Source: a virus. Taken from it: 45,188 nucleotides of DNA. Under the pieces are notes generated by a model that saw only the letters and a list, made by a program, of their open reading frames with translations, was not told where the DNA came from and searched no databases. This document shows positions 1-45,188 of this stretch, one piece after another; position 1 is the first letter of the stretch; each line of letters begins with the position of its first letter. The DNA is taken from IMG/VR virus record IMGVR_UViG_3300037508_001848, positions 1 through 45,188 of that record. The stretch is one strand, 5' to 3'. Position numbers and translations under genes: made by a program.

Positions 1-1
1 A

Positions 2-439
2 ACGACTAATACACCTACTCCAACAAAAACACCAACCCCGACACCTACTCCTCCTGGTTTTTGGATAATAGAAAATTACTCAGGTGAACAATTTATTGTT
101 GAGATTGAAGGAGTATCACCAACGTTAGATAAAGTTTATACATTTACATTTAGTGGTGATACACCTTATGCTTGTTACGCAGTTGTTAACACAAGTTATG
201 GTCCGATAGTTGATTATGCAATTTTTGAAGGAGGACCTTATGACGATTTCAATAATTGTACATCATATACTGGTACTCAAGTGAATACTTTCTATGAAAG
301 TGATATACCGGGTTTACCAGGTTGTTGTGAAAGTGGAACAACAGCAAATCCTCCTCGTCCACAGTATGCAACAACTTACGGTGTTGCAATTCAAATGAAT
401 GCAGTTGAACTTGGAGGATTCAATGGATTAAATAATTAA
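2..439 (+). CDS. C-terminal part of Thr/Pro-linked fibre-like protein (5' partial)
   Basis: The reading frame is open from base 2 to a TAA at 437-439; the start lies outside the window. About 17 residues of Thr/Pro repeat (TPTPTKTPTPTP type) lead into a domain of roughly 125 residues that begins GFWIIENYSGEQF, contains a Cys-Cys pair (PGCCESG) and ends NGLNN. The Thr/Pro linker is the same kind as in the giant plus-strand gene at the right edge, so this is probably the end of that gene or of a paralogue. I infer a surface-exposed fibre or adhesin tip. I recognise no family for the terminal domain. Confidence 0.7.
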   Translation, partial: TTNTPTPTKTPTPTPTPPGFWIIENYSGEQFIVEIEGVSPTLDKVYTFTFSGDTPYACYAVVNTSYGPIVDYAIFEGGPYDDFNNCTSYTGTQVNTFYESDIPGLPGCCESGTTANPPRPQYATTYGVAIQMNAVELGGFNGLNN

Positions 440-458
440 AAAAATTAAATTTAGAAAT

Positions 459-1679
459 ATGTCAGATTTAAAACCAATCGGAAGTGAAAAATTAACTGGT
501 CAAGATAAGATACAAAGAATTTTGGAGATTGCCAAATATAAAGAAGTAACCCCAAAAAATCTTAACGAAACGGCTAGTACAGAATTTTCAATCCCATTAG
601 CGGATGGCACCGAATATCAAATAGTCAAGGAAAAATTAGGTTATGTTATCAAGAAAAATATTTCAGAATCTGTTTCTGATTATTTGGAACCTATGAAAAA
701 TAGAAAATATTATTCTTCATATTCTCAAGCTTTGAAGAGACTTAATTTACTAGCTAAAGAAATTAACAGACTAAACGAAAATGAAGAAGGTGTTGAACTT
801 TTTGGTGAACAAAAAAAGTTTGTTTTAAAGACTCCTAAACCTGAAGTCGAAGTTGATGCTGTGGCAGCACCAGCTGCACCGCCAGCGGTACCTGCTCCTG
901 AATTACCAGCCCCTGAAATGGCGGCTGATATGGGTCCTGAAGACCAAAGTCCTGAAATGGGAGATGTTGAAATGGATGCTGAAATTTCATCACCTGAAGG
1001 AGAAATGGAAATGTCTGCTGACATGGAAACTGAACCATCAGATGAGATGGTTTCTTTCAAATCTATTCAGAAATTGACTGGTAAATTGACACAAAAAATC
1101 AGAGAGTTTGACAATCAAGATGGAATGACCTCTGAGGATATAAAATATGTAATTAACATGGTATTGTCATCACTCGATTTGAAAAATTTAAGTGATGAGG
1201 ATAAGGAAGATATCATGTCTAAATTCGAAGAAGCTGAAGAGAGAGGTGAGGATATGGGTATGGAAGATTCTGAAACTGAGGACATCACATCCGACACCGA
1301 AGTTGAAGATATTCAAGCAGACATGGATATTCCGGTTGACCAAGAAATGGGAGAGGGTCACGGTATGATTTTGAACAACGTTTTCAAAGAATCTAAAGTT
1401 GACAAAGTTTTGTCTAAATACTTTGAAGTTTCAAAAAAAGAAATTTTGGAGGAAAGAGAAAACAAAGTCAGAAGACAAAAAGAAAACAATGCTCGTCTAA
1501 AAGAAAAAATGAAAGGTATTGTTAAGTTTACTGAAACTGTTGAACAAGAATTAGCGTCGAAAAAATTTCTCGAAGAAAATTCAAAATTCACTTTGGTAGG
1601 TAAAACTAATAAGAAAAATTTGGTTTTTGAAAGTTCAGAAAAACAAGTAAAAATTACACCTGAGGGATTAGTAATATGA
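459..1679 (+). CDS. Acidic head-core-like protein of unknown function (406 aa)
   Basis: Three parts are visible. Residues 1-125 are a folded, lysine-rich region. Residues 130-310 are very acidic, with an Ala/Pro stretch (AAPAAPPAVPAPELPAPE) and many Met-Glu and Asp-Met pairs. The C-terminal 100 residues look like a charged coiled coil (EERENKVRRQKENNARLKEK). This composition resembles prohead core or scaffold proteins, and the later scaffold gene at 10653 has the same style, but no specific family is recognised. It starts 19 bases after the fibre fragment and overlaps the next gene by ATGA, so it heads a four-gene coupled series leading to the terminase. Calling it a core protein is inference from composition and place. 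Confidence 0.8.
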   Translation: MSDLKPIGSEKLTGQDKIQRILEIAKYKEVTPKNLNETASTEFSIPLADGTEYQIVKEKLGYVIKKNISESVSDYLEPMKNRKYYSSYSQALKRLNLLAKEINRLNENEEGVELFGEQKKFVLKTPKPEVEVDAVAAPAAPPAVPAPELPAPEMAADMGPEDQSPEMGDVEMDAEISSPEGEMEMSADMETEPSDEMVSFKSIQKLTGKLTQKIREFDNQDGMTSEDIKYVINMVLSSLDLKNLSDEDKEDIMSKFEEAEERGEDMGMEDSETEDITSDTEVEDIQADMDIPVDQEMGEGHGMILNNVFKESKVDKVLSKYFEVSKKEILEERENKVRRQKENNARLKEKMKGIVKFTETVEQELASKKFLEENSKFTLVGKTNKKNLVFESSEKQVKITPEGLVI

Positions 1680-2071
1680 GTTATTTAATTTTTGTGAATG
1701 GTCTTGGACCTAACTACAAAGGTGATAATATTTACGAATTTATTTTTTCTGATGATATAGATGTTTGGGGAGAATCTTGGGAAAGTAAACCTTCTAATGG
1801 ATATCCAAGTCCTCCTGAACTAAATAAAATTAAAAAAGTTGGAGTTTTGAGGAATACCGATATTAAGTTGGAATTAATTCAAAACTCCGATTTTTTTTGT
1901 ATGATAGACGCAATGGATGATGTTGTGTCTTTAGCTTGGGAGCCAGATGAAGTTAGAGGACAAAAGAGATTGGTCTTCAGATTTGGTGAGGATGAACAAA
2001 AAATCAAAGATAAATTATACGAAAGAGATTTAATTCTCGAATTTGAAAAAAAAGTAGTTTATGAAAAATAA
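1676..2071 (+). CDS. Hypothetical protein, 131 aa, in terminase-upstream operon
   Basis: The start overlaps the stop of the gene before it in an ATGA arrangement, which supports both the start and translational coupling. The protein begins MSYLIFVNGLGPNYKG, has a mixed alpha/beta look with several Trp residues (DVWGESWESKP), and ends in a charged helix. No signal peptide or membrane segment is visible, and I do not recognise a family. Its place between acidic head-core-like genes and the terminase suggests a virion or head-assembly role, but nothing in the sequence proves that. Confidence 0.75.
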   Translation: MSYLIFVNGLGPNYKGDNIYEFIFSDDIDVWGESWESKPSNGYPSPPELNKIKKVGVLRNTDIKLELIQNSDFFCMIDAMDDVVSLAWEPDEVRGQKRLVFRFGEDEQKIKDKLYERDLILEFEKKVVYEK

Positions 2072-2867
2072 TATAAAGGCACTTGAGTTAGTAGAAAAAG
2101 GATTATCATCAAAATTAGTTTCTAAGCTTACAGAGAACCAAATTAGTTCTTTACATAAGAAATTAGTTTCTGAAATTACTATGGTTTCAAAAGATGACTC
2201 TACAACTATGCAAAGATTAAAAAATGAGAAAAAACCTTTTGAGGTCTATGAAGATGAAACTGATGATGTTACTGACCAAAATGCTTTAGGTGCCGACGCA
2301 CTTCAAAATCTTACAGGTCAAGAAGCTCCTCATGATGCTAATGATATGGCACCTGATGGAATGGATGACGATTCTGACAATAATAGAAAAATGATGGGTA
2401 TGTCGGAAGGTAAAAAGAAACAAAAAACAAATCCATGGGCAATTTGTACCGCACAGTTAGGTAAAGAGTTCGGAACTACAGAAAGACATTTGTGGAGTGC
2501 AAAAGAAACCAACAAGTATGAGAGATGTGTTAAAGACGTAAAAAAATCTTTGAAAGAAGGAAAAAATCCTATATCTTTATTTTTGGAAAACGAAATTTTG
2601 AAAATTGTTGAAAAACATTTACCACCAAAAATAACAAAAGGAGAAATTATGAAATATCTTTCTGAAGGACCAACAACCGCACCAACAAAACCCGGTACTA
2701 AAGAAAAACCTGGTACAAAAGAAAAACCTGGTAAAACTGAAAGACCAATGAGACCAGGAAAAAACCCGCACCCAGGCGAAAAAGAAGCCCCAAGGGCTAA
2801 GAAAGTTAATCCCGAAGAGGCGAAGGATAAAGTAATCAAAACAATAATGAATCTTTTAAAAAAATGA
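2061..2867 (+). CDS. Hypothetical basic/acidic protein with NPWAICTAQ motif (268 aa)
   Basis: It overlaps the preceding gene by 11 bases and the following gene by ATGA. The N-terminal third is helical, followed by an acidic segment rich in Asp-Met. Around residue 120 comes a compact motif (NPWAICTAQLGKEFG, then KYERCVKDVKKSL) with two cysteines. A helix (ENEILKIVEKHL) and a Lys/Pro tail with imperfect six-residue KPGTKE repeats follow. From memory, similar short Cys-containing NPWA modules recur in uncharacterised proteins of environmental T4-like phages; I cannot name a family. It is probably a minor head or core protein, judged by place only. Confidence 0.78.
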   Translation: MKNNIKALELVEKGLSSKLVSKLTENQISSLHKKLVSEITMVSKDDSTTMQRLKNEKKPFEVYEDETDDVTDQNALGADALQNLTGQEAPHDANDMAPDGMDDDSDNNRKMMGMSEGKKKQKTNPWAICTAQLGKEFGTTERHLWSAKETNKYERCVKDVKKSLKEGKNPISLFLENEILKIVEKHLPPKITKGEIMKYLSEGPTTAPTKPGTKEKPGTKEKPGKTERPMRPGKNPHPGEKEAPRAKKVNPEEAKDKVIKTIMNLLKK

Positions 2868-4144
2868 AAAAAATAGTTAGAGAACAAATAGATTACGGTG
2901 ACTATCCTGAGAGGATGGACCCAAAACTTGAAAAAAAGTTAAAAAGTCCAGAAAGTCTTTATGCATCCAATCCTGCTTTCAGAAAAGGAGAAAAAGATGT
3001 ATCAAGAATTGCAAGCTCAAGATTTAAAAAAGTTGTCGACAAATTGAGACAAGCCAGAGGTCTTGAAAGAATTACTCCAAATATGATGCAACAAATTTAT
3101 ATGGAGGAAATGAGTAAAGTCCCAATGGTAATGAGAATTGAGGGTCAACACAGACAAGCGTTGGAAGAACTTGCAAAAAAAGTATCTTTAGAAGAGACTG
3201 AGGTACCTGAAGGATGGTATCAAATAGAAGCATTATTGAACAGAGAACCAATTGATGTATCCAATTTCAGATATGAACCTGAAGAAAAAGAAGATGAGGA
3301 CGAGGAGGAAAAAGAGGAACCTGAAATGCCATCATTCGATGTTGAGGATTTAACTGATGCGGAACAACTTGAACTGGAAAAACATAAAAGAAATCTTATA
3401 AATGCAATCGTTCAAGGAGCGGCAAAAAAGGGACATTATTTGTTTCAAAAACCTGAAGTTAAAGCAGAACTCGATAGAATTGATAGTCGACTTTATCCAG
3501 CTTATTTAGGTATCATGGCAATTAACGATTTTCTTTATTTCAGTATGGAACAGATGATAGAGCAAATGTCTCAAACAGGACAAGGGGTTGCTGGAAAAGT
3601 TGAATTGGATGATGCTGATGACGATGGAGGAGGTGAAGGAGAAGAAAAACCTGACACAAAAATAATTGCCGAAGGTATTATTTTCCCAATTCTAACCCAT
3701 GAAATCATAAAGGGGATAAAAGCTGCAAACGCACGTTTCGGTCTTCCTTCAGAACCTAGTATGAGAGAGAAAGTAAAATCACAGGTAGACATCTTATCAA
3801 ATGAACCAATGCAATTACGTATTGGTCCTGAAGTTACTGAAATGATTAGAGTAGCTCTCCCTGATGAAATGTTTGACCCTTCGAATAAAGGGTTAATAAA
3901 CTGGTTCGAAATAGAACTATACCAAATTCCTGCACAAGAATTTTTAGAAATAATCGGAAATGCAATTTCAAACGATGAAGCTAAAAATAAAAAAGCCACT
4001 CAGAGGTTTGAAGAACTTATGAGAAGAGCTATGGAATTGAAAAGGGAATACGAAGAGTATCAAGAAGAAGAGGGTGAAAGTGGAGATGAAGATGATGAGT
4101 TGGACGATTTCTTGGGCAGTTTGGGTATATCTAGACCCAAATAA
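2864..4144 (+). CDS. Acidic structural-type protein upstream of terminase (426 aa)
   Basis: The ATG overlaps the previous stop, and the stop lies six bases before the terminase start. The protein opens with a short basic helix (MKKIVREQIDYGDYPE), has an acidic linker near residues 140-160 (KEDEDEEEKEEPE), a second acidic Gly-rich linker near 245-265, and ends in an acidic tail. The parts between look folded and helical. Its position just before terL is where the small terminase or a head protein might sit, but at 426 aa and without a helix-turn-helix it does not look like a small terminase. No family is recognised. Confidence 0.8.
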   Translation: MKKIVREQIDYGDYPERMDPKLEKKLKSPESLYASNPAFRKGEKDVSRIASSRFKKVVDKLRQARGLERITPNMMQQIYMEEMSKVPMVMRIEGQHRQALEELAKKVSLEETEVPEGWYQIEALLNREPIDVSNFRYEPEEKEDEDEEEKEEPEMPSFDVEDLTDAEQLELEKHKRNLINAIVQGAAKKGHYLFQKPEVKAELDRIDSRLYPAYLGIMAINDFLYFSMEQMIEQMSQTGQGVAGKVELDDADDDGGGEGEEKPDTKIIAEGIIFPILTHEIIKGIKAANARFGLPSEPSMREKVKSQVDILSNEPMQLRIGPEVTEMIRVALPDEMFDPSNKGLINWFEIELYQIPAQEFLEIIGNAISNDEAKNKKATQRFEELMRRAMELKREYEEYQEEEGESGDEDDELDDFLGSLGISRPK

Positions 4145-4150
4145 TTTTCT

Positions 4151-5911
4151 GTGACCAAAGAACAATTAATTATAGAAGTTACAAAGTGCATGAGGAATAC
4201 TCCTTATGCACTTCGTACATATTTGCAAACTTACGATAATACTGTTTCTAAGTATGTTCCGTTGGATTTATTTCCTGACCAAATCAAGTTGATTGAGGAT
4301 TACGATAGTTGCAATGAAAATATCGCCTTAAAATATAGACAAGCGGGTGTTACTACGGTAACCGCTGCTTGGGCATCAAAAAAGTTAGTTTTTGCAAAAA
4401 AACAAAAACCTGAGAAAATTCTAATTATTGCCAACAAGCTCGATACCTCAGTTGAAATGGCTAATAAAATTCGTGGTTTCACTGAACAATGGCCCGCTTG
4501 GGTTGGAGTTGGTTTCTCCGCAGAAAAAAATTCCCAAAGGCATTTCAAACTTACCAATGATTGTGAAGTAAAAGCGGTAGCGACATCAAAAGACGCACTT
4601 AGAGGTTATACACCTACTATTCTTATTTTCGATGAGGCTGCGTTCATCGAAGCCGACAATGATTTCTGGTCTGCTTGTATGGCTTCCCTTTCTACAGGTG
4701 GTAAAGTAATTGTTGTTTCAACTCCAAATGGTTATGACCCAATTTATTATGAAATATACGACCAAGCTCTTAGAGGAATGAATGATTTTAAAATCTCCGA
4801 GATGTATTGGTTCAAAGACCCAAGATATACGAGAGATTTATTCATGGTCAAAACGAATGATTTAGTACATTATTTGTTGAACCGTGAAGAATACAAAGCT
4901 GAAGATATAGTTGATTTATCAGTAGAAAACCCATACGAAAGAGACCATGAAATAACAAAAGAATATATTTCAAAAGGTTACAAACCCTGTTCGTCTTGGT
5001 TCGAGAGTATGGTTAAAAAATTGAAGTATGATAGAAGAAAGGTGGCACAGGAGTTGGAGTGTAATTTCTTGGGTTCAGGAGACAATGTCTTTGACTCCGA
5101 TTTACTTTTGAACATATCAAAAAATCAACTCAGAGACCCTTCAGCAAAACTAATGGGTGGTGCTTTATGGATATTCAAAGAGCCCGAAAACAACCATAAG
5201 TATGTTATGGGATTAGACGTATCCAGAGGAGATTCTGAAGATTTCTCAAGTATACAAATTATTGATTTTGATGAAAGAGAGCAGGTATTAGAATATGTCG
5301 GGAAAGTACCTCCCGATGTCTTAGCTGAAATTGCCTTCAAATGGGGTTCAATGTACAACGCATATTGTGTAATTGATATAACAGGAGGTATGGGAGTTTC
5401 ATCCGCAAGAAAACTTCAGGAAATGAATTACGAATTTGGTCTTTATGTAGACAATGTGGACCCAAACAAAAAATGGAAGTGGGACCCAAAGGCAAATGAA
5501 AAAATACCGGGTATTAATTTCAATAATAAAAGGGTACAAATAATTGCTTCATTTGAAGAAGCGATACGACACGGATTTAAAATTTATTCTCATAGGACTT
5601 ATAATGAGATGAATACTTTTGTTTACATTAATGGTAGACCTGACCATCAGAAAGGTCAGCATGACGACTGTATTATGGGACTTTCGATGGCAATTTATGT
5701 CGCGGAGAAATCATTCCAGTCTTTACAAAAGGTTGTAAATCATACTAAGGCGATGTTAAATTCTTGGACAAGTATCTCACACGAAAATAAAAATACATCT
5801 GAATTTTTCAATCCAATGGTCCCTCAGATGGGTAGACAAAATGGATACAATTTCGGTGCACCTACTAAAGGTGACTACCAAAAATATGGATGGTTATTTG
5901 GTGTAAAATAA
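4151..5911 (+). CDS. terL: Terminase large subunit (gp17-like)
   Basis: This is the ATPase-nuclease motor that packages DNA into the prohead. The ATPase half shows a deviant Walker A (KYRQAGVTT, residues 61-69; the usual G-K-T is G-V-T), Walker B with the catalytic Glu (LIFDEAAFIE, 158-167) and the coupling motif VVSTPNG (188-194). The RNase H-like nuclease half shows acidic residues at GLDVSRGD (354-361), VIDITGG (407-413) and GQHDDC (502-507). Its 586 aa is close to T4 gp17. The only start that fits the spacing is a GTG, six bases after the upstream stop. No Shine-Dalgarno sequence is visible. It is followed directly by the portal gene, as in T4-like phages. Confidence 0.95.
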   Translation: MTKEQLIIEVTKCMRNTPYALRTYLQTYDNTVSKYVPLDLFPDQIKLIEDYDSCNENIALKYRQAGVTTVTAAWASKKLVFAKKQKPEKILIIANKLDTSVEMANKIRGFTEQWPAWVGVGFSAEKNSQRHFKLTNDCEVKAVATSKDALRGYTPTILIFDEAAFIEADNDFWSACMASLSTGGKVIVVSTPNGYDPIYYEIYDQALRGMNDFKISEMYWFKDPRYTRDLFMVKTNDLVHYLLNREEYKAEDIVDLSVENPYERDHEITKEYISKGYKPCSSWFESMVKKLKYDRRKVAQELECNFLGSGDNVFDSDLLLNISKNQLRDPSAKLMGGALWIFKEPENNHKYVMGLDVSRGDSEDFSSIQIIDFDEREQVLEYVGKVPPDVLAEIAFKWGSMYNAYCVIDITGGMGVSSARKLQEMNYEFGLYVDNVDPNKKWKWDPKANEKIPGINFNNKRVQIIASFEEAIRHGFKIYSHRTYNEMNTFVYINGRPDHQKGQHDDCIMGLSMAIYVAEKSFQSLQKVVNHTKAMLNSWTSISHENKNTSEFFNPMVPQMGRQNGYNFGAPTKGDYQKYGWLFGVK

Positions 5912-5912
5912 C

Positions 5913-5919
5913 TATTTAT
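5913..5919 (+). promoter_or_regulatory. TATTTAT element before portal gene
   Basis: The heptamer lies 29 bases before the portal ATG in a 37-base gap. It is one of a recurring set on both strands; promoter function is inferred. Confidence 0.4.
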
Positions 5920-5948
5920 ATTATTAGGGTATAAAGTAAAATTGTAAA

Positions 5949-7784
5949 ATGAGTGAGCAGAATTTAACGGTATGGCAGAGACTTTCCAAAACATTTGGTC
6001 CTAATTCTTTACTGAACCAAGACTATCCAACTTATAAGTTTGATAAAACTGAGTTGTTAAGAACAAAGAATAGAGATGAATATGAAAGAGAGAAACTTCA
6101 AGCACAACAAAGTTATTATCTTGCAAATCAATGGGCTAAGGTAGAAAATAACCTTTATTCTCAGGCAATTTACTACGAACCATCAAGATTATCTGCTCAG
6201 TATGATTATGAATCAATGGAGTATACTCCTGAGATTTCAGCTGCGTTAGATATCTATGCCGAGGAGTCAACAACACCCAACGAAGATGGGTTTATTTTAC
6301 AAATTTATTCTGAGTCAAAAAGGATAAAGGGTGTATTAGCTGACCTATTCAACAACGCCTTGGACATTAACACCAACCTTCCAATGTGGACAAGAAATAC
6401 TTGTAAATACGGTGACAATTTTGTTTATTTAAAGTTGGACCCTGAAAAAGGAGTGGTTGGGTGTCAACAACTTCCGACAATTGAAATAGAGAGACGAGAA
6501 GTTGGTGTCAGTCAAAAAATTACTGTTGAGCCAGAAAAACCTGAGGATAGAAAAGCACTTCATTTTGATTGGAAGAATAAAAATATGACTTTTCAATCTT
6601 GGGAAATTGCTCACTTTAGATTATTAGGCGATGACAGAAGATTACCTTACGGTACATCTATGTTAGAAAAAGCAAGAAGGATTTGGAAACAACTTCTTTT
6701 GTCCGAGGATGCGATGTTAATTTATAGAACTTCAAGAGCGCCAGAAAGAAGAATTTTCAAGGTATTTGTTGGAAACATGAACGATGATGATGTTGAAGCA
6801 TATGTACAACGTGTTGCGAATAAGTTTAAGAGAGAACAAATTGTGGACAGTAAAACAGGTCAAGTTGATATGAGATTTAATCAAATGGCTGTTGACCAAG
6901 ATTATTTCGTACCGGTACGTGACCCAGCAGCACCAAGTCCAATTGATACATTAGCTGGGGCTCAAAATTTATCTGAAATTGCGGATATAGAATACATTCA
7001 AAAGAAACTATTAACGGCTTTACGTGTTCCAAAAGCATTTTTGGGATTTGAAGAAGTAGTTGGTGATGGTAAAAATTTATCATTACAAGATATTCGTTTC
7101 GCACGAACTATCAACAGAATTCAAAGGAGTATGTTACAGGAAATGAATAAGATTGCAATTATTCATTTATTCCTTTTGGGTTTTGAGGACGAACTTGATA
7201 ATTTTACTTTAGGTTTAACAAACCCTTCAACACAGGCGGACCTGTTGAAAATCGATGTTTGGAAAGAAAAAGTTCTATTATATAAAGACTTGGTTGCAGA
7301 CCCAGGAAACGGAATCCAGGCAACATCTTCTACTTGGGCTAAAAAACACATTTTTGGTTGGTCTGATGATGAGGTAAAACTCGATTTACAACAACAAAGA
7401 ATTGAAAGAGCGGTCGGAGAAGAATTAAAGGCAACTCCTACCGTAATAACTAAGACAGGGGTATTCGACAATATTGACAAACTTTACGGTTCCTCAACTG
7501 GTGGAACAAAATCGAGTGAGGCTTCCACGACACCAGGAGGTGAGGAAGTATTGGGTGGATTACCAAGTGCTGGTGGAGAGGAAACTTTACCAGCTGAAGC
7601 ACCAACAGCACCCGAAGAACCAGCACCAGCTGAAGCGGCAGTAACACCTGAGTCAAAGAACAAAGATATGAATATTTTGATTGAAAATGATTTGATTGAA
7701 GGTAAACAAATCATTGAACTTGGTGGTGCACAAGAATCTTTAGGAAAAATTTCTGAAGAACTAGACAAGTTATTGAACTCCTAA
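5949..7784 (+). CDS. 20: Portal vertex protein (gp20-like)
   Basis: This forms the dodecameric ring through which DNA enters and to which the neck attaches. The T4 gp20 signature region is visible (YESMEYTPEISAALDIYAEE, about residues 86-105), as are the downstream core GTSMLEKARRIWKQL and the FRTINRIQ-like helix (RFARTINRIQRSM). The last 100 residues are an Ala/Pro/Glu-rich tail followed by a short helix with several I/L-x-E sites (NILIENDLIEGKQIIE) that could suit the prohead protease. It lies 37 bases after terL, with a TATTTAT element at 5913-5919 in the gap. The length of 611 aa is longer than T4 gp20 because of the tail. Confidence 0.93.
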   Translation: MSEQNLTVWQRLSKTFGPNSLLNQDYPTYKFDKTELLRTKNRDEYEREKLQAQQSYYLANQWAKVENNLYSQAIYYEPSRLSAQYDYESMEYTPEISAALDIYAEESTTPNEDGFILQIYSESKRIKGVLADLFNNALDINTNLPMWTRNTCKYGDNFVYLKLDPEKGVVGCQQLPTIEIERREVGVSQKITVEPEKPEDRKALHFDWKNKNMTFQSWEIAHFRLLGDDRRLPYGTSMLEKARRIWKQLLLSEDAMLIYRTSRAPERRIFKVFVGNMNDDDVEAYVQRVANKFKREQIVDSKTGQVDMRFNQMAVDQDYFVPVRDPAAPSPIDTLAGAQNLSEIADIEYIQKKLLTALRVPKAFLGFEEVVGDGKNLSLQDIRFARTINRIQRSMLQEMNKIAIIHLFLLGFEDELDNFTLGLTNPSTQADLLKIDVWKEKVLLYKDLVADPGNGIQATSSTWAKKHIFGWSDDEVKLDLQQQRIERAVGEELKATPTVITKTGVFDNIDKLYGSSTGGTKSSEASTTPGGEEVLGGLPSAGGEETLPAEAPTAPEEPAPAEAAVTPESKNKDMNILIENDLIEGKQIIELGGAQESLGKISEELDKLLNS

Positions 7785-7791
7785 TATTTAT
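7785..7791 (+). promoter_or_regulatory. TATTTAT element before 232-aa gene
   Basis: The heptamer starts at the portal stop codon and lies 18 bases before the next ATG. Same recurring motif. Confidence 0.4.
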
Positions 7792-7809
7792 TTACAAATA
7801 AATCACACA

Positions 7810-8508
7810 ATGACTTTCGGCCTAGTAAAATCAACAATTGAGTCAAACTTATTGGATTCGTATAAAAACGAAAAAGAGTTCAAAAAAACTCTCAGAGAAT
7901 TCAAAGAAAATGTTTTGAATAATAAACAAGTTTCAAAACTTTATTCAGTATACGACCAACTTTCTCAACCTCAAGGTTTAAATCAAGTTGATGCCGAAAA
8001 TTATTTGAATGAGGGGTTGAATTTGATTGAAAAAATTCTTCCATCGGTAAAGATGCCTTCATCAACAAAAAAATCAGAAAACAATCTTTATTCGGACATT
8101 GATACATTGGTTTACACAAACAAATTGAATTTGAAAGAAAGAATTCAATCAAGAAAAAATATTTTGAATGTTCTGATGAGTGAACCAAAAAAGATTACTG
8201 AGGGAATAAAAATTCCTGTTAGTTCAATGGTTAAAATTGCTAATTTAACTCTCGAAAACTATATCAAAGACATGGACTCAGAGAGTAAAAAAATATTCAT
8301 TGATGTAATCAAGGGAGATAAAGAAAATATGGAAAAAGATTACTCTACCTTGAAAGAAGGCACAATTGACAAATTGAAAACTTTGTTCACTGAGTCTGAA
8401 GAGGGTGAAATCAAATCCAAAATCTCTGAGACTATTGAAAAACTACAAAAAGAAGAATTCACTCAGATTAATTACGTGAAATTAATTTCTTTGAAAAACG
8501 GGTTATAA
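7810..8508 (+). CDS. Helical hypothetical protein between portal and protease (232 aa)
   Basis: The protein is almost entirely charged alpha-helix with likely coiled coils (KNEKEFKKTLREFKENVL near the start, SKISETIEKLQKEEF near the end). It has no membrane segment and no catalytic motif that I recognise. In T4 the genes between portal (20) and protease (21) are the prohead core genes 67 and 68, so by place this may be a core protein. That is inference from gene order. The gap before it carries TATTTAT at 7785-7791. Its last six bases overlap the convergent bS21 gene. Confidence 0.8.
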   Translation: MTFGLVKSTIESNLLDSYKNEKEFKKTLREFKENVLNNKQVSKLYSVYDQLSQPQGLNQVDAENYLNEGLNLIEKILPSVKMPSSTKKSENNLYSDIDTLVYTNKLNLKERIQSRKNILNVLMSEPKKITEGIKIPVSSMVKIANLTLENYIKDMDSESKKIFIDVIKGDKENMEKDYSTLKEGTIDKLKTLFTESEEGEIKSKISETIEKLQKEEFTQINYVKLISLKNGL

Positions 8509-8691
8509 TCCGTTCCTTTTTTTCTGAACGTAAATTGCTTTGAGAATTTTTTTCCTTGACTTTACAGATTTCTTTTCAAATTCTTTTCTTTCGTTTAGAA
8601 TTTGATTTTGTTTTGTTTTGATGACTTTGTTTTTGAGAATTTTTAAAGACTTCTCTAAGTTGTCATTATTTTTTACTTCTATAATTAACAT
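8503..8691 (-). CDS. rpsU: Ribosomal protein bS21, Bacteroidota-like
   Basis: The 62-residue basic protein begins MLIIEVKNNDNLEKSLK and continues with RKEFEKKSVKSRKKILKAIY and a KKRNG end. This matches the layout of small-subunit protein bS21 as I know it from Bacteroidota (MLII-VK start, central R-x-x-F-x-K-x-S, then K-K-A-x-Y-x-Q-x-R). bS21 sits near the anti-Shine-Dalgarno end of 16S rRNA and affects initiation. It is the only minus-strand gene inside the portal-to-capsid block and converges on its neighbour with a six-base overlap. An ATAAATA (TATTTAT on the coding strand) lies nine bases before the ATG. There is no Shine-Dalgarno sequence. Identification rests on pattern memory, not an alignment. 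Confidence 0.8.
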   Translation of the reverse strand: MLIIEVKNNDNLEKSLKILKNKVIKTKQNQILNERKEFEKKSVKSRKKILKAIYVQKKRNGL

Positions 8692-8700
8692 AATTCTAAA

Positions 8701-8707
8701 ATAAATA
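8701..8707 (-). promoter_or_regulatory. TATTTAT element before bS21 gene
   Basis: Reads ATAAATA on the plus strand, 9 bases upstream of the bS21 start. The context on the coding strand is GTATATTTATT, almost the same as before the protease gene. Confidence 0.45.
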
Positions 8708-8786
8708 TACTAATTGTTTTCATTTTTGACAATGAAACAACTTACTCTTATTTTTAACAAAAATAAACATAGTAATATGAACAAAA

Positions 8787-9215
8787 ATGAAAAAAGGAAA
8801 AAGTGTAAAACTAAATCTATTCAACCCAATAAAATCAATGTATGGAACGGTAGATTCTAAAAATTTGAAATCTGTTTTTATAAACATTCAATCTTGGGTC
8901 ACACCCAAAAATGAAATGGAAAATTGGGGTAGAGTTGTTGGTAATCTGAACAGAGAAATCAAACATTCGATTTTAAATTCCAATAAATCTGAAATATTTC
9001 TTCCAAAAACTATAGTCGATTTAGACTTACGTGTTAGTGGTATTTCAATAGGTAAAAAATCTTTTTTTAATCTTGAAGTTAATTTGTTTTCAAACGAACA
9101 ATTAGATTTTAAATCTGAAAAAATCAAATTTGAAATCAAACAAATTATTAAATCTATCTACATTAACAATATCGAAAAAAACAAATATTTTACTTTTTCT
9201 AAGTCAAAAAAATAA
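8787..9215 (+). CDS. Hypothetical protein, 142 aa, upstream of prohead protease
   Basis: A basic protein starting MKKGKSVKLNLFNPIKSM with alternating strand and helix character (ISIGKKSFFNLEVNLFS) and a Lys-rich end (FTFSKSKK). It has no recognised motif, signal or membrane segment. It sits alone between the bS21 gene and the protease gene, with about 95 bases of AT-rich DNA before it and 39 after. The codon style is like its neighbours. Function unknown; a head-assembly role is only suggested by place. Confidence 0.75.
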   Translation: MKKGKSVKLNLFNPIKSMYGTVDSKNLKSVFINIQSWVTPKNEMENWGRVVGNLNREIKHSILNSNKSEIFLPKTIVDLDLRVSGISIGKKSFFNLEVNLFSNEQLDFKSEKIKFEIKQIIKSIYINNIEKNKYFTFSKSKK

Positions 9216-9234
9216 TTAACAATTCAATCTTGTA

Positions 9235-9241
9235 TATTTAT
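9235..9241 (+). promoter_or_regulatory. TATTTAT element before prohead protease gene
   Basis: Lies 13 bases before the ATG within TGTATATTTATCTG. Confidence 0.45.
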
Positions 9242-9254
9242 CTGAAAACAAAGG

Positions 9255-9968
9255 ATGAAACAACTTCGTATATTAGAGGCAAATGAACTTGGTCACGGAA
9301 TTCTTATAGAGATGGACGCGGGTTTTATAAATCCAAATGACTCATTGAATTTACCATTGTTGGAACAAGCAAAAAAATTAGATTATAAAAGTCCTTTTGA
9401 ATTCTATGCTGTACTTCAAAAGTATGACACACCAAATAGAAACGGAAGATTTTATCCTGAAAAAATATTAAAAAGAGAAGCGGATAGATATAAAAAAATT
9501 ATTCAAAAAGGACTATCTACATCAGAACTAAATCACCCTGAATCGTCTCTTATTGACTTAGATAGAGTATCTCATTTAATAACTGACATATGGTGGGATA
9601 AAAACATATTGATGGGTAAATTGAAACTTCTTACAAGTCCGGGTTTCCACGAAACAGGTGTAGTATCTTGTAAAGGAGATGTTGCAGCAAATTTAATGAG
9701 ACAAGGAGTAACTATGGGAGTTTCATCGAGAGGTGTTGGGTCATTAAAAAAAGTTGGTGAAAGAAACGAAGTTCAAGATGACTTTGAATTAATTTGTTTT
9801 GATTTAGTTTCTTCACCGTCAACACCCGGTGCTTATTTATTTTCTGATGTAAATGAGAGGGGTCAATACGAAGAAAATTTAGAGGAAGAAAAAGTTGCAA
9901 AACTTGAAGGTCCAATGAATAAATCTATTGATTTAATGAAAAAACTTAACGATTTTTTGGGAAAATAA
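9255..9968 (+). CDS. 21: Prohead core protease (gp21-like)
   Basis: This is the serine protease that matures the prohead by cutting core and capsid proteins after I/L-x-E. The family motifs are visible: a substrate-channel region NGRFYPEKIL (63-72), the histidine motif SELNHPES (90-97, His94) and the serine motif MGVSSRGVG (154-162). The length of 237 aa is near T4 gp21 (212 aa). Its acidic C-terminus (EENLEEEKVAKLEG) holds possible self-cleavage sites. TATTTAT at 9235-9241 lies 13 bases before the ATG. It is followed after 4 bases by the 70-aa gene. Confidence 0.92.
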   Translation: MKQLRILEANELGHGILIEMDAGFINPNDSLNLPLLEQAKKLDYKSPFEFYAVLQKYDTPNRNGRFYPEKILKREADRYKKIIQKGLSTSELNHPESSLIDLDRVSHLITDIWWDKNILMGKLKLLTSPGFHETGVVSCKGDVAANLMRQGVTMGVSSRGVGSLKKVGERNEVQDDFELICFDLVSSPSTPGAYLFSDVNERGQYEENLEEEKVAKLEGPMNKSIDLMKKLNDFLGK

Positions 9969-9972
9969 ATTT

Positions 9973-10185
9973 ATGGACGAAAAGTATTTTGTAGCAAAAA
10001 TTCAGTATGAACTTCCTGATGATACCACAGGTAAAATAAAAAAAATCAGAGAAGAAAAATTAGTAAAAGGTTTTTCGGTTACTGATGTAGAAGCTAAAGT
10101 AACCAAAAGGTACGAATCATTTTCATATGATTGGAGGATAACTTCAGTCTCTGAAAGTAAAATTGATGAAGTAATTGAAAAATAA
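9973..10185 (+). CDS. Small DUF4494-like protein (70 aa)
   Basis: The sequence runs DEKYFVAKIQYELPDDTTGK, then EEKLVKGFSVTDVEAKVTKR and ends ITSVSESKIDEVIEK. This strand-strand-helix layout, with a K-x-x-x-x-V-x-x-x-S-x-T-x-A/V-E-A centre, resembles the DUF4494 family I know from Bacteroidota and their phages; the match is from memory. Its role is unknown. It sits 4 bases after the protease gene and its stop lies at the base of a terminator hairpin, so it closes that transcription unit. Confidence 0.65.
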   Translation: MDEKYFVAKIQYELPDDTTGKIKKIREEKLVKGFSVTDVEAKVTKRYESFSYDWRITSVSESKIDEVIEK

Positions 10186-10208
10186 AAGTGGTCTTAGGGC
10201 CACTTTTT
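10184..10208 (+). terminator. Rho-independent terminator after the protease unit
   Basis: A ten-pair stem with a TTAG loop (AAAAGTGGTC / GGCCACTTTT, one G-T pair) ends in a T run. It starts at the stop codon of the 70-aa gene. A new TATTTAT element follows at 10221-10227. Confidence 0.75.
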
Positions 10209-10220
10209 AGTTTTTATAAC

Positions 10221-10227
10221 TATTTAT
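10221..10227 (+). promoter_or_regulatory. TATTTAT element after terminator, before 112-aa gene
   Basis: Lies between the terminator at 10184-10208 and the ATG at 10245, 17 bases before it, in the context AACTATTTATTG. A promoter is expected here because the previous unit ends just upstream. Confidence 0.5.
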
Positions 10228-10244
10228 TGTCAAATTTACTTTTT

Positions 10245-10583
10245 ATGTATATTTCTGTTTCCTATAAAGATTCGAGGGAGGGCAACCTTCTCGCCGTAGT
10301 CGAATGTAATACTTTTTCTTCAGGTATCAATTATTTGGAAAAACAAGGTTTTCAAATTATCGGTTCAAATCTTGTAACATCTACCATGGATGTAAAATCT
10401 GCCATGGCTACAGTAAGTTGGAGATTACAATTTAGTTTGATTGAGGGAAGTAGTGTTGATACCGTAATAATTTTTGATGATGACTGGAGACAAATTCAAG
10501 CTGTTATAGACATGAGAAAAGAAATGGGTTGGCAAATAGATTTTATGACAAGACAGGTTTCAAGTTTTTTCTCAGCAGTATAA
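10245..10583 (+). CDS. Hypothetical protein, 112 aa
   Basis: A GTG at 10188 would give a longer frame, but it lies inside the terminator hairpin. The ATG at 10245 comes after the TATTTAT element at 10221-10227, so I take that as the start (MYISVSYKDSREGNLLAVVE). The protein has alternating strands and one conserved-looking centre (VDTVIIFDDDWRQIQ), with no motif I recognise. It stands alone between a terminator and the scaffold gene, so it may be its own short transcript or the leader of the scaffold-capsid unit. Function unknown. Confidence 0.7.
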   Translation: MYISVSYKDSREGNLLAVVECNTFSSGINYLEKQGFQIIGSNLVTSTMDVKSAMATVSWRLQFSLIEGSSVDTVIIFDDDWRQIQAVIDMRKEMGWQIDFMTRQVSSFFSAV

Positions 10584-10622
10584 TAAATTCCATAATTTTT
10601 TAACTTTTTTTATAATTAACAA

Positions 10623-10629
10623 TATTTAT
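10623..10629 (+). promoter_or_regulatory. TATTTAT element before scaffold gene
   Basis: Lies 23 bases before the ATG of the scaffold gene in a 69-base gap. Confidence 0.45.
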
Positions 10630-10652
10630 TAGTTAAATCAATAATTATTGCT

Positions 10653-12251
10653 ATGCAAGAAAATAAAAATCTAGTAGAAGAGGCGCTCATTCAAATGAAA
10701 AATGTTGAAGAGGCTATCGCCGAAAATGCAAAAGGAATACTTGCTTCAACGATGAAGGAAGAAATCAACCAATTAGTAAAAGAATCTCTTTCTGAACAAG
10801 AGGAGGTTGACGTTGACGCTGAAATGGAAATGCCCGCTTCTGATGAAGAAGAGATGGACATTGAAATGGATGCAGAAGTTGATGACATGGAGGGTGAAAT
10901 GGAAATGGAACTTGACATGGATTCTGATGAAACTCCAATCGATTTGACTGGAGCGTCTGATGAGGAAATCTTAAAGGTTTTCAAAGCTATGAGTGAAGAG
11001 GATGGAATTATCGTAACAAAAGACGATGAGGAAATTCAACTCACTGACAATGACTCAGATAATGAGTACATTATTAAACTCGGTGAATCAAAAACAAAAT
11101 CTAAGGTTAATGAGGAAGAAAATTCTGACTTGGATGCAATTGTTGCTGATTTGTTCAAGGATTCTGATGAAGACATGGAAACAGATATGGAAACTGACAT
11201 GGAAACTGAAATGGAACCTGAAATGGAAGGTGAGGAAGTAATGTATGAAATTACTTTGGATGAGGAATCTGATGAAGATGAAATGATGGAATCTGATGAA
11301 GATGAAATGATGGAATCTGATGAAGATGAAATGATGGAATCTGATGAAGATGAAATGATGGAATCTGATGAAGAGGACGAATCAATGCTAGATGAGAAAT
11401 CTGATGAAGATGACAATTTAGACGAAGCGTACAACCACAAGAAAGCGATTAAACCTAAAGGTGTTGGAATTGGTAAAGGTCCTAAATTTTCTTACAAGTC
11501 ATCTGGTAAAGGTGGATTCAAAGAAGATATGAAGCAGGGTAATGCTACTATGGGAACTGGTAAAGCTAAATTCGAATACAAGAAAGGTGCTAATATGGAA
11601 GGTAAATCCAAAATCGTAAAGGCTGAAACTAAAGAGGGATATGGTTCTAAAAAGCACGAGTTCAAGCGTAAAAAAGTTGACGGTGTTGAAAAGAAAGCTG
11701 GTGACGTAAAAGGTCACTACAAGGACTATGAAAAAACTGAAACAAAAGAAGCTGCAAGAACATACGCTATGGGTTCTAAAGAAGGAAGAGGTTACAGAAA
11801 AGCAATTTCCAACAATAGAAACTATGTGTATACAGACAATGGAGTTAAAGTAGAATCCCTCGAGGCGGAAGTAAGTATGTTGAGAGAAAAGAATGAGGAG
11901 TACAGAAAGGCTCTTAATTTATTCAGAGAAAAATTAAATGAAGTGGCTATTTTTAATTCAAACTTAGCTTACGCAACAAGATTGTTCACTGAACACTCAA
12001 CTACTAAAAAGGAAAAAATTAACATCCTAAGAAGATTTGATTCTGTTGAGACTTTGAAAGAGTCGAAAGGTCTTTATAAGTCAATCAAAGAAGAATTATC
12101 TCAAGGAGAAAGTAAATCGATTACTGAGTCTGTAGAAAACAAGTTGAATACAACTGTGACTTCAGGTTCAGCAATCAATCTTATTGAATCAAAAACTTAC
12201 GAAAATCCTCAGTTTATGAGAATGAAAGATTTGATGAGTAAGATAAAATAA
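10653..12251 (+). CDS. Prohead scaffold/core protein (gp22-like)
   Basis: A very acidic 532-aa protein placed exactly between protease and capsid genes, where T4 gene 22 lies. Residues 50-260 are dominated by Glu, Asp and Met, including four exact copies of an eight-residue unit (ESDEDEMM). Residues 265-390 are Lys/Gly-rich. The end is a coiled coil and helix bundle (VESLEAEVSMLREKNEEYRK, then NLAYATRLFTEHSTTKKEK) that resembles C-termini of scaffold proteins in marine T4-like phages, from memory. It probably forms the inner core that the protease destroys. TATTTAT at 10623-10629 precedes it by 23 bases. It may be expressed with the capsid gene 28 bases downstream. Confidence 0.85.
   Translation: MQENKNLVEEALIQMKNVEEAIAENAKGILASTMKEEINQLVKESLSEQEEVDVDAEMEMPASDEEEMDIEMDAEVDDMEGEMEMELDMDSDETPIDLTGASDEEILKVFKAMSEEDGIIVTKDDEEIQLTDNDSDNEYIIKLGESKTKSKVNEEENSDLDAIVADLFKDSDEDMETDMETDMETEMEPEMEGEEVMYEITLDEESDEDEMMESDEDEMMESDEDEMMESDEDEMMESDEEDESMLDEKSDEDDNLDEAYNHKKAIKPKGVGIGKGPKFSYKSSGKGGFKEDMKQGNATMGTGKAKFEYKKGANMEGKSKIVKAETKEGYGSKKHEFKRKKVDGVEKKAGDVKGHYKDYEKTETKEAARTYAMGSKEGRGYRKAISNNRNYVYTDNGVKVESLEAEVSMLREKNEEYRKALNLFREKLNEVAIFNSNLAYATRLFTEHSTTKKEKINILRRFDSVETLKESKGLYKSIKEELSQGESKSITESVENKLNTTVTSGSAINLIESKTYENPQFMRMKDLMSKIK
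11265..11374 (+). repeat. 24-bp tandem repeat inside scaffold gene
   Basis: Four exact, in-frame copies of a 24-base unit (start GAATCTGATGAAGATG) at 11265-11360 plus a 14-base partial copy encode ESDEDEMM repeats. Just upstream, at about 11176-11232, a shorter 12-base-type repeat encodes METD/METE units. Confidence 0.95.
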
Positions 12252-12279
12252 AAATAAACAAAAACTAAAAATACTCAAA

Positions 12280-14091
12280 ATGGGAGCATTATTAGAATCA
12301 GGTCTTGTTGGTAACATCGGTCTTAAGCACCTTAAAGTTATCAAAGAAGACACAATCAGCAAGTGGGACAAATTAGGATTCCTTGAGGGTCTTAAAGGTC
12401 ACTTGAAAGAAAACGTAGCTCAGCTTTATGAAAACCAAGCAAGTTACTTAATCAACGAAGCAGCAACGACATCTGATACAGGTGCGTTTGAAACTGTGGT
12501 TTTCCCTATCGTTAGAAGAGTTTTCTCTAAATTGTTAGCTAACGATATTGTATCAGTACAAGCAATGAACTTACCAATTGGTAAATTGTTCTACTTTGTA
12601 CCTAACATTCAGAATTATACGGATGAAAGCACTGCTGATAACGGTATTCACCGTGCACCAGTAGGAGCACCAAACGGTCCAACAGACCCAAACAATGGTT
12701 ACGATTATAATGCAGGAAGAGACCTTTATGATAGATTTTATGAAGGTAACGAACCAGCATTAGACCCACCAGGTTTGTATGACTATTCTAAAGGTCAGTT
12801 CTCAGCTGTAACAGGTACTGCAGTAACCGCTGTATGGAACAACACAACTTTGAACTTAAATGTTTCAGGTTATGGTGAAGACAATTACAGAAAGGTATTG
12901 TTAATCATGTCAGGTTTTGCTAGCGATGGTGCTGGTAAATTAATTGGTCCTGATGGTCAACCAATGGACAACGAGTCTTTCTTGGCTGATTTGACTATCT
13001 ATGGTAGTGCAACAGGAAATAACCTCAACACTGGTACAGGAAAAGCTGGTGGTCCATACCTTTTCAGAGTTGTAACTCAGAGATACGGTAAAGGAATCGT
13101 TCAGTATGGTAATACGAACGCAACTGCAGTTTTCCCTAACAGTAAAACAGGTGGTGGTCAGTATGATGACCTTTGTACTCCTGATGGAGAAATCTATCTT
13201 GAAGTAGACCTTCAGGTTCCATGTTGTGTAAGTTGCACAGGATGTATTGATGGTTACACAGGTTCAACATTCTCTTCAACTACAGCAAATAACCAAGCTT
13301 TCACTCCTGTATACAGAATTTACAAGAATTTGGAATTCGAAGACAGAATGGGTGAGGTTTCATTTGACCTTATGTCAGTAACAGTTTCTGTAACTGAAAG
13401 AAAATTAAGAGCTCAATGGTCACCAGAAATGGCACAAGACGTTGCAGCATTCCACAACATCGACGCTGAAGCTGAATTGACAGCTTTGTTGTCTGAGCAA
13501 GTTGCAGCTGAAATCGATAGAGAAATCTTGAGAGACCTTAGAAAAGGTGCAGCTTGGAACTTGAGATGGGATTACAACGGTTGGAAGAGATTAGGTACTA
13601 ACGCAGTTCCTTACACTCAGAAAGACTGGAACCAAACGCTTATCACAGCAATCAACCAAATTTCAGCTCAAATCCATAAGTCTACTTTAAGAGGTGGTGC
13701 TAACTGGATTGTTGTATCTTCTGAAATCAGTGCAATTTTTGATGACTTGGAGTATTTCCACGTTTCAAATGCAGCTCCTGAGCAAGACCAATATAACATG
13801 GGTATTGAAAGAGTTGGTACTTTAGCTGGTAGATATCAAGTGTATAGAGACCCTTATTTCCCACCAAACCAAGTGTTGTTGGGTCACAAAGGTACATCTT
13901 TACTTGACACAGGTTACATCTACGCACCATATGTACCTTTACAACTTACTCCAACAATGTATAACCCATTCAACTTCACACCTATCAAGGGTATCATGAC
14001 TAGATACGCTAAGAAAATGGTTAACAACCGTTTCTATGGTAGAATCACAGTTGATGGAGTTAGAACATTCGATTTGAAAGAGTTGAGATAA
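12280..14091 (+). CDS. 23: Major capsid protein (gp23-like)
   Basis: This builds the head shell. T4 gp23 family landmarks are FPIVRRVFSKLLANDIVSVQ (71-90), the LRAQWSPEMAQD region in the middle and the end KGIMTRYAKKMVNNRFYGRI. A likely protease cut is after Glu60 (LINE, then AATTSDTGAF), matching the position and I-x-E rule of the T4 delta domain. At 603 aa it is longer than T4 gp23 (521 aa). The extra length lies roughly at residues 115-350 and includes a Cys-rich loop (VPCCVSCTGC), perhaps an outer insertion domain. The leader is a short A-rich stretch without a Shine-Dalgarno sequence. A strong terminator follows the stop. Confidence 0.95.
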   Translation: MGALLESGLVGNIGLKHLKVIKEDTISKWDKLGFLEGLKGHLKENVAQLYENQASYLINEAATTSDTGAFETVVFPIVRRVFSKLLANDIVSVQAMNLPIGKLFYFVPNIQNYTDESTADNGIHRAPVGAPNGPTDPNNGYDYNAGRDLYDRFYEGNEPALDPPGLYDYSKGQFSAVTGTAVTAVWNNTTLNLNVSGYGEDNYRKVLLIMSGFASDGAGKLIGPDGQPMDNESFLADLTIYGSATGNNLNTGTGKAGGPYLFRVVTQRYGKGIVQYGNTNATAVFPNSKTGGGQYDDLCTPDGEIYLEVDLQVPCCVSCTGCIDGYTGSTFSSTTANNQAFTPVYRIYKNLEFEDRMGEVSFDLMSVTVSVTERKLRAQWSPEMAQDVAAFHNIDAEAELTALLSEQVAAEIDREILRDLRKGAAWNLRWDYNGWKRLGTNAVPYTQKDWNQTLITAINQISAQIHKSTLRGGANWIVVSSEISAIFDDLEYFHVSNAAPEQDQYNMGIERVGTLAGRYQVYRDPYFPPNQVLLGHKGTSLLDTGYIYAPYVPLQLTPTMYNPFNFTPIKGIMTRYAKKMVNNRFYGRITVDGVRTFDLKELR

Positions 14092-14110
14092 TATGGTCTA
14101 ACCAAAATAT

Positions 14111-14138
14111 AAAAGGGTCCTTCGGGACCCTTTTTTTT
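14111..14138 (+). terminator. UUCG-tetraloop terminator after capsid gene
   Basis: A perfect ten-pair stem (AAAAGGGTCC / GGACCCTTTT) closed by a TTCG loop and followed by a T run. It ends at the stop of the convergent 87-aa gene, so it may act for both strands. Confidence 0.92.
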
Positions 14139-14400
14139 AAATATTATTTGTTTCTTGTTGGTTGAAGTCTTTATTGTTGATAAACTTAGAATTTATTATT
14201 GATAAAGATTTTGAAATTACTTCACTTTCCAATAACGAAAAAACTCCTTTTGAATAAGAGTAATCGACACATTTATTTAGAAAAAAAAGAGATTGTTCAA
14301 AGTTCAAGTCCTCTATCAAATTTCTAACATCTTTGAGGTCTTGGAATTTTATAGACTCGAAAAGTTGACCTCCCGTCTCCTGATTGAAATTATTAATCAT
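14137..14400 (-). CDS. Hypothetical protein, 87 aa
   Basis: A small, mostly helical protein starting MINNFNQETGGQLFESIKFQ and ending NNKDFNQQETNN-I. No motif is recognised. It is transcribed against the head genes: its stop touches the capsid terminator, and its start lies only 26 bases from the divergent 291-aa gene, so the two share a tiny two-way promoter region. Function unknown. Confidence 0.65.
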   Translation of the reverse strand: MINNFNQETGGQLFESIKFQDLKDVRNLIEDLNFEQSLFFLNKCVDYSYSKGVFSLLESEVISKSLSIINSKFINNKDFNQQETNNI

Positions 14401-14406
14401 TTGTAA

Positions 14407-14413
14407 TATTTAT
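14407..14413 (+). promoter_or_regulatory. TATTTAT element before 291-aa gene
   Basis: Lies 13 bases before the ATG, downstream of the capsid terminator, so a new promoter is needed here. Confidence 0.5.
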
Positions 14414-14426
14414 TATAGTATAATAT

Positions 14427-15302
14427 ATGAAAAAATTCAATATTAAAGAAGCCACGACTGCTGCAAGTAGTGGGAAATTTAAAGTTCCAATTGTTCTATC
14501 ACCACAACCGTGGACAAATGATGAACTTGGTCCTTTCATTGAACCTGTATACAGTTATACAAACGCAGAACTTGCTTATGAGGAAGCAGATGGTGATTTC
14601 AAACAGTCTCCTGAAGAAAGAGAAAAGATTGAAAGAAGAACAAAGAAAATATCAAAGGTTGATGAATATTTGAAACAATTTTACACAGGACAAAGTGATG
14701 AGGGTGGAAGTAACATTGCTGATATAGAGAACCCTGAGGATGTCATTAAAAAGGCTGTAGGACCCCTTAAAGAAGAAAAGGTTTTGGATGAAGATTTAGC
14801 TGTTTGGTTCGGTACAAAGAAAAAACCTAAAGGAAGTAAAGAACCTAAGGGACCTTGGGTGAACATCTGTAGTAAAGTTAATGGAAAACATCCACCTTGT
14901 GGTAGACCTGAAGCTAAAACAAAATCATATCCTAAGTGTAGAGCCGTTCACGTCGCCTCTAAAATGTCCGAATCTCAAAAAAGAGCCGCTTGTCAACAAA
15001 AAAGGAGAGAAGAGAAAAAAAACCCTAAAATTGGAACAGGAAACAAACCAACTATGGTCTCATACAAAACAAGAAAAGAATCTATCAATTCCTTGGTAAA
15101 AAAAGTTTTGAAAGAAATTTACGAACCAAAAAAACTATATCCTGTCGAATCGGTTTATTCAGCAGTATCTAAAGCTCCTGTCGAGTTAAAAAGAATAGTT
15201 TCTCAATTGAAACCAATCCCTTGTGTAAACGACAATGGTGAAAAAAGAACGTGTTTCAAAATTCCTGAAGTATTGTATGTATATTTTTCAGGAAATTATT
15301 GA
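14427..15302 (+). CDS. Virion-associated-type protein with Cys-rich KGPWVNIC module (291 aa)
   Basis: Residues 120-200 hold a compact basic module: LAVWFGTKKKPKGS, then KGPWVNICSKVNGKHPPCGR, then SYPKCR and an Arg/Lys helix (SESQKRAACQQKRREEKK). Such modules occur, as I recall, in uncharacterised proteins of many aquatic phages; the four cysteines could bind metal. Residues 217-231 form a helix ending VLKE (SINSLVKKVLKEIYE) that also occurs in other proteins here and fits the L-x-E rule of the prohead protease. TATTTAT at 14407-14413 lies 13 bases before the ATG. The end overlaps the convergent neighbour by seven bases. Function unknown. Confidence 0.75.
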   Translation: MKKFNIKEATTAASSGKFKVPIVLSPQPWTNDELGPFIEPVYSYTNAELAYEEADGDFKQSPEEREKIERRTKKISKVDEYLKQFYTGQSDEGGSNIADIENPEDVIKKAVGPLKEEKVLDEDLAVWFGTKKKPKGSKEPKGPWVNICSKVNGKHPPCGRPEAKTKSYPKCRAVHVASKMSESQKRAACQQKRREEKKNPKIGTGNKPTMVSYKTRKESINSLVKKVLKEIYEPKKLYPVESVYSAVSKAPVELKRIVSQLKPIPCVNDNGEKRTCFKIPEVLYVYFSGNY

Positions 15303-15709
15303 TTGACCTTTTGAAGAATATTTTTTAGGGAATGTTGAATGTTATTTGAAATCTCCATTTCAAGTTCCTCTTTTCTTTGCTCTATTTCGGAGTCAAAATT
15401 TTCTAAAAGTTCACCATACAAGTCATTATTTTCGATATATACACTATGACTGTAATCATGGTTGGTAATTTGTATAGTTCTGCTTGTTATGACAATAAAA
15501 ATGTCAAATTCGTCATTCCTAATAAACCTTTTATTTGATTTCGGAGCGTAATGAAGTTCTGAGTCTTTTTTGGAAATCAATTTGGAACATATGTCAATTG
15601 AGAATTGTTCCTCTGCTGCGATTGGAGGTCTTGGGTCGAATTTTTCTTTAAGTGTGAGGTATATCCTGAATAATATACGAGGGATGTAACCTGTGATATT
15701 TCTTTCCAT
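15296..15709 (-). CDS. Hypothetical protein, 137 aa
   Basis: Begins MERNITGYIPRILFRIYLTL, with a strand-rich centre (EFDIFIVITSRTIQITNHDY) and a glutamate-rich helix at the end. No family is recognised and there is no clear signal peptide. It is the last gene of the long minus-strand series and converges on the plus-strand 291-aa gene with a seven-base overlap. A near-match to the TATTTAT element (CATTTAT on the coding strand, 15719-15725) lies just before the start. Confidence 0.7.
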   Translation of the reverse strand: MERNITGYIPRILFRIYLTLKEKFDPRPPIAAEEQFSIDICSKLISKKDSELHYAPKSNKRFIRNDEFDIFIVITSRTIQITNHDYSHSVYIENNDLYGELLENFDSEIEQRKEELEMEISNNIQHSLKNILQKVNQ

Positions 15710-15737
15710 TCTACAAAAATAAATGAAAAAAAATCAA

Positions 15738-16208
15738 TTAACAATAGGAACCTGAGCAATGTTTTTTTCCATCTAAACCTGGCATACGACCTTTACACAC
15801 TTGAACTCCGTAACCCGAACTATATGCCGAGGGATAAACTTTGAATTTAGCTTTTGCTGCGGCTTTACCTCTAGAACAAAGTTTGGTTCCTGTTTTTTTT
15901 CTCCCCTCTGTCATGTCCATCATTTCATTATCCTCTTCATGTTCTTTGCCTTTAATCTCATTCATCATGAAATCAAAAACTTGGTCTAAGTTTTCTTTTG
16001 CCACAGTGATGTGGTCGGCAGCCCAATCATGACCATTCAATAGAATGTCATCTATAACTTCAGGATTTAATTCCAAAAGTAAATTAGCTTGACGGATTAA
16101 TTGTTCTAAATTACTGAAGAACATATAATTGGGAGATTCTTGCTCCTTCAAAACTTTATTCACAAGTCTTGAAATATCACTTTCTGTTAATTTAACTATC
16201 TTTTTCAT
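15738..16208 (-). CDS. Small protein with LCSRGKAAAKAKF C-terminal module (156 aa)
   Basis: The N-terminus is a basic helix (KIVKLTESDISRLVNKVLKE, residues 2-21) of a type repeated in other genes of this phage and ending in a potential L-x-E protease site. A helical middle follows. The C-terminal 50 residues are a small basic Cys/Gly/Tyr module (GTKLCSRGKAAAKAKFKVYP, then VQVCKGRMPG and CSGSYC) that I remember from other environmental phage proteins without a known function. The start overlaps the end of the upstream 502-aa structural gene by 17 bases, which suggests co-translation. It may be a protein carried in the virion; this is inference. Confidence 0.75.
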   Translation of the reverse strand: MKKIVKLTESDISRLVNKVLKEQESPNYMFFSNLEQLIRQANLLLELNPEVIDDILLNGHDWAADHITVAKENLDQVFDFMMNEIKGKEHEEDNEMMDMTEGRKKTGTKLCSRGKAAAKAKFKVYPSAYSSGYGVQVCKGRMPGLDGKKHCSGSYC

Positions 16209-17700
16209 TTACTACATTAAAGGTTAATTGTCTTTTATAAGTATCTTTCTCTCCTGAAGTATTCACTTGAATGTCTACATAATATTGATTTGGAATTTTA
16301 TCTCTCATATCAATCATAAAATAGTATTCATTAGGTGTTCTATTGATTGGTGTCCAATCTTGCACTTGGACTTCAGTTGTACCCTCTTTAACATAAACTC
16401 GGTAGAAAGCTGTAACACCGTCTAAAGGTTGTTGTCCTGTATATGCTTTCTTGATTGTAACTCCAACTTTTCTTATGTCTGAGTTTATAATATTTTCATT
16501 TTGTAAAATACCATAGATATCAAAACCAAATTTTTCAGGCTCATGACTACTAACACCAATCTGTATCCCCGCAGAGTATTCTTGAAGAACAAATTGATTT
16601 TTGACGTTTCCCAAGGATTGTCCGTTTATTTTCAAATTTGACCAAACATCGTAAAACATACATGGTGTAGGTGAGCCCGTGAATGAGTTCGGTATAATAC
16701 ACTCATAGACCCCTCTCGTTCTCAAGCAAGTTGTTAAACCTGACAAGTTATTGTAAACTGTTCCATCTCTTTGTTGGATTGTAACTAAAGGTAATTCGTC
16801 TAAATTAACCGCATCTCCATTCTGATATATGTACAGGTAAAGTTTGTTAACTTGGTTTTTCAAAAATCTATTTCTATCATCTTGAATTAAATCGTCATAA
16901 GTTGTAAGAAGGAACGGTTGATAAAAAGTTTGTGTATGTCTTGAAAAGAAGGCAACGCTGTAACTATCCGTAAGACCTGATATGTTTTCTATAGATGGAA
17001 GATAAGCAATACCCCAACCTGTTACACCCGTTAGTGTTCCGTTAAGAATGGAATTTATCTCGTTGCTCATATCCATGTTTATATCCTCATTACCGAACTC
17101 AAAATGTTGGGTGGCTATTATGGTCAACCCTGTGAAATTAACCAAACCTTGGTTCTTATTATTGTATACACCAGGTTCTGACCAATTGGATACAGTCTGA
17201 GTTTGAAACCAATTTGATGGTCTTGTTGAATAGGCTCTAGGGTCCACGTAAGTTAGTGGGTTTGAACCACCAACTGAAGAATTTCTCGCTAAGTTGAAGT
17301 CGTTGTAGTCATATCCAACACCTTCATCCCAAGTTTGAGTATTTCCTGTAGTTCCCGACGTTTTTGGAATTCTAAATAAAATCAAGTCAAACGAGCTTGC
17401 TCTTCTCCTGTCGTTAGACATGAAGGTGTTCAGTAATTCGTTATCGAAAGAAGAAGTGTTTGTCATTTTCAATGTGTGGGTCATAGCAGATGTACAACCT
17501 GTTGAAATTATACCACTTTCTATGTTTTCGATTAATAAATCTAAATCAAGGTCAAATAATATACGGGAAAACCCGAAATTAGGTACGGCAATGTAGGAAG
17601 CACCAAAATTCAATTCCATCACAGGGTTTCTACCTGTGTTTACTAAAGAATTTGAAACTATGGTGTTATTTTTATCTACGTATGACCTTAAAACTGACAT
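16192..17700 (-). CDS. Large beta-rich virion structural protein (502 aa)
   Basis: The protein is rich in Asn, Thr, Ser and Tyr and in alternating strands, with no membrane segments or signal peptide. It starts MSVLRSYVDKNNTIVSNSLV and ends with a beta-sandwich-like stretch (YYVDIQVNTSGEKDTYKRQL) that looks like an Ig-type fold. This composition is typical of tail, baseplate or fibre-attachment proteins. It lies directly downstream of the gp5-like baseplate gene, so a baseplate or fibre-connector role is plausible. I do not recognise the family. TATTTAT (17713-17719, minus strand) lies 12 bases before the ATG. Confidence 0.8.
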   Translation of the reverse strand: MSVLRSYVDKNNTIVSNSLVNTGRNPVMELNFGASYIAVPNFGFSRILFDLDLDLLIENIESGIISTGCTSAMTHTLKMTNTSSFDNELLNTFMSNDRRRASSFDLILFRIPKTSGTTGNTQTWDEGVGYDYNDFNLARNSSVGGSNPLTYVDPRAYSTRPSNWFQTQTVSNWSEPGVYNNKNQGLVNFTGLTIIATQHFEFGNEDINMDMSNEINSILNGTLTGVTGWGIAYLPSIENISGLTDSYSVAFFSRHTQTFYQPFLLTTYDDLIQDDRNRFLKNQVNKLYLYIYQNGDAVNLDELPLVTIQQRDGTVYNNLSGLTTCLRTRGVYECIIPNSFTGSPTPCMFYDVWSNLKINGQSLGNVKNQFVLQEYSAGIQIGVSSHEPEKFGFDIYGILQNENIINSDIRKVGVTIKKAYTGQQPLDGVTAFYRVYVKEGTTEVQVQDWTPINRTPNEYYFMIDMRDKIPNQYYVDIQVNTSGEKDTYKRQLTFNVVNEKDS

Positions 17701-17712
17701 TAGACTTTTTTA

Positions 17713-17719
17713 ATAAATA
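17713..17719 (-). promoter_or_regulatory. TATTTAT element before 502-aa structural gene
   Basis: Reads ATAAATA on the plus strand, 12 bases upstream of the ATG at 17700, in the 19-base gap after the gp5-like gene. Confidence 0.42.
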
Positions 17720-19252
17720 TCAATTAAGTCTAATATTACTGTTTAATATTTTATTCACAGCATTCCGCATTTGGGTTTGAATATCTTTAGACTTGGCACC
17801 ATCTTCCGTTTCATCAACAGGGGATAAACCTGGGTAGGCGTGTGTATGTGTAAGAAGAAATCTTACAATCAAGTTTAAAAGTTCAAGTAATTCTTCACCT
17901 CTTACTAACGAAGAAGTTTTAGCTCTGATTTCGCCGGTGAATGCACTCAATGGTAGACCGTAAATGGAATTCGCGAAATTTATTTTTCCTTTGCCTTCGA
18001 TTGAAGAATCTTGACTTAAAAGATAAATTTCTTGTCCACCCATCACAGAATATGTTTTTGGTTTGGGTTCAAAAACCTCCGAGGTAATGGATTTAATTTC
18101 TGTTTGAGTTGGTAACCCAACAGTGTCTTTTTTCCATATCAACCCAAACTGACTATCGGATGATGCAGTTTCATCTGAAGGCAATAATTTGATTCTGTTA
18201 TTGAACAAAGTCAAATTATCTTTCATTATTTGTTGTATTGGAGTTGCGGGACTTGCGTCAGTGAGTAAATCATATGTAAACTTGCCTGGTCTAAAATAGA
18301 TTGGAAATTTGTTTTGATTGTCAGAAAAAATTTTTGTCCCGTCACTCAAGACATTTTTACTATTACAGGTTTTGATAAAGTTATTAATCAAATCTACAGC
18401 ACTTTGAAATGGTAGAGCTTGGAAATCTTGTTTATAAATCAAAAATTTATTTACCTCAGGGATTTCGGTAGAAACTTGAATGTTATTTGTGTTTGTTTCT
18501 ACGGCACTTTTTAATGAATATAAAAATATTGCTCCAGTAAATCTATCAACAGTATTTTCGGGATTAAGAATAACCCATTCAATAAGATGTCTGACAGGTA
18601 AAGTAATGGGTTTTGAAACAATTTGTTTTGTAAAATTTTCTGAAACTTTTGTTTTATCAAAAATAGAGAGTTGTATGAAAGACCTATTGTCATTTGGTGG
18701 TGTTTCTAAATTTGATTGTGGTGTTGCACTATACTTTCCAGCACGTAAAAGTACATCAGTTTCTTTTACGACAACGTCAGTGCTTCCTCTACCCAACAAA
18801 GCATTGTCACCAGGTTCAGGATAAATTCCTTTTAGAAAACTTTTAGCTGGCCAAGTACCATTTTGGTTTTTTATGTTTTTTGGTGCTTTGAACTGCATTC
18901 CCGTTCCAGTAAATTTCGCACCTCCACTATTGTTGGTATTAAATGCTGAGTTTACGGAAAAAAAGTTACTTTGTACGTAATATTGATTTTGGTATTTGAA
19001 ATCTGAATTTACAAAAATAACTTGAATAAGTTCACCTACATTCGGAACCTGATAAATGAAGTAAGGTAATAGGGGGTAAAAAATCAAAGGGTCTCTTTCA
19101 GTCCAAATATCCTTTTCCTCATTCCAATCGGGTGATGTAACAGATTTTAAGACATCGGGGTAATTAATAATATTAATTCTTGCTCTAACCCTTCCGAGCA
19201 TCAAAGGGTCCTGATTGTTCAAGACAGTACATTGGTAAAATATTGGTGTCAT
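17720..19252 (-). CDS. Baseplate central spike/hub protein with gp5-like OB fold
   Basis: The N-terminus reads FYQCTVLNNQDPLMLGRVRA, which matches the opening of T4 gp5 (D-P-L-x-L-G-R-V-R), the OB-fold that plugs the baseplate hub. A second family feature, VPNVGELIQVIFVN (near residue 70), fits the next strands of that fold. No lysozyme motif or repeated beta-helix octads are visible, so spike and hydrolase parts may be separate. The last 80 residues contain LLELLNLIVRFLLTHTH, a His/Leu helix I associate with hub proteins. Its start overlaps the 69-aa gene by ATGA. At 510 aa it is comparable to T4 gp5 (575 aa). Confidence 0.72.
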   Translation of the reverse strand: MTPIFYQCTVLNNQDPLMLGRVRARINIINYPDVLKSVTSPDWNEEKDIWTERDPLIFYPLLPYFIYQVPNVGELIQVIFVNSDFKYQNQYYVQSNFFSVNSAFNTNNSGGAKFTGTGMQFKAPKNIKNQNGTWPAKSFLKGIYPEPGDNALLGRGSTDVVVKETDVLLRAGKYSATPQSNLETPPNDNRSFIQLSIFDKTKVSENFTKQIVSKPITLPVRHLIEWVILNPENTVDRFTGAIFLYSLKSAVETNTNNIQVSTEIPEVNKFLIYKQDFQALPFQSAVDLINNFIKTCNSKNVLSDGTKIFSDNQNKFPIYFRPGKFTYDLLTDASPATPIQQIMKDNLTLFNNRIKLLPSDETASSDSQFGLIWKKDTVGLPTQTEIKSITSEVFEPKPKTYSVMGGQEIYLLSQDSSIEGKGKINFANSIYGLPLSAFTGEIRAKTSSLVRGEELLELLNLIVRFLLTHTHAYPGLSPVDETEDGAKSKDIQTQMRNAVNKILNSNIRLN

Positions 19253-19458
19253 TTGTTGTTTCTATTTTGGTACTCTTTGAGTATCGAATTATACAACAAT
19301 TCTACATTGTCTAATTCCAAAGTCAAATTTATAATCTGTCCCTTTTTGGCTTCAAAATCTGTGGACAACTTATCCATCCAATCAACAAGTTTGCCGTTCG
19401 GAATATTTTTTATATTCGACAATTGCCCAAAGATTATATCGTATTCATTTTTTTCCAT
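19249..19458 (-). CDS. Small hypothetical protein, 69 aa, in baseplate operon
   Basis: A mostly helical, coiled-coil-like protein (MEKNEYDIIFGQLSNIKN, then LELDNVELLYNSILKEYQ). It fits exactly between two structural genes: its start is three bases after the 699-aa stop and its stop overlaps the gp5-like start by four bases. That packing supports a real, co-translated gene. It may be a chaperone or small baseplate part; unknown. Confidence 0.75.
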   Translation of the reverse strand: MEKNEYDIIFGQLSNIKNIPNGKLVDWMDKLSTDFEAKKGQIINLTLELDNVELLYNSILKEYQNRNNK

Positions 19459-19461
19459 TTG

Positions 19462-21561
19462 TTATCTTGGTAAACTGAAACAAGGTGGTCCACCTGGAAC
19501 AAAACAATCGTTTACACCATTTTCTGCTTGTTCATCACTTCTTCCTCGATGAGTTGCTAAGTTGTAAATGAGCATCAAATTTGGTTGTCCGTTAGGTAAT
19601 ACTTGTGTGGGAAGTCCGGCCTCTTCTAAATATTTGATAGTATTCAGAAATGCTCTCTGAGGGGATTCCCCTGGTAAAAAATCAGAGAGAATTGCTAAAG
19701 CTAAATTTATTTTTTTTCTTTTATGTGGAGCTGGTCCTCCTGGTGCTTGAATCAAATTAAGAATATTTTTTATTTCGTCCATCAATGATTGACATTTTCT
19801 GTAATCAAAGACGCCTTTCACAACGTTGGCTGCAATACCAATCAATCTTAAAGCTTGTTTGTAACCCTTCTTACGCTGTTCTTTTAATATGTCTAAAACT
19901 AAAGTTGTGATGATATTCAGTAATTCTTTTTTCAATATATCAAACAAGGCTTCGATGAAAATTGCACCAATTCTGCTGACCACTTGAACCATGAATTTTT
20001 TGAACTTTTTTATGAATTCAACAGAGTTGGTAATAATGTTTGATGCTTGAATATTCAATTGATTTATTGTGGTTGCCGTCGTAATAGTTTGGTTGTAAGA
20101 TAGATTATAAGAGTTTTCTACAACTTTCAACATTATGAAAATTGGTAATAATACTTTGGGACTTAGAACCGCACTAGCAACACCTAAGGCAATATCTCTT
20201 ATGATGTCTTCGCTAAATTTTGCCTCAGCGTTAAATCCTGCCGGAATGTATATCTTCCAATTTGGATTTTGTGATAAACTATCAATTATGGTTTCCATTC
20301 TAGCAATTTGTTCTTCCTCCGTCAAGTTGTCTAATTGACTTTTGAATTCTATCAATTGGTCGGAAAGGTTTTGAGCATCCACAGGAACTTTCACATTATC
20401 ACAATCAACAAGTTCAATTACACCGTTTTGAACGTTTGATACGTTGAGGTCAATATTTCTCAAATCAACTTCTGTGAACTCAAAAAAAGAATCGTCTATA
20501 CCGTCCAGCTCTGCTATTTTTGATATTCCACTCACATCTATTTCAGTTTTTTGGTCAAAACATAAACCTAAAATTCTTTGTAAAATTTTATAAAACTTTG
20601 ATTGGTCGGAAATTGGACCAGCAGGTGCTGGTAGTTGTATGTTCATGAACTGAGATATAAATTGTAAAATTTGAGCGACTAAGTCCGCGGAATCGAACAA
20701 TTTAATTGAACTATAATAATCGGCTATCCATTGTCCGATTTTGTTCTCTGTGAAAGCGGTGACAACACCTGTTTCATTACCTGTACGATTAATTAGTGCG
20801 ATTTTGTAATAATTACCCGTAATCCCAAACTCGTTGACTGTTGTATATTTTATGTTGAATAAATTCTGTCCACTCCTACCGCTAAAAAAAACATTGTAAG
20901 TTTGATTAAATGCGTTTTGAGTCTGAGTTAGTTCATATAGTGTACGATTCATTGGAAAAGGAACCTCTCCACCATAATTTCGGAATTCAGTAATGTTGTT
21001 CGGTGTAGCACCAGTCGGTTCATATAAAATTCTTCCAACAGTTGAGGTGAAATCCTCTTTCAAAAGACCGCTTGCCAAAGTAATTAAATCTAATGATTGT
21101 AGAGGTACATATATTGCTTCTGAGACCGGTAATAAATCCATGTCGGCTGCGGCGGTAGGACTTACCCCTTTGTATGTTTGTTCCTGACTGCAACCTAAAG
21201 ATTTTATTACCTCTTCCTGTAAGATATTTTGTATTTCTTGTTCCGATTTTCTTGCAGCACGTAATAATAGGTTTCTAATAGCTTTCATTTCAGTGCTTCC
21301 TGTACCTTTTGTGAGACCTATGAAATTAATCAATTGGTCCGAGGATGTTGGTGTGTTTCTTTGAAACCTCTTCTGTTGTTGTGAAATTTTGTTAAGTTGA
21401 TTAGCGGTTTGCTCAACTGACTTAGCGGTAGAGTTTTTTAACTCACGTCTAATAGTTCTTTCTGCGTCTAACGTTTCCTTGTAACGTTTAGTAGCACTAA
21501 TGTTACCACTAATCTGTTGACTGGAACTAGTAATGTCTATGGAAGAATTCGTCGCTTGCAT
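19462..21561 (-). CDS. Large structural protein, probable baseplate/tail component (699 aa)
   Basis: Residues 1-75 are a Ser/Thr/Gln-rich helix. A mixed alpha/beta region runs to about 420. Residues 455-590 hold long hydrophobic helices (LGVASAVLSPKVLLPIFIML; FIEALFDILKKELLNIITTL) that could be membrane-active or buried. The end carries a Cys/Pro motif (CFVPGGPPCFSLPR). No family is recognised. The hydrophobic region recalls tape-measure proteins, but the length and the place next to a gp5-like gene favour a baseplate or injection protein. It begins right at the stop of the upstream 121-aa gene. Confidence 0.8.
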   Translation of the reverse strand: MQATNSSIDITSSSQQISGNISATKRYKETLDAERTIRRELKNSTAKSVEQTANQLNKISQQQKRFQRNTPTSSDQLINFIGLTKGTGSTEMKAIRNLLLRAARKSEQEIQNILQEEVIKSLGCSQEQTYKGVSPTAAADMDLLPVSEAIYVPLQSLDLITLASGLLKEDFTSTVGRILYEPTGATPNNITEFRNYGGEVPFPMNRTLYELTQTQNAFNQTYNVFFSGRSGQNLFNIKYTTVNEFGITGNYYKIALINRTGNETGVVTAFTENKIGQWIADYYSSIKLFDSADLVAQILQFISQFMNIQLPAPAGPISDQSKFYKILQRILGLCFDQKTEIDVSGISKIAELDGIDDSFFEFTEVDLRNIDLNVSNVQNGVIELVDCDNVKVPVDAQNLSDQLIEFKSQLDNLTEEEQIARMETIIDSLSQNPNWKIYIPAGFNAEAKFSEDIIRDIALGVASAVLSPKVLLPIFIMLKVVENSYNLSYNQTITTATTINQLNIQASNIITNSVEFIKKFKKFMVQVVSRIGAIFIEALFDILKKELLNIITTLVLDILKEQRKKGYKQALRLIGIAANVVKGVFDYRKCQSLMDEIKNILNLIQAPGGPAPHKRKKINLALAILSDFLPGESPQRAFLNTIKYLEEAGLPTQVLPNGQPNLMLIYNLATHRGRSDEQAENGVNDCFVPGGPPCFSLPR

Positions 21562-21927
21562 TTACTTTATTTTGTATGTTTCTTCGTCTGAAGAAACATC
21601 CTTTTCAATCAAATTTTGGAGTAGGTCATCGTCCAAATCAGACAAAGTGAATGATTCAGTAGATGAGTTTGTTTTCTCCCAAATGGTTGATTGAAGTTTT
21701 GATAAAGTCAATTTTTTCTCGACACAGTCGTTTACAATTTTTTGTTGTTTTTCAATGACAGGACCAATAGTTGTCATATCTTCTGGGTCCTTGAGCATTG
21801 ACAACATTTTATTTTGAATTCTAATTGCAGTATTTCTTTGTTCTACAAGTTCATTGTAAATCTCCTGCATCAAAGACAAAATTGAATCTTTAGTAAAATT
21901 TATTTCTTTTTTTTGTGGTCTTGGCAT
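21562..21927 (-). CDS. Small coiled-coil hypothetical protein (121 aa)
   Basis: A charged helical protein (EIYNELVEQRNTAIRIQNKM; IEKQQKIVNDCVEKKLTLSK) with an acidic end. It sits directly before the 699-aa structural gene with no gap, so the two are likely a pair. The 16-base space upstream holds a TATAAATA/TATTTATA inverted repeat, with TATTTAT only four bases from the ATG. If that were a promoter, the mRNA would have almost no leader. Function unknown. Confidence 0.75.
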   Translation of the reverse strand: MPRPQKKEINFTKDSILSLMQEIYNELVEQRNTAIRIQNKMLSMLKDPEDMTTIGPVIEKQQKIVNDCVEKKLTLSKLQSTIWEKTNSSTESFTLSDLDDDLLQNLIEKDVSSDEETYKIK

Positions 21928-21930
21928 AAC

Positions 21931-21948
21931 TATAAATAGTTATTTATA
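21931..21948. promoter_or_regulatory. Inverted repeat TATAAATA-GT-TATTTATA at sigma gene end
   Basis: A perfect 8+2+8 palindrome that covers the stop codon of the late-sigma gene and lies just upstream of the 121-aa gene. One arm is the T4 late-promoter octamer TATAAATA and the other its complement. Whether it is a promoter, an operator or both is inference. Confidence 0.5.
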
Positions 21949-22690
21949 AATTTTTGAACTTAATCATTGTTATTGTGTACAACTTCTTAAATTTCTTTAT
22001 AGAACCTCTAATTTCTTTGGTGCTTAGGTTTGTCATCTCTCTAAGTGAAAGAAGTATAATATTTTTGTTGAACTTATTATTTTCTTCTCCAGTGAAAATT
22101 GTTTCGTAATTATTGAAAAGGTCAATTAAAGCAATTCCTAACTTTTTTTCATTCTCATTCAAATTTTCAGAGTCTACAAAATTCTTAAGTTCTTCTAAAT
22201 ATTTTGTTAGAACATAGTTAGTATCAATAACGTCATCATCAATTCTATAAATCAAATCAGCTCTTTCCTCCAAGCTTGAAGAAATATCTTCGTAAGAAAC
22301 CTTTCTGTTGGTTTCCTTTTGGTCCTTAATGATTTGACCCATTAGGTAATTTTTACAAATTGTACCAAAGTAGGAATATGCTTTTTTGTTTTTTGATGGT
22401 TTGAATTTATCTACTTTGGTCATCAAAAACGAATGAGTATCAGTATGAATTTCTATAAAATCCATATCTTTACGGTATAGCTTATACCTCCTGATGATAG
22501 ATGAAATCATCTTGTCCAAGGGTGCTCTAAGAAATTCGTTGTAAATCTTATTTTTTTCTTCTACCGTGTCAGCAACCAAAAATTTTTTGACTGCGTTTTC
22601 TTCTCTTACATCGAAATAATTTTCTTTAACAGCTTTTCTCCCTCTTTTTTTTGATTTCACATCTTCTGTAGATGCAGAAAGAGTTTCCAA
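21944..22690 (-). CDS. 55: Late-transcription sigma factor (gp55-like)
   Basis: Phage sigma factors of this type direct host RNA polymerase to late promoters. The sigma region 2 pattern is visible at about residues 53-112: FLRAPLDKMISSIIRRYKLY, a DMDFIEIHTDTHSFLM core, then KAYSYFGTICKNYLMGQIIK, followed by an acidic linker. The end (LREMTNLSTKEIRGSIKKFK) looks like a helix-turn-helix resembling region 4, which T4 gp55 lacks. The N-terminus is basic (KSKKRGRKAVKENY). It lies between structural genes and the glycan cluster, 2 bases after the downstream end of a glycosyltransferase gene, so it is probably co-transcribed with that cluster. Confidence 0.82.
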   Translation of the reverse strand: METLSASTEDVKSKKRGRKAVKENYFDVREENAVKKFLVADTVEEKNKIYNEFLRAPLDKMISSIIRRYKLYRKDMDFIEIHTDTHSFLMTKVDKFKPSKNKKAYSYFGTICKNYLMGQIIKDQKETNRKVSYEDISSSLEERADLIYRIDDDVIDTNYVLTKYLEELKNFVDSENLNENEKKLGIALIDLFNNYETIFTGEENNKFNKNIILLSLREMTNLSTKEIRGSIKKFKKLYTITMIKFKNL

Positions 22691-22692
22691 AA

Positions 22693-23496
22693 TTATATTG
22701 TAGATGGTTCATATTTTATGACTCTGTCGTCAGTAAAGAAATATTCTTGTTTTGCACTTTGAATCCAAAATCTAACTTCAGGTTCTGATAGGATAGAATC
22801 ACCGAACTTGTAATTCCAAAATATGGAGCCTTCTCTCATATTTGTGTGTTTGTATCCAAGTCTTGGTATGGTCATGATTTGTACTGAGTTGTAAGTTAAT
22901 CTCAATAAAAATTCATAAATAAATGTTAATTGGAAATTAGGTTTGATACCACCGAAGTCTTCAAATATAGTTTTCTTCATTGCAGAACCAGAAACTTGGA
23001 AGTTTTGGTAATCTTGTAGCGTGTCGTTAGTTAAAATACCCATTTCTTGTGAAAAATTTGCAGCGAACGTAGCTTCATTTGTGAAACCTGCAAATCCACC
23101 CTTCTCGTCCGTTTCTACAACGACCGGTAAGAACACTTGAACTTCAGGATACGCTTGAGAGTACTTTTGAACATTTTCGAACCAAATATTTGAGTATTCA
23201 TCATCGAACTCCAAAACAGAAACCCATTCACCTTTAGCACTTTTGACACCAAAGTTAACCTGAGATGCAAAATTTGGAGTTTCATTCCAAATGACTCTGT
23301 TAACAGTGAGAGTTCCAAAATCATAAGTGTCCAAAAAGTTTGTAAGTTGTTCCTCTTGAGTTGCAACTATAAGTAATTCTTCGATTTCGATTTTTTGATT
23401 TTTAATTGAATCTATCGCTTTAGTAAAATAATCCGCGAAATCTTTTGTGACTGCAGATTTCAAAGGTAGAATAACGGATAGTGAAAGTTTTTTCAT
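22693..23496 (-). CDS. GT-A (family 2-like) glycosyltransferase
   Basis: The frame extends upstream to 23574, but that would overlap the previous gene by 77 bases. The ATG at 23496 lies one base after the upstream stop and gives the natural N-terminus KKLSLSVILPLKSAVTKDF. Typical GT-A features follow: the nucleotide-binding first strand (SVILPL), KGEWVSVLEFDDEYS near residue 115 with an acidic metal-binding cluster in place of the usual D-x-D, and a GGIKPNFQ region. The length is 267 aa. The sugar donor is unknown. First of the tight glycan operon next to the sigma gene. Confidence 0.8.
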   Translation of the reverse strand: MKKLSLSVILPLKSAVTKDFADYFTKAIDSIKNQKIEIEELLIVATQEEQLTNFLDTYDFGTLTVNRVIWNETPNFASQVNFGVKSAKGEWVSVLEFDDEYSNIWFENVQKYSQAYPEVQVFLPVVVETDEKGGFAGFTNEATFAANFSQEMGILTNDTLQDYQNFQVSGSAMKKTIFEDFGGIKPNFQLTFIYEFLLRLTYNSVQIMTIPRLGYKHTNMREGSIFWNYKFGDSILSEPEVRFWIQSAKQEYFFTDDRVIKYEPSTI

Positions 23497-23497
23497 A

Positions 23498-24553
23498 TTA
23501 GTCGTTGAGTTTTGAAATTTGTTCTTCGAATGAGTTTGCTCGGGTTGTAAGATATGAATTGAATAGTTCAACAACCTCAGTTTCGAATTTTTGTTTATTG
23601 GTAAATTTTTCTGCAGTTTGTTCCATATTGGTATACAAATCTGGTTTGATGTTATCCTCTAACCAATTTTGAATAAAATCTGCAATGAAGTCAGTCATCA
23701 AGGTTACATCTGTAATCCATATACCATTGTCTTCATTTATCCAACTTGGTTGTAAATCAGGTATTTTACCCAAACAAGGTACACCACAAGCCATAGATTC
23801 AAGTGGAAATGTACCGAAACCGGATTTATCATCAATCCACACACTTAAACAACACTCCTTGAGTGAATTTGCAAAATCTTTTTCACTTAAACCTCTCATA
23901 TCTCTAAAAGTAAACCATCTAAATTGTGGGAATTTGAGATAGAAAGTTTTGATAAGATTTATTGCGTCTTCCTGTTCTTTTGTATGAACTGCAATAATCG
24001 GCATTGGAGGTAAATTTCTTTTTCGGAAATTTTCTGTAATGTAAGGTTCTACAATGTCAAAACTTGCTTGTCTCATAACTTTTTCTATGTATTCTTTCTG
24101 TTTGCCTGACGTTGTGAGACATTTGTAAAAACCAAACTGAGACCAACCTTGTCCTGGTTGTAAAGTTTCAGTAATGTATGCGTATGACTGAACTAAAACA
24201 ATTTTTGCACATGGTAACTTCTTTACTTGGTCCATTACATAACCGAAAATTTCAGGAACCACTAAAAAATCCTCAGGAGTAATTTCTAAATTTTGACTTT
24301 CAATCGATTGATGAGGTAATTTTTCCATGTATTCTTTACCTAACCAATTTGAAACTCCAGCGTAGTCGTTTTTTTCGTGGAGGATTATTGGATTAAATTC
24401 GGCATTTTTTAAAGCCATTGCCATCTGATAAATGTATCTAACAGAAGCTCTAGCATTACCTTTAGTGTCTTGAACAAAAAGATAAATTTTAGCCTTTTTT
24501 TCTCGTAGATTTTTTATTGACAATTCTACTCTTTCTTTGTTTACGTTTGACAT
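23498..24553 (-). CDS. GT-B glycosyltransferase (family 4-like)
   Basis: The C-terminal half shows the GT-B donor-site signature GFGTFPLESMACGVPCLG (E-x7-E type, near residues 246-263). The N-terminal half opens AKIYLFVQDTKGNARASVRY. No membrane segment is seen, so it should be cytoplasmic. It is followed after one base by the GT2-like gene and preceded after one base by the 90-aa gene. Acceptor and donor cannot be read from sequence. Confidence 0.85.
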   Translation of the reverse strand: MSNVNKERVELSIKNLREKKAKIYLFVQDTKGNARASVRYIYQMAMALKNAEFNPIILHEKNDYAGVSNWLGKEYMEKLPHQSIESQNLEITPEDFLVVPEIFGYVMDQVKKLPCAKIVLVQSYAYITETLQPGQGWSQFGFYKCLTTSGKQKEYIEKVMRQASFDIVEPYITENFRKRNLPPMPIIAVHTKEQEDAINLIKTFYLKFPQFRWFTFRDMRGLSEKDFANSLKECCLSVWIDDKSGFGTFPLESMACGVPCLGKIPDLQPSWINEDNGIWITDVTLMTDFIADFIQNWLEDNIKPDLYTNMEQTAEKFTNKQKFETEVVELFNSYLTTRANSFEEQISKLND

Positions 24554-24554
24554 A

Positions 24555-24827
24555 TTAATAATGATTAATCAATTTTTTATTTAAAAGTGTATTGAATGCA
24601 ATTTTGAATGGTATACTAACTTCTTTGGACTTCATTCCGAGTTTATCATCCATATCTGGATTTTCTGTAAGAAGAACTTCCATTAACATTTTCACCATTT
24701 CGAATTTTATTATATTAACTCTACTTTCAGTACCACCAGTAATATCAGACTCAATTTCTCTGATATCTAAATAATTTTCTATTTCGTCTAAATCAACAAA
24801 ATAACTTTCACCTAAGACATTTAACAT
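24555..24827 (-). CDS. Small hypothetical protein, 90 aa
   Basis: A helical acidic protein beginning MLNVLGESYFVDLDEIENYL and continuing KFEMVKMLMEVLLTENPDMD. It overlaps the upstream HAD-like gene by seven bases, which supports co-translation. No family is recognised, though proteins of this size and look are common near phoH in T4-like phages, as I recall. Function unknown. Confidence 0.72.
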   Translation of the reverse strand: MLNVLGESYFVDLDEIENYLDIREIESDITGGTESRVNIIKFEMVKMLMEVLLTENPDMDDKLGMKSKEVSIPFKIAFNTLLNKKLINHY

Positions 24828-25417
24828 ATTTCTGAAATTTTTTGTTTTAAATCCTTGATACTTTCAACTTCGTGAGTTACATGGATATGTGAATTATAAG
24901 AAGTTTTGAATTTAATTAAAGTTTTATCTGTTGGAGCATTTAATAATAATTTAGGATTAGCTGTTACCAAACAATCCAAAGTAGACCACATCGAATCAAT
25001 AGTTGTTTCACTATAAAATTTATAGTTCTCGACTAAACATCCAAACTTTGATAAGAAAAATAAAGAAGCGGGTTTGGATTTACCAATTTCATCTGAAACA
25101 ATCCAAATATCATGATTATCTCTATGGTCAATATAAAATTCATTCAAGTCATTCATTCCGTTATACTCAACGGAACCAGCATGACCGAAAATTTCCATAG
25201 TGTATTCTTTATAGAGAAAATTATATACTTCATCTTCATCTTTAAATTTGAGGTGCTCCATCAAATTCAATGAGGTAACATCTGATAAAACTTCATATCC
25301 GAAAGACTCTTTTTCTTCACTAAGAAAAGGGTTTTCTATATTCCATTTTTGATAGACCTCTTGAATTTTTTTTAGGGTATCTCTCAAAACTCCATTTATT
25401 TCAATACCAATTTTCAT
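24821..25417 (-). CDS. HAD-like protein with degenerate active site (198 aa)
   Basis: The N-terminus MKIGIEINGVLRDTLKK copies the first motif of HAD phosphatases (D-x-D-G-V-L-x-D-T), but the nucleophile Asp is Glu and the second Asp is Asn. A motif-II-like stretch (IWIVSDEIGKSKPASLFFL) with Ser and Lys is present. The fold is probably HAD or 5'-nucleotidase-like, while catalysis is doubtful. It overlaps the phoH gene upstream by ATGA and the 90-aa gene downstream. A regulatory or binding role is possible; that is inference. Confidence 0.65.
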   Translation of the reverse strand: MKIGIEINGVLRDTLKKIQEVYQKWNIENPFLSEEKESFGYEVLSDVTSLNLMEHLKFKDEDEVYNFLYKEYTMEIFGHAGSVEYNGMNDLNEFYIDHRDNHDIWIVSDEIGKSKPASLFFLSKFGCLVENYKFYSETTIDSMWSTLDCLVTANPKLLLNAPTDKTLIKFKTSYNSHIHVTHEVESIKDLKQKISEIC

Positions 25418-26145
25418 TCTTCGTATCTTTGTAAAATTTTACTTATTAATGGGTTTCTTACAACATCAACAGGTTTGAACTCAAAAACTCCAACGTCTTC
25501 CATTTCCTTGAATTTTAATAGAGCATCCCAAAGACCTGTTTGTGTTTTATCTTTGTGTCTATCAAATTGGTCCAAATCACCTGAGATAAAAAACTTAGAA
25601 TTAAATCCAATTCTTGTTAGGAGTAACTTCATTTGATTAGGAGTTGCGTTTTGTGCTTCTTCGAAAATCAAAATTGAATTATCAATATTCATTCCTCTCA
25701 TATATGCCAAAGCGAAAACTTCGATTGATTCTATCTCTTTGAGTTTTTCTCGAGCTTCTTTTCCGATAATTTTGTTCAAAAGATAATAAGACGGAAAAAT
25801 GTACGGGTCAAGTTTTTCCTCTACACCACCAGGTAAACTTCCTAACTTTTCTTCAGCTTCAACAGCTGGTCTAACAATTATTATTTTTTCATATGAGTTT
25901 TCAGGGTCGGCTAAAAGGTCAATCGCACATTTCATTGCAATATAACTTTTACCTACTCCCGCAGGACCAGAACAAATAGTAATTTGATTTGTTTTTAGTA
26001 ATCTGTAATATTCTTTTTGACTTTCACTTAAAAATTTTTCTTTGGTTTTTTTCTTAATTATTTGATTTATAATTTCCTTTTTTGATTTTGGTTTTTCATC
26101 TGGTGTTGGTAAGGGTGTTGATATTAATCTTTTAGTTTTACCCAT
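25414..26145 (-). CDS. phoH: PhoH-like P-loop ATPase
   Basis: PhoH family proteins are P-loop ATPases, some with RNA helicase or nuclease links, and are very common in aquatic phages. Walker A is CSGPAGVGKSY (58-68) and Walker B is ILIFEEAQN (158-166, with Glu-Glu where Asp-Glu is usual). The IIIVRPAVEAEEKLGSLPGG stretch (88-107) and the arginine-containing TRIGFNSKFFISGDLDQFD are typical. The length of 243 aa is normal for phage forms without an N-terminal PIN domain. It sits in the glycan operon, four bases overlapping the HAD-like gene. Confidence 0.93.
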   Translation of the reverse strand: MGKTKRLISTPLPTPDEKPKSKKEIINQIIKKKTKEKFLSESQKEYYRLLKTNQITICSGPAGVGKSYIAMKCAIDLLADPENSYEKIIIVRPAVEAEEKLGSLPGGVEEKLDPYIFPSYYLLNKIIGKEAREKLKEIESIEVFALAYMRGMNIDNSILIFEEAQNATPNQMKLLLTRIGFNSKFFISGDLDQFDRHKDKTQTGLWDALLKFKEMEDVGVFEFKPVDVVRNPLISKILQRYEE

Positions 26146-26161
26146 TTTTGAATTTTTAATT

Positions 26162-26548
26162 TTATTTTTTGTAATCTACATACTCTTTGACCTCTCTTAT
26201 CTCGGATGAAGTTAATGAATTAATTTCATTTTTAAGTTCAAACCTTTTATCATTTGTGAAATAAACTTTTCTTGCCATATCAATAAATTCACCCTCAAAG
26301 CGACCGTCCTTTTCTAAAATTCTAAGTCTGTCCTCGATTTCCCAAAGATTGGAGTTTGTTGAAACTAACTCGTGATATAAATTTTCAATTAAGTTATTGT
26401 TCAAAAACTCCGATGACAAATTGTATAAAAGTTCAAACTCCTTTTTAATGTATTCTAATTTTTGAGGGTTTGTAACTTTTGTCTTTTTAACTTGTAGGAT
26501 TGAAAGTTTATCAATCAATTCACCGACACTAACTGGTACGTTAATCAT
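26162..26548 (-). CDS. DUF6165-like protein (128 aa)
   Basis: Starts MINVPVSVGELIDKLSILQV and contains NSNLWEIEDRLRILE and FIDMARKVYFTNDKRFELKN. This is the pattern of DUF6165 as I know it, a family often found among lipopolysaccharide and capsule sugar genes and of unknown activity. It lies between phoH and gmd. The match is from memory and the role in glycan work is inferred from its neighbours. Confidence 0.7.
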   Translation of the reverse strand: MINVPVSVGELIDKLSILQVKKTKVTNPQKLEYIKKEFELLYNLSSEFLNNNLIENLYHELVSTNSNLWEIEDRLRILEKDGRFEGEFIDMARKVYFTNDKRFELKNEINSLTSSEIREVKEYVDYKK

Positions 26549-26552
26549 AATA

Positions 26553-27530
26553 TTAATTTTTATAATAGTTTATCCAATGTTCAATCATTTCGTCTAACAT
26601 AGTTTCGAAATTATATTCAGGTGTCCACCCTGTGACCCTTTTTAATTTTGAACAATCTCCTTTCAGGTTATTTAGTTCTTCTGGTCTTAGAAATTTTTCA
26701 TCCATTTTTACATACATTTCATAGTTCAAATCAAGTTTACCAAAAACATATTCACAGAGTTCTTTTACCGAGTGAGAAATTCCTGTAGAGCAAACAAAAT
26801 CATCTGATTGTTCTTGTTGTAAAATTAACCACATGGCTTTAACAAAGTCTTTAGCGTGTCCCCAATCTCTCGTGGCATCCAAATTACCTAATTTTAACTC
26901 ATTAGATAATCCAAGTTTTATTTTGACAGCTTCTTTACAAACTTTGTTTGTTACAAAATTGGTACCTCTTCTTGGTGATTCATGATTAAAAAGAATACCA
27001 TTTGAAATGAACATTCCATATGAGTTTCTATAGTTCCTACAAATGTTATAAGAGAATACTTTAGCACATCCGTAAGGGGAAACTGGATTCATTGGGGTTG
27101 TTTCCCTCTGAAATCCATCATGGTCAATACAATTACCAAACATCTCTGATGATGATGCTTGATATATTTTTATATTCTTATCAACAAGTTTAACTGCTTC
27201 TAAAATATTGAGTGTACCAAGTCCAGTAACATTTGCGGTGTAGATAGGTTGGTCGAAAGAAATTCTAACATGTGATTGTGCTGCTAAATTATAAATTTCG
27301 GATGGTTTACATTTTTGTATAACTGTTATGAGAGAAGATAAATCTGTAAGGTCGGCATAATGAAGTTTAATTTTGGAAAAAATCTTTTCTAATCTGGCTG
27401 TCTGATTTTCTGAAATAGAGTTTCTTTTCAAGGTTCCGTGGACTTCATAACCTTTTTCCAATAAAAATTCGGCCAAGTATGAACCGTCTTGACCATTAAT
27501 GCCCGTGATAAGTGCAATTTTATTTGTCAT
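26553..27530 (-). CDS. gmd: GDP-mannose 4,6-dehydratase
   Basis: This NAD(P)-dependent short-chain dehydrogenase makes GDP-4-keto-6-deoxy-D-mannose, the shared precursor of GDP-L-fucose, GDP-colitose and GDP-perosamine. Visible features are the Rossmann glycines GINGQDGS (10-17), NLAAQSHV (81-88), the catalytic Ser/Glu region ASSSEMFG (125-132), Y153-x3-K157 (SPYGCAK) and the Gmd-specific FNHESPRRG (181-189). Its 325 aa is slightly shorter than typical. Two downstream-acting enzymes for this precursor are encoded a few genes away, so it opens a complete route. Confidence 0.93.
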   Translation of the reverse strand: MTNKIALITGINGQDGSYLAEFLLEKGYEVHGTLKRNSISENQTARLEKIFSKIKLHYADLTDLSSLITVIQKCKPSEIYNLAAQSHVRISFDQPIYTANVTGLGTLNILEAVKLVDKNIKIYQASSSEMFGNCIDHDGFQRETTPMNPVSPYGCAKVFSYNICRNYRNSYGMFISNGILFNHESPRRGTNFVTNKVCKEAVKIKLGLSNELKLGNLDATRDWGHAKDFVKAMWLILQQEQSDDFVCSTGISHSVKELCEYVFGKLDLNYEMYVKMDEKFLRPEELNNLKGDCSKLKRVTGWTPEYNFETMLDEMIEHWINYYKN

Positions 27531-27531
27531 T

Positions 27532-28317
27532 TTAATTTAGTCTAACGTAATTTAATTTTGAATTTGAAAAAATCGAAAACGTAGATAAATTTGATGTTGT
27601 ACAAAAAAGTTTTTTTGTTTTTCCGAGGCCGACAGCACCAAACACAATTTCTTGAATATGTTTTTTGATTGAATCTTCATTGTTGTGCTGTTTGAAAAAA
27701 GGGAGTTTTTCATCGTTTGAAGAAAAATCATCAAACGTTATCAACCTTTCCCCGTAACGCTCCGAAAATTGATTTTTATCTTGAATGTTGTCTGACATTA
27801 AAAATATGTTTTCGAATTCTTCTTTATCTAATATATCAAAAATTTGTGATAATTGAATTGTTGTTAAATTATGAACGGTCTCCATGTCTGTGGCACGTCT
27901 GTGAAAACCAATTGTATTTTCAAAATTTATTTGTGGAAACCTTGAATAAAACAAATATTCCATTTTCTCATTAAATAAAAAATGTTTTTTGATTATTTCC
28001 TCGGTCATTTCTAGATTTTCTTTCGAAAATGTTTTTGAGTTATAAGGGTCTAAACTAGTTTTTAGACTTAGTGACTCAATATCTACGTAACTTTTTTTGT
28101 GTTCAAGCCAGTCTTGTTTGTCTTGAAGAAAACATATATCATAGATGTTTCCCTTACCGTATCCATAGATGTCTTCCAAATCATAATATATTTTGAAAGT
28201 TTCATTTGGAAACGTCAGGTATAAATTTTGAATATGTACAACGGCCTCCGTGATGTAAGAAAAATAACCTCTTTGATGAATGTCCTTACCTCTTGCCGGT
28301 TTAAAAAACCTTAACAT
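27532..28317 (-). CDS. Putative fucosyltransferase-type glycosyltransferase
   Basis: A 261-aa protein with the motif IGFHRRATDME, which resembles the H-x-R-R-x-D donor site of fucosyltransferase families such as GT11, GT23 and O-fucosyltransferases, and a Ser/Asn-rich C-terminal strand (CTTSNLSTFSIFSNS) in the place where these enzymes have N-S-T/S-F-S. It is encoded one base away from gmd, which makes the donor precursor. Family assignment is tentative. Confidence 0.6.
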   Translation of the reverse strand: MLRFFKPARGKDIHQRGYFSYITEAVVHIQNLYLTFPNETFKIYYDLEDIYGYGKGNIYDICFLQDKQDWLEHKKSYVDIESLSLKTSLDPYNSKTFSKENLEMTEEIIKKHFLFNEKMEYLFYSRFPQINFENTIGFHRRATDMETVHNLTTIQLSQIFDILDKEEFENIFLMSDNIQDKNQFSERYGERLITFDDFSSNDEKLPFFKQHNNEDSIKKHIQEIVFGAVGLGKTKKLFCTTSNLSTFSIFSNSKLNYVRLN

Positions 28318-28319
28318 CC

Positions 28320-29483
28320 TTATTGGTATTTTAATAATATCTCACAAACTCTATCGATATCTTCATTGGTCATTTTGTCGTGGTTCGGAACATAAATTCC
28401 TCTCTCATCTATAATTGAACAATTAGGAAGTTTTTTCTCACCATAAAGTTTTTTGTAAAACGGTTGTGTTCCCATGGAACCAGATATTAATGGTCTACAA
28501 GCAATGTTGTTGTCCTGTAAATCTTTAACTAAATTTTCTTTGTCTTCGCTAGATTTTGTAATCACAGGAATTGCGAAGTTGGATGTGAATTCGTTTTCGA
28601 ATGATTTTGGAAACCAAATTTTACCGTCCAATTTTGATTTATAATAAAGAAAATTATTATATCTGTTTTGTATCATCCCATCAACTTTGTCAAGTTGTTG
28701 AAGTCCTATTTGGGCTTGTAAATCCGTACTACGAAGATTAAAACCGGGAATATAAAAAGTATAAAGAGCTGAAAAATCTGTTACATCCCAAGCTGAACGT
28801 AGTTCCTTTTGTTTATCTTCGGTTAAATCTCTGTCCCAACCATGACTTCTTAATTGAAGTAATGTTTCATATACCTCTTTATTATTTGTTGAAATCATTC
28901 CCCCTTCTATGGTCGACATGGTGTGTCCAAAGTAAGTTGAGAATGAAGTCATAAGACCAAAGTTTCCAAGTTTTACATTTTCGAATTTTGTGCCTTGTGA
29001 CTCACAATTGTCCTCCAATAAAATGACATCATATTTTTCACAAAGTTCAGTGATTTTTTTGATGTTTGGGGATAGACCAAGAACGGAAACTAAAATAAGA
29101 ACAGAAGGACTTTCCTTAATAAAAATTTCTTCTAAGTGTTCCAAATCAACTGAGAGATTATCCAAATTACAATCCACTAATAAAGGTTCCATATCGAATT
29201 GTAACACAGGTGCTAAGTCAGTTGCCCAACATAATGAGGGAACACAAACTTTGTTATTTTTCATTTTATTCAAAACTTTCAATGCGTACAACATCAAAAG
29301 ATTTGCAGAGGAACCAGAGTTTACAAAAACAGAATATTTGGTTCCTAACCAATTTGACCATTTGGATTCAAACTCTAAGGTCTTTGAGCCTTTTGTTAAT
29401 CTTGGATAAGTTTTTAACCATTCTATTAGAGAATCAATGTCTTTGTTATCAATAGTATCTTGAATTAAATCAATACGTTTCAT
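28320..29483 (-). CDS. colD: GDP-4-keto-6-deoxymannose 3-dehydratase (ColD-like)
   Basis: Fold-type I PLP enzyme of the DegT/StrS aminotransferase family. The Schiff-base lysine is replaced by His187 within STYFGHTMSTIEGGM; this His substitution with the FGH-x-MSTIEGG context marks ColD, which removes the 3-hydroxyl of GDP-4-keto-6-deoxymannose for colitose synthesis. Asp158 (ILLEDNC) should hold the PLP ring nitrogen, and VNSGSSANLL (54-63) is the phosphate-site region. Its 387 aa matches ColD. It overlaps the next enzyme gene by four bases and lies one gene from gmd. The specificity is inferred from the motif; a related His-bearing dehydratase is the alternative. Confidence 0.8.
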   Translation of the reverse strand: MKRIDLIQDTIDNKDIDSLIEWLKTYPRLTKGSKTLEFESKWSNWLGTKYSVFVNSGSSANLLMLYALKVLNKMKNNKVCVPSLCWATDLAPVLQFDMEPLLVDCNLDNLSVDLEHLEEIFIKESPSVLILVSVLGLSPNIKKITELCEKYDVILLEDNCESQGTKFENVKLGNFGLMTSFSTYFGHTMSTIEGGMISTNNKEVYETLLQLRSHGWDRDLTEDKQKELRSAWDVTDFSALYTFYIPGFNLRSTDLQAQIGLQQLDKVDGMIQNRYNNFLYYKSKLDGKIWFPKSFENEFTSNFAIPVITKSSEDKENLVKDLQDNNIACRPLISGSMGTQPFYKKLYGEKKLPNCSIIDERGIYVPNHDKMTNEDIDRVCEILLKYQ

Positions 29484-30403
29484 TTTCTTAATGTATTATA
29501 ATTTTTTATAAACCAATCAATAGTTTCATTAATACCAACATTAATATCTGTGAGTGAAAAGTCCATCGGTATGTCAGAAATAGCAGGTTTTCTAAACTGA
29601 CCTCTTGGTTTGGATGCATCGAAAAACAATTTATCTTCGCTGATTTCGAATTTTTTCACGACCATCTTTACAATGTCCATCACAGAATGTTCTTGAGCAT
29701 TTACTGCCATAAATGGAACCTCTGATTTCCAATTTTCGATAGCCCAAAGAATAATTCTCGCAAGGTCTCTCGAATGAATAAATTGTCTCAATGGTGTTCC
29801 ATCTCCCCAAACTACAAAGTCCTCATTTTTTTCTTTGCAGTGATATGCTCGGTATATAATACCAGGTATCATATGACTGTGGTCAGGGTGAAAGTTATCA
29901 TGTGGACCGTATACGTTTGTTGGGACAATATTAATCCAATTTCTTCCTGTTAGATTTCTTATAATTTTTGTTTGATAACCTGAAAGTCTTTTTGCATAAG
30001 AATATCCGTGATTTGATGGGTGTGGTGGTGCAATGTCGATTTGGTCTGCGGTGAGTGGGTAAGTGATATTTGAGTCTGGAAATATACAAGTAGATGATAA
30101 GTTCACAAAGTTTTCTACACCTGAGACAAAAGCCGCAGTAATAACATTGTGATTGATTTTATAATTTTCTTCAAAAAACAACTCGTTGTTTGTTGAATTA
30201 GCTTGAACACCTCCGACTTTAGCTGCACAGTGTATAATGGTGTCAACTCCATTATTCTTTACATTGTGGGTTATGTAATTAAGAGTGTTCTCTTCATGTT
30301 TGAGGTCTACGTCTTTTCTTGTGTGGTAAACGTGTCCCTCACCTAAGATTTCTTTAAGGGCATTTCCCACTAATCCATTTGAGCCTGTTACTAAAACTTT
30401 CAT
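29480..30403 (-). CDS. GDP-fucose synthase / ColC-like epimerase-reductase
   Basis: An extended short-chain dehydrogenase that epimerises and reduces 4-keto-deoxy GDP sugars. Family residues are seen: Rossmann GSNGLVG (7-13), KVGGVQAN (62-69), Ser104 and Cys106 (SSTCIFP), Y134-x3-K138 (YSYAK), and His179 in NFHPDHSHMIPG. GDP-fucose synthase and ColC share these, so the product may be GDP-L-fucose or, with the ColD-like partner next door, GDP-L-colitose. The four-base overlap with the ColD-like gene favours the colitose reading. It also overlaps the GT11 gene by four bases. Confidence 0.85.
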   Translation of the reverse strand: MKVLVTGSNGLVGNALKEILGEGHVYHTRKDVDLKHEENTLNYITHNVKNNGVDTIIHCAAKVGGVQANSTNNELFFEENYKINHNVITAAFVSGVENFVNLSSTCIFPDSNITYPLTADQIDIAPPHPSNHGYSYAKRLSGYQTKIIRNLTGRNWINIVPTNVYGPHDNFHPDHSHMIPGIIYRAYHCKEKNEDFVVWGDGTPLRQFIHSRDLARIILWAIENWKSEVPFMAVNAQEHSVMDIVKMVVKKFEISEDKLFFDASKPRGQFRKPAISDIPMDFSLTDINVGINETIDWFIKNYNTLRK

Positions 30404-31182
30404 AATTTAATCCAATTTTTACAATACAAATCCTCAGTTCTGAAGCTAGCGTATGCCGGTCCAAACCATTTTTTTGGAATTATAACTGTTGGGTTTTCGT
30501 TTTTGTTCAACCAAGCTGCCCACCAACTGAACGTAGAATTTGCAATTATGTTATTTTTACACATAGACATAAGATATAAATCTTCGTAGTCTGAGTTGTT
30601 TGAAACCAAAGTTTTATTTTCTATAAAATCAAAGTTTTGTTTACACCAATTTAAATCATCTGAAAAAATTAGAAAATGTTTTTCTTTTCCGATTTTTTCT
30701 ACGGATTCAATATAATATTCAATTGGTTGTGTTGGATGGTGATTTGGTAATCCTACATAATCACCACGTCTTACGTGAATTGAGCAAGTGTCTTGATTAA
30801 GAATTTCACCGTATTTTTTCAACAATCTATTTGATGTATGTTCATCTATTTCAAAAAGTTCTAAGATTTCCTTTCTAAAATCAGAGAAATATTTTTCACT
30901 TTGAAAGTGTCCAATCAATTTTACATTACCCTCTACTTTTGGGATTGGATAAAATTCAAATCCTCTCTCACCGTGATGTTGCATTTGAGGAAGTTTGTCT
31001 GAGAATTCAATTTTTCTCAAAATGTTGTTTACATAGGCGGAAAATGGTTTGTGTGGAATTACCATTTCTCTTGTGTCACAAACAAATTTTTTACTATCTC
31101 TGAGTGAAACTGCGTAGGCAGTGGCGATTTGGAATAACACATTCCCAAGTCCTCCCATCAATTTTGTCGATACTATTTCCAT
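30400..31182 (-). CDS. GT11-family fucosyl/colitosyltransferase
   Basis: The GT11 motifs are clear: GGLGNVLFQIA at the start (10-20), HVRRGDY (136-142), LIFSDDLNWC (171-180) and NSTFSWWAAWL (215-225). GT11 enzymes transfer L-fucose, usually alpha-1,2, from GDP-fucose; some bacterial members transfer colitose. The length of 260 aa is usual. Its start overlaps the sugar-synthase gene by four bases, which ties the enzyme to the donor made there. Acceptor unknown. Confidence 0.88.
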   Translation of the reverse strand: MEIVSTKLMGGLGNVLFQIATAYAVSLRDSKKFVCDTREMVIPHKPFSAYVNNILRKIEFSDKLPQMQHHGERGFEFYPIPKVEGNVKLIGHFQSEKYFSDFRKEILELFEIDEHTSNRLLKKYGEILNQDTCSIHVRRGDYVGLPNHHPTQPIEYYIESVEKIGKEKHFLIFSDDLNWCKQNFDFIENKTLVSNNSDYEDLYLMSMCKNNIIANSTFSWWAAWLNKNENPTVIIPKKWFGPAYASFRTEDLYCKNWIKL

Positions 31183-31184
31183 TA

Positions 31185-31982
31185 TTATGTCTTTGAAACG
31201 AAGTCTTTGATTGTGTTTTCTATTCTTGCTTTATGGTCATTGTATTTCATAGACTCAAGATAATTGTGTTCAACATAATCTAACATAGTGTTATACGTGG
31301 AAGGATTAATACCTTTACACACATCGACTAATTCATCCAAATTTTTTACGTGGAAAAAACCTCTTTTATCAAAGAAATCTCCAATATTTTCACAGCCTAT
31401 GTAAATGGGAATTGTTTTGGTTTGAAAACAATCAATCAATTTTTCTGTAAACCAGTTATTCGAAAAAACATTTTCTACAACGATATGGAATTGAGAATAA
31501 AAAAGTTCGTTTTTCCAAACATTACTTTTCATGGTTCTAAAGTTTGTTCCATGAGAAAATGATGAATTAATACTGTTATAGATATGATAAGGTATGTTAT
31601 CAATTGCTGTTAATGCCTGTGGTATGGAATGACGTAATACGTGTCCATCACACTGTGTTTTTCCGCCAATCAAAGTTGTAATACAAAATTCTTTTTCTGT
31701 AAAAACAAAATCTTTAATCCAAGTTGTTCCGTAGGGAAAAAGTTTTGCATTTGGGCATGAATTCAAAATATTTTCATCCCAAGTAAGAATCAAATCGAAT
31801 TTGTCACAATTATTAATTGCTGCTTGTCTGAAACCAGAAACTTCATTTGGTTCAATAATCCATAAAACTCTAATTGCATTCTTCGGAGTGCTTGGAATTA
31901 TGTCAACATAAAGTTCACAAGGAACATGGGTTTGAAAATGGATATCCAAACCGAAGTTTGCAATAATGGATAAATTGTACAT
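31185..31982 (-). CDS. GT10-like (alpha-1,3-fucosyltransferase type) glycosyltransferase
   Basis: A GT10-type donor signature is visible late in the protein: VVENVFSNNWFTEKLIDCFQ followed by TIPIYIGCENIGDFF. Before it comes VLWIIEPNEVSGFRQ, as in related enzymes. The ATG at 31982 is preferred because it follows the upstream stop by 4 bases; an ATG at 32021 would add 13 residues and overlap by 35 bases. GT10 enzymes use GDP-fucose-type donors, which suits the pathway here. No transmembrane anchor, so cytoplasmic. Confidence 0.75.
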   Translation of the reverse strand: MYNLSIIANFGLDIHFQTHVPCELYVDIIPSTPKNAIRVLWIIEPNEVSGFRQAAINNCDKFDLILTWDENILNSCPNAKLFPYGTTWIKDFVFTEKEFCITTLIGGKTQCDGHVLRHSIPQALTAIDNIPYHIYNSINSSFSHGTNFRTMKSNVWKNELFYSQFHIVVENVFSNNWFTEKLIDCFQTKTIPIYIGCENIGDFFDKRGFFHVKNLDELVDVCKGINPSTYNTMLDYVEHNYLESMKYNDHKARIENTIKDFVSKT

Positions 31983-31986
31983 ATTA

Positions 31987-32757
31987 TTATTTTTTTGTCC
32001 AAAATATTCCACATTGGTCAACCACAGTCATAGGTTCATCAAAAGAATTGTCCTTTCTGAATTTTTCAACTGCGTTTTTGCAATTTGGAATACAATAGTC
32101 ATCGATTATTACACGACCCCCTGAAACTACTTTATGATAACAGGATTCAAAAACATCCATAGTAGATTTGAACATATCTCCATCCATTCTTAATATACTC
32201 AATTTTTCAATTTGAGGATTGTTTGGTAAAGTGTCTTCAAACCAACCTTCTAAGAAAATAACACTCTCATCCAACGCACCATACATCTCAAAATTATTTT
32301 TCACTTGAGCCAGTGATACTCTCAAGAAATCTATTGTATGGTGAGGGTCACCTTCATCTTCTTTTACTTTTGGTGGTGGTAAACCTCTAAACGAATCTGC
32401 AACAAAAACCTTTTTGTTCATACCATAGAGTTCAAAATATTTCCTAGCAAAAATTGAAGCACCACCTCTCCAAACACCAGTTTCTATGAAGTCTCCTTCA
32501 ATATTATTTTCTCTTACATAGTCCAAAGACTCGTGAAGATTTTCCATTCTCTTAAGACCAATCATAGTGTGGGCAAACTGAGGCCAATCTCTACCAGTAA
32601 GTCTTTCTCCTTGAACGGGTTGAGAAACAATTGATTCCATAACTTCATTTGAAGGATAGACCCCATTACTAAAAAATGAATTTTTTATCGAGTCACTGCC
32701 CACCGAATCAATGAGTACTCTCTGAATAAACAAAAGTTTTAATCTTGTATTTTCCAT
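31987..32757 (-). CDS. TylF/MycF-type sugar O-methyltransferase
   Basis: Members of this family methylate deoxysugar hydroxyls using SAM and a metal ion. Family features are GDFIETGVWRGGASIFARKY (SAM-binding motif), VFVADSFRGLPPP, LSILRMDGDMFKSTMDV and the metal-site GGRVIIDDYCIPNC. The length of 256 aa is typical. It sits among fucosyltransferase-type genes, so it probably caps or decorates the same glycan. Confidence 0.87.
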   Translation of the reverse strand: MENTRLKLLFIQRVLIDSVGSDSIKNSFFSNGVYPSNEVMESIVSQPVQGERLTGRDWPQFAHTMIGLKRMENLHESLDYVRENNIEGDFIETGVWRGGASIFARKYFELYGMNKKVFVADSFRGLPPPKVKEDEGDPHHTIDFLRVSLAQVKNNFEMYGALDESVIFLEGWFEDTLPNNPQIEKLSILRMDGDMFKSTMDVFESCYHKVVSGGRVIIDDYCIPNCKNAVEKFRKDNSFDEPMTVVDQCGIFWTKK

Positions 32758-32758
32758 A

Positions 32759-33310
32759 TTAGTTTCTTTTAATTATAGTCAATCCATTATTATTTTTAAA
32801 AATCTCGTGTATTGTCCACTCAGGATTTTTCTCCAAAAACTCTTCAATAGCCGGCCATATACCAACTTCAGTGTTAATTTCACCTACAGTTCTGAAAGTT
32901 TCTGTATCATGAAAAACAATATATTTTTTTACTTTTTTTGAGTGAACCTCCAATTCAACCTTGATTTGGGGATATGTGTGTAAAGTATCGATGAATAACA
33001 AATCACATTCAGGAATATCAACAGTCCTACTATCTGAAAGAATGAATGAAAAGTCAATTCCTCTTTCTTTTGATGAGGTTTCTACAAGCGGTAAATCCCC
33101 TGAATTATATTCTGAGGGGTTTTTATAATCTACTGAGATTAATTTTTTCGGATTACCCGATAAAAATGCCCAAGTAGAAACAATAGTTCTTACTCCCATC
33201 TCTACGATGGTTTCACACTCTTCGGCATATTTTTTTAGTGTTGGAAGATGTTCGTTGATATCACTTGGAGTCATTTTCTTCCTTTCGTACATTAATTCGA
33301 TTTGGTCCAT
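32759..33310 (-). CDS. Class I SAM-dependent methyltransferase-like protein (183 aa)
   Basis: A Rossmann-type protein with ETIVEMGVRTIVSTWAFL as the SAM-binding strand and loop, LISVDYKN as motif II and CDLLFIDTLHTYPQIKVELE plus VKKYIVFHDTE as later strands. These resemble the Methyltransf_24 / CmcI-like group. It starts one base after the glycosyltransferase-type gene upstream and precedes the TylF-like gene. The substrate is probably a sugar, judged by place. Confidence 0.72.
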   Translation of the reverse strand: MDQIELMYERKKMTPSDINEHLPTLKKYAEECETIVEMGVRTIVSTWAFLSGNPKKLISVDYKNPSEYNSGDLPLVETSSKERGIDFSFILSDSRTVDIPECDLLFIDTLHTYPQIKVELEVHSKKVKKYIVFHDTETFRTVGEINTEVGIWPAIEEFLEKNPEWTIHEIFKNNNGLTIIKRN

Positions 33311-33311
33311 T

Positions 33312-34001
33312 TTATAGTAATTTATGTTTAGTTTTTACGTGGTTGATTTCGTCCCACATGTTTTTATTATACATACTTGAAATTTGGTGAGGATGCATTC
33401 TATTAGTTATTAAAATATTAGGTATAACTATTGGAAGTCCATATCTTTTGTAAAGTTGATAATACATTTCGCAGTCCATCAACATTACAAGGTCTTCATC
33501 GAAAAAACAGGGGTCGTTATTGATAAAAGACAAAACTGAAGGGGAACTTATTGTGTTAGTTCCCGTGGCAATATTTGAGTTCCAATAAGGAACCATAAAA
33601 TTCGAAAACGTTTTTCCATCATCATGAGTGTGATTACAACCATTTACAACCCACTTAGCTCCGTTTTCAAATTCTTTTATGATTGTTTCCAAAGCGGTTT
33701 CGTCGTAAAAAAAATCATCTTGAAAAATTATTTTGACTATGTCTCCTTTCGAATTTTTAATTGCATTATTTGTGTTCGCGGGACCGTTTCCAAGTTTTTC
33801 TTGATTTTTAAAATAATTTATTTCGAAATAATTTTTATATTCCGAACATAAAATTTCTATTTCTGAATTTTTACTGTGGTCTGAAACTACAACTTCAAAA
33901 TTTTTATAAGTTTGTTTTGAGATTTTATCTAAATTGTTTTTCAAAAATTCTATCCCTCTTCCAAACTGCTCCCACGTAGGTATACAAATCGAGACTTTCA
34001 T
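33312..34001 (-). CDS. GT2-family glycosyltransferase (229 aa)
   Basis: A single GT-A domain: VSICIPTWEQFGRGIEFLKN at the start, NFEVVVSDHSKNSE as the second strand, GDIVKIIFQDDFFYDE as the acidic metal-binding motif (about residue 90) and a late DCEMYYQLYKRYG region typical of the acceptor side. Cytoplasmic, with no membrane anchor. One base separates it from each neighbour. Confidence 0.85.
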   Translation of the reverse strand: MKVSICIPTWEQFGRGIEFLKNNLDKISKQTYKNFEVVVSDHSKNSEIEILCSEYKNYFEINYFKNQEKLGNGPANTNNAIKNSKGDIVKIIFQDDFFYDETALETIIKEFENGAKWVVNGCNHTHDDGKTFSNFMVPYWNSNIATGTNTISSPSVLSFINNDPCFFDEDLVMLMDCEMYYQLYKRYGLPIVIPNILITNRMHPHQISSMYNKNMWDEINHVKTKHKLL

Positions 34002-34002
34002 T

Positions 34003-34713
34003 TTATAATTTAGAATATGGTTTTTTGGCCCTGATTTTATTCACCGTTTGTGTAACATTTGCCATGTTCACCTTATGGTCATTAAGAGGGTTTGATTCGT
34101 TATAAATGTATAAAATGTCAGGTAAAAATCTATAATGTTCCTCTCCCGACATTTCTAACATTGGAAACATGAATGCTAAGTCTCCTGCCACATTCCAATA
34201 ATTTCCTTTCTCGTCTTTCAAATCTTCTAATTCAATTTTTTTCCAAAGCCAAGATTTCCATGTTCGTAAATGAGAAAGAGTGAAAACTTCCCGTCTCACA
34301 TTTGTAAATCTTGTTGGAGGGTTTGCAAAACCGGGTCTTCCGTCGTGATACTTGAAAGAGCCACTGGTCATCCAAACATTCGGGTCTTTGTAAACCTCGG
34401 AAATTTTTTCTAAAACTTTCGGGTTTGGAAGCCAATCATCCCCATCTATTTCTACGCAAATTTCTTCACCATCGAGAGCTCTGAACCGTATTACTTGGTC
34501 ATAGTTACCAGGTTGATAAAACTTACAGTGATTTTCTATTAGAATAAATCTATTGTCATCTTTAATTGCAGATTTAATTTTTTCAACTGTTTTATCAGTA
34601 GACATATCATCTGTTATATAACATTTGAAGTCCTTGAAACTCTGAGACATAATTGAAAAAATACATCTTTCAATAAATTTCTCGCAGTTGTATGTAGTCG
34701 TTAAAATAGTCAT
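34003..34713 (-). CDS. GT2-family glycosyltransferase with DGDDW motif (236 aa)
   Basis: Begins with TILTTTYNCEKFIERCIFSI, continues FKCYITDDMSTDKTVEKIKS, and carries the classic metal-binding EIDGDDWLP near residue 90. All are textbook GT2 features. It overlaps the bifunctional glycosyltransferase upstream by four bases. Donor and acceptor unknown. Confidence 0.9.
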   Translation of the reverse strand: MTILTTTYNCEKFIERCIFSIMSQSFKDFKCYITDDMSTDKTVEKIKSAIKDDNRFILIENHCKFYQPGNYDQVIRFRALDGEEICVEIDGDDWLPNPKVLEKISEVYKDPNVWMTSGSFKYHDGRPGFANPPTRFTNVRREVFTLSHLRTWKSWLWKKIELEDLKDEKGNYWNVAGDLAFMFPMLEMSGEEHYRFLPDILYIYNESNPLNDHKVNMANVTQTVNKIRAKKPYSKL

Positions 34714-36338
34714 GAAATAATTTTGAAATATTCCTCTTTGATTTTTTCAGCTACTTTTGAAGAATGATATTTTTCTAAATCTTGAGGTGGGTCAAATTTT
34801 TCTTTATCAAGAATGAAACCATTAGAGTTAACCTTGAAAATCCAACCTGGTTTTCTACACAACCATCCTTCAATTGTACTTCTTCCTAACTGTATACCTG
34901 CGGTCTCCTTACAATTCTTGATATACTTTTCAACGTTCCAAGTTGCTGGAAAATGTTTTACGTGTTTTTCGTTTAAGAGTAATGGTAAATAATTTGACTT
35001 ATCCTCTCCTACAATCCAAAGTTCTAAACCGTTTTTATCACAATATTCCGAAAGTTCCATGAGGGTATCTTTTCTCAAATAGTCTATTGTACCAACAAAT
35101 AAAACGTAGTTTCCTTCTTTGTTTCCATTTGAATTGAATTTCTCGTTGTCGATAGGGTTGTATATTATTTCAATGTTCTCTTCTTTAACTTCAAAGTTTT
35201 CAATCAAATGTGTTTTTATTTCCGGTCTGATTGCTATGAATTTTTTGATTGTGTCATCAAGATGAGGTTCTTCCAAACTTATTACTTCGGAGTGAATAGA
35301 ATAAATCTTAGGTATCTCAGGATAAAAACTACAAATCCGTTCAGCAACTGGTTTGTGTTGAATATGTATAATGTCAAAATCTACTTCTGAAACCCTATAC
35401 ATTACATTTTCTTTGGATGGTTCAAACCCCTTTTCAGTTTGAATTCCCCATTTACCATCCCCTAACTTAAAACCTGGTGCTTGTTCAAATGGTAGAACTC
35501 TAATCCCTAATTTTCTCGCCATATCAGTGAGAGGTCCACCAATTTGAGAAAGAATGGTTACGTTACAATTTAATTGTGTAAGACTTTTGGCTAATTCGTA
35601 TACATACAATTCTGACCCTGTGAATGTTTTGAACATGAGACAAGAAATCAAAACTTTTAATTTCTTATTTTTATCTATTGGAAGTTTGACAGGCAGATTT
35701 TCTGAAAACATTTTTTCGAACTTTTGTCTATTTTGTTCCCATTGTTCATTGGTTTGTCCGATAGATTTATGTGTAATTCTAATATTTGAAATAACACCAA
35801 CTTTCACACCTTCGAGAAAGTTTTCAAAAGAAAATGGAATGTCATAAAAATGAAATCCCTCAAAGTCTTCATTAAATTTTTTCTTAATTCTTTTTTTATG
35901 AATTGCAATAAAAAGTCCGTCAACAACAATAGAGGGTTCAATTCCATTACCGAAAGCTTCCGAATATTTCGATTCCCATTTTTTCCCTCCACTCTCATGA
36001 TTTACAATTCCAATCATTTTTTTTCTATCTTCCCACCACATACCTGATTTTGGCATGTAACTTGTTCCAGCAACACCTAAAATTCCGTAATCACTCTTTT
36101 CAAAGTGTTTGGTGATTTTGGGAAACCATGCGGAAGAATCAAAATATATGTCATCATGACAAAATACTACAATATCAGTTTCAGACTCGTCTAAAATTTC
36201 GTTATAAACCTGAGCTAATGACTTTTCACCATTGTTGATTTTTTCAATAATTTTTACCTTTTTAAATCCCGAACTTTTAATCAAATATTCGGTGAACTCT
36301 GGTTTGTTTGATTTTGTTGAATAACCTATTGTAATCAT
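34710..36338 (-). CDS. Two-domain glycosyltransferase (GT-A plus GT-B fusion)
   Basis: Residues 1-215 form a GT-A domain like the StrF-related glycosyltransferase group, with TDIVVFCHDDIYFDSSAWFP (54-73) as metal site and VVDGLFIAIHK further on. From about residue 222 a GT-B enzyme follows: KVLISCLMFKTFTGSELYVY, IIYNPIDNEKFN, NYVLFVGTIDYLRKDTLMEL and a C-terminal donor region ending GRSTIEGWLCRKPGW. Its 542 aa equals two full enzymes. It could add two successive sugars. The start overlaps the upstream 56-aa gene. Confidence 0.85.
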   Translation of the reverse strand: MITIGYSTKSNKPEFTEYLIKSSGFKKVKIIEKINNGEKSLAQVYNEILDESETDIVVFCHDDIYFDSSAWFPKITKHFEKSDYGILGVAGTSYMPKSGMWWEDRKKMIGIVNHESGGKKWESKYSEAFGNGIEPSIVVDGLFIAIHKKRIKKKFNEDFEGFHFYDIPFSFENFLEGVKVGVISNIRITHKSIGQTNEQWEQNRQKFEKMFSENLPVKLPIDKNKKLKVLISCLMFKTFTGSELYVYELAKSLTQLNCNVTILSQIGGPLTDMARKLGIRVLPFEQAPGFKLGDGKWGIQTEKGFEPSKENVMYRVSEVDFDIIHIQHKPVAERICSFYPEIPKIYSIHSEVISLEEPHLDDTIKKFIAIRPEIKTHLIENFEVKEENIEIIYNPIDNEKFNSNGNKEGNYVLFVGTIDYLRKDTLMELSEYCDKNGLELWIVGEDKSNYLPLLLNEKHVKHFPATWNVEKYIKNCKETAGIQLGRSTIEGWLCRKPGWIFKVNSNGFILDKEKFDPPQDLEKYHSSKVAEKIKEEYFKIIS

Positions 36339-36505
36339 TTCAAAATTTTATTTTTGGATTCTTTGATAATTTCGTGGGCTGTTTTGTCGGGTTCTTTTCT
36401 TGCTCGAGAAATACAATCCAACATAAACTCGGCTAATTGATTTTTCTTTTCTAATTTCTTAATAAGGTCTATTAAGGTGTCAAGATTTTCATAATATTTT
36501 CCCAT
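36335..36505 (-). CDS. Small helical protein, 56 aa
   Basis: A frame between dut and the two-domain glycosyltransferase that is easily missed because of its length. It reads MGKYYENLDTLIDLIKKLEK, then NQLAEFMLDCISRARKEPDK and ends SKNKILK; the TGA overlaps the ATG of the next gene. It fills what would otherwise be the only 180-base hole in this operon. It looks like a single amphipathic helical bundle. Function unknown. Confidence 0.65.
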   Translation of the reverse strand: MGKYYENLDTLIDLIKKLEKKNQLAEFMLDCISRARKEPDKTAHEIIKESKNKILK

Positions 36506-36522
36506 CGTGTTAGGTTTAAAAA

Positions 36523-37116
36523 TTAAATACCTGTACTACCGAAACCTTTATCACCCCTATCTGAATCACCTAAACTATCTACCTCATCAAATTTCACAAA
36601 TTTACCACAAACAACGGGACACAACACAGCTTGAGCAACTTTCATTCCTTTTTCGATTGTTATAGAACTATTATTTGTGTTGAACACGGGAACTTTGATT
36701 TCTCCCAAATAACCTCGGTCAACTGTACCAGGGGTATTCAAAACAGTCAAACCCATGTTGATTGCAAGACCGCTCTTAGGTCTTACCTGTATTTCATAAC
36801 CTTCAGGAATATCAAATGACAATCCTGTCGGTACTAAAGCTCTACCAAATGGACCTAAAACAATTTTTTCTGTAGAATATAAATCAAAACCAGAGTCTAA
36901 TTCATATACGTAAGATGGTGATTTAACATCTTCTGACAATCTCTTGAATTTGATGACTTTTGTATTTTGTTCTCTCATAAATTCCTGTTCCAAATCTTCA
37001 AAAGAAATGTTGATAAGGTTAGAAAGTTCATCGTCATCACCTGTATCTGTTTTTTTGATTTCCTCTTGTAATTTTTCAAAGAGGCCTTTTAATTCATCAT
37101 CGTAACTTGTTTCCAT
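36523..37116 (-). CDS. dut: dUTPase with acidic N-terminal extension
   Basis: Trimeric dUTP pyrophosphatase, which keeps uracil out of DNA and supplies dUMP. All five motifs are present: DSGFD (74-78), RPKSGLA (112-118), NTPGTVDRGYLGE (127-139), KGMKVAQAVLCPV (157-168) and RGDKGFGSTG (187-196). The family core needs about 145 residues; the first 52 residues here (ETSYDDELKGLFEKLQEEIK and an acidic stretch) are an extension of unknown role. One base separates it from the exonuclease gene. Confidence 0.94.
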   Translation of the reverse strand: METSYDDELKGLFEKLQEEIKKTDTGDDDELSNLINISFEDLEQEFMREQNTKVIKFKRLSEDVKSPSYVYELDSGFDLYSTEKIVLGPFGRALVPTGLSFDIPEGYEIQVRPKSGLAINMGLTVLNTPGTVDRGYLGEIKVPVFNTNNSSITIEKGMKVAQAVLCPVVCGKFVKFDEVDSLGDSDRGDKGFGSTGI

Positions 37117-37117
37117 A

Positions 37118-37819
37118 TTATTTTAAATTTGTGATTTTTTTTACAACATCAATTAGACAACGTACATCTGCTTCACAATAATCAGAAATTCCTTTGTAAT
37201 CTTTTTTATTCCAAAATGCATCGTGAACCTTGTTCCCTGTGACTTCCATTGTTTTTGGAGATGGTACATTAAGACAAACACTCATAAGTTCTAATGACGC
37301 TATTGATGTATAGTTATTGAATTGCCAAAATTCCTTGGTATCAAAGGCTTTGATTTCCCAAGGTTTTGTATCATGACCTGGTAAAATCTTAGGAGGTTTT
37401 AACCCATTCATTATCATCCTTTTTGCAAGAACGGGAATGTCAAATCCTTTGACATTGTGTCCACATAAGAAAAAACCTAATTCTCCTACTTTTTCCAAAA
37501 GTTTTTGAACATCAAACAAAAGTTTTTTTTCTTCAACATCGTTGAATGACTGAACTTTGGTGATATTAGAATCTGTTACAAACGCAACACTCACACAGAC
37601 AACTCTATTGAATTCAGGAACTAATGCTGACCTATTAACAAACATTTCTGAGATTGGTTTGTCTGCATCTTCAGGAAATCTTTTTTGAAACCAATCTAAA
37701 TAATTTTGAAACTGAAATGAGAGTGCAGGTCTGTTTTTTACCAAGTCATCCCACGTCGGCTCGATTCCGACGGTTTCAATATCTAAGAATAAAAGTTTAT
37801 TGAAAGGTATGTTTATCAT
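37118..37819 (-). CDS. DEDD-family 3'-5' exonuclease (PolB-exo-like)
   Basis: RNase H-fold exonuclease with the four acidic positions visible: LFLDIETVG (Asp13, Glu15), CGHNVKGFDIPVLAKRM (Asp127), an Asp at KAFDTKEF (160) and ISDYCEADVRCLID (Tyr214, Asp218). This layout resembles the free-standing polymerase-B-type exonuclease family. The length of 233 aa is right for a stand-alone enzyme. It probably acts in replication repair or nucleotide recycling. It overlaps the glycosyltransferase gene by four bases. Confidence 0.87.
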   Translation of the reverse strand: MINIPFNKLLFLDIETVGIEPTWDDLVKNRPALSFQFQNYLDWFQKRFPEDADKPISEMFVNRSALVPEFNRVVCVSVAFVTDSNITKVQSFNDVEEKKLLFDVQKLLEKVGELGFFLCGHNVKGFDIPVLAKRMIMNGLKPPKILPGHDTKPWEIKAFDTKEFWQFNNYTSIASLELMSVCLNVPSPKTMEVTGNKVHDAFWNKKDYKGISDYCEADVRCLIDVVKKITNLK

Positions 37820-39027
37820 ACAATTGATTTGTAGAACTCAGCTCTTGATTTGGTTACAATAGATAAATCATATTTGTCTTTTACAGTCTCATACAATCTT
37901 TCACCCATATCTTTAACCATGTTGGGGTTTTTCAATAATTTTTCAATGTATTTGGCCCAATCCGAATGATTTCTATTCTCATCAACAAGAAGAGCGTTTC
38001 CATCAACAAAGTTACCGTTTTGTAGTGAATGTTTCAAATCAATTGTGTAAGGACCGATATTTGAAGCAATAAGTGCTTTTTTATAGAAACCAGCTTCAAT
38101 TACTTTAAGTTGAGATTTTACTCTATTGAACATTGTGTTTTTAATCGGTGCTAAAGAAACATCAAATTTAGAGTAGTTCTTTGCATACGATGTTACTGGT
38201 TTGGTCCAAACTCTGAGATATGCTTCATTCATTGCATTGGAGTAATCTTCTTTACCATATTGTAGTAAATGTTTTTTGTATTCCTCGGATACGGTAGAAT
38301 ATTTTTGTGTAAAAATTTCTTCGTATCTGGCCCATACGGTTTCGTGAGGTAAAATGTCTCTTTTTTTGTGTTCTCCATTTGCTGAATTTATTTCAGTAAC
38401 ACTACCTCTAGTATCAAATCCACACAAAACAAATTGTAATTCATCTTTATACCTTTCAAGTTTACTGAATGATTGGTCTAAAAGTTGTATGTCATGAAGA
38501 TGTGATGAACCACCGAGCCAACCAACTCTCAAACGGTCTGAGGGTAAAGTTGGTTCTTTGAATTGGGTTTCGTTTGGATTGATTGCGTTTGGAAAAATAA
38601 CGATGTTGGGGTTCAATTTTTTTATTTCGTCTGCAAAGATTGTAGTTGTAGTACTAACATATTTGGCTACCCTCAAATTAGTAACAATCTTTTCATTGAT
38701 TTTATTGAATTTGATTACATCATGAATAGGATGCTCTTTACCTGGCATCCAATAATCATCAATGTCACAGACGGTTGCAATACCCATTTTATTTAGTTCT
38801 TGTATTACTTCTGCTGCTTTGTCAAAATCAGGACCTATACTTCTGTGAAGTGCAACTATTTGATATTTTTTGAAGAAATCTAAGTTATTGAGAGGAACTT
38901 CAAATGAAATATCTACGTGAAAATCTTCAGGATATAAATTTTGTAAAAAAATGTGGGGGTCTACTGACCTGAATTTACCTACTCCGGTTCTGTCGGATGG
39001 AATTACTAATACGTTAATTTTGGACAT
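37816..39027 (-). CDS. GT-B glycosyltransferase (family 4-like), 403 aa
   Basis: First gene of the long glycan and nucleotide operon. It shows a first Rossmann half (INVLVIPSDRTGVGKFRSVD; TVCDIDDYWMPGKEHP), the linker NAINPNETQF, a second half with LRVGWLGGSSHLHDIQLLDQ, the donor region QLKVIEAGFYKKALIASNIG and a C-terminal helix. These are typical of phage and bacterial GT4-like enzymes. A 54-base gap lies upstream, which is the best place for the operon's promoter, although no TATTTAT element is seen there. Confidence 0.78.
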   Translation of the reverse strand: MSKINVLVIPSDRTGVGKFRSVDPHIFLQNLYPEDFHVDISFEVPLNNLDFFKKYQIVALHRSIGPDFDKAAEVIQELNKMGIATVCDIDDYWMPGKEHPIHDVIKFNKINEKIVTNLRVAKYVSTTTTIFADEIKKLNPNIVIFPNAINPNETQFKEPTLPSDRLRVGWLGGSSHLHDIQLLDQSFSKLERYKDELQFVLCGFDTRGSVTEINSANGEHKKRDILPHETVWARYEEIFTQKYSTVSEEYKKHLLQYGKEDYSNAMNEAYLRVWTKPVTSYAKNYSKFDVSLAPIKNTMFNRVKSQLKVIEAGFYKKALIASNIGPYTIDLKHSLQNGNFVDGNALLVDENRNHSDWAKYIEKLLKNPNMVKDMGERLYETVKDKYDLSIVTKSRAEFYKSIV

Positions 39028-39081
39028 GATTTTTTATTATGTCCTGAAAATATAACAATTTTCACCGAATAAAGAAAGATG

Positions 39082-39666
39082 TTAAGAAATCTTTTTGACC
39101 TTTGTAATTTTACCTTCGAAAATATGTTTCCCAACTTTGAATGAAAAAATCTCGTTTGTCTTTTCTGTTGACTCGGCAATCAAACCTTGCTCTTTCAATG
39201 TTTCCCTAACGGCTTCTTTAATCATCTTTTTTAAATCAGATGGTTCATTAGAAATTTTTGGTGATTGAATTGTTTTAGGTTTAGCACTCTCGGGGGTATA
39301 GTTATTAGATTGCTCTTTCATTAATCTAGATGCCTTTTCGATAAGCTCATCTGATAGTCCTACTGATTGTTGTTGAGGCTTTTCAATGGGATGTTCAATC
39401 ATTAATTTTTTGATTTCATCAGGTAATCTAGAATTTTTGATTGCGTCTATTGTTGGTGGACCAGATGGGGCTTGTCTTTGAACAGAAACATTTTGAGGAG
39501 GTTGTTGCATGAACTCAGAAGGAATATTATATTTCGCTTGAGGAACATTAAATGTCTCCAAAGGAGCTGATTCATTCATAGAAGGTTTTGCGTTACCTCT
39601 ACCCATCTCATTGTGTTTATCCATTATTTGTTTCGAAATCATCAATTTTTGCATCAACTGGTCCAT
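39082..39666 (-). CDS. Hypothetical protein with helix ending TLKE (194 aa)
   Basis: Low-complexity and rich in Gln, Pro, Ser and Met (QQPPQNVSVQRQAPSGPP), so probably flexible. Residues 144-160 form an amphipathic helix DLKKMIKEAVRETLKEQ like those in two other small proteins of this phage, then a small beta module ends the protein (FSFKVGKHIFEGKITKV). A prohead-protease cut after LKE would free that end. Starts 3 bases after the WYL-like gene. Function unknown; possibly a head or neck protein. Confidence 0.72.
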   Translation of the reverse strand: MDQLMQKLMISKQIMDKHNEMGRGNAKPSMNESAPLETFNVPQAKYNIPSEFMQQPPQNVSVQRQAPSGPPTIDAIKNSRLPDEIKKLMIEHPIEKPQQQSVGLSDELIEKASRLMKEQSNNYTPESAKPKTIQSPKISNEPSDLKKMIKEAVRETLKEQGLIAESTEKTNEIFSFKVGKHIFEGKITKVKKIS

Positions 39667-39669
39667 AAA

Positions 39670-40053
39670 TTAAAATTTTGCAATATAAATTATACGGGAA
39701 GCTCTTTTATCCCCTTGTGGGTTGAAACCAGGTCTCATCTGAGTAAAATTTTCTCCTGTTGGATTGAAAGATAAAATTTTATCTAATCTAAACAATCTCC
39801 AACCAGGAAGAACACCATCTCCGACAGCCACCTTATGTGAAGCACCTTCTCTATCCCAAGCACACAAATTTGTATTTTGACTTCTTTTATCTACAAACAA
39901 GCAGACTGGTTCGATAGTTCTGAGTCCTCTACCACCTGGTTCATCCCCATCATAATAGATAGAAACAACTTTTTTTCGGTCAATAGCATCTCCAATACTT
40001 TGTATCGAAGCTATTTCCGTAATTAAAGTTTTTAATATCTTGTTTAGTCTCAT
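39670..40053 (-). CDS. WYL-domain-like protein (127 aa)
   Basis: After an N-terminal helix (RLNKILKTLITEIASIQ) comes a strand-rich core that resembles a WYL domain: RKKVVSIYYDGDEP, LRTIEPVCLFVDK, NTNLCAWDREG and GWRLFRLDKILSF. WYL domains bind ligands or nucleic acids in many defence regulators. Here there is no DNA-binding HTH, so it may be a stand-alone sensor or a structural protein that uses the fold. The match is from the strand pattern only. Confidence 0.65.
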   Translation of the reverse strand: MRLNKILKTLITEIASIQSIGDAIDRKKVVSIYYDGDEPGGRGLRTIEPVCLFVDKRSQNTNLCAWDREGASHKVAVGDGVLPGWRLFRLDKILSFNPTGENFTQMRPGFNPQGDKRASRIIYIAKF

Positions 40054-40349
40054 GTTGTGAAGTTAGGGTATGGATTAGACGAGTTGTATTTGTTGATTTT
40101 AATTTCATTTTTTCTTTCTACAACGTCGGTAATTGTTCCAGCATTAACATTATAAACATCAAGGTAGGAACCGGTTCCTCTTCCCATTGAGTCACCATCA
40201 GCAACTGCATCACGGTTTACAGATGAGTATTGGTTTCCAACACCATTGTAGTCATTTTTTGGAATTAATTTAGCTCTCTCAGCATCTGCAACTGCTGTCA
40301 GTGTGTTTTTTTCGGTTTGACTCAAATCGAGTGTGATTTGTTCTGACAT
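40050..40349 (-). CDS. Hypothetical protein, 99 aa
   Basis: Rich in Asn, Asp and Thr (MSEQITLDLSQTEKNTLTAV; KNDYNGVGNQYSSVNRDAVA), no motif recognised. It overlaps the WYL-like gene by four bases and starts 4 bases after the 155-aa gene, so it is part of one unit. It may be a small neck, tail or head-completion piece; unknown. Confidence 0.72.
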   Translation of the reverse strand: MSEQITLDLSQTEKNTLTAVADAERAKLIPKNDYNGVGNQYSSVNRDAVADGDSMGRGTGSYLDVYNVNAGTITDVVERKNEIKINKYNSSNPYPNFTT

Positions 40350-40353
40350 AGAT

Positions 40354-40821
40354 TTAAAGTTTAGATATTATTTCGTTTATTCTTCTAAGGCTCTCTGTTA
40401 CAGCTGTGTCATATTTTTCGACAGTAGACTTGTGTTTTTGTGAAGGTCTTACATTTGTAAAATCTTTTTTCTCGTGAGGTTTAATGAATTGGTTTTGCAT
40501 ACCCGTGTTCATTTTATTTGTTTTGGTCATATTCAACCCTTCTCTCATTTTTCTAAGCTGGTCATTTACCCAATTTTTCATCATCACTCCACCATTCAAA
40601 ATAAAAGCTGCGTCTTTATGGTTTCCTTTAAAATTGTCAAAAAAGTTTTTTATTCTTTTCAGCTGTTTGTAGGTAATATAATTTTTATTTTGCAGTTCCT
40701 TATTTCTTTTGAAACCTTCTGAATTTTCATCTGCATTTTTTACCATCGCAGATGATTTTTTCATATGTTCTTGTTTATCCTTGGGGAATTCAACAAACTT
40801 ATCGTAAAGTGATTTATTCAC
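40354..40821 (-). CDS. Hypothetical basic helical protein (155 aa)
   Basis: A Lys-rich helical protein (DKFVEFPKDKQEHMKKSSAM; RIKNFFDNFKGNHKDAAFIL) with an Asn/Met-rich middle and a final helix (TESLRRINEIISKL). No family is recognised. Its start overlaps the upstream 274-aa gene by eight bases. A DNA-associated or virion role would suit its charge, but that is a guess. Confidence 0.74.
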   Translation of the reverse strand: MNKSLYDKFVEFPKDKQEHMKKSSAMVKNADENSEGFKRNKELQNKNYITYKQLKRIKNFFDNFKGNHKDAAFILNGGVMMKNWVNDQLRKMREGLNMTKTNKMNTGMQNQFIKPHEKKDFTNVRPSQKHKSTVEKYDTAVTESLRRINEIISKL

Positions 40822-41638
40822 GGTTAATAATTTTGATTAAATCTTTTTTTGACATTCCTTGTTTTTCCATTTGTTTTAGCAATGTTGACAAGTTCTTTTT
40901 TATGATATTTGGAACTTCTTTCTCTTTTTCTTTTTCCTTTTCTAAAACATCAGATTTGTTAGAATTTTTTTGTTTCATCAGAATATCTTCTAGCATTTTT
41001 ATTGCTTTTTGTCTTTGAATTTCAGATAGAGTTGCTCTTGTGATAAAATCTGAGTCATCATAATACTCTGATTTTTCATCCTTTTTTCCTGAAGGGTCTT
41101 TACCTTGTTCCTCTGTTCTTTCCCATGCATCCATTTCATCCATATCGAGCTCGTCTTTAAAATATTTAAAAGTTTCTTTACCGTCTAATTCCTTTGTCTC
41201 TTCATATCCGAATGCACCTGACATATCTTCTTCTTTAACTTCTTCTACTGACTCACCATAGTAAGTTCTATAACCACGAGCAATTGGGTCATTAGTGATT
41301 CTAGCGGCGGCCACAGTTTGGTCCATTGTTTTTTCAGGATGAAGTCTTGGGTCAAGAATTGGTATTTTTGAATTAGACATAGAACCATCTGAGTTTACAA
41401 GTTCTTCAATTTCTCCTCCTACTTCCTTTGTAGTCTTTTTCTTTTTTTTCTTAACCAAAGAGTTAATATATTTTTTTACATCCTCAACTTTGTCTGCAGG
41501 GACTTTAACCATCACATCTTTTTTTCTCGCTTCGGTCAGAGTGTTCTCTGATGAGAAATAAAGATGGAATTCTTTGGCTTTTTCTCTTATCAAAAAATAA
41601 TAAGGACTGGAATAAAATTCTTTGTCTATCTCAATCAT
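40814..41638 (-). CDS. Acidic/basic hypothetical protein, first gene of minus-strand unit (274 aa)
   Basis: The beginning looks folded ([20 protein letters not shown]), followed by a Lys patch ([11 protein letters not shown]), an acidic middle ([20 protein letters not shown]) and a helical Lys/Glu end. It is the first gene of the minus-strand block. TATTTAT (coding strand; ATAAATA at 41654-41660) lies 15 bases before the ATG. The alternation of acidic and basic stretches is like the head-core proteins at the left end, but no family is recognised. Confidence 0.75.
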
Positions 41639-41689
41639 ACAAATTCTTTATACATAAATACTATCTCACAAAGTATTTATCATAAGTTT
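41639..41689. promoter_or_regulatory. Divergent promoter region with two TATTTAT elements
   Basis: In the 51 bases between two divergently transcribed genes, TATTTAT occurs once on each strand reading toward its own gene: ATAAATA at 41654-41660 for the minus gene and TATTTAT at 41674-41680 for the plus gene. This is the best candidate for a two-way late promoter in the window; function is inferred from placement. Confidence 0.55.
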
Positions 41690-44600
41690 ATGGCTTATCA
41701 GAATATTCTACAGTACAATTACAGAAAATATGGTTTAGTTCCTGTCAGAGAAATCTCAGATATATGTCTGGCAACTGACGAAAGAGAATTCAACCAAGAG
41801 GTTGTTTTTTCTCCGCTTCTCATTGGACAAACTGATGGAAACGTAATGCCTTTCAGGTTTGATTTTGATTCTTCAGCCACAACACTTTGTCAGAGAACAA
41901 CTTGTTCTTTTGACTCCGACACAATAGTATCAGAAAACTATTGGAACCCTGATGATATTGACCCAAATTTCTGTCCAACAGCATCAACATTGTGTAATGT
42001 AGGTTTGACTGGTATTGACAACGGACTTGTAAAACAAATATCAGGAGAGACAATAGATATTACAACCGGACTTTATACAAATATAAATGACAAGTTTAGT
42101 CGTTACAAGTATGATAGACGTTTCAAAATGCACCCTATCACTGGTTTTACAACAACAAATAACAGACTTTGGAACGACAACTCATACACCTATAATTTAG
42201 ATTACACCACCTATGGAGATGAAGTAGGTTATTTCGCAAGATTACAAGGGGGATTTTTCCAAGGGTTTTACAAATTAGCCGGATACGAATATCAGATTTT
42301 CCCTGAAAGAGTTAATCTCGGATGGTCTGCAGAATTTATGTTGAGATATAGATGGACAGGTACAACCAACATTGGTCTCAATAACCGATATCCCGATAAC
42401 AAAGGTACTTTCTTTTTCATGGGGGCAAGAGCCGAAAACAAATTCTATCACTACGCTGATGGAAGTCCGAAACAAGATACAGGATACACAAGGGTTACAT
42501 CGGGTCTCACTTGCATGAATACTTGTGAGTGTGGTTTATCAGGAATTTCAAACTCTCATAGTTGTATACCAGTTTATCAACCCTCAGGAGTAACCTCAAC
42601 AAATTGTAATTGTGGATGTCCTTGCTCTTGTGGAATTTATGCTTCGATACCTGAATTAGACCCACTTTATGATGGTGTTTCAAATGCTATGTCTATAAGA
42701 CTTTCAGGAGACACAGGAAACCCAAGAGTTTGTGTTAAAGTTTATACTATTACAGGAGGTTGTGAAACCACTGGAACTTGTACGACAGGATTAACATATC
42801 ATACAGGAACGTCCGTAACTGAGTGGTGCTCAACCAGGGGTATATTTGATTTTTGTACCGGAACCACTTACTCCGAAACGGAACATTGGGTTCAAATAGA
42901 TGCTGTATTCAGAAGAAGAGAGTGGTTCGAATTATGTGATTTGAGAGACTTGGGTGGTTTAGGATTGATTGTTTCCAAAGAATATACGGCTACTACAGCC
43001 AATAATACATTGAGTTTAATTGAACCTCCGATAACCCATGACGATATTGAACCCGCAACAACTGAAGTTGTCCATTTCAAAGATTCTTGGTTTGATGAAA
43101 AGAAATATAGATTAGGTGATTTTATAATTTATGTGAACGGAAGACCGTTTATGATTATTCCTGATTTTGAGGAAATAATTCCAAGGCTTCTTAATACACC
43201 AAGAGAAAAACAAATTGGTGTGGGGTATAATATTTCTCTCGGTGGAGGTACTCAAGGTCTCCATGACAACCTTACTTTATCTGGTGGATGTCCACCTTCT
43301 CTTTCAGGAATGACCTATCAACAGGACCCTGAGTGTCTTACAACTGAAGACTTAACACATACAATTTATTCAGGGTTGACCACTGAGATAAAATTGGAAG
43401 AAATATTCGGGGGCAGTTTCATAGGGGATATAAGTGCCTTTAGAATGTATACCGAGCCGTTGGATGCCTCTGAGGTTGCCCACAATTTTAGATTGTTAAA
43501 ACAAAGATACCAACTATTAGACCCTAATTGTGTTGTTTGTGTAATTGATTGTCCTCCAAACGATTTAACATATTCTTTCTACCCATGCCCAACACCAACA
43601 CAAACATCAACTCCAACAAATACACCATCAAACACGCCAACACAAACCGTAACACCAACTAACACAATAACACCCACACCAACAAATCTAAGAACACAAT
43701 TCATTGTTTGTTCAGGGGTCACATCTTACGATGCCTGCAATTGTACTGACACAGGCACAATATGGGGTGATAAACCAAATTTTGATGACAATATAGAATT
43801 TTATGATTCCGTGTTCGGACCTAACACCACAGACCTGACAGGTTATTTTGCTTACAATAATGTTGTTGTTGAACTTAATTCAAGTGGTGTAACAATAAGT
43901 CCGTACTCGTTATGTACAACTCAAACACCAACGCCTTCTTTCACGCAAACTTCAACACCTACACCAACTGAGACACCAACACAAACTCCGACGAACACTG
44001 AAACTCCAACAAACACTCCAACAAATACTACGACATCAACACCTACACCAACTAATTTGAGATTTCAATTTAATGTTTGTTCAGGGACTTCGTTAAGTGA
44101 TGCATGTTTGTGTCTTGACACGGGAACAATATGGGGTGATAAACCAGTTTTTGATGAAAACGTTCAGTTTTTTGATTCAATATCAGGTCCAAATACTGTG
44201 GATTTAACTGGTTATTATTCATATAACGATGTTGTTATTGAATTGGATTCTGATGGTTTCACAATTGGTGCATTCTCATTGTGTCCAACACAGACTCCAA
44301 CAAATACCTCTACTCCAACGAATACTGAAACAGCCACACAAACTCCTACTGAAACTCCTACTCAGACCGAGACACCTACCCAAACACAGACTCCTACCAA
44401 TACAGAGACACCAACCCCTACAGAAACACCAACACAAACTCAGACTTCAACTCCAACTGAAACACCCACTCAAACTGAAACACCTACTCAGACTGAAACT
44501 CCTACCCAAACACAGACTCCTACAAATACAGAGACACCAACACAAACCGCAACACCTACAAACACGGAGACATCAACACAAACTCCAACTGAAACACCCA

Positions 44601-45188
44601 CTCAAACCGCCACGCCATCTACCACTGCAACGGTTGGTTCCACATCAACCCCTACTGAAACAAGCACCCCTACACCTACTGAAACTCCAACTGAAACACC
44701 AACCCCGACGAACACACCTACTATTACTGATACTCCAACTCAGACTCCTACGGAGACTATAACTCAGACTCCTACTAATTCTGAAACTCCAACTCAGACT
44801 CCTACATTTACGCCTACAGAAACAATAACTCAAACACCAAGTGAGACTGCAACACAGACTCCAACAGAAACTCCAACTCAGACTCCAACTCAAACCCCTG
44901 AGTCTACAACTACGCCCACACCAACATTAACGCCTACAAACACTGAGACGCCTACGCCTTCAGTGACTGCAGAACCAACTCAAACCCCAACAAACACACC
45001 GACAAACACAGAAACGCCTACACCAACACCAACATTACCTGACGATAATTTCTTGTTACAGGAAGATTATTTTATGATTTTACAAGAGGATGGATTTGGT
45101 ATTTTAATACAAGTTGCATCACCATCTCCCACTCAAACTGCAACTCCTACTAACACCCCTACTAACACTGAAACGCCTACAAATACAC
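41690..45188 (+). CDS. Giant LamG-like, Thr/Pro-repeat tail fibre or adhesin (3' partial)
   Basis: The frame is open for 1166 codons to the window edge. Residues 1-630 are Cys- and Gly-rich and contain a LamG/concanavalin-like domain near 470-625 ([36 protein letters not shown]), a fold that often binds glycans. From about codon 632 a Thr/Pro linker starts, interrupted by two 77-residue beta domains with the same plan (CSG..., [18 protein letters not shown]). A linker of about 250 Thr/Pro/Gln/Asn/Glu residues follows, then a short [16 protein letters not shown] segment. The start is the ATG nine bases after TATTTAT. It is likely the host-binding fibre. The Thr-rich linkers could be glycosylated by the nearby enzymes; that is inference. 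Confidence 0.82.
43685..43915 (+). repeat. Fibre domain repeat, copy 1 (77 residues)
   Basis: A 231-base unit starting [11 protein letters not shown] and ending SPYSLC. The second copy at 44054-44284 has the same length and matching residues at most structural positions (four Cys, [15 protein letters not shown]). Flanked by Thr/Pro linkers. Confidence 0.9.
44054..44284 (+). repeat. Fibre domain repeat, copy 2 (77 residues)
   Basis: A 231-base unit starting [11 protein letters not shown] and ending GAFSLC. It is a diverged duplicate of 43685-43915, with clear peptide similarity and more changes at the DNA level. Confidence 0.9.
44285..45040 (+). repeat. Long Thr/Pro low-complexity linker
   Basis: About 250 codons of TPTQTP, TPTNTE and TPTETP-type units. 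Thr codons (ACA, ACT, ACC, ACG) are mixed, so the DNA is only loosely repetitive although the peptide is highly regular. The pattern resumes at about 45121-45188 after a short non-repeat segment. Similar linkers lie at 43586-43684, 43916-44053 and 2-52. Confidence 0.95.

Follow-up and report, generated by a model that had tools for sequence, protein, structure and literature searches.

Known phage-borne bS21 systems

Of all ribosomal proteins, bS21 is reportedly the one that phages carry most often, by a wide margin, and in Bacteroidota ribosomes it helps to form the pocket in which the anti-Shine-Dalgarno (anti-SD) sequence is hidden. The closest described systems are the lake phages of Chen et al. 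(2022, PMC9723584), in which this type of bS21 gene and its inverted arrangement are already published. There, a reverse-strand gene for a Bacteroidota-type bS21 with an aromatic residue 54 lies between terminase/portal and prohead protease/major capsid genes, flanked by genes for two hypothetical proteins, and Chen et al. described late expression of bS21 with the structural genes, conservation of Tyr54 and separation of the phage from the host sequences. Pelagiphage HTVC008M, also a myovirus, carries a bS21 of alphaproteobacterial rather than Bacteroidota type, which enters E. coli ribosomes and lowers GFP synthesis to ~5% (Mizuno et al. 2019, PMC6375957). Microcystis phage Mel-JY01 (PP395634) likewise has an RpsU gene in its head module and a portal protein related to the one described here; its gene (L214:9557-9784) differs in being co-directional, in following the protease gene and in encoding no Tyr54-type C-terminus, and this different place and orientation hint at an independent acquisition. 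That a phage bS21 replaces the host protein has been proposed before (Mizuno 2019, PMC6375957; Chen 2022, PMC9723584; McNutt 2023, PMC9976891).

An inverted bS21 gene in a T4-type head module

The stretch analysed here (the window) is a virus contig of 45,188 bases with a GC content of 33.7%, and it derives from a lytic-type myovirus of Bacteroidota, probably of Flavobacteriia. Its bS21 locus comprises the following features.

4151..5911, + strand: terminase large subunit (phrog_2, 9.6e-41)
5949..7784, + strand: T4-type portal protein, Gp20 (PF07230, 5e-75)
7810..8508, + strand: 232-aa hypothetical protein, convergent with bS21, the 3′ ends overlapping by 6 nt
8497..8514, either strand: stem-loop at the convergent ends of the 232-aa gene and bS21, with a T-run on the + side and a weaker one on the − side
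8503..8691, − strand: phage bS21 gene, 62 aa, ATG start (PF01165, PDB bS21 matches, dN/dS, two-helix model)
8701..8709, − strand: TATATTTAT, promoter-like element of bS21 (contains TATTTAT, the top enriched 7-mer)
8726..8754, + strand: promoter-like site of the 142-aa gene (TTTGAC/TTGACA plus TATTTT)
8787..9215, + strand: 142-aa protein, divergent from bS21, conserved at a near-constant distance in nearly all relatives
9255..9968, + strand: T4-type prohead core protease (PF03420, 2.3e-22)
12280..14091, + strand: major capsid protein Gp23 (PF07068, 1.5e-70)

An earlier note, made from the sequence, had placed bS21 on the opposite strand inside the head genes, and the terminase, portal, protease and Gp23 genes indeed surround the inverted gene. 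The same order, with bS21 between terminase/portal and prohead protease/capsid at nearly constant distances, was found in 73 of 74 related IMG/VR loci, judged as far as the contigs reach, the sole exception being L058. A tblastn search of a phage collection with this bS21 returned nothing beyond a single huge phage genome, present as 2 records, with 50% identity. The phages of Chen et al. have GC contents of 31.0-33.7% and share with this record sugar-chemistry genes, a DegT aminotransferase and a dUTPase; this phage very likely belongs to that group. The sugar genes here form a large cluster at 22693-37819 (−) with several glycosyltransferases, the DegT aminotransferase, an epimerase, a fucosyltransferase-like gene and methyltransferases, which probably serves surface glycan remodelling.

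The stem-loop between the convergent genes was the one structure found by a scan in which 0.2 were expected, and it folds with −6.5 and −7.4 kcal/mol, at z values of only −0.7 and −1.9; it is a probable terminator, able to end transcription from either side. An Rfam search of the whole window gave no match. Further into the head module, many relatives lack the 131-aa gene at 10188-10583 (+), between the genes for 70-aa and 532-aa proteins, or have another in its place, which sets it apart from the genes next to it. At the right end, an apparent 2.6 kb gene-free gap at 41.6-44.2 kb proved to be an artefact of listing closed open-reading frames, as an open tail-type gene lies there. Towards the 3′ part of this frame (41690-45188, +), which runs off the record, there is an extended Thr/Pro-rich repeat (TPTxTPT-like); a TATTTAT stands 9 nt before the start of the frame, and the product is probably a tail or fibre protein.

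Identity of the protein and its divergence from host bS21

The protein encoded from 8691 to 8503 on the − strand, MLIIEVKNNDNLEKSLKILKNKVIKTKQNQILNERKEFEKKSVKSRKKILKAIYVQKKRNGL, is certainly a bS21. The profile search that the earlier note had suggested aligned Pfam Ribosomal_S21 (PF01165) to residues 4-56 (E = 1.1e-9), scoring 38.3 bits where 27 is the cut-off, and the PHROG family 'ribosomal protein S21' matched at 0.005; NCBIfam TIGR00030, a model tuned to cellular proteins, scored 22.3, under its own cut-off of 28.95. The best solved relatives in the PDB were the bS21 chains 9i5v (3.5e-9) and 7jil (1.2e-6), the latter from the F. johnsoniae ribosome (PMC9723584). These closest chains are Bacteroidota bS21 and Tyr54, the aromatic residue that stacks on A1534, is present here as in nearly all relatives, in agreement with the Bacteroidota-type resemblance first noticed from the sequence. 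The AlphaFold model (pLDDT 86) has helices at 12-35 and 41-59, as in a bS21, and eight of its nine Foldseek matches in the PDB came from ribosome entries, with a chain label and a size that agree with bS21; their weak scores (E 0.3-1.6) are expected because bS21 is a short, two-helix protein modelled away from its rRNA. The gene is under purifying selection, with a dN/dS of 0.04-0.14 among the relatives for which dS could be estimated. Profile score, dN/dS and synteny together rule out a chance reading frame, and the gene is a phage copy, as had been supposed.

When 42 phage and 29 Flavobacteriales bS21 proteins were placed in one tree, a comparison also called for by the earlier note, the phage proteins fell on one side of a branch with support 100/96. 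This shows that they are distinct; as the phage sequences were chosen by similarity to the query, it does not show that every phage bS21 has the same origin. Phage and host proteins have K40, S42, R46, K51, A52, Y54 and Q56 in common, which are the residues that anchor bS21 and touch the 16S tail. At positions 18, 21 and 24 there is zero overlap between phage and host residues, at 5, 8-10, 23 and 28-30 there is little, and Q28 is invariant among the phage proteins; these differences match the N-terminal divergence of phage bS21 reported by Chen et al. (2022). Compared with F. johnsoniae rpsU/bS21 (PMC9976891; PDB 7JIL), the phage protein has the same length, helices, Tyr54 and C-terminal core, and differs in the helix residues 18, 21, 23, 24 and 28, in the lack of an extended SD and in a promoter close to the start.

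This pattern bears on what the protein might do. The simplest alternative to a specialised function is supply outside host control, in which phage bS21 only tops up the ribosomes of the late phase, once host rpsU has been shut off or host bS21 has been lost, and mRNA choice stays unchanged. The retained C-terminal and Tyr54 contacts fit such a role, as do two observations set out below, namely that phage genes have the same SD-less starts as host genes and that the bS21 mRNA appears uncoupled from host autoregulation. The consistent phage-specific changes in the N-terminal helix, together with a tree in which the phage sequences occupy one side, point to something beyond a copy, and we regard mere supply as possible. 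A virion role, with bS21 packaged or taking part in head assembly, for instance with the divergent neighbour, could be read from the location between portal and protease genes and from the conservation of that neighbour; the ribosome-contact residues are strictly kept and the neighbour also occurs in phages that have no bS21, so we consider this highly improbable.

Host genomes gave one further observation. Nearly all Flavobacteriales searched have one bS21 gene, and Tenacibaculum skagerrakense (L076 / G001) has four over the cut-off, which possibly reflects specialised ribosomes in the host itself.

A TATTTAT element upstream of bS21 and other phage genes

The gene's own TATTTAT element, pointed out in the earlier note, lies at 8707-8701 (−) and ends 9 nt before the bS21 ATG. 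TATTTAT is the most enriched 7-mer within 45 nt upstream of the genes of the window, where 10 of its 14 copies fall; the naive binomial p of 4e-13 ignores AT-richness, and among 7-mers of equal composition it is still a clear outlier (10, the next having 6). The enrichment recurs in the relatives tested, including two that have no bS21, which argues for a phage-wide promoter element. Furthermore, its distance to the start is specific to each gene and kept across phages (portal 29, protease ~13, 232-aa gene ~16 and 532-aa gene ~23), as a promoter would show. On this basis TATTTAT is probably a phage-wide late promoter element, and the late timing suspected at first reading is probable, given the late expression that Chen et al. 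observed in phages related to this one.

Which factor reads the element can be narrowed by comparison. The host consensus is TAHHTTTG, a −7 element that stands 4-5 nt from the transcription start (PMC6847099). The TATATTTA of the window is one base off this consensus and the commonest form in relatives, GATATTTN, does not have the first T, deviations that make a phage factor plausible; the element also differs from the T4 late promoter TATAAATA. A ~250-aa protein weakly similar to the T4 late sigma factor gp55 was found in 11 of 11 larger relatives tested. All nine members of this protein family that were compared matched phrog_234 (late sigma) weakly, at best with 2e-4, the hhalign profile comparison with gp55 gave a probability of 72%, and gp55 was the top PDB match with E 0.08, although it was not recovered with a 4-row profile. 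The relationship to gp55 thus appears remote, and the pairing of this sigma-like protein with the TATTTAT promoter is one that we infer. In the nearest relative (G002) the gene lies ~14 kb upstream of bS21, and by analogy it would fall beyond the left end of this record. The gp55-like protein is present in relatives L190-L193 and L196-L206 and is a candidate reader of TATTTAT. Separately, a second and clear sigma-70-type factor occurs in relatives L188, L189 and L194, with regions 1.2, 2 and 4 in L194; of seven relatives searched with Sigma70_r2, two gave such a factor, and one of these two is without bS21.

A TTGACAA/TTGTCAA palindrome at 8722-8732 is −35-like towards both divergent genes in the window, and its TTGTCA (8732-8727) reads towards bS21 at a perfect spacing of 17. 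In relatives the spacing from the bS21 element to the upstream GTCA is mostly 18-22 nt with a peak at 20, and only the spacing of the palindrome towards the 142-aa gene is fixed, so that a sigma-70 −35 function for bS21 is doubtful. Before the 142-aa gene, TTTGAC-18 nt-TA(n)TTTT was found in 58 of the 60 distinct intergenic regions that have both elements.

A predicted nearly leaderless start and a missing extended SD

The bS21 gene stands out by how close the element lies to its start codon. TATTTAT-type elements occur 5-9 nt before the bS21 start in most relatives, and of 81 distinct leaders, 46 have an ATATTT whose end is exactly 7 nt from the ATG, while in 63 the distance is at most 11 nt. 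A T directly precedes the ATG in all 81 bS21 leaders, compared with 20 of 51 genes of the window, and an element-to-start distance of 6 nt or less was found for 57% of bS21 genes vs 12% of other late genes (Mann-Whitney p = 7e-4). If the element stands as far from the transcription start as the −7 element does in the host (4-5 nt), the commonest bS21 mRNA would begin 1-2 nt before the AUG, and that of the window ~5-6 nt before it. Judged from this spacing, the phage bS21 mRNA should be nearly leaderless. Transcripts of F. johnsoniae have a mean leader of 33 nt and 87% of them a leader longer than 10 nt (PMC6847099). E. coli ribosomes without bS1 and bS21 favour leaderless mRNAs (PMC12186496), a preference that makes the near-leaderless arrangement suggestive for a bS21 gene in particular.

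For SD pairing we took the 16S tail to be AUCACCUCCUUUCU. An extended SD, with pairing below −13 kcal/mol, was present in 0 of 81 distinct phage leaders and in 5 of 29 distinct host leaders (Fisher p = 1e-3, only a guide as the sequences are related, and most sampled hosts likewise have no extended SD). In some Flavobacteriales the extended SD of rpsU lets ribosomes that lack bS21 make bS21 (McNutt 2023, PMC9976891), and without it the synthesis of phage bS21 would escape this host loop.

Across the phage genes, no SD signal beyond that of shuffled sequence was detected (4% vs 2% below −6 kcal/mol), which argues against SD-driven phage mRNAs that would profit from an exposed anti-SD. The earlier note had suggested that phage bS21 alters start-site choice in favour of phage mRNAs; the simplest version of this, exposure of the anti-SD for phage SDs, is disfavoured because Tyr54, which helps to mask the anti-SD tail, is kept and phage genes are almost devoid of SD signal. 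A broader form was proposed by Chen et al., in which ribosomes carrying phage bS21 prefer late phage mRNAs or disfavour host mRNAs. The divergent N-terminal helix above the mRNA path, the co-expression with structural genes in related phages and the short A-/T-rich leaders of late phage genes are all consistent with such a selective hijack. Against it, we found no sequence feature of phage mRNAs that would need a changed ribosome and no SD signal above that of shuffled sequence, and we hold this version to be doubtful.

The divergent neighbour and a clade without bS21

The 142-aa protein is probably the bS21_CN of Chen et al. AlphaFold confidently predicts an alpha/beta fold (pLDDT 91, pTM 0.86), for which a structure search of the PDB for a function returned only weak matches and one uncharacterised viral relative. 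Among its best 80 relatives, bS21 lies close by in 68, the contig end interrupts 2 and 10 have no bS21, so that 10 of 78 usable loci have the neighbour without an adjacent bS21 and a strict coupling of the two is ruled out. The ten loci represent seven distinct neighbour sequences, which cluster together (SH-aLRT 97). At the place of bS21, between the flanking genes, they have a hairpin of the GTGTTTTTAC...GTAAAAACAC type followed by a T-run, read by eye, which looks terminator-like, and a search of seven of these bS21-less records over their whole length, one of them of 309 kb, found no bS21. Hence bS21 is acquired or lost as one unit, and the neighbour is not an obligate partner; a sister clade with the same head module and no bS21 also means that bS21 is not essential to this lifestyle. 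Chen et al. (PMC9723584) reported the neighbour to be absent from two outgroups, whereas here it persists without bS21. That paper does not describe the sister clade that retains the neighbour, nor the TATTTAT element, the near-leaderless start, the missing autoregulatory SD or the gp55-like protein.

A proposed role for phage bS21

Taken together, we favour an account of late TATTTAT transcription, replacement of host bS21 and tuned SD-less initiation, to which we assign a probability of roughly 0.6 as a whole. In the late phase, the TATTTAT-type element, probably read by the phage gp55-like sigma factor, would drive bS21 opposite the head genes and yield a short mRNA almost without a leader. 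Having no extended SD, this mRNA would place phage bS21 synthesis outside the host autoregulatory loop. The protein would then take the place of host bS21 in 30S subunits. Its C-terminal contacts (Tyr54), which keep the 16S tail in the pocket, are retained, and its N-terminal helix, which faces the mRNA path, is altered. Replacement is likely by homology and precedent, and for Bacteroidota ribosomes we infer it. Any translational benefit would most likely be that SD-less initiation is kept or tuned on the flood of late phage mRNAs.

Counting against this account is the sole functional assay of a viral bS21, in which the pelagiphage protein left E. coli ribosomes with ~5% activity, though there the species were mismatched. 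The same figure would fit an inhibitor, whereby poorly active ribosomes with phage bS21 mainly repress host translation. Expression alongside the head genes, at a time of what must be peak phage protein synthesis, and the host-like C-terminal contacts make such a shut-off improbable.

Within the favoured account of late transcription and replacement, a more specific form can be put forward tentatively: a near-leaderless late mRNA and a phage sigma factor may re-equip ribosomes outside the host loop and so produce phage-specialised ribosomes, in which the anti-SD stays hidden but leaderless or short-leader late mRNAs are treated differently. What is new here is the architecture of the bS21 control region, which is testable. 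Through the comparisons that they offer, the promoter-start architecture, the missing SD and the bS21-less sister clade make the question of specialised ribosomes in these phages a concrete one.
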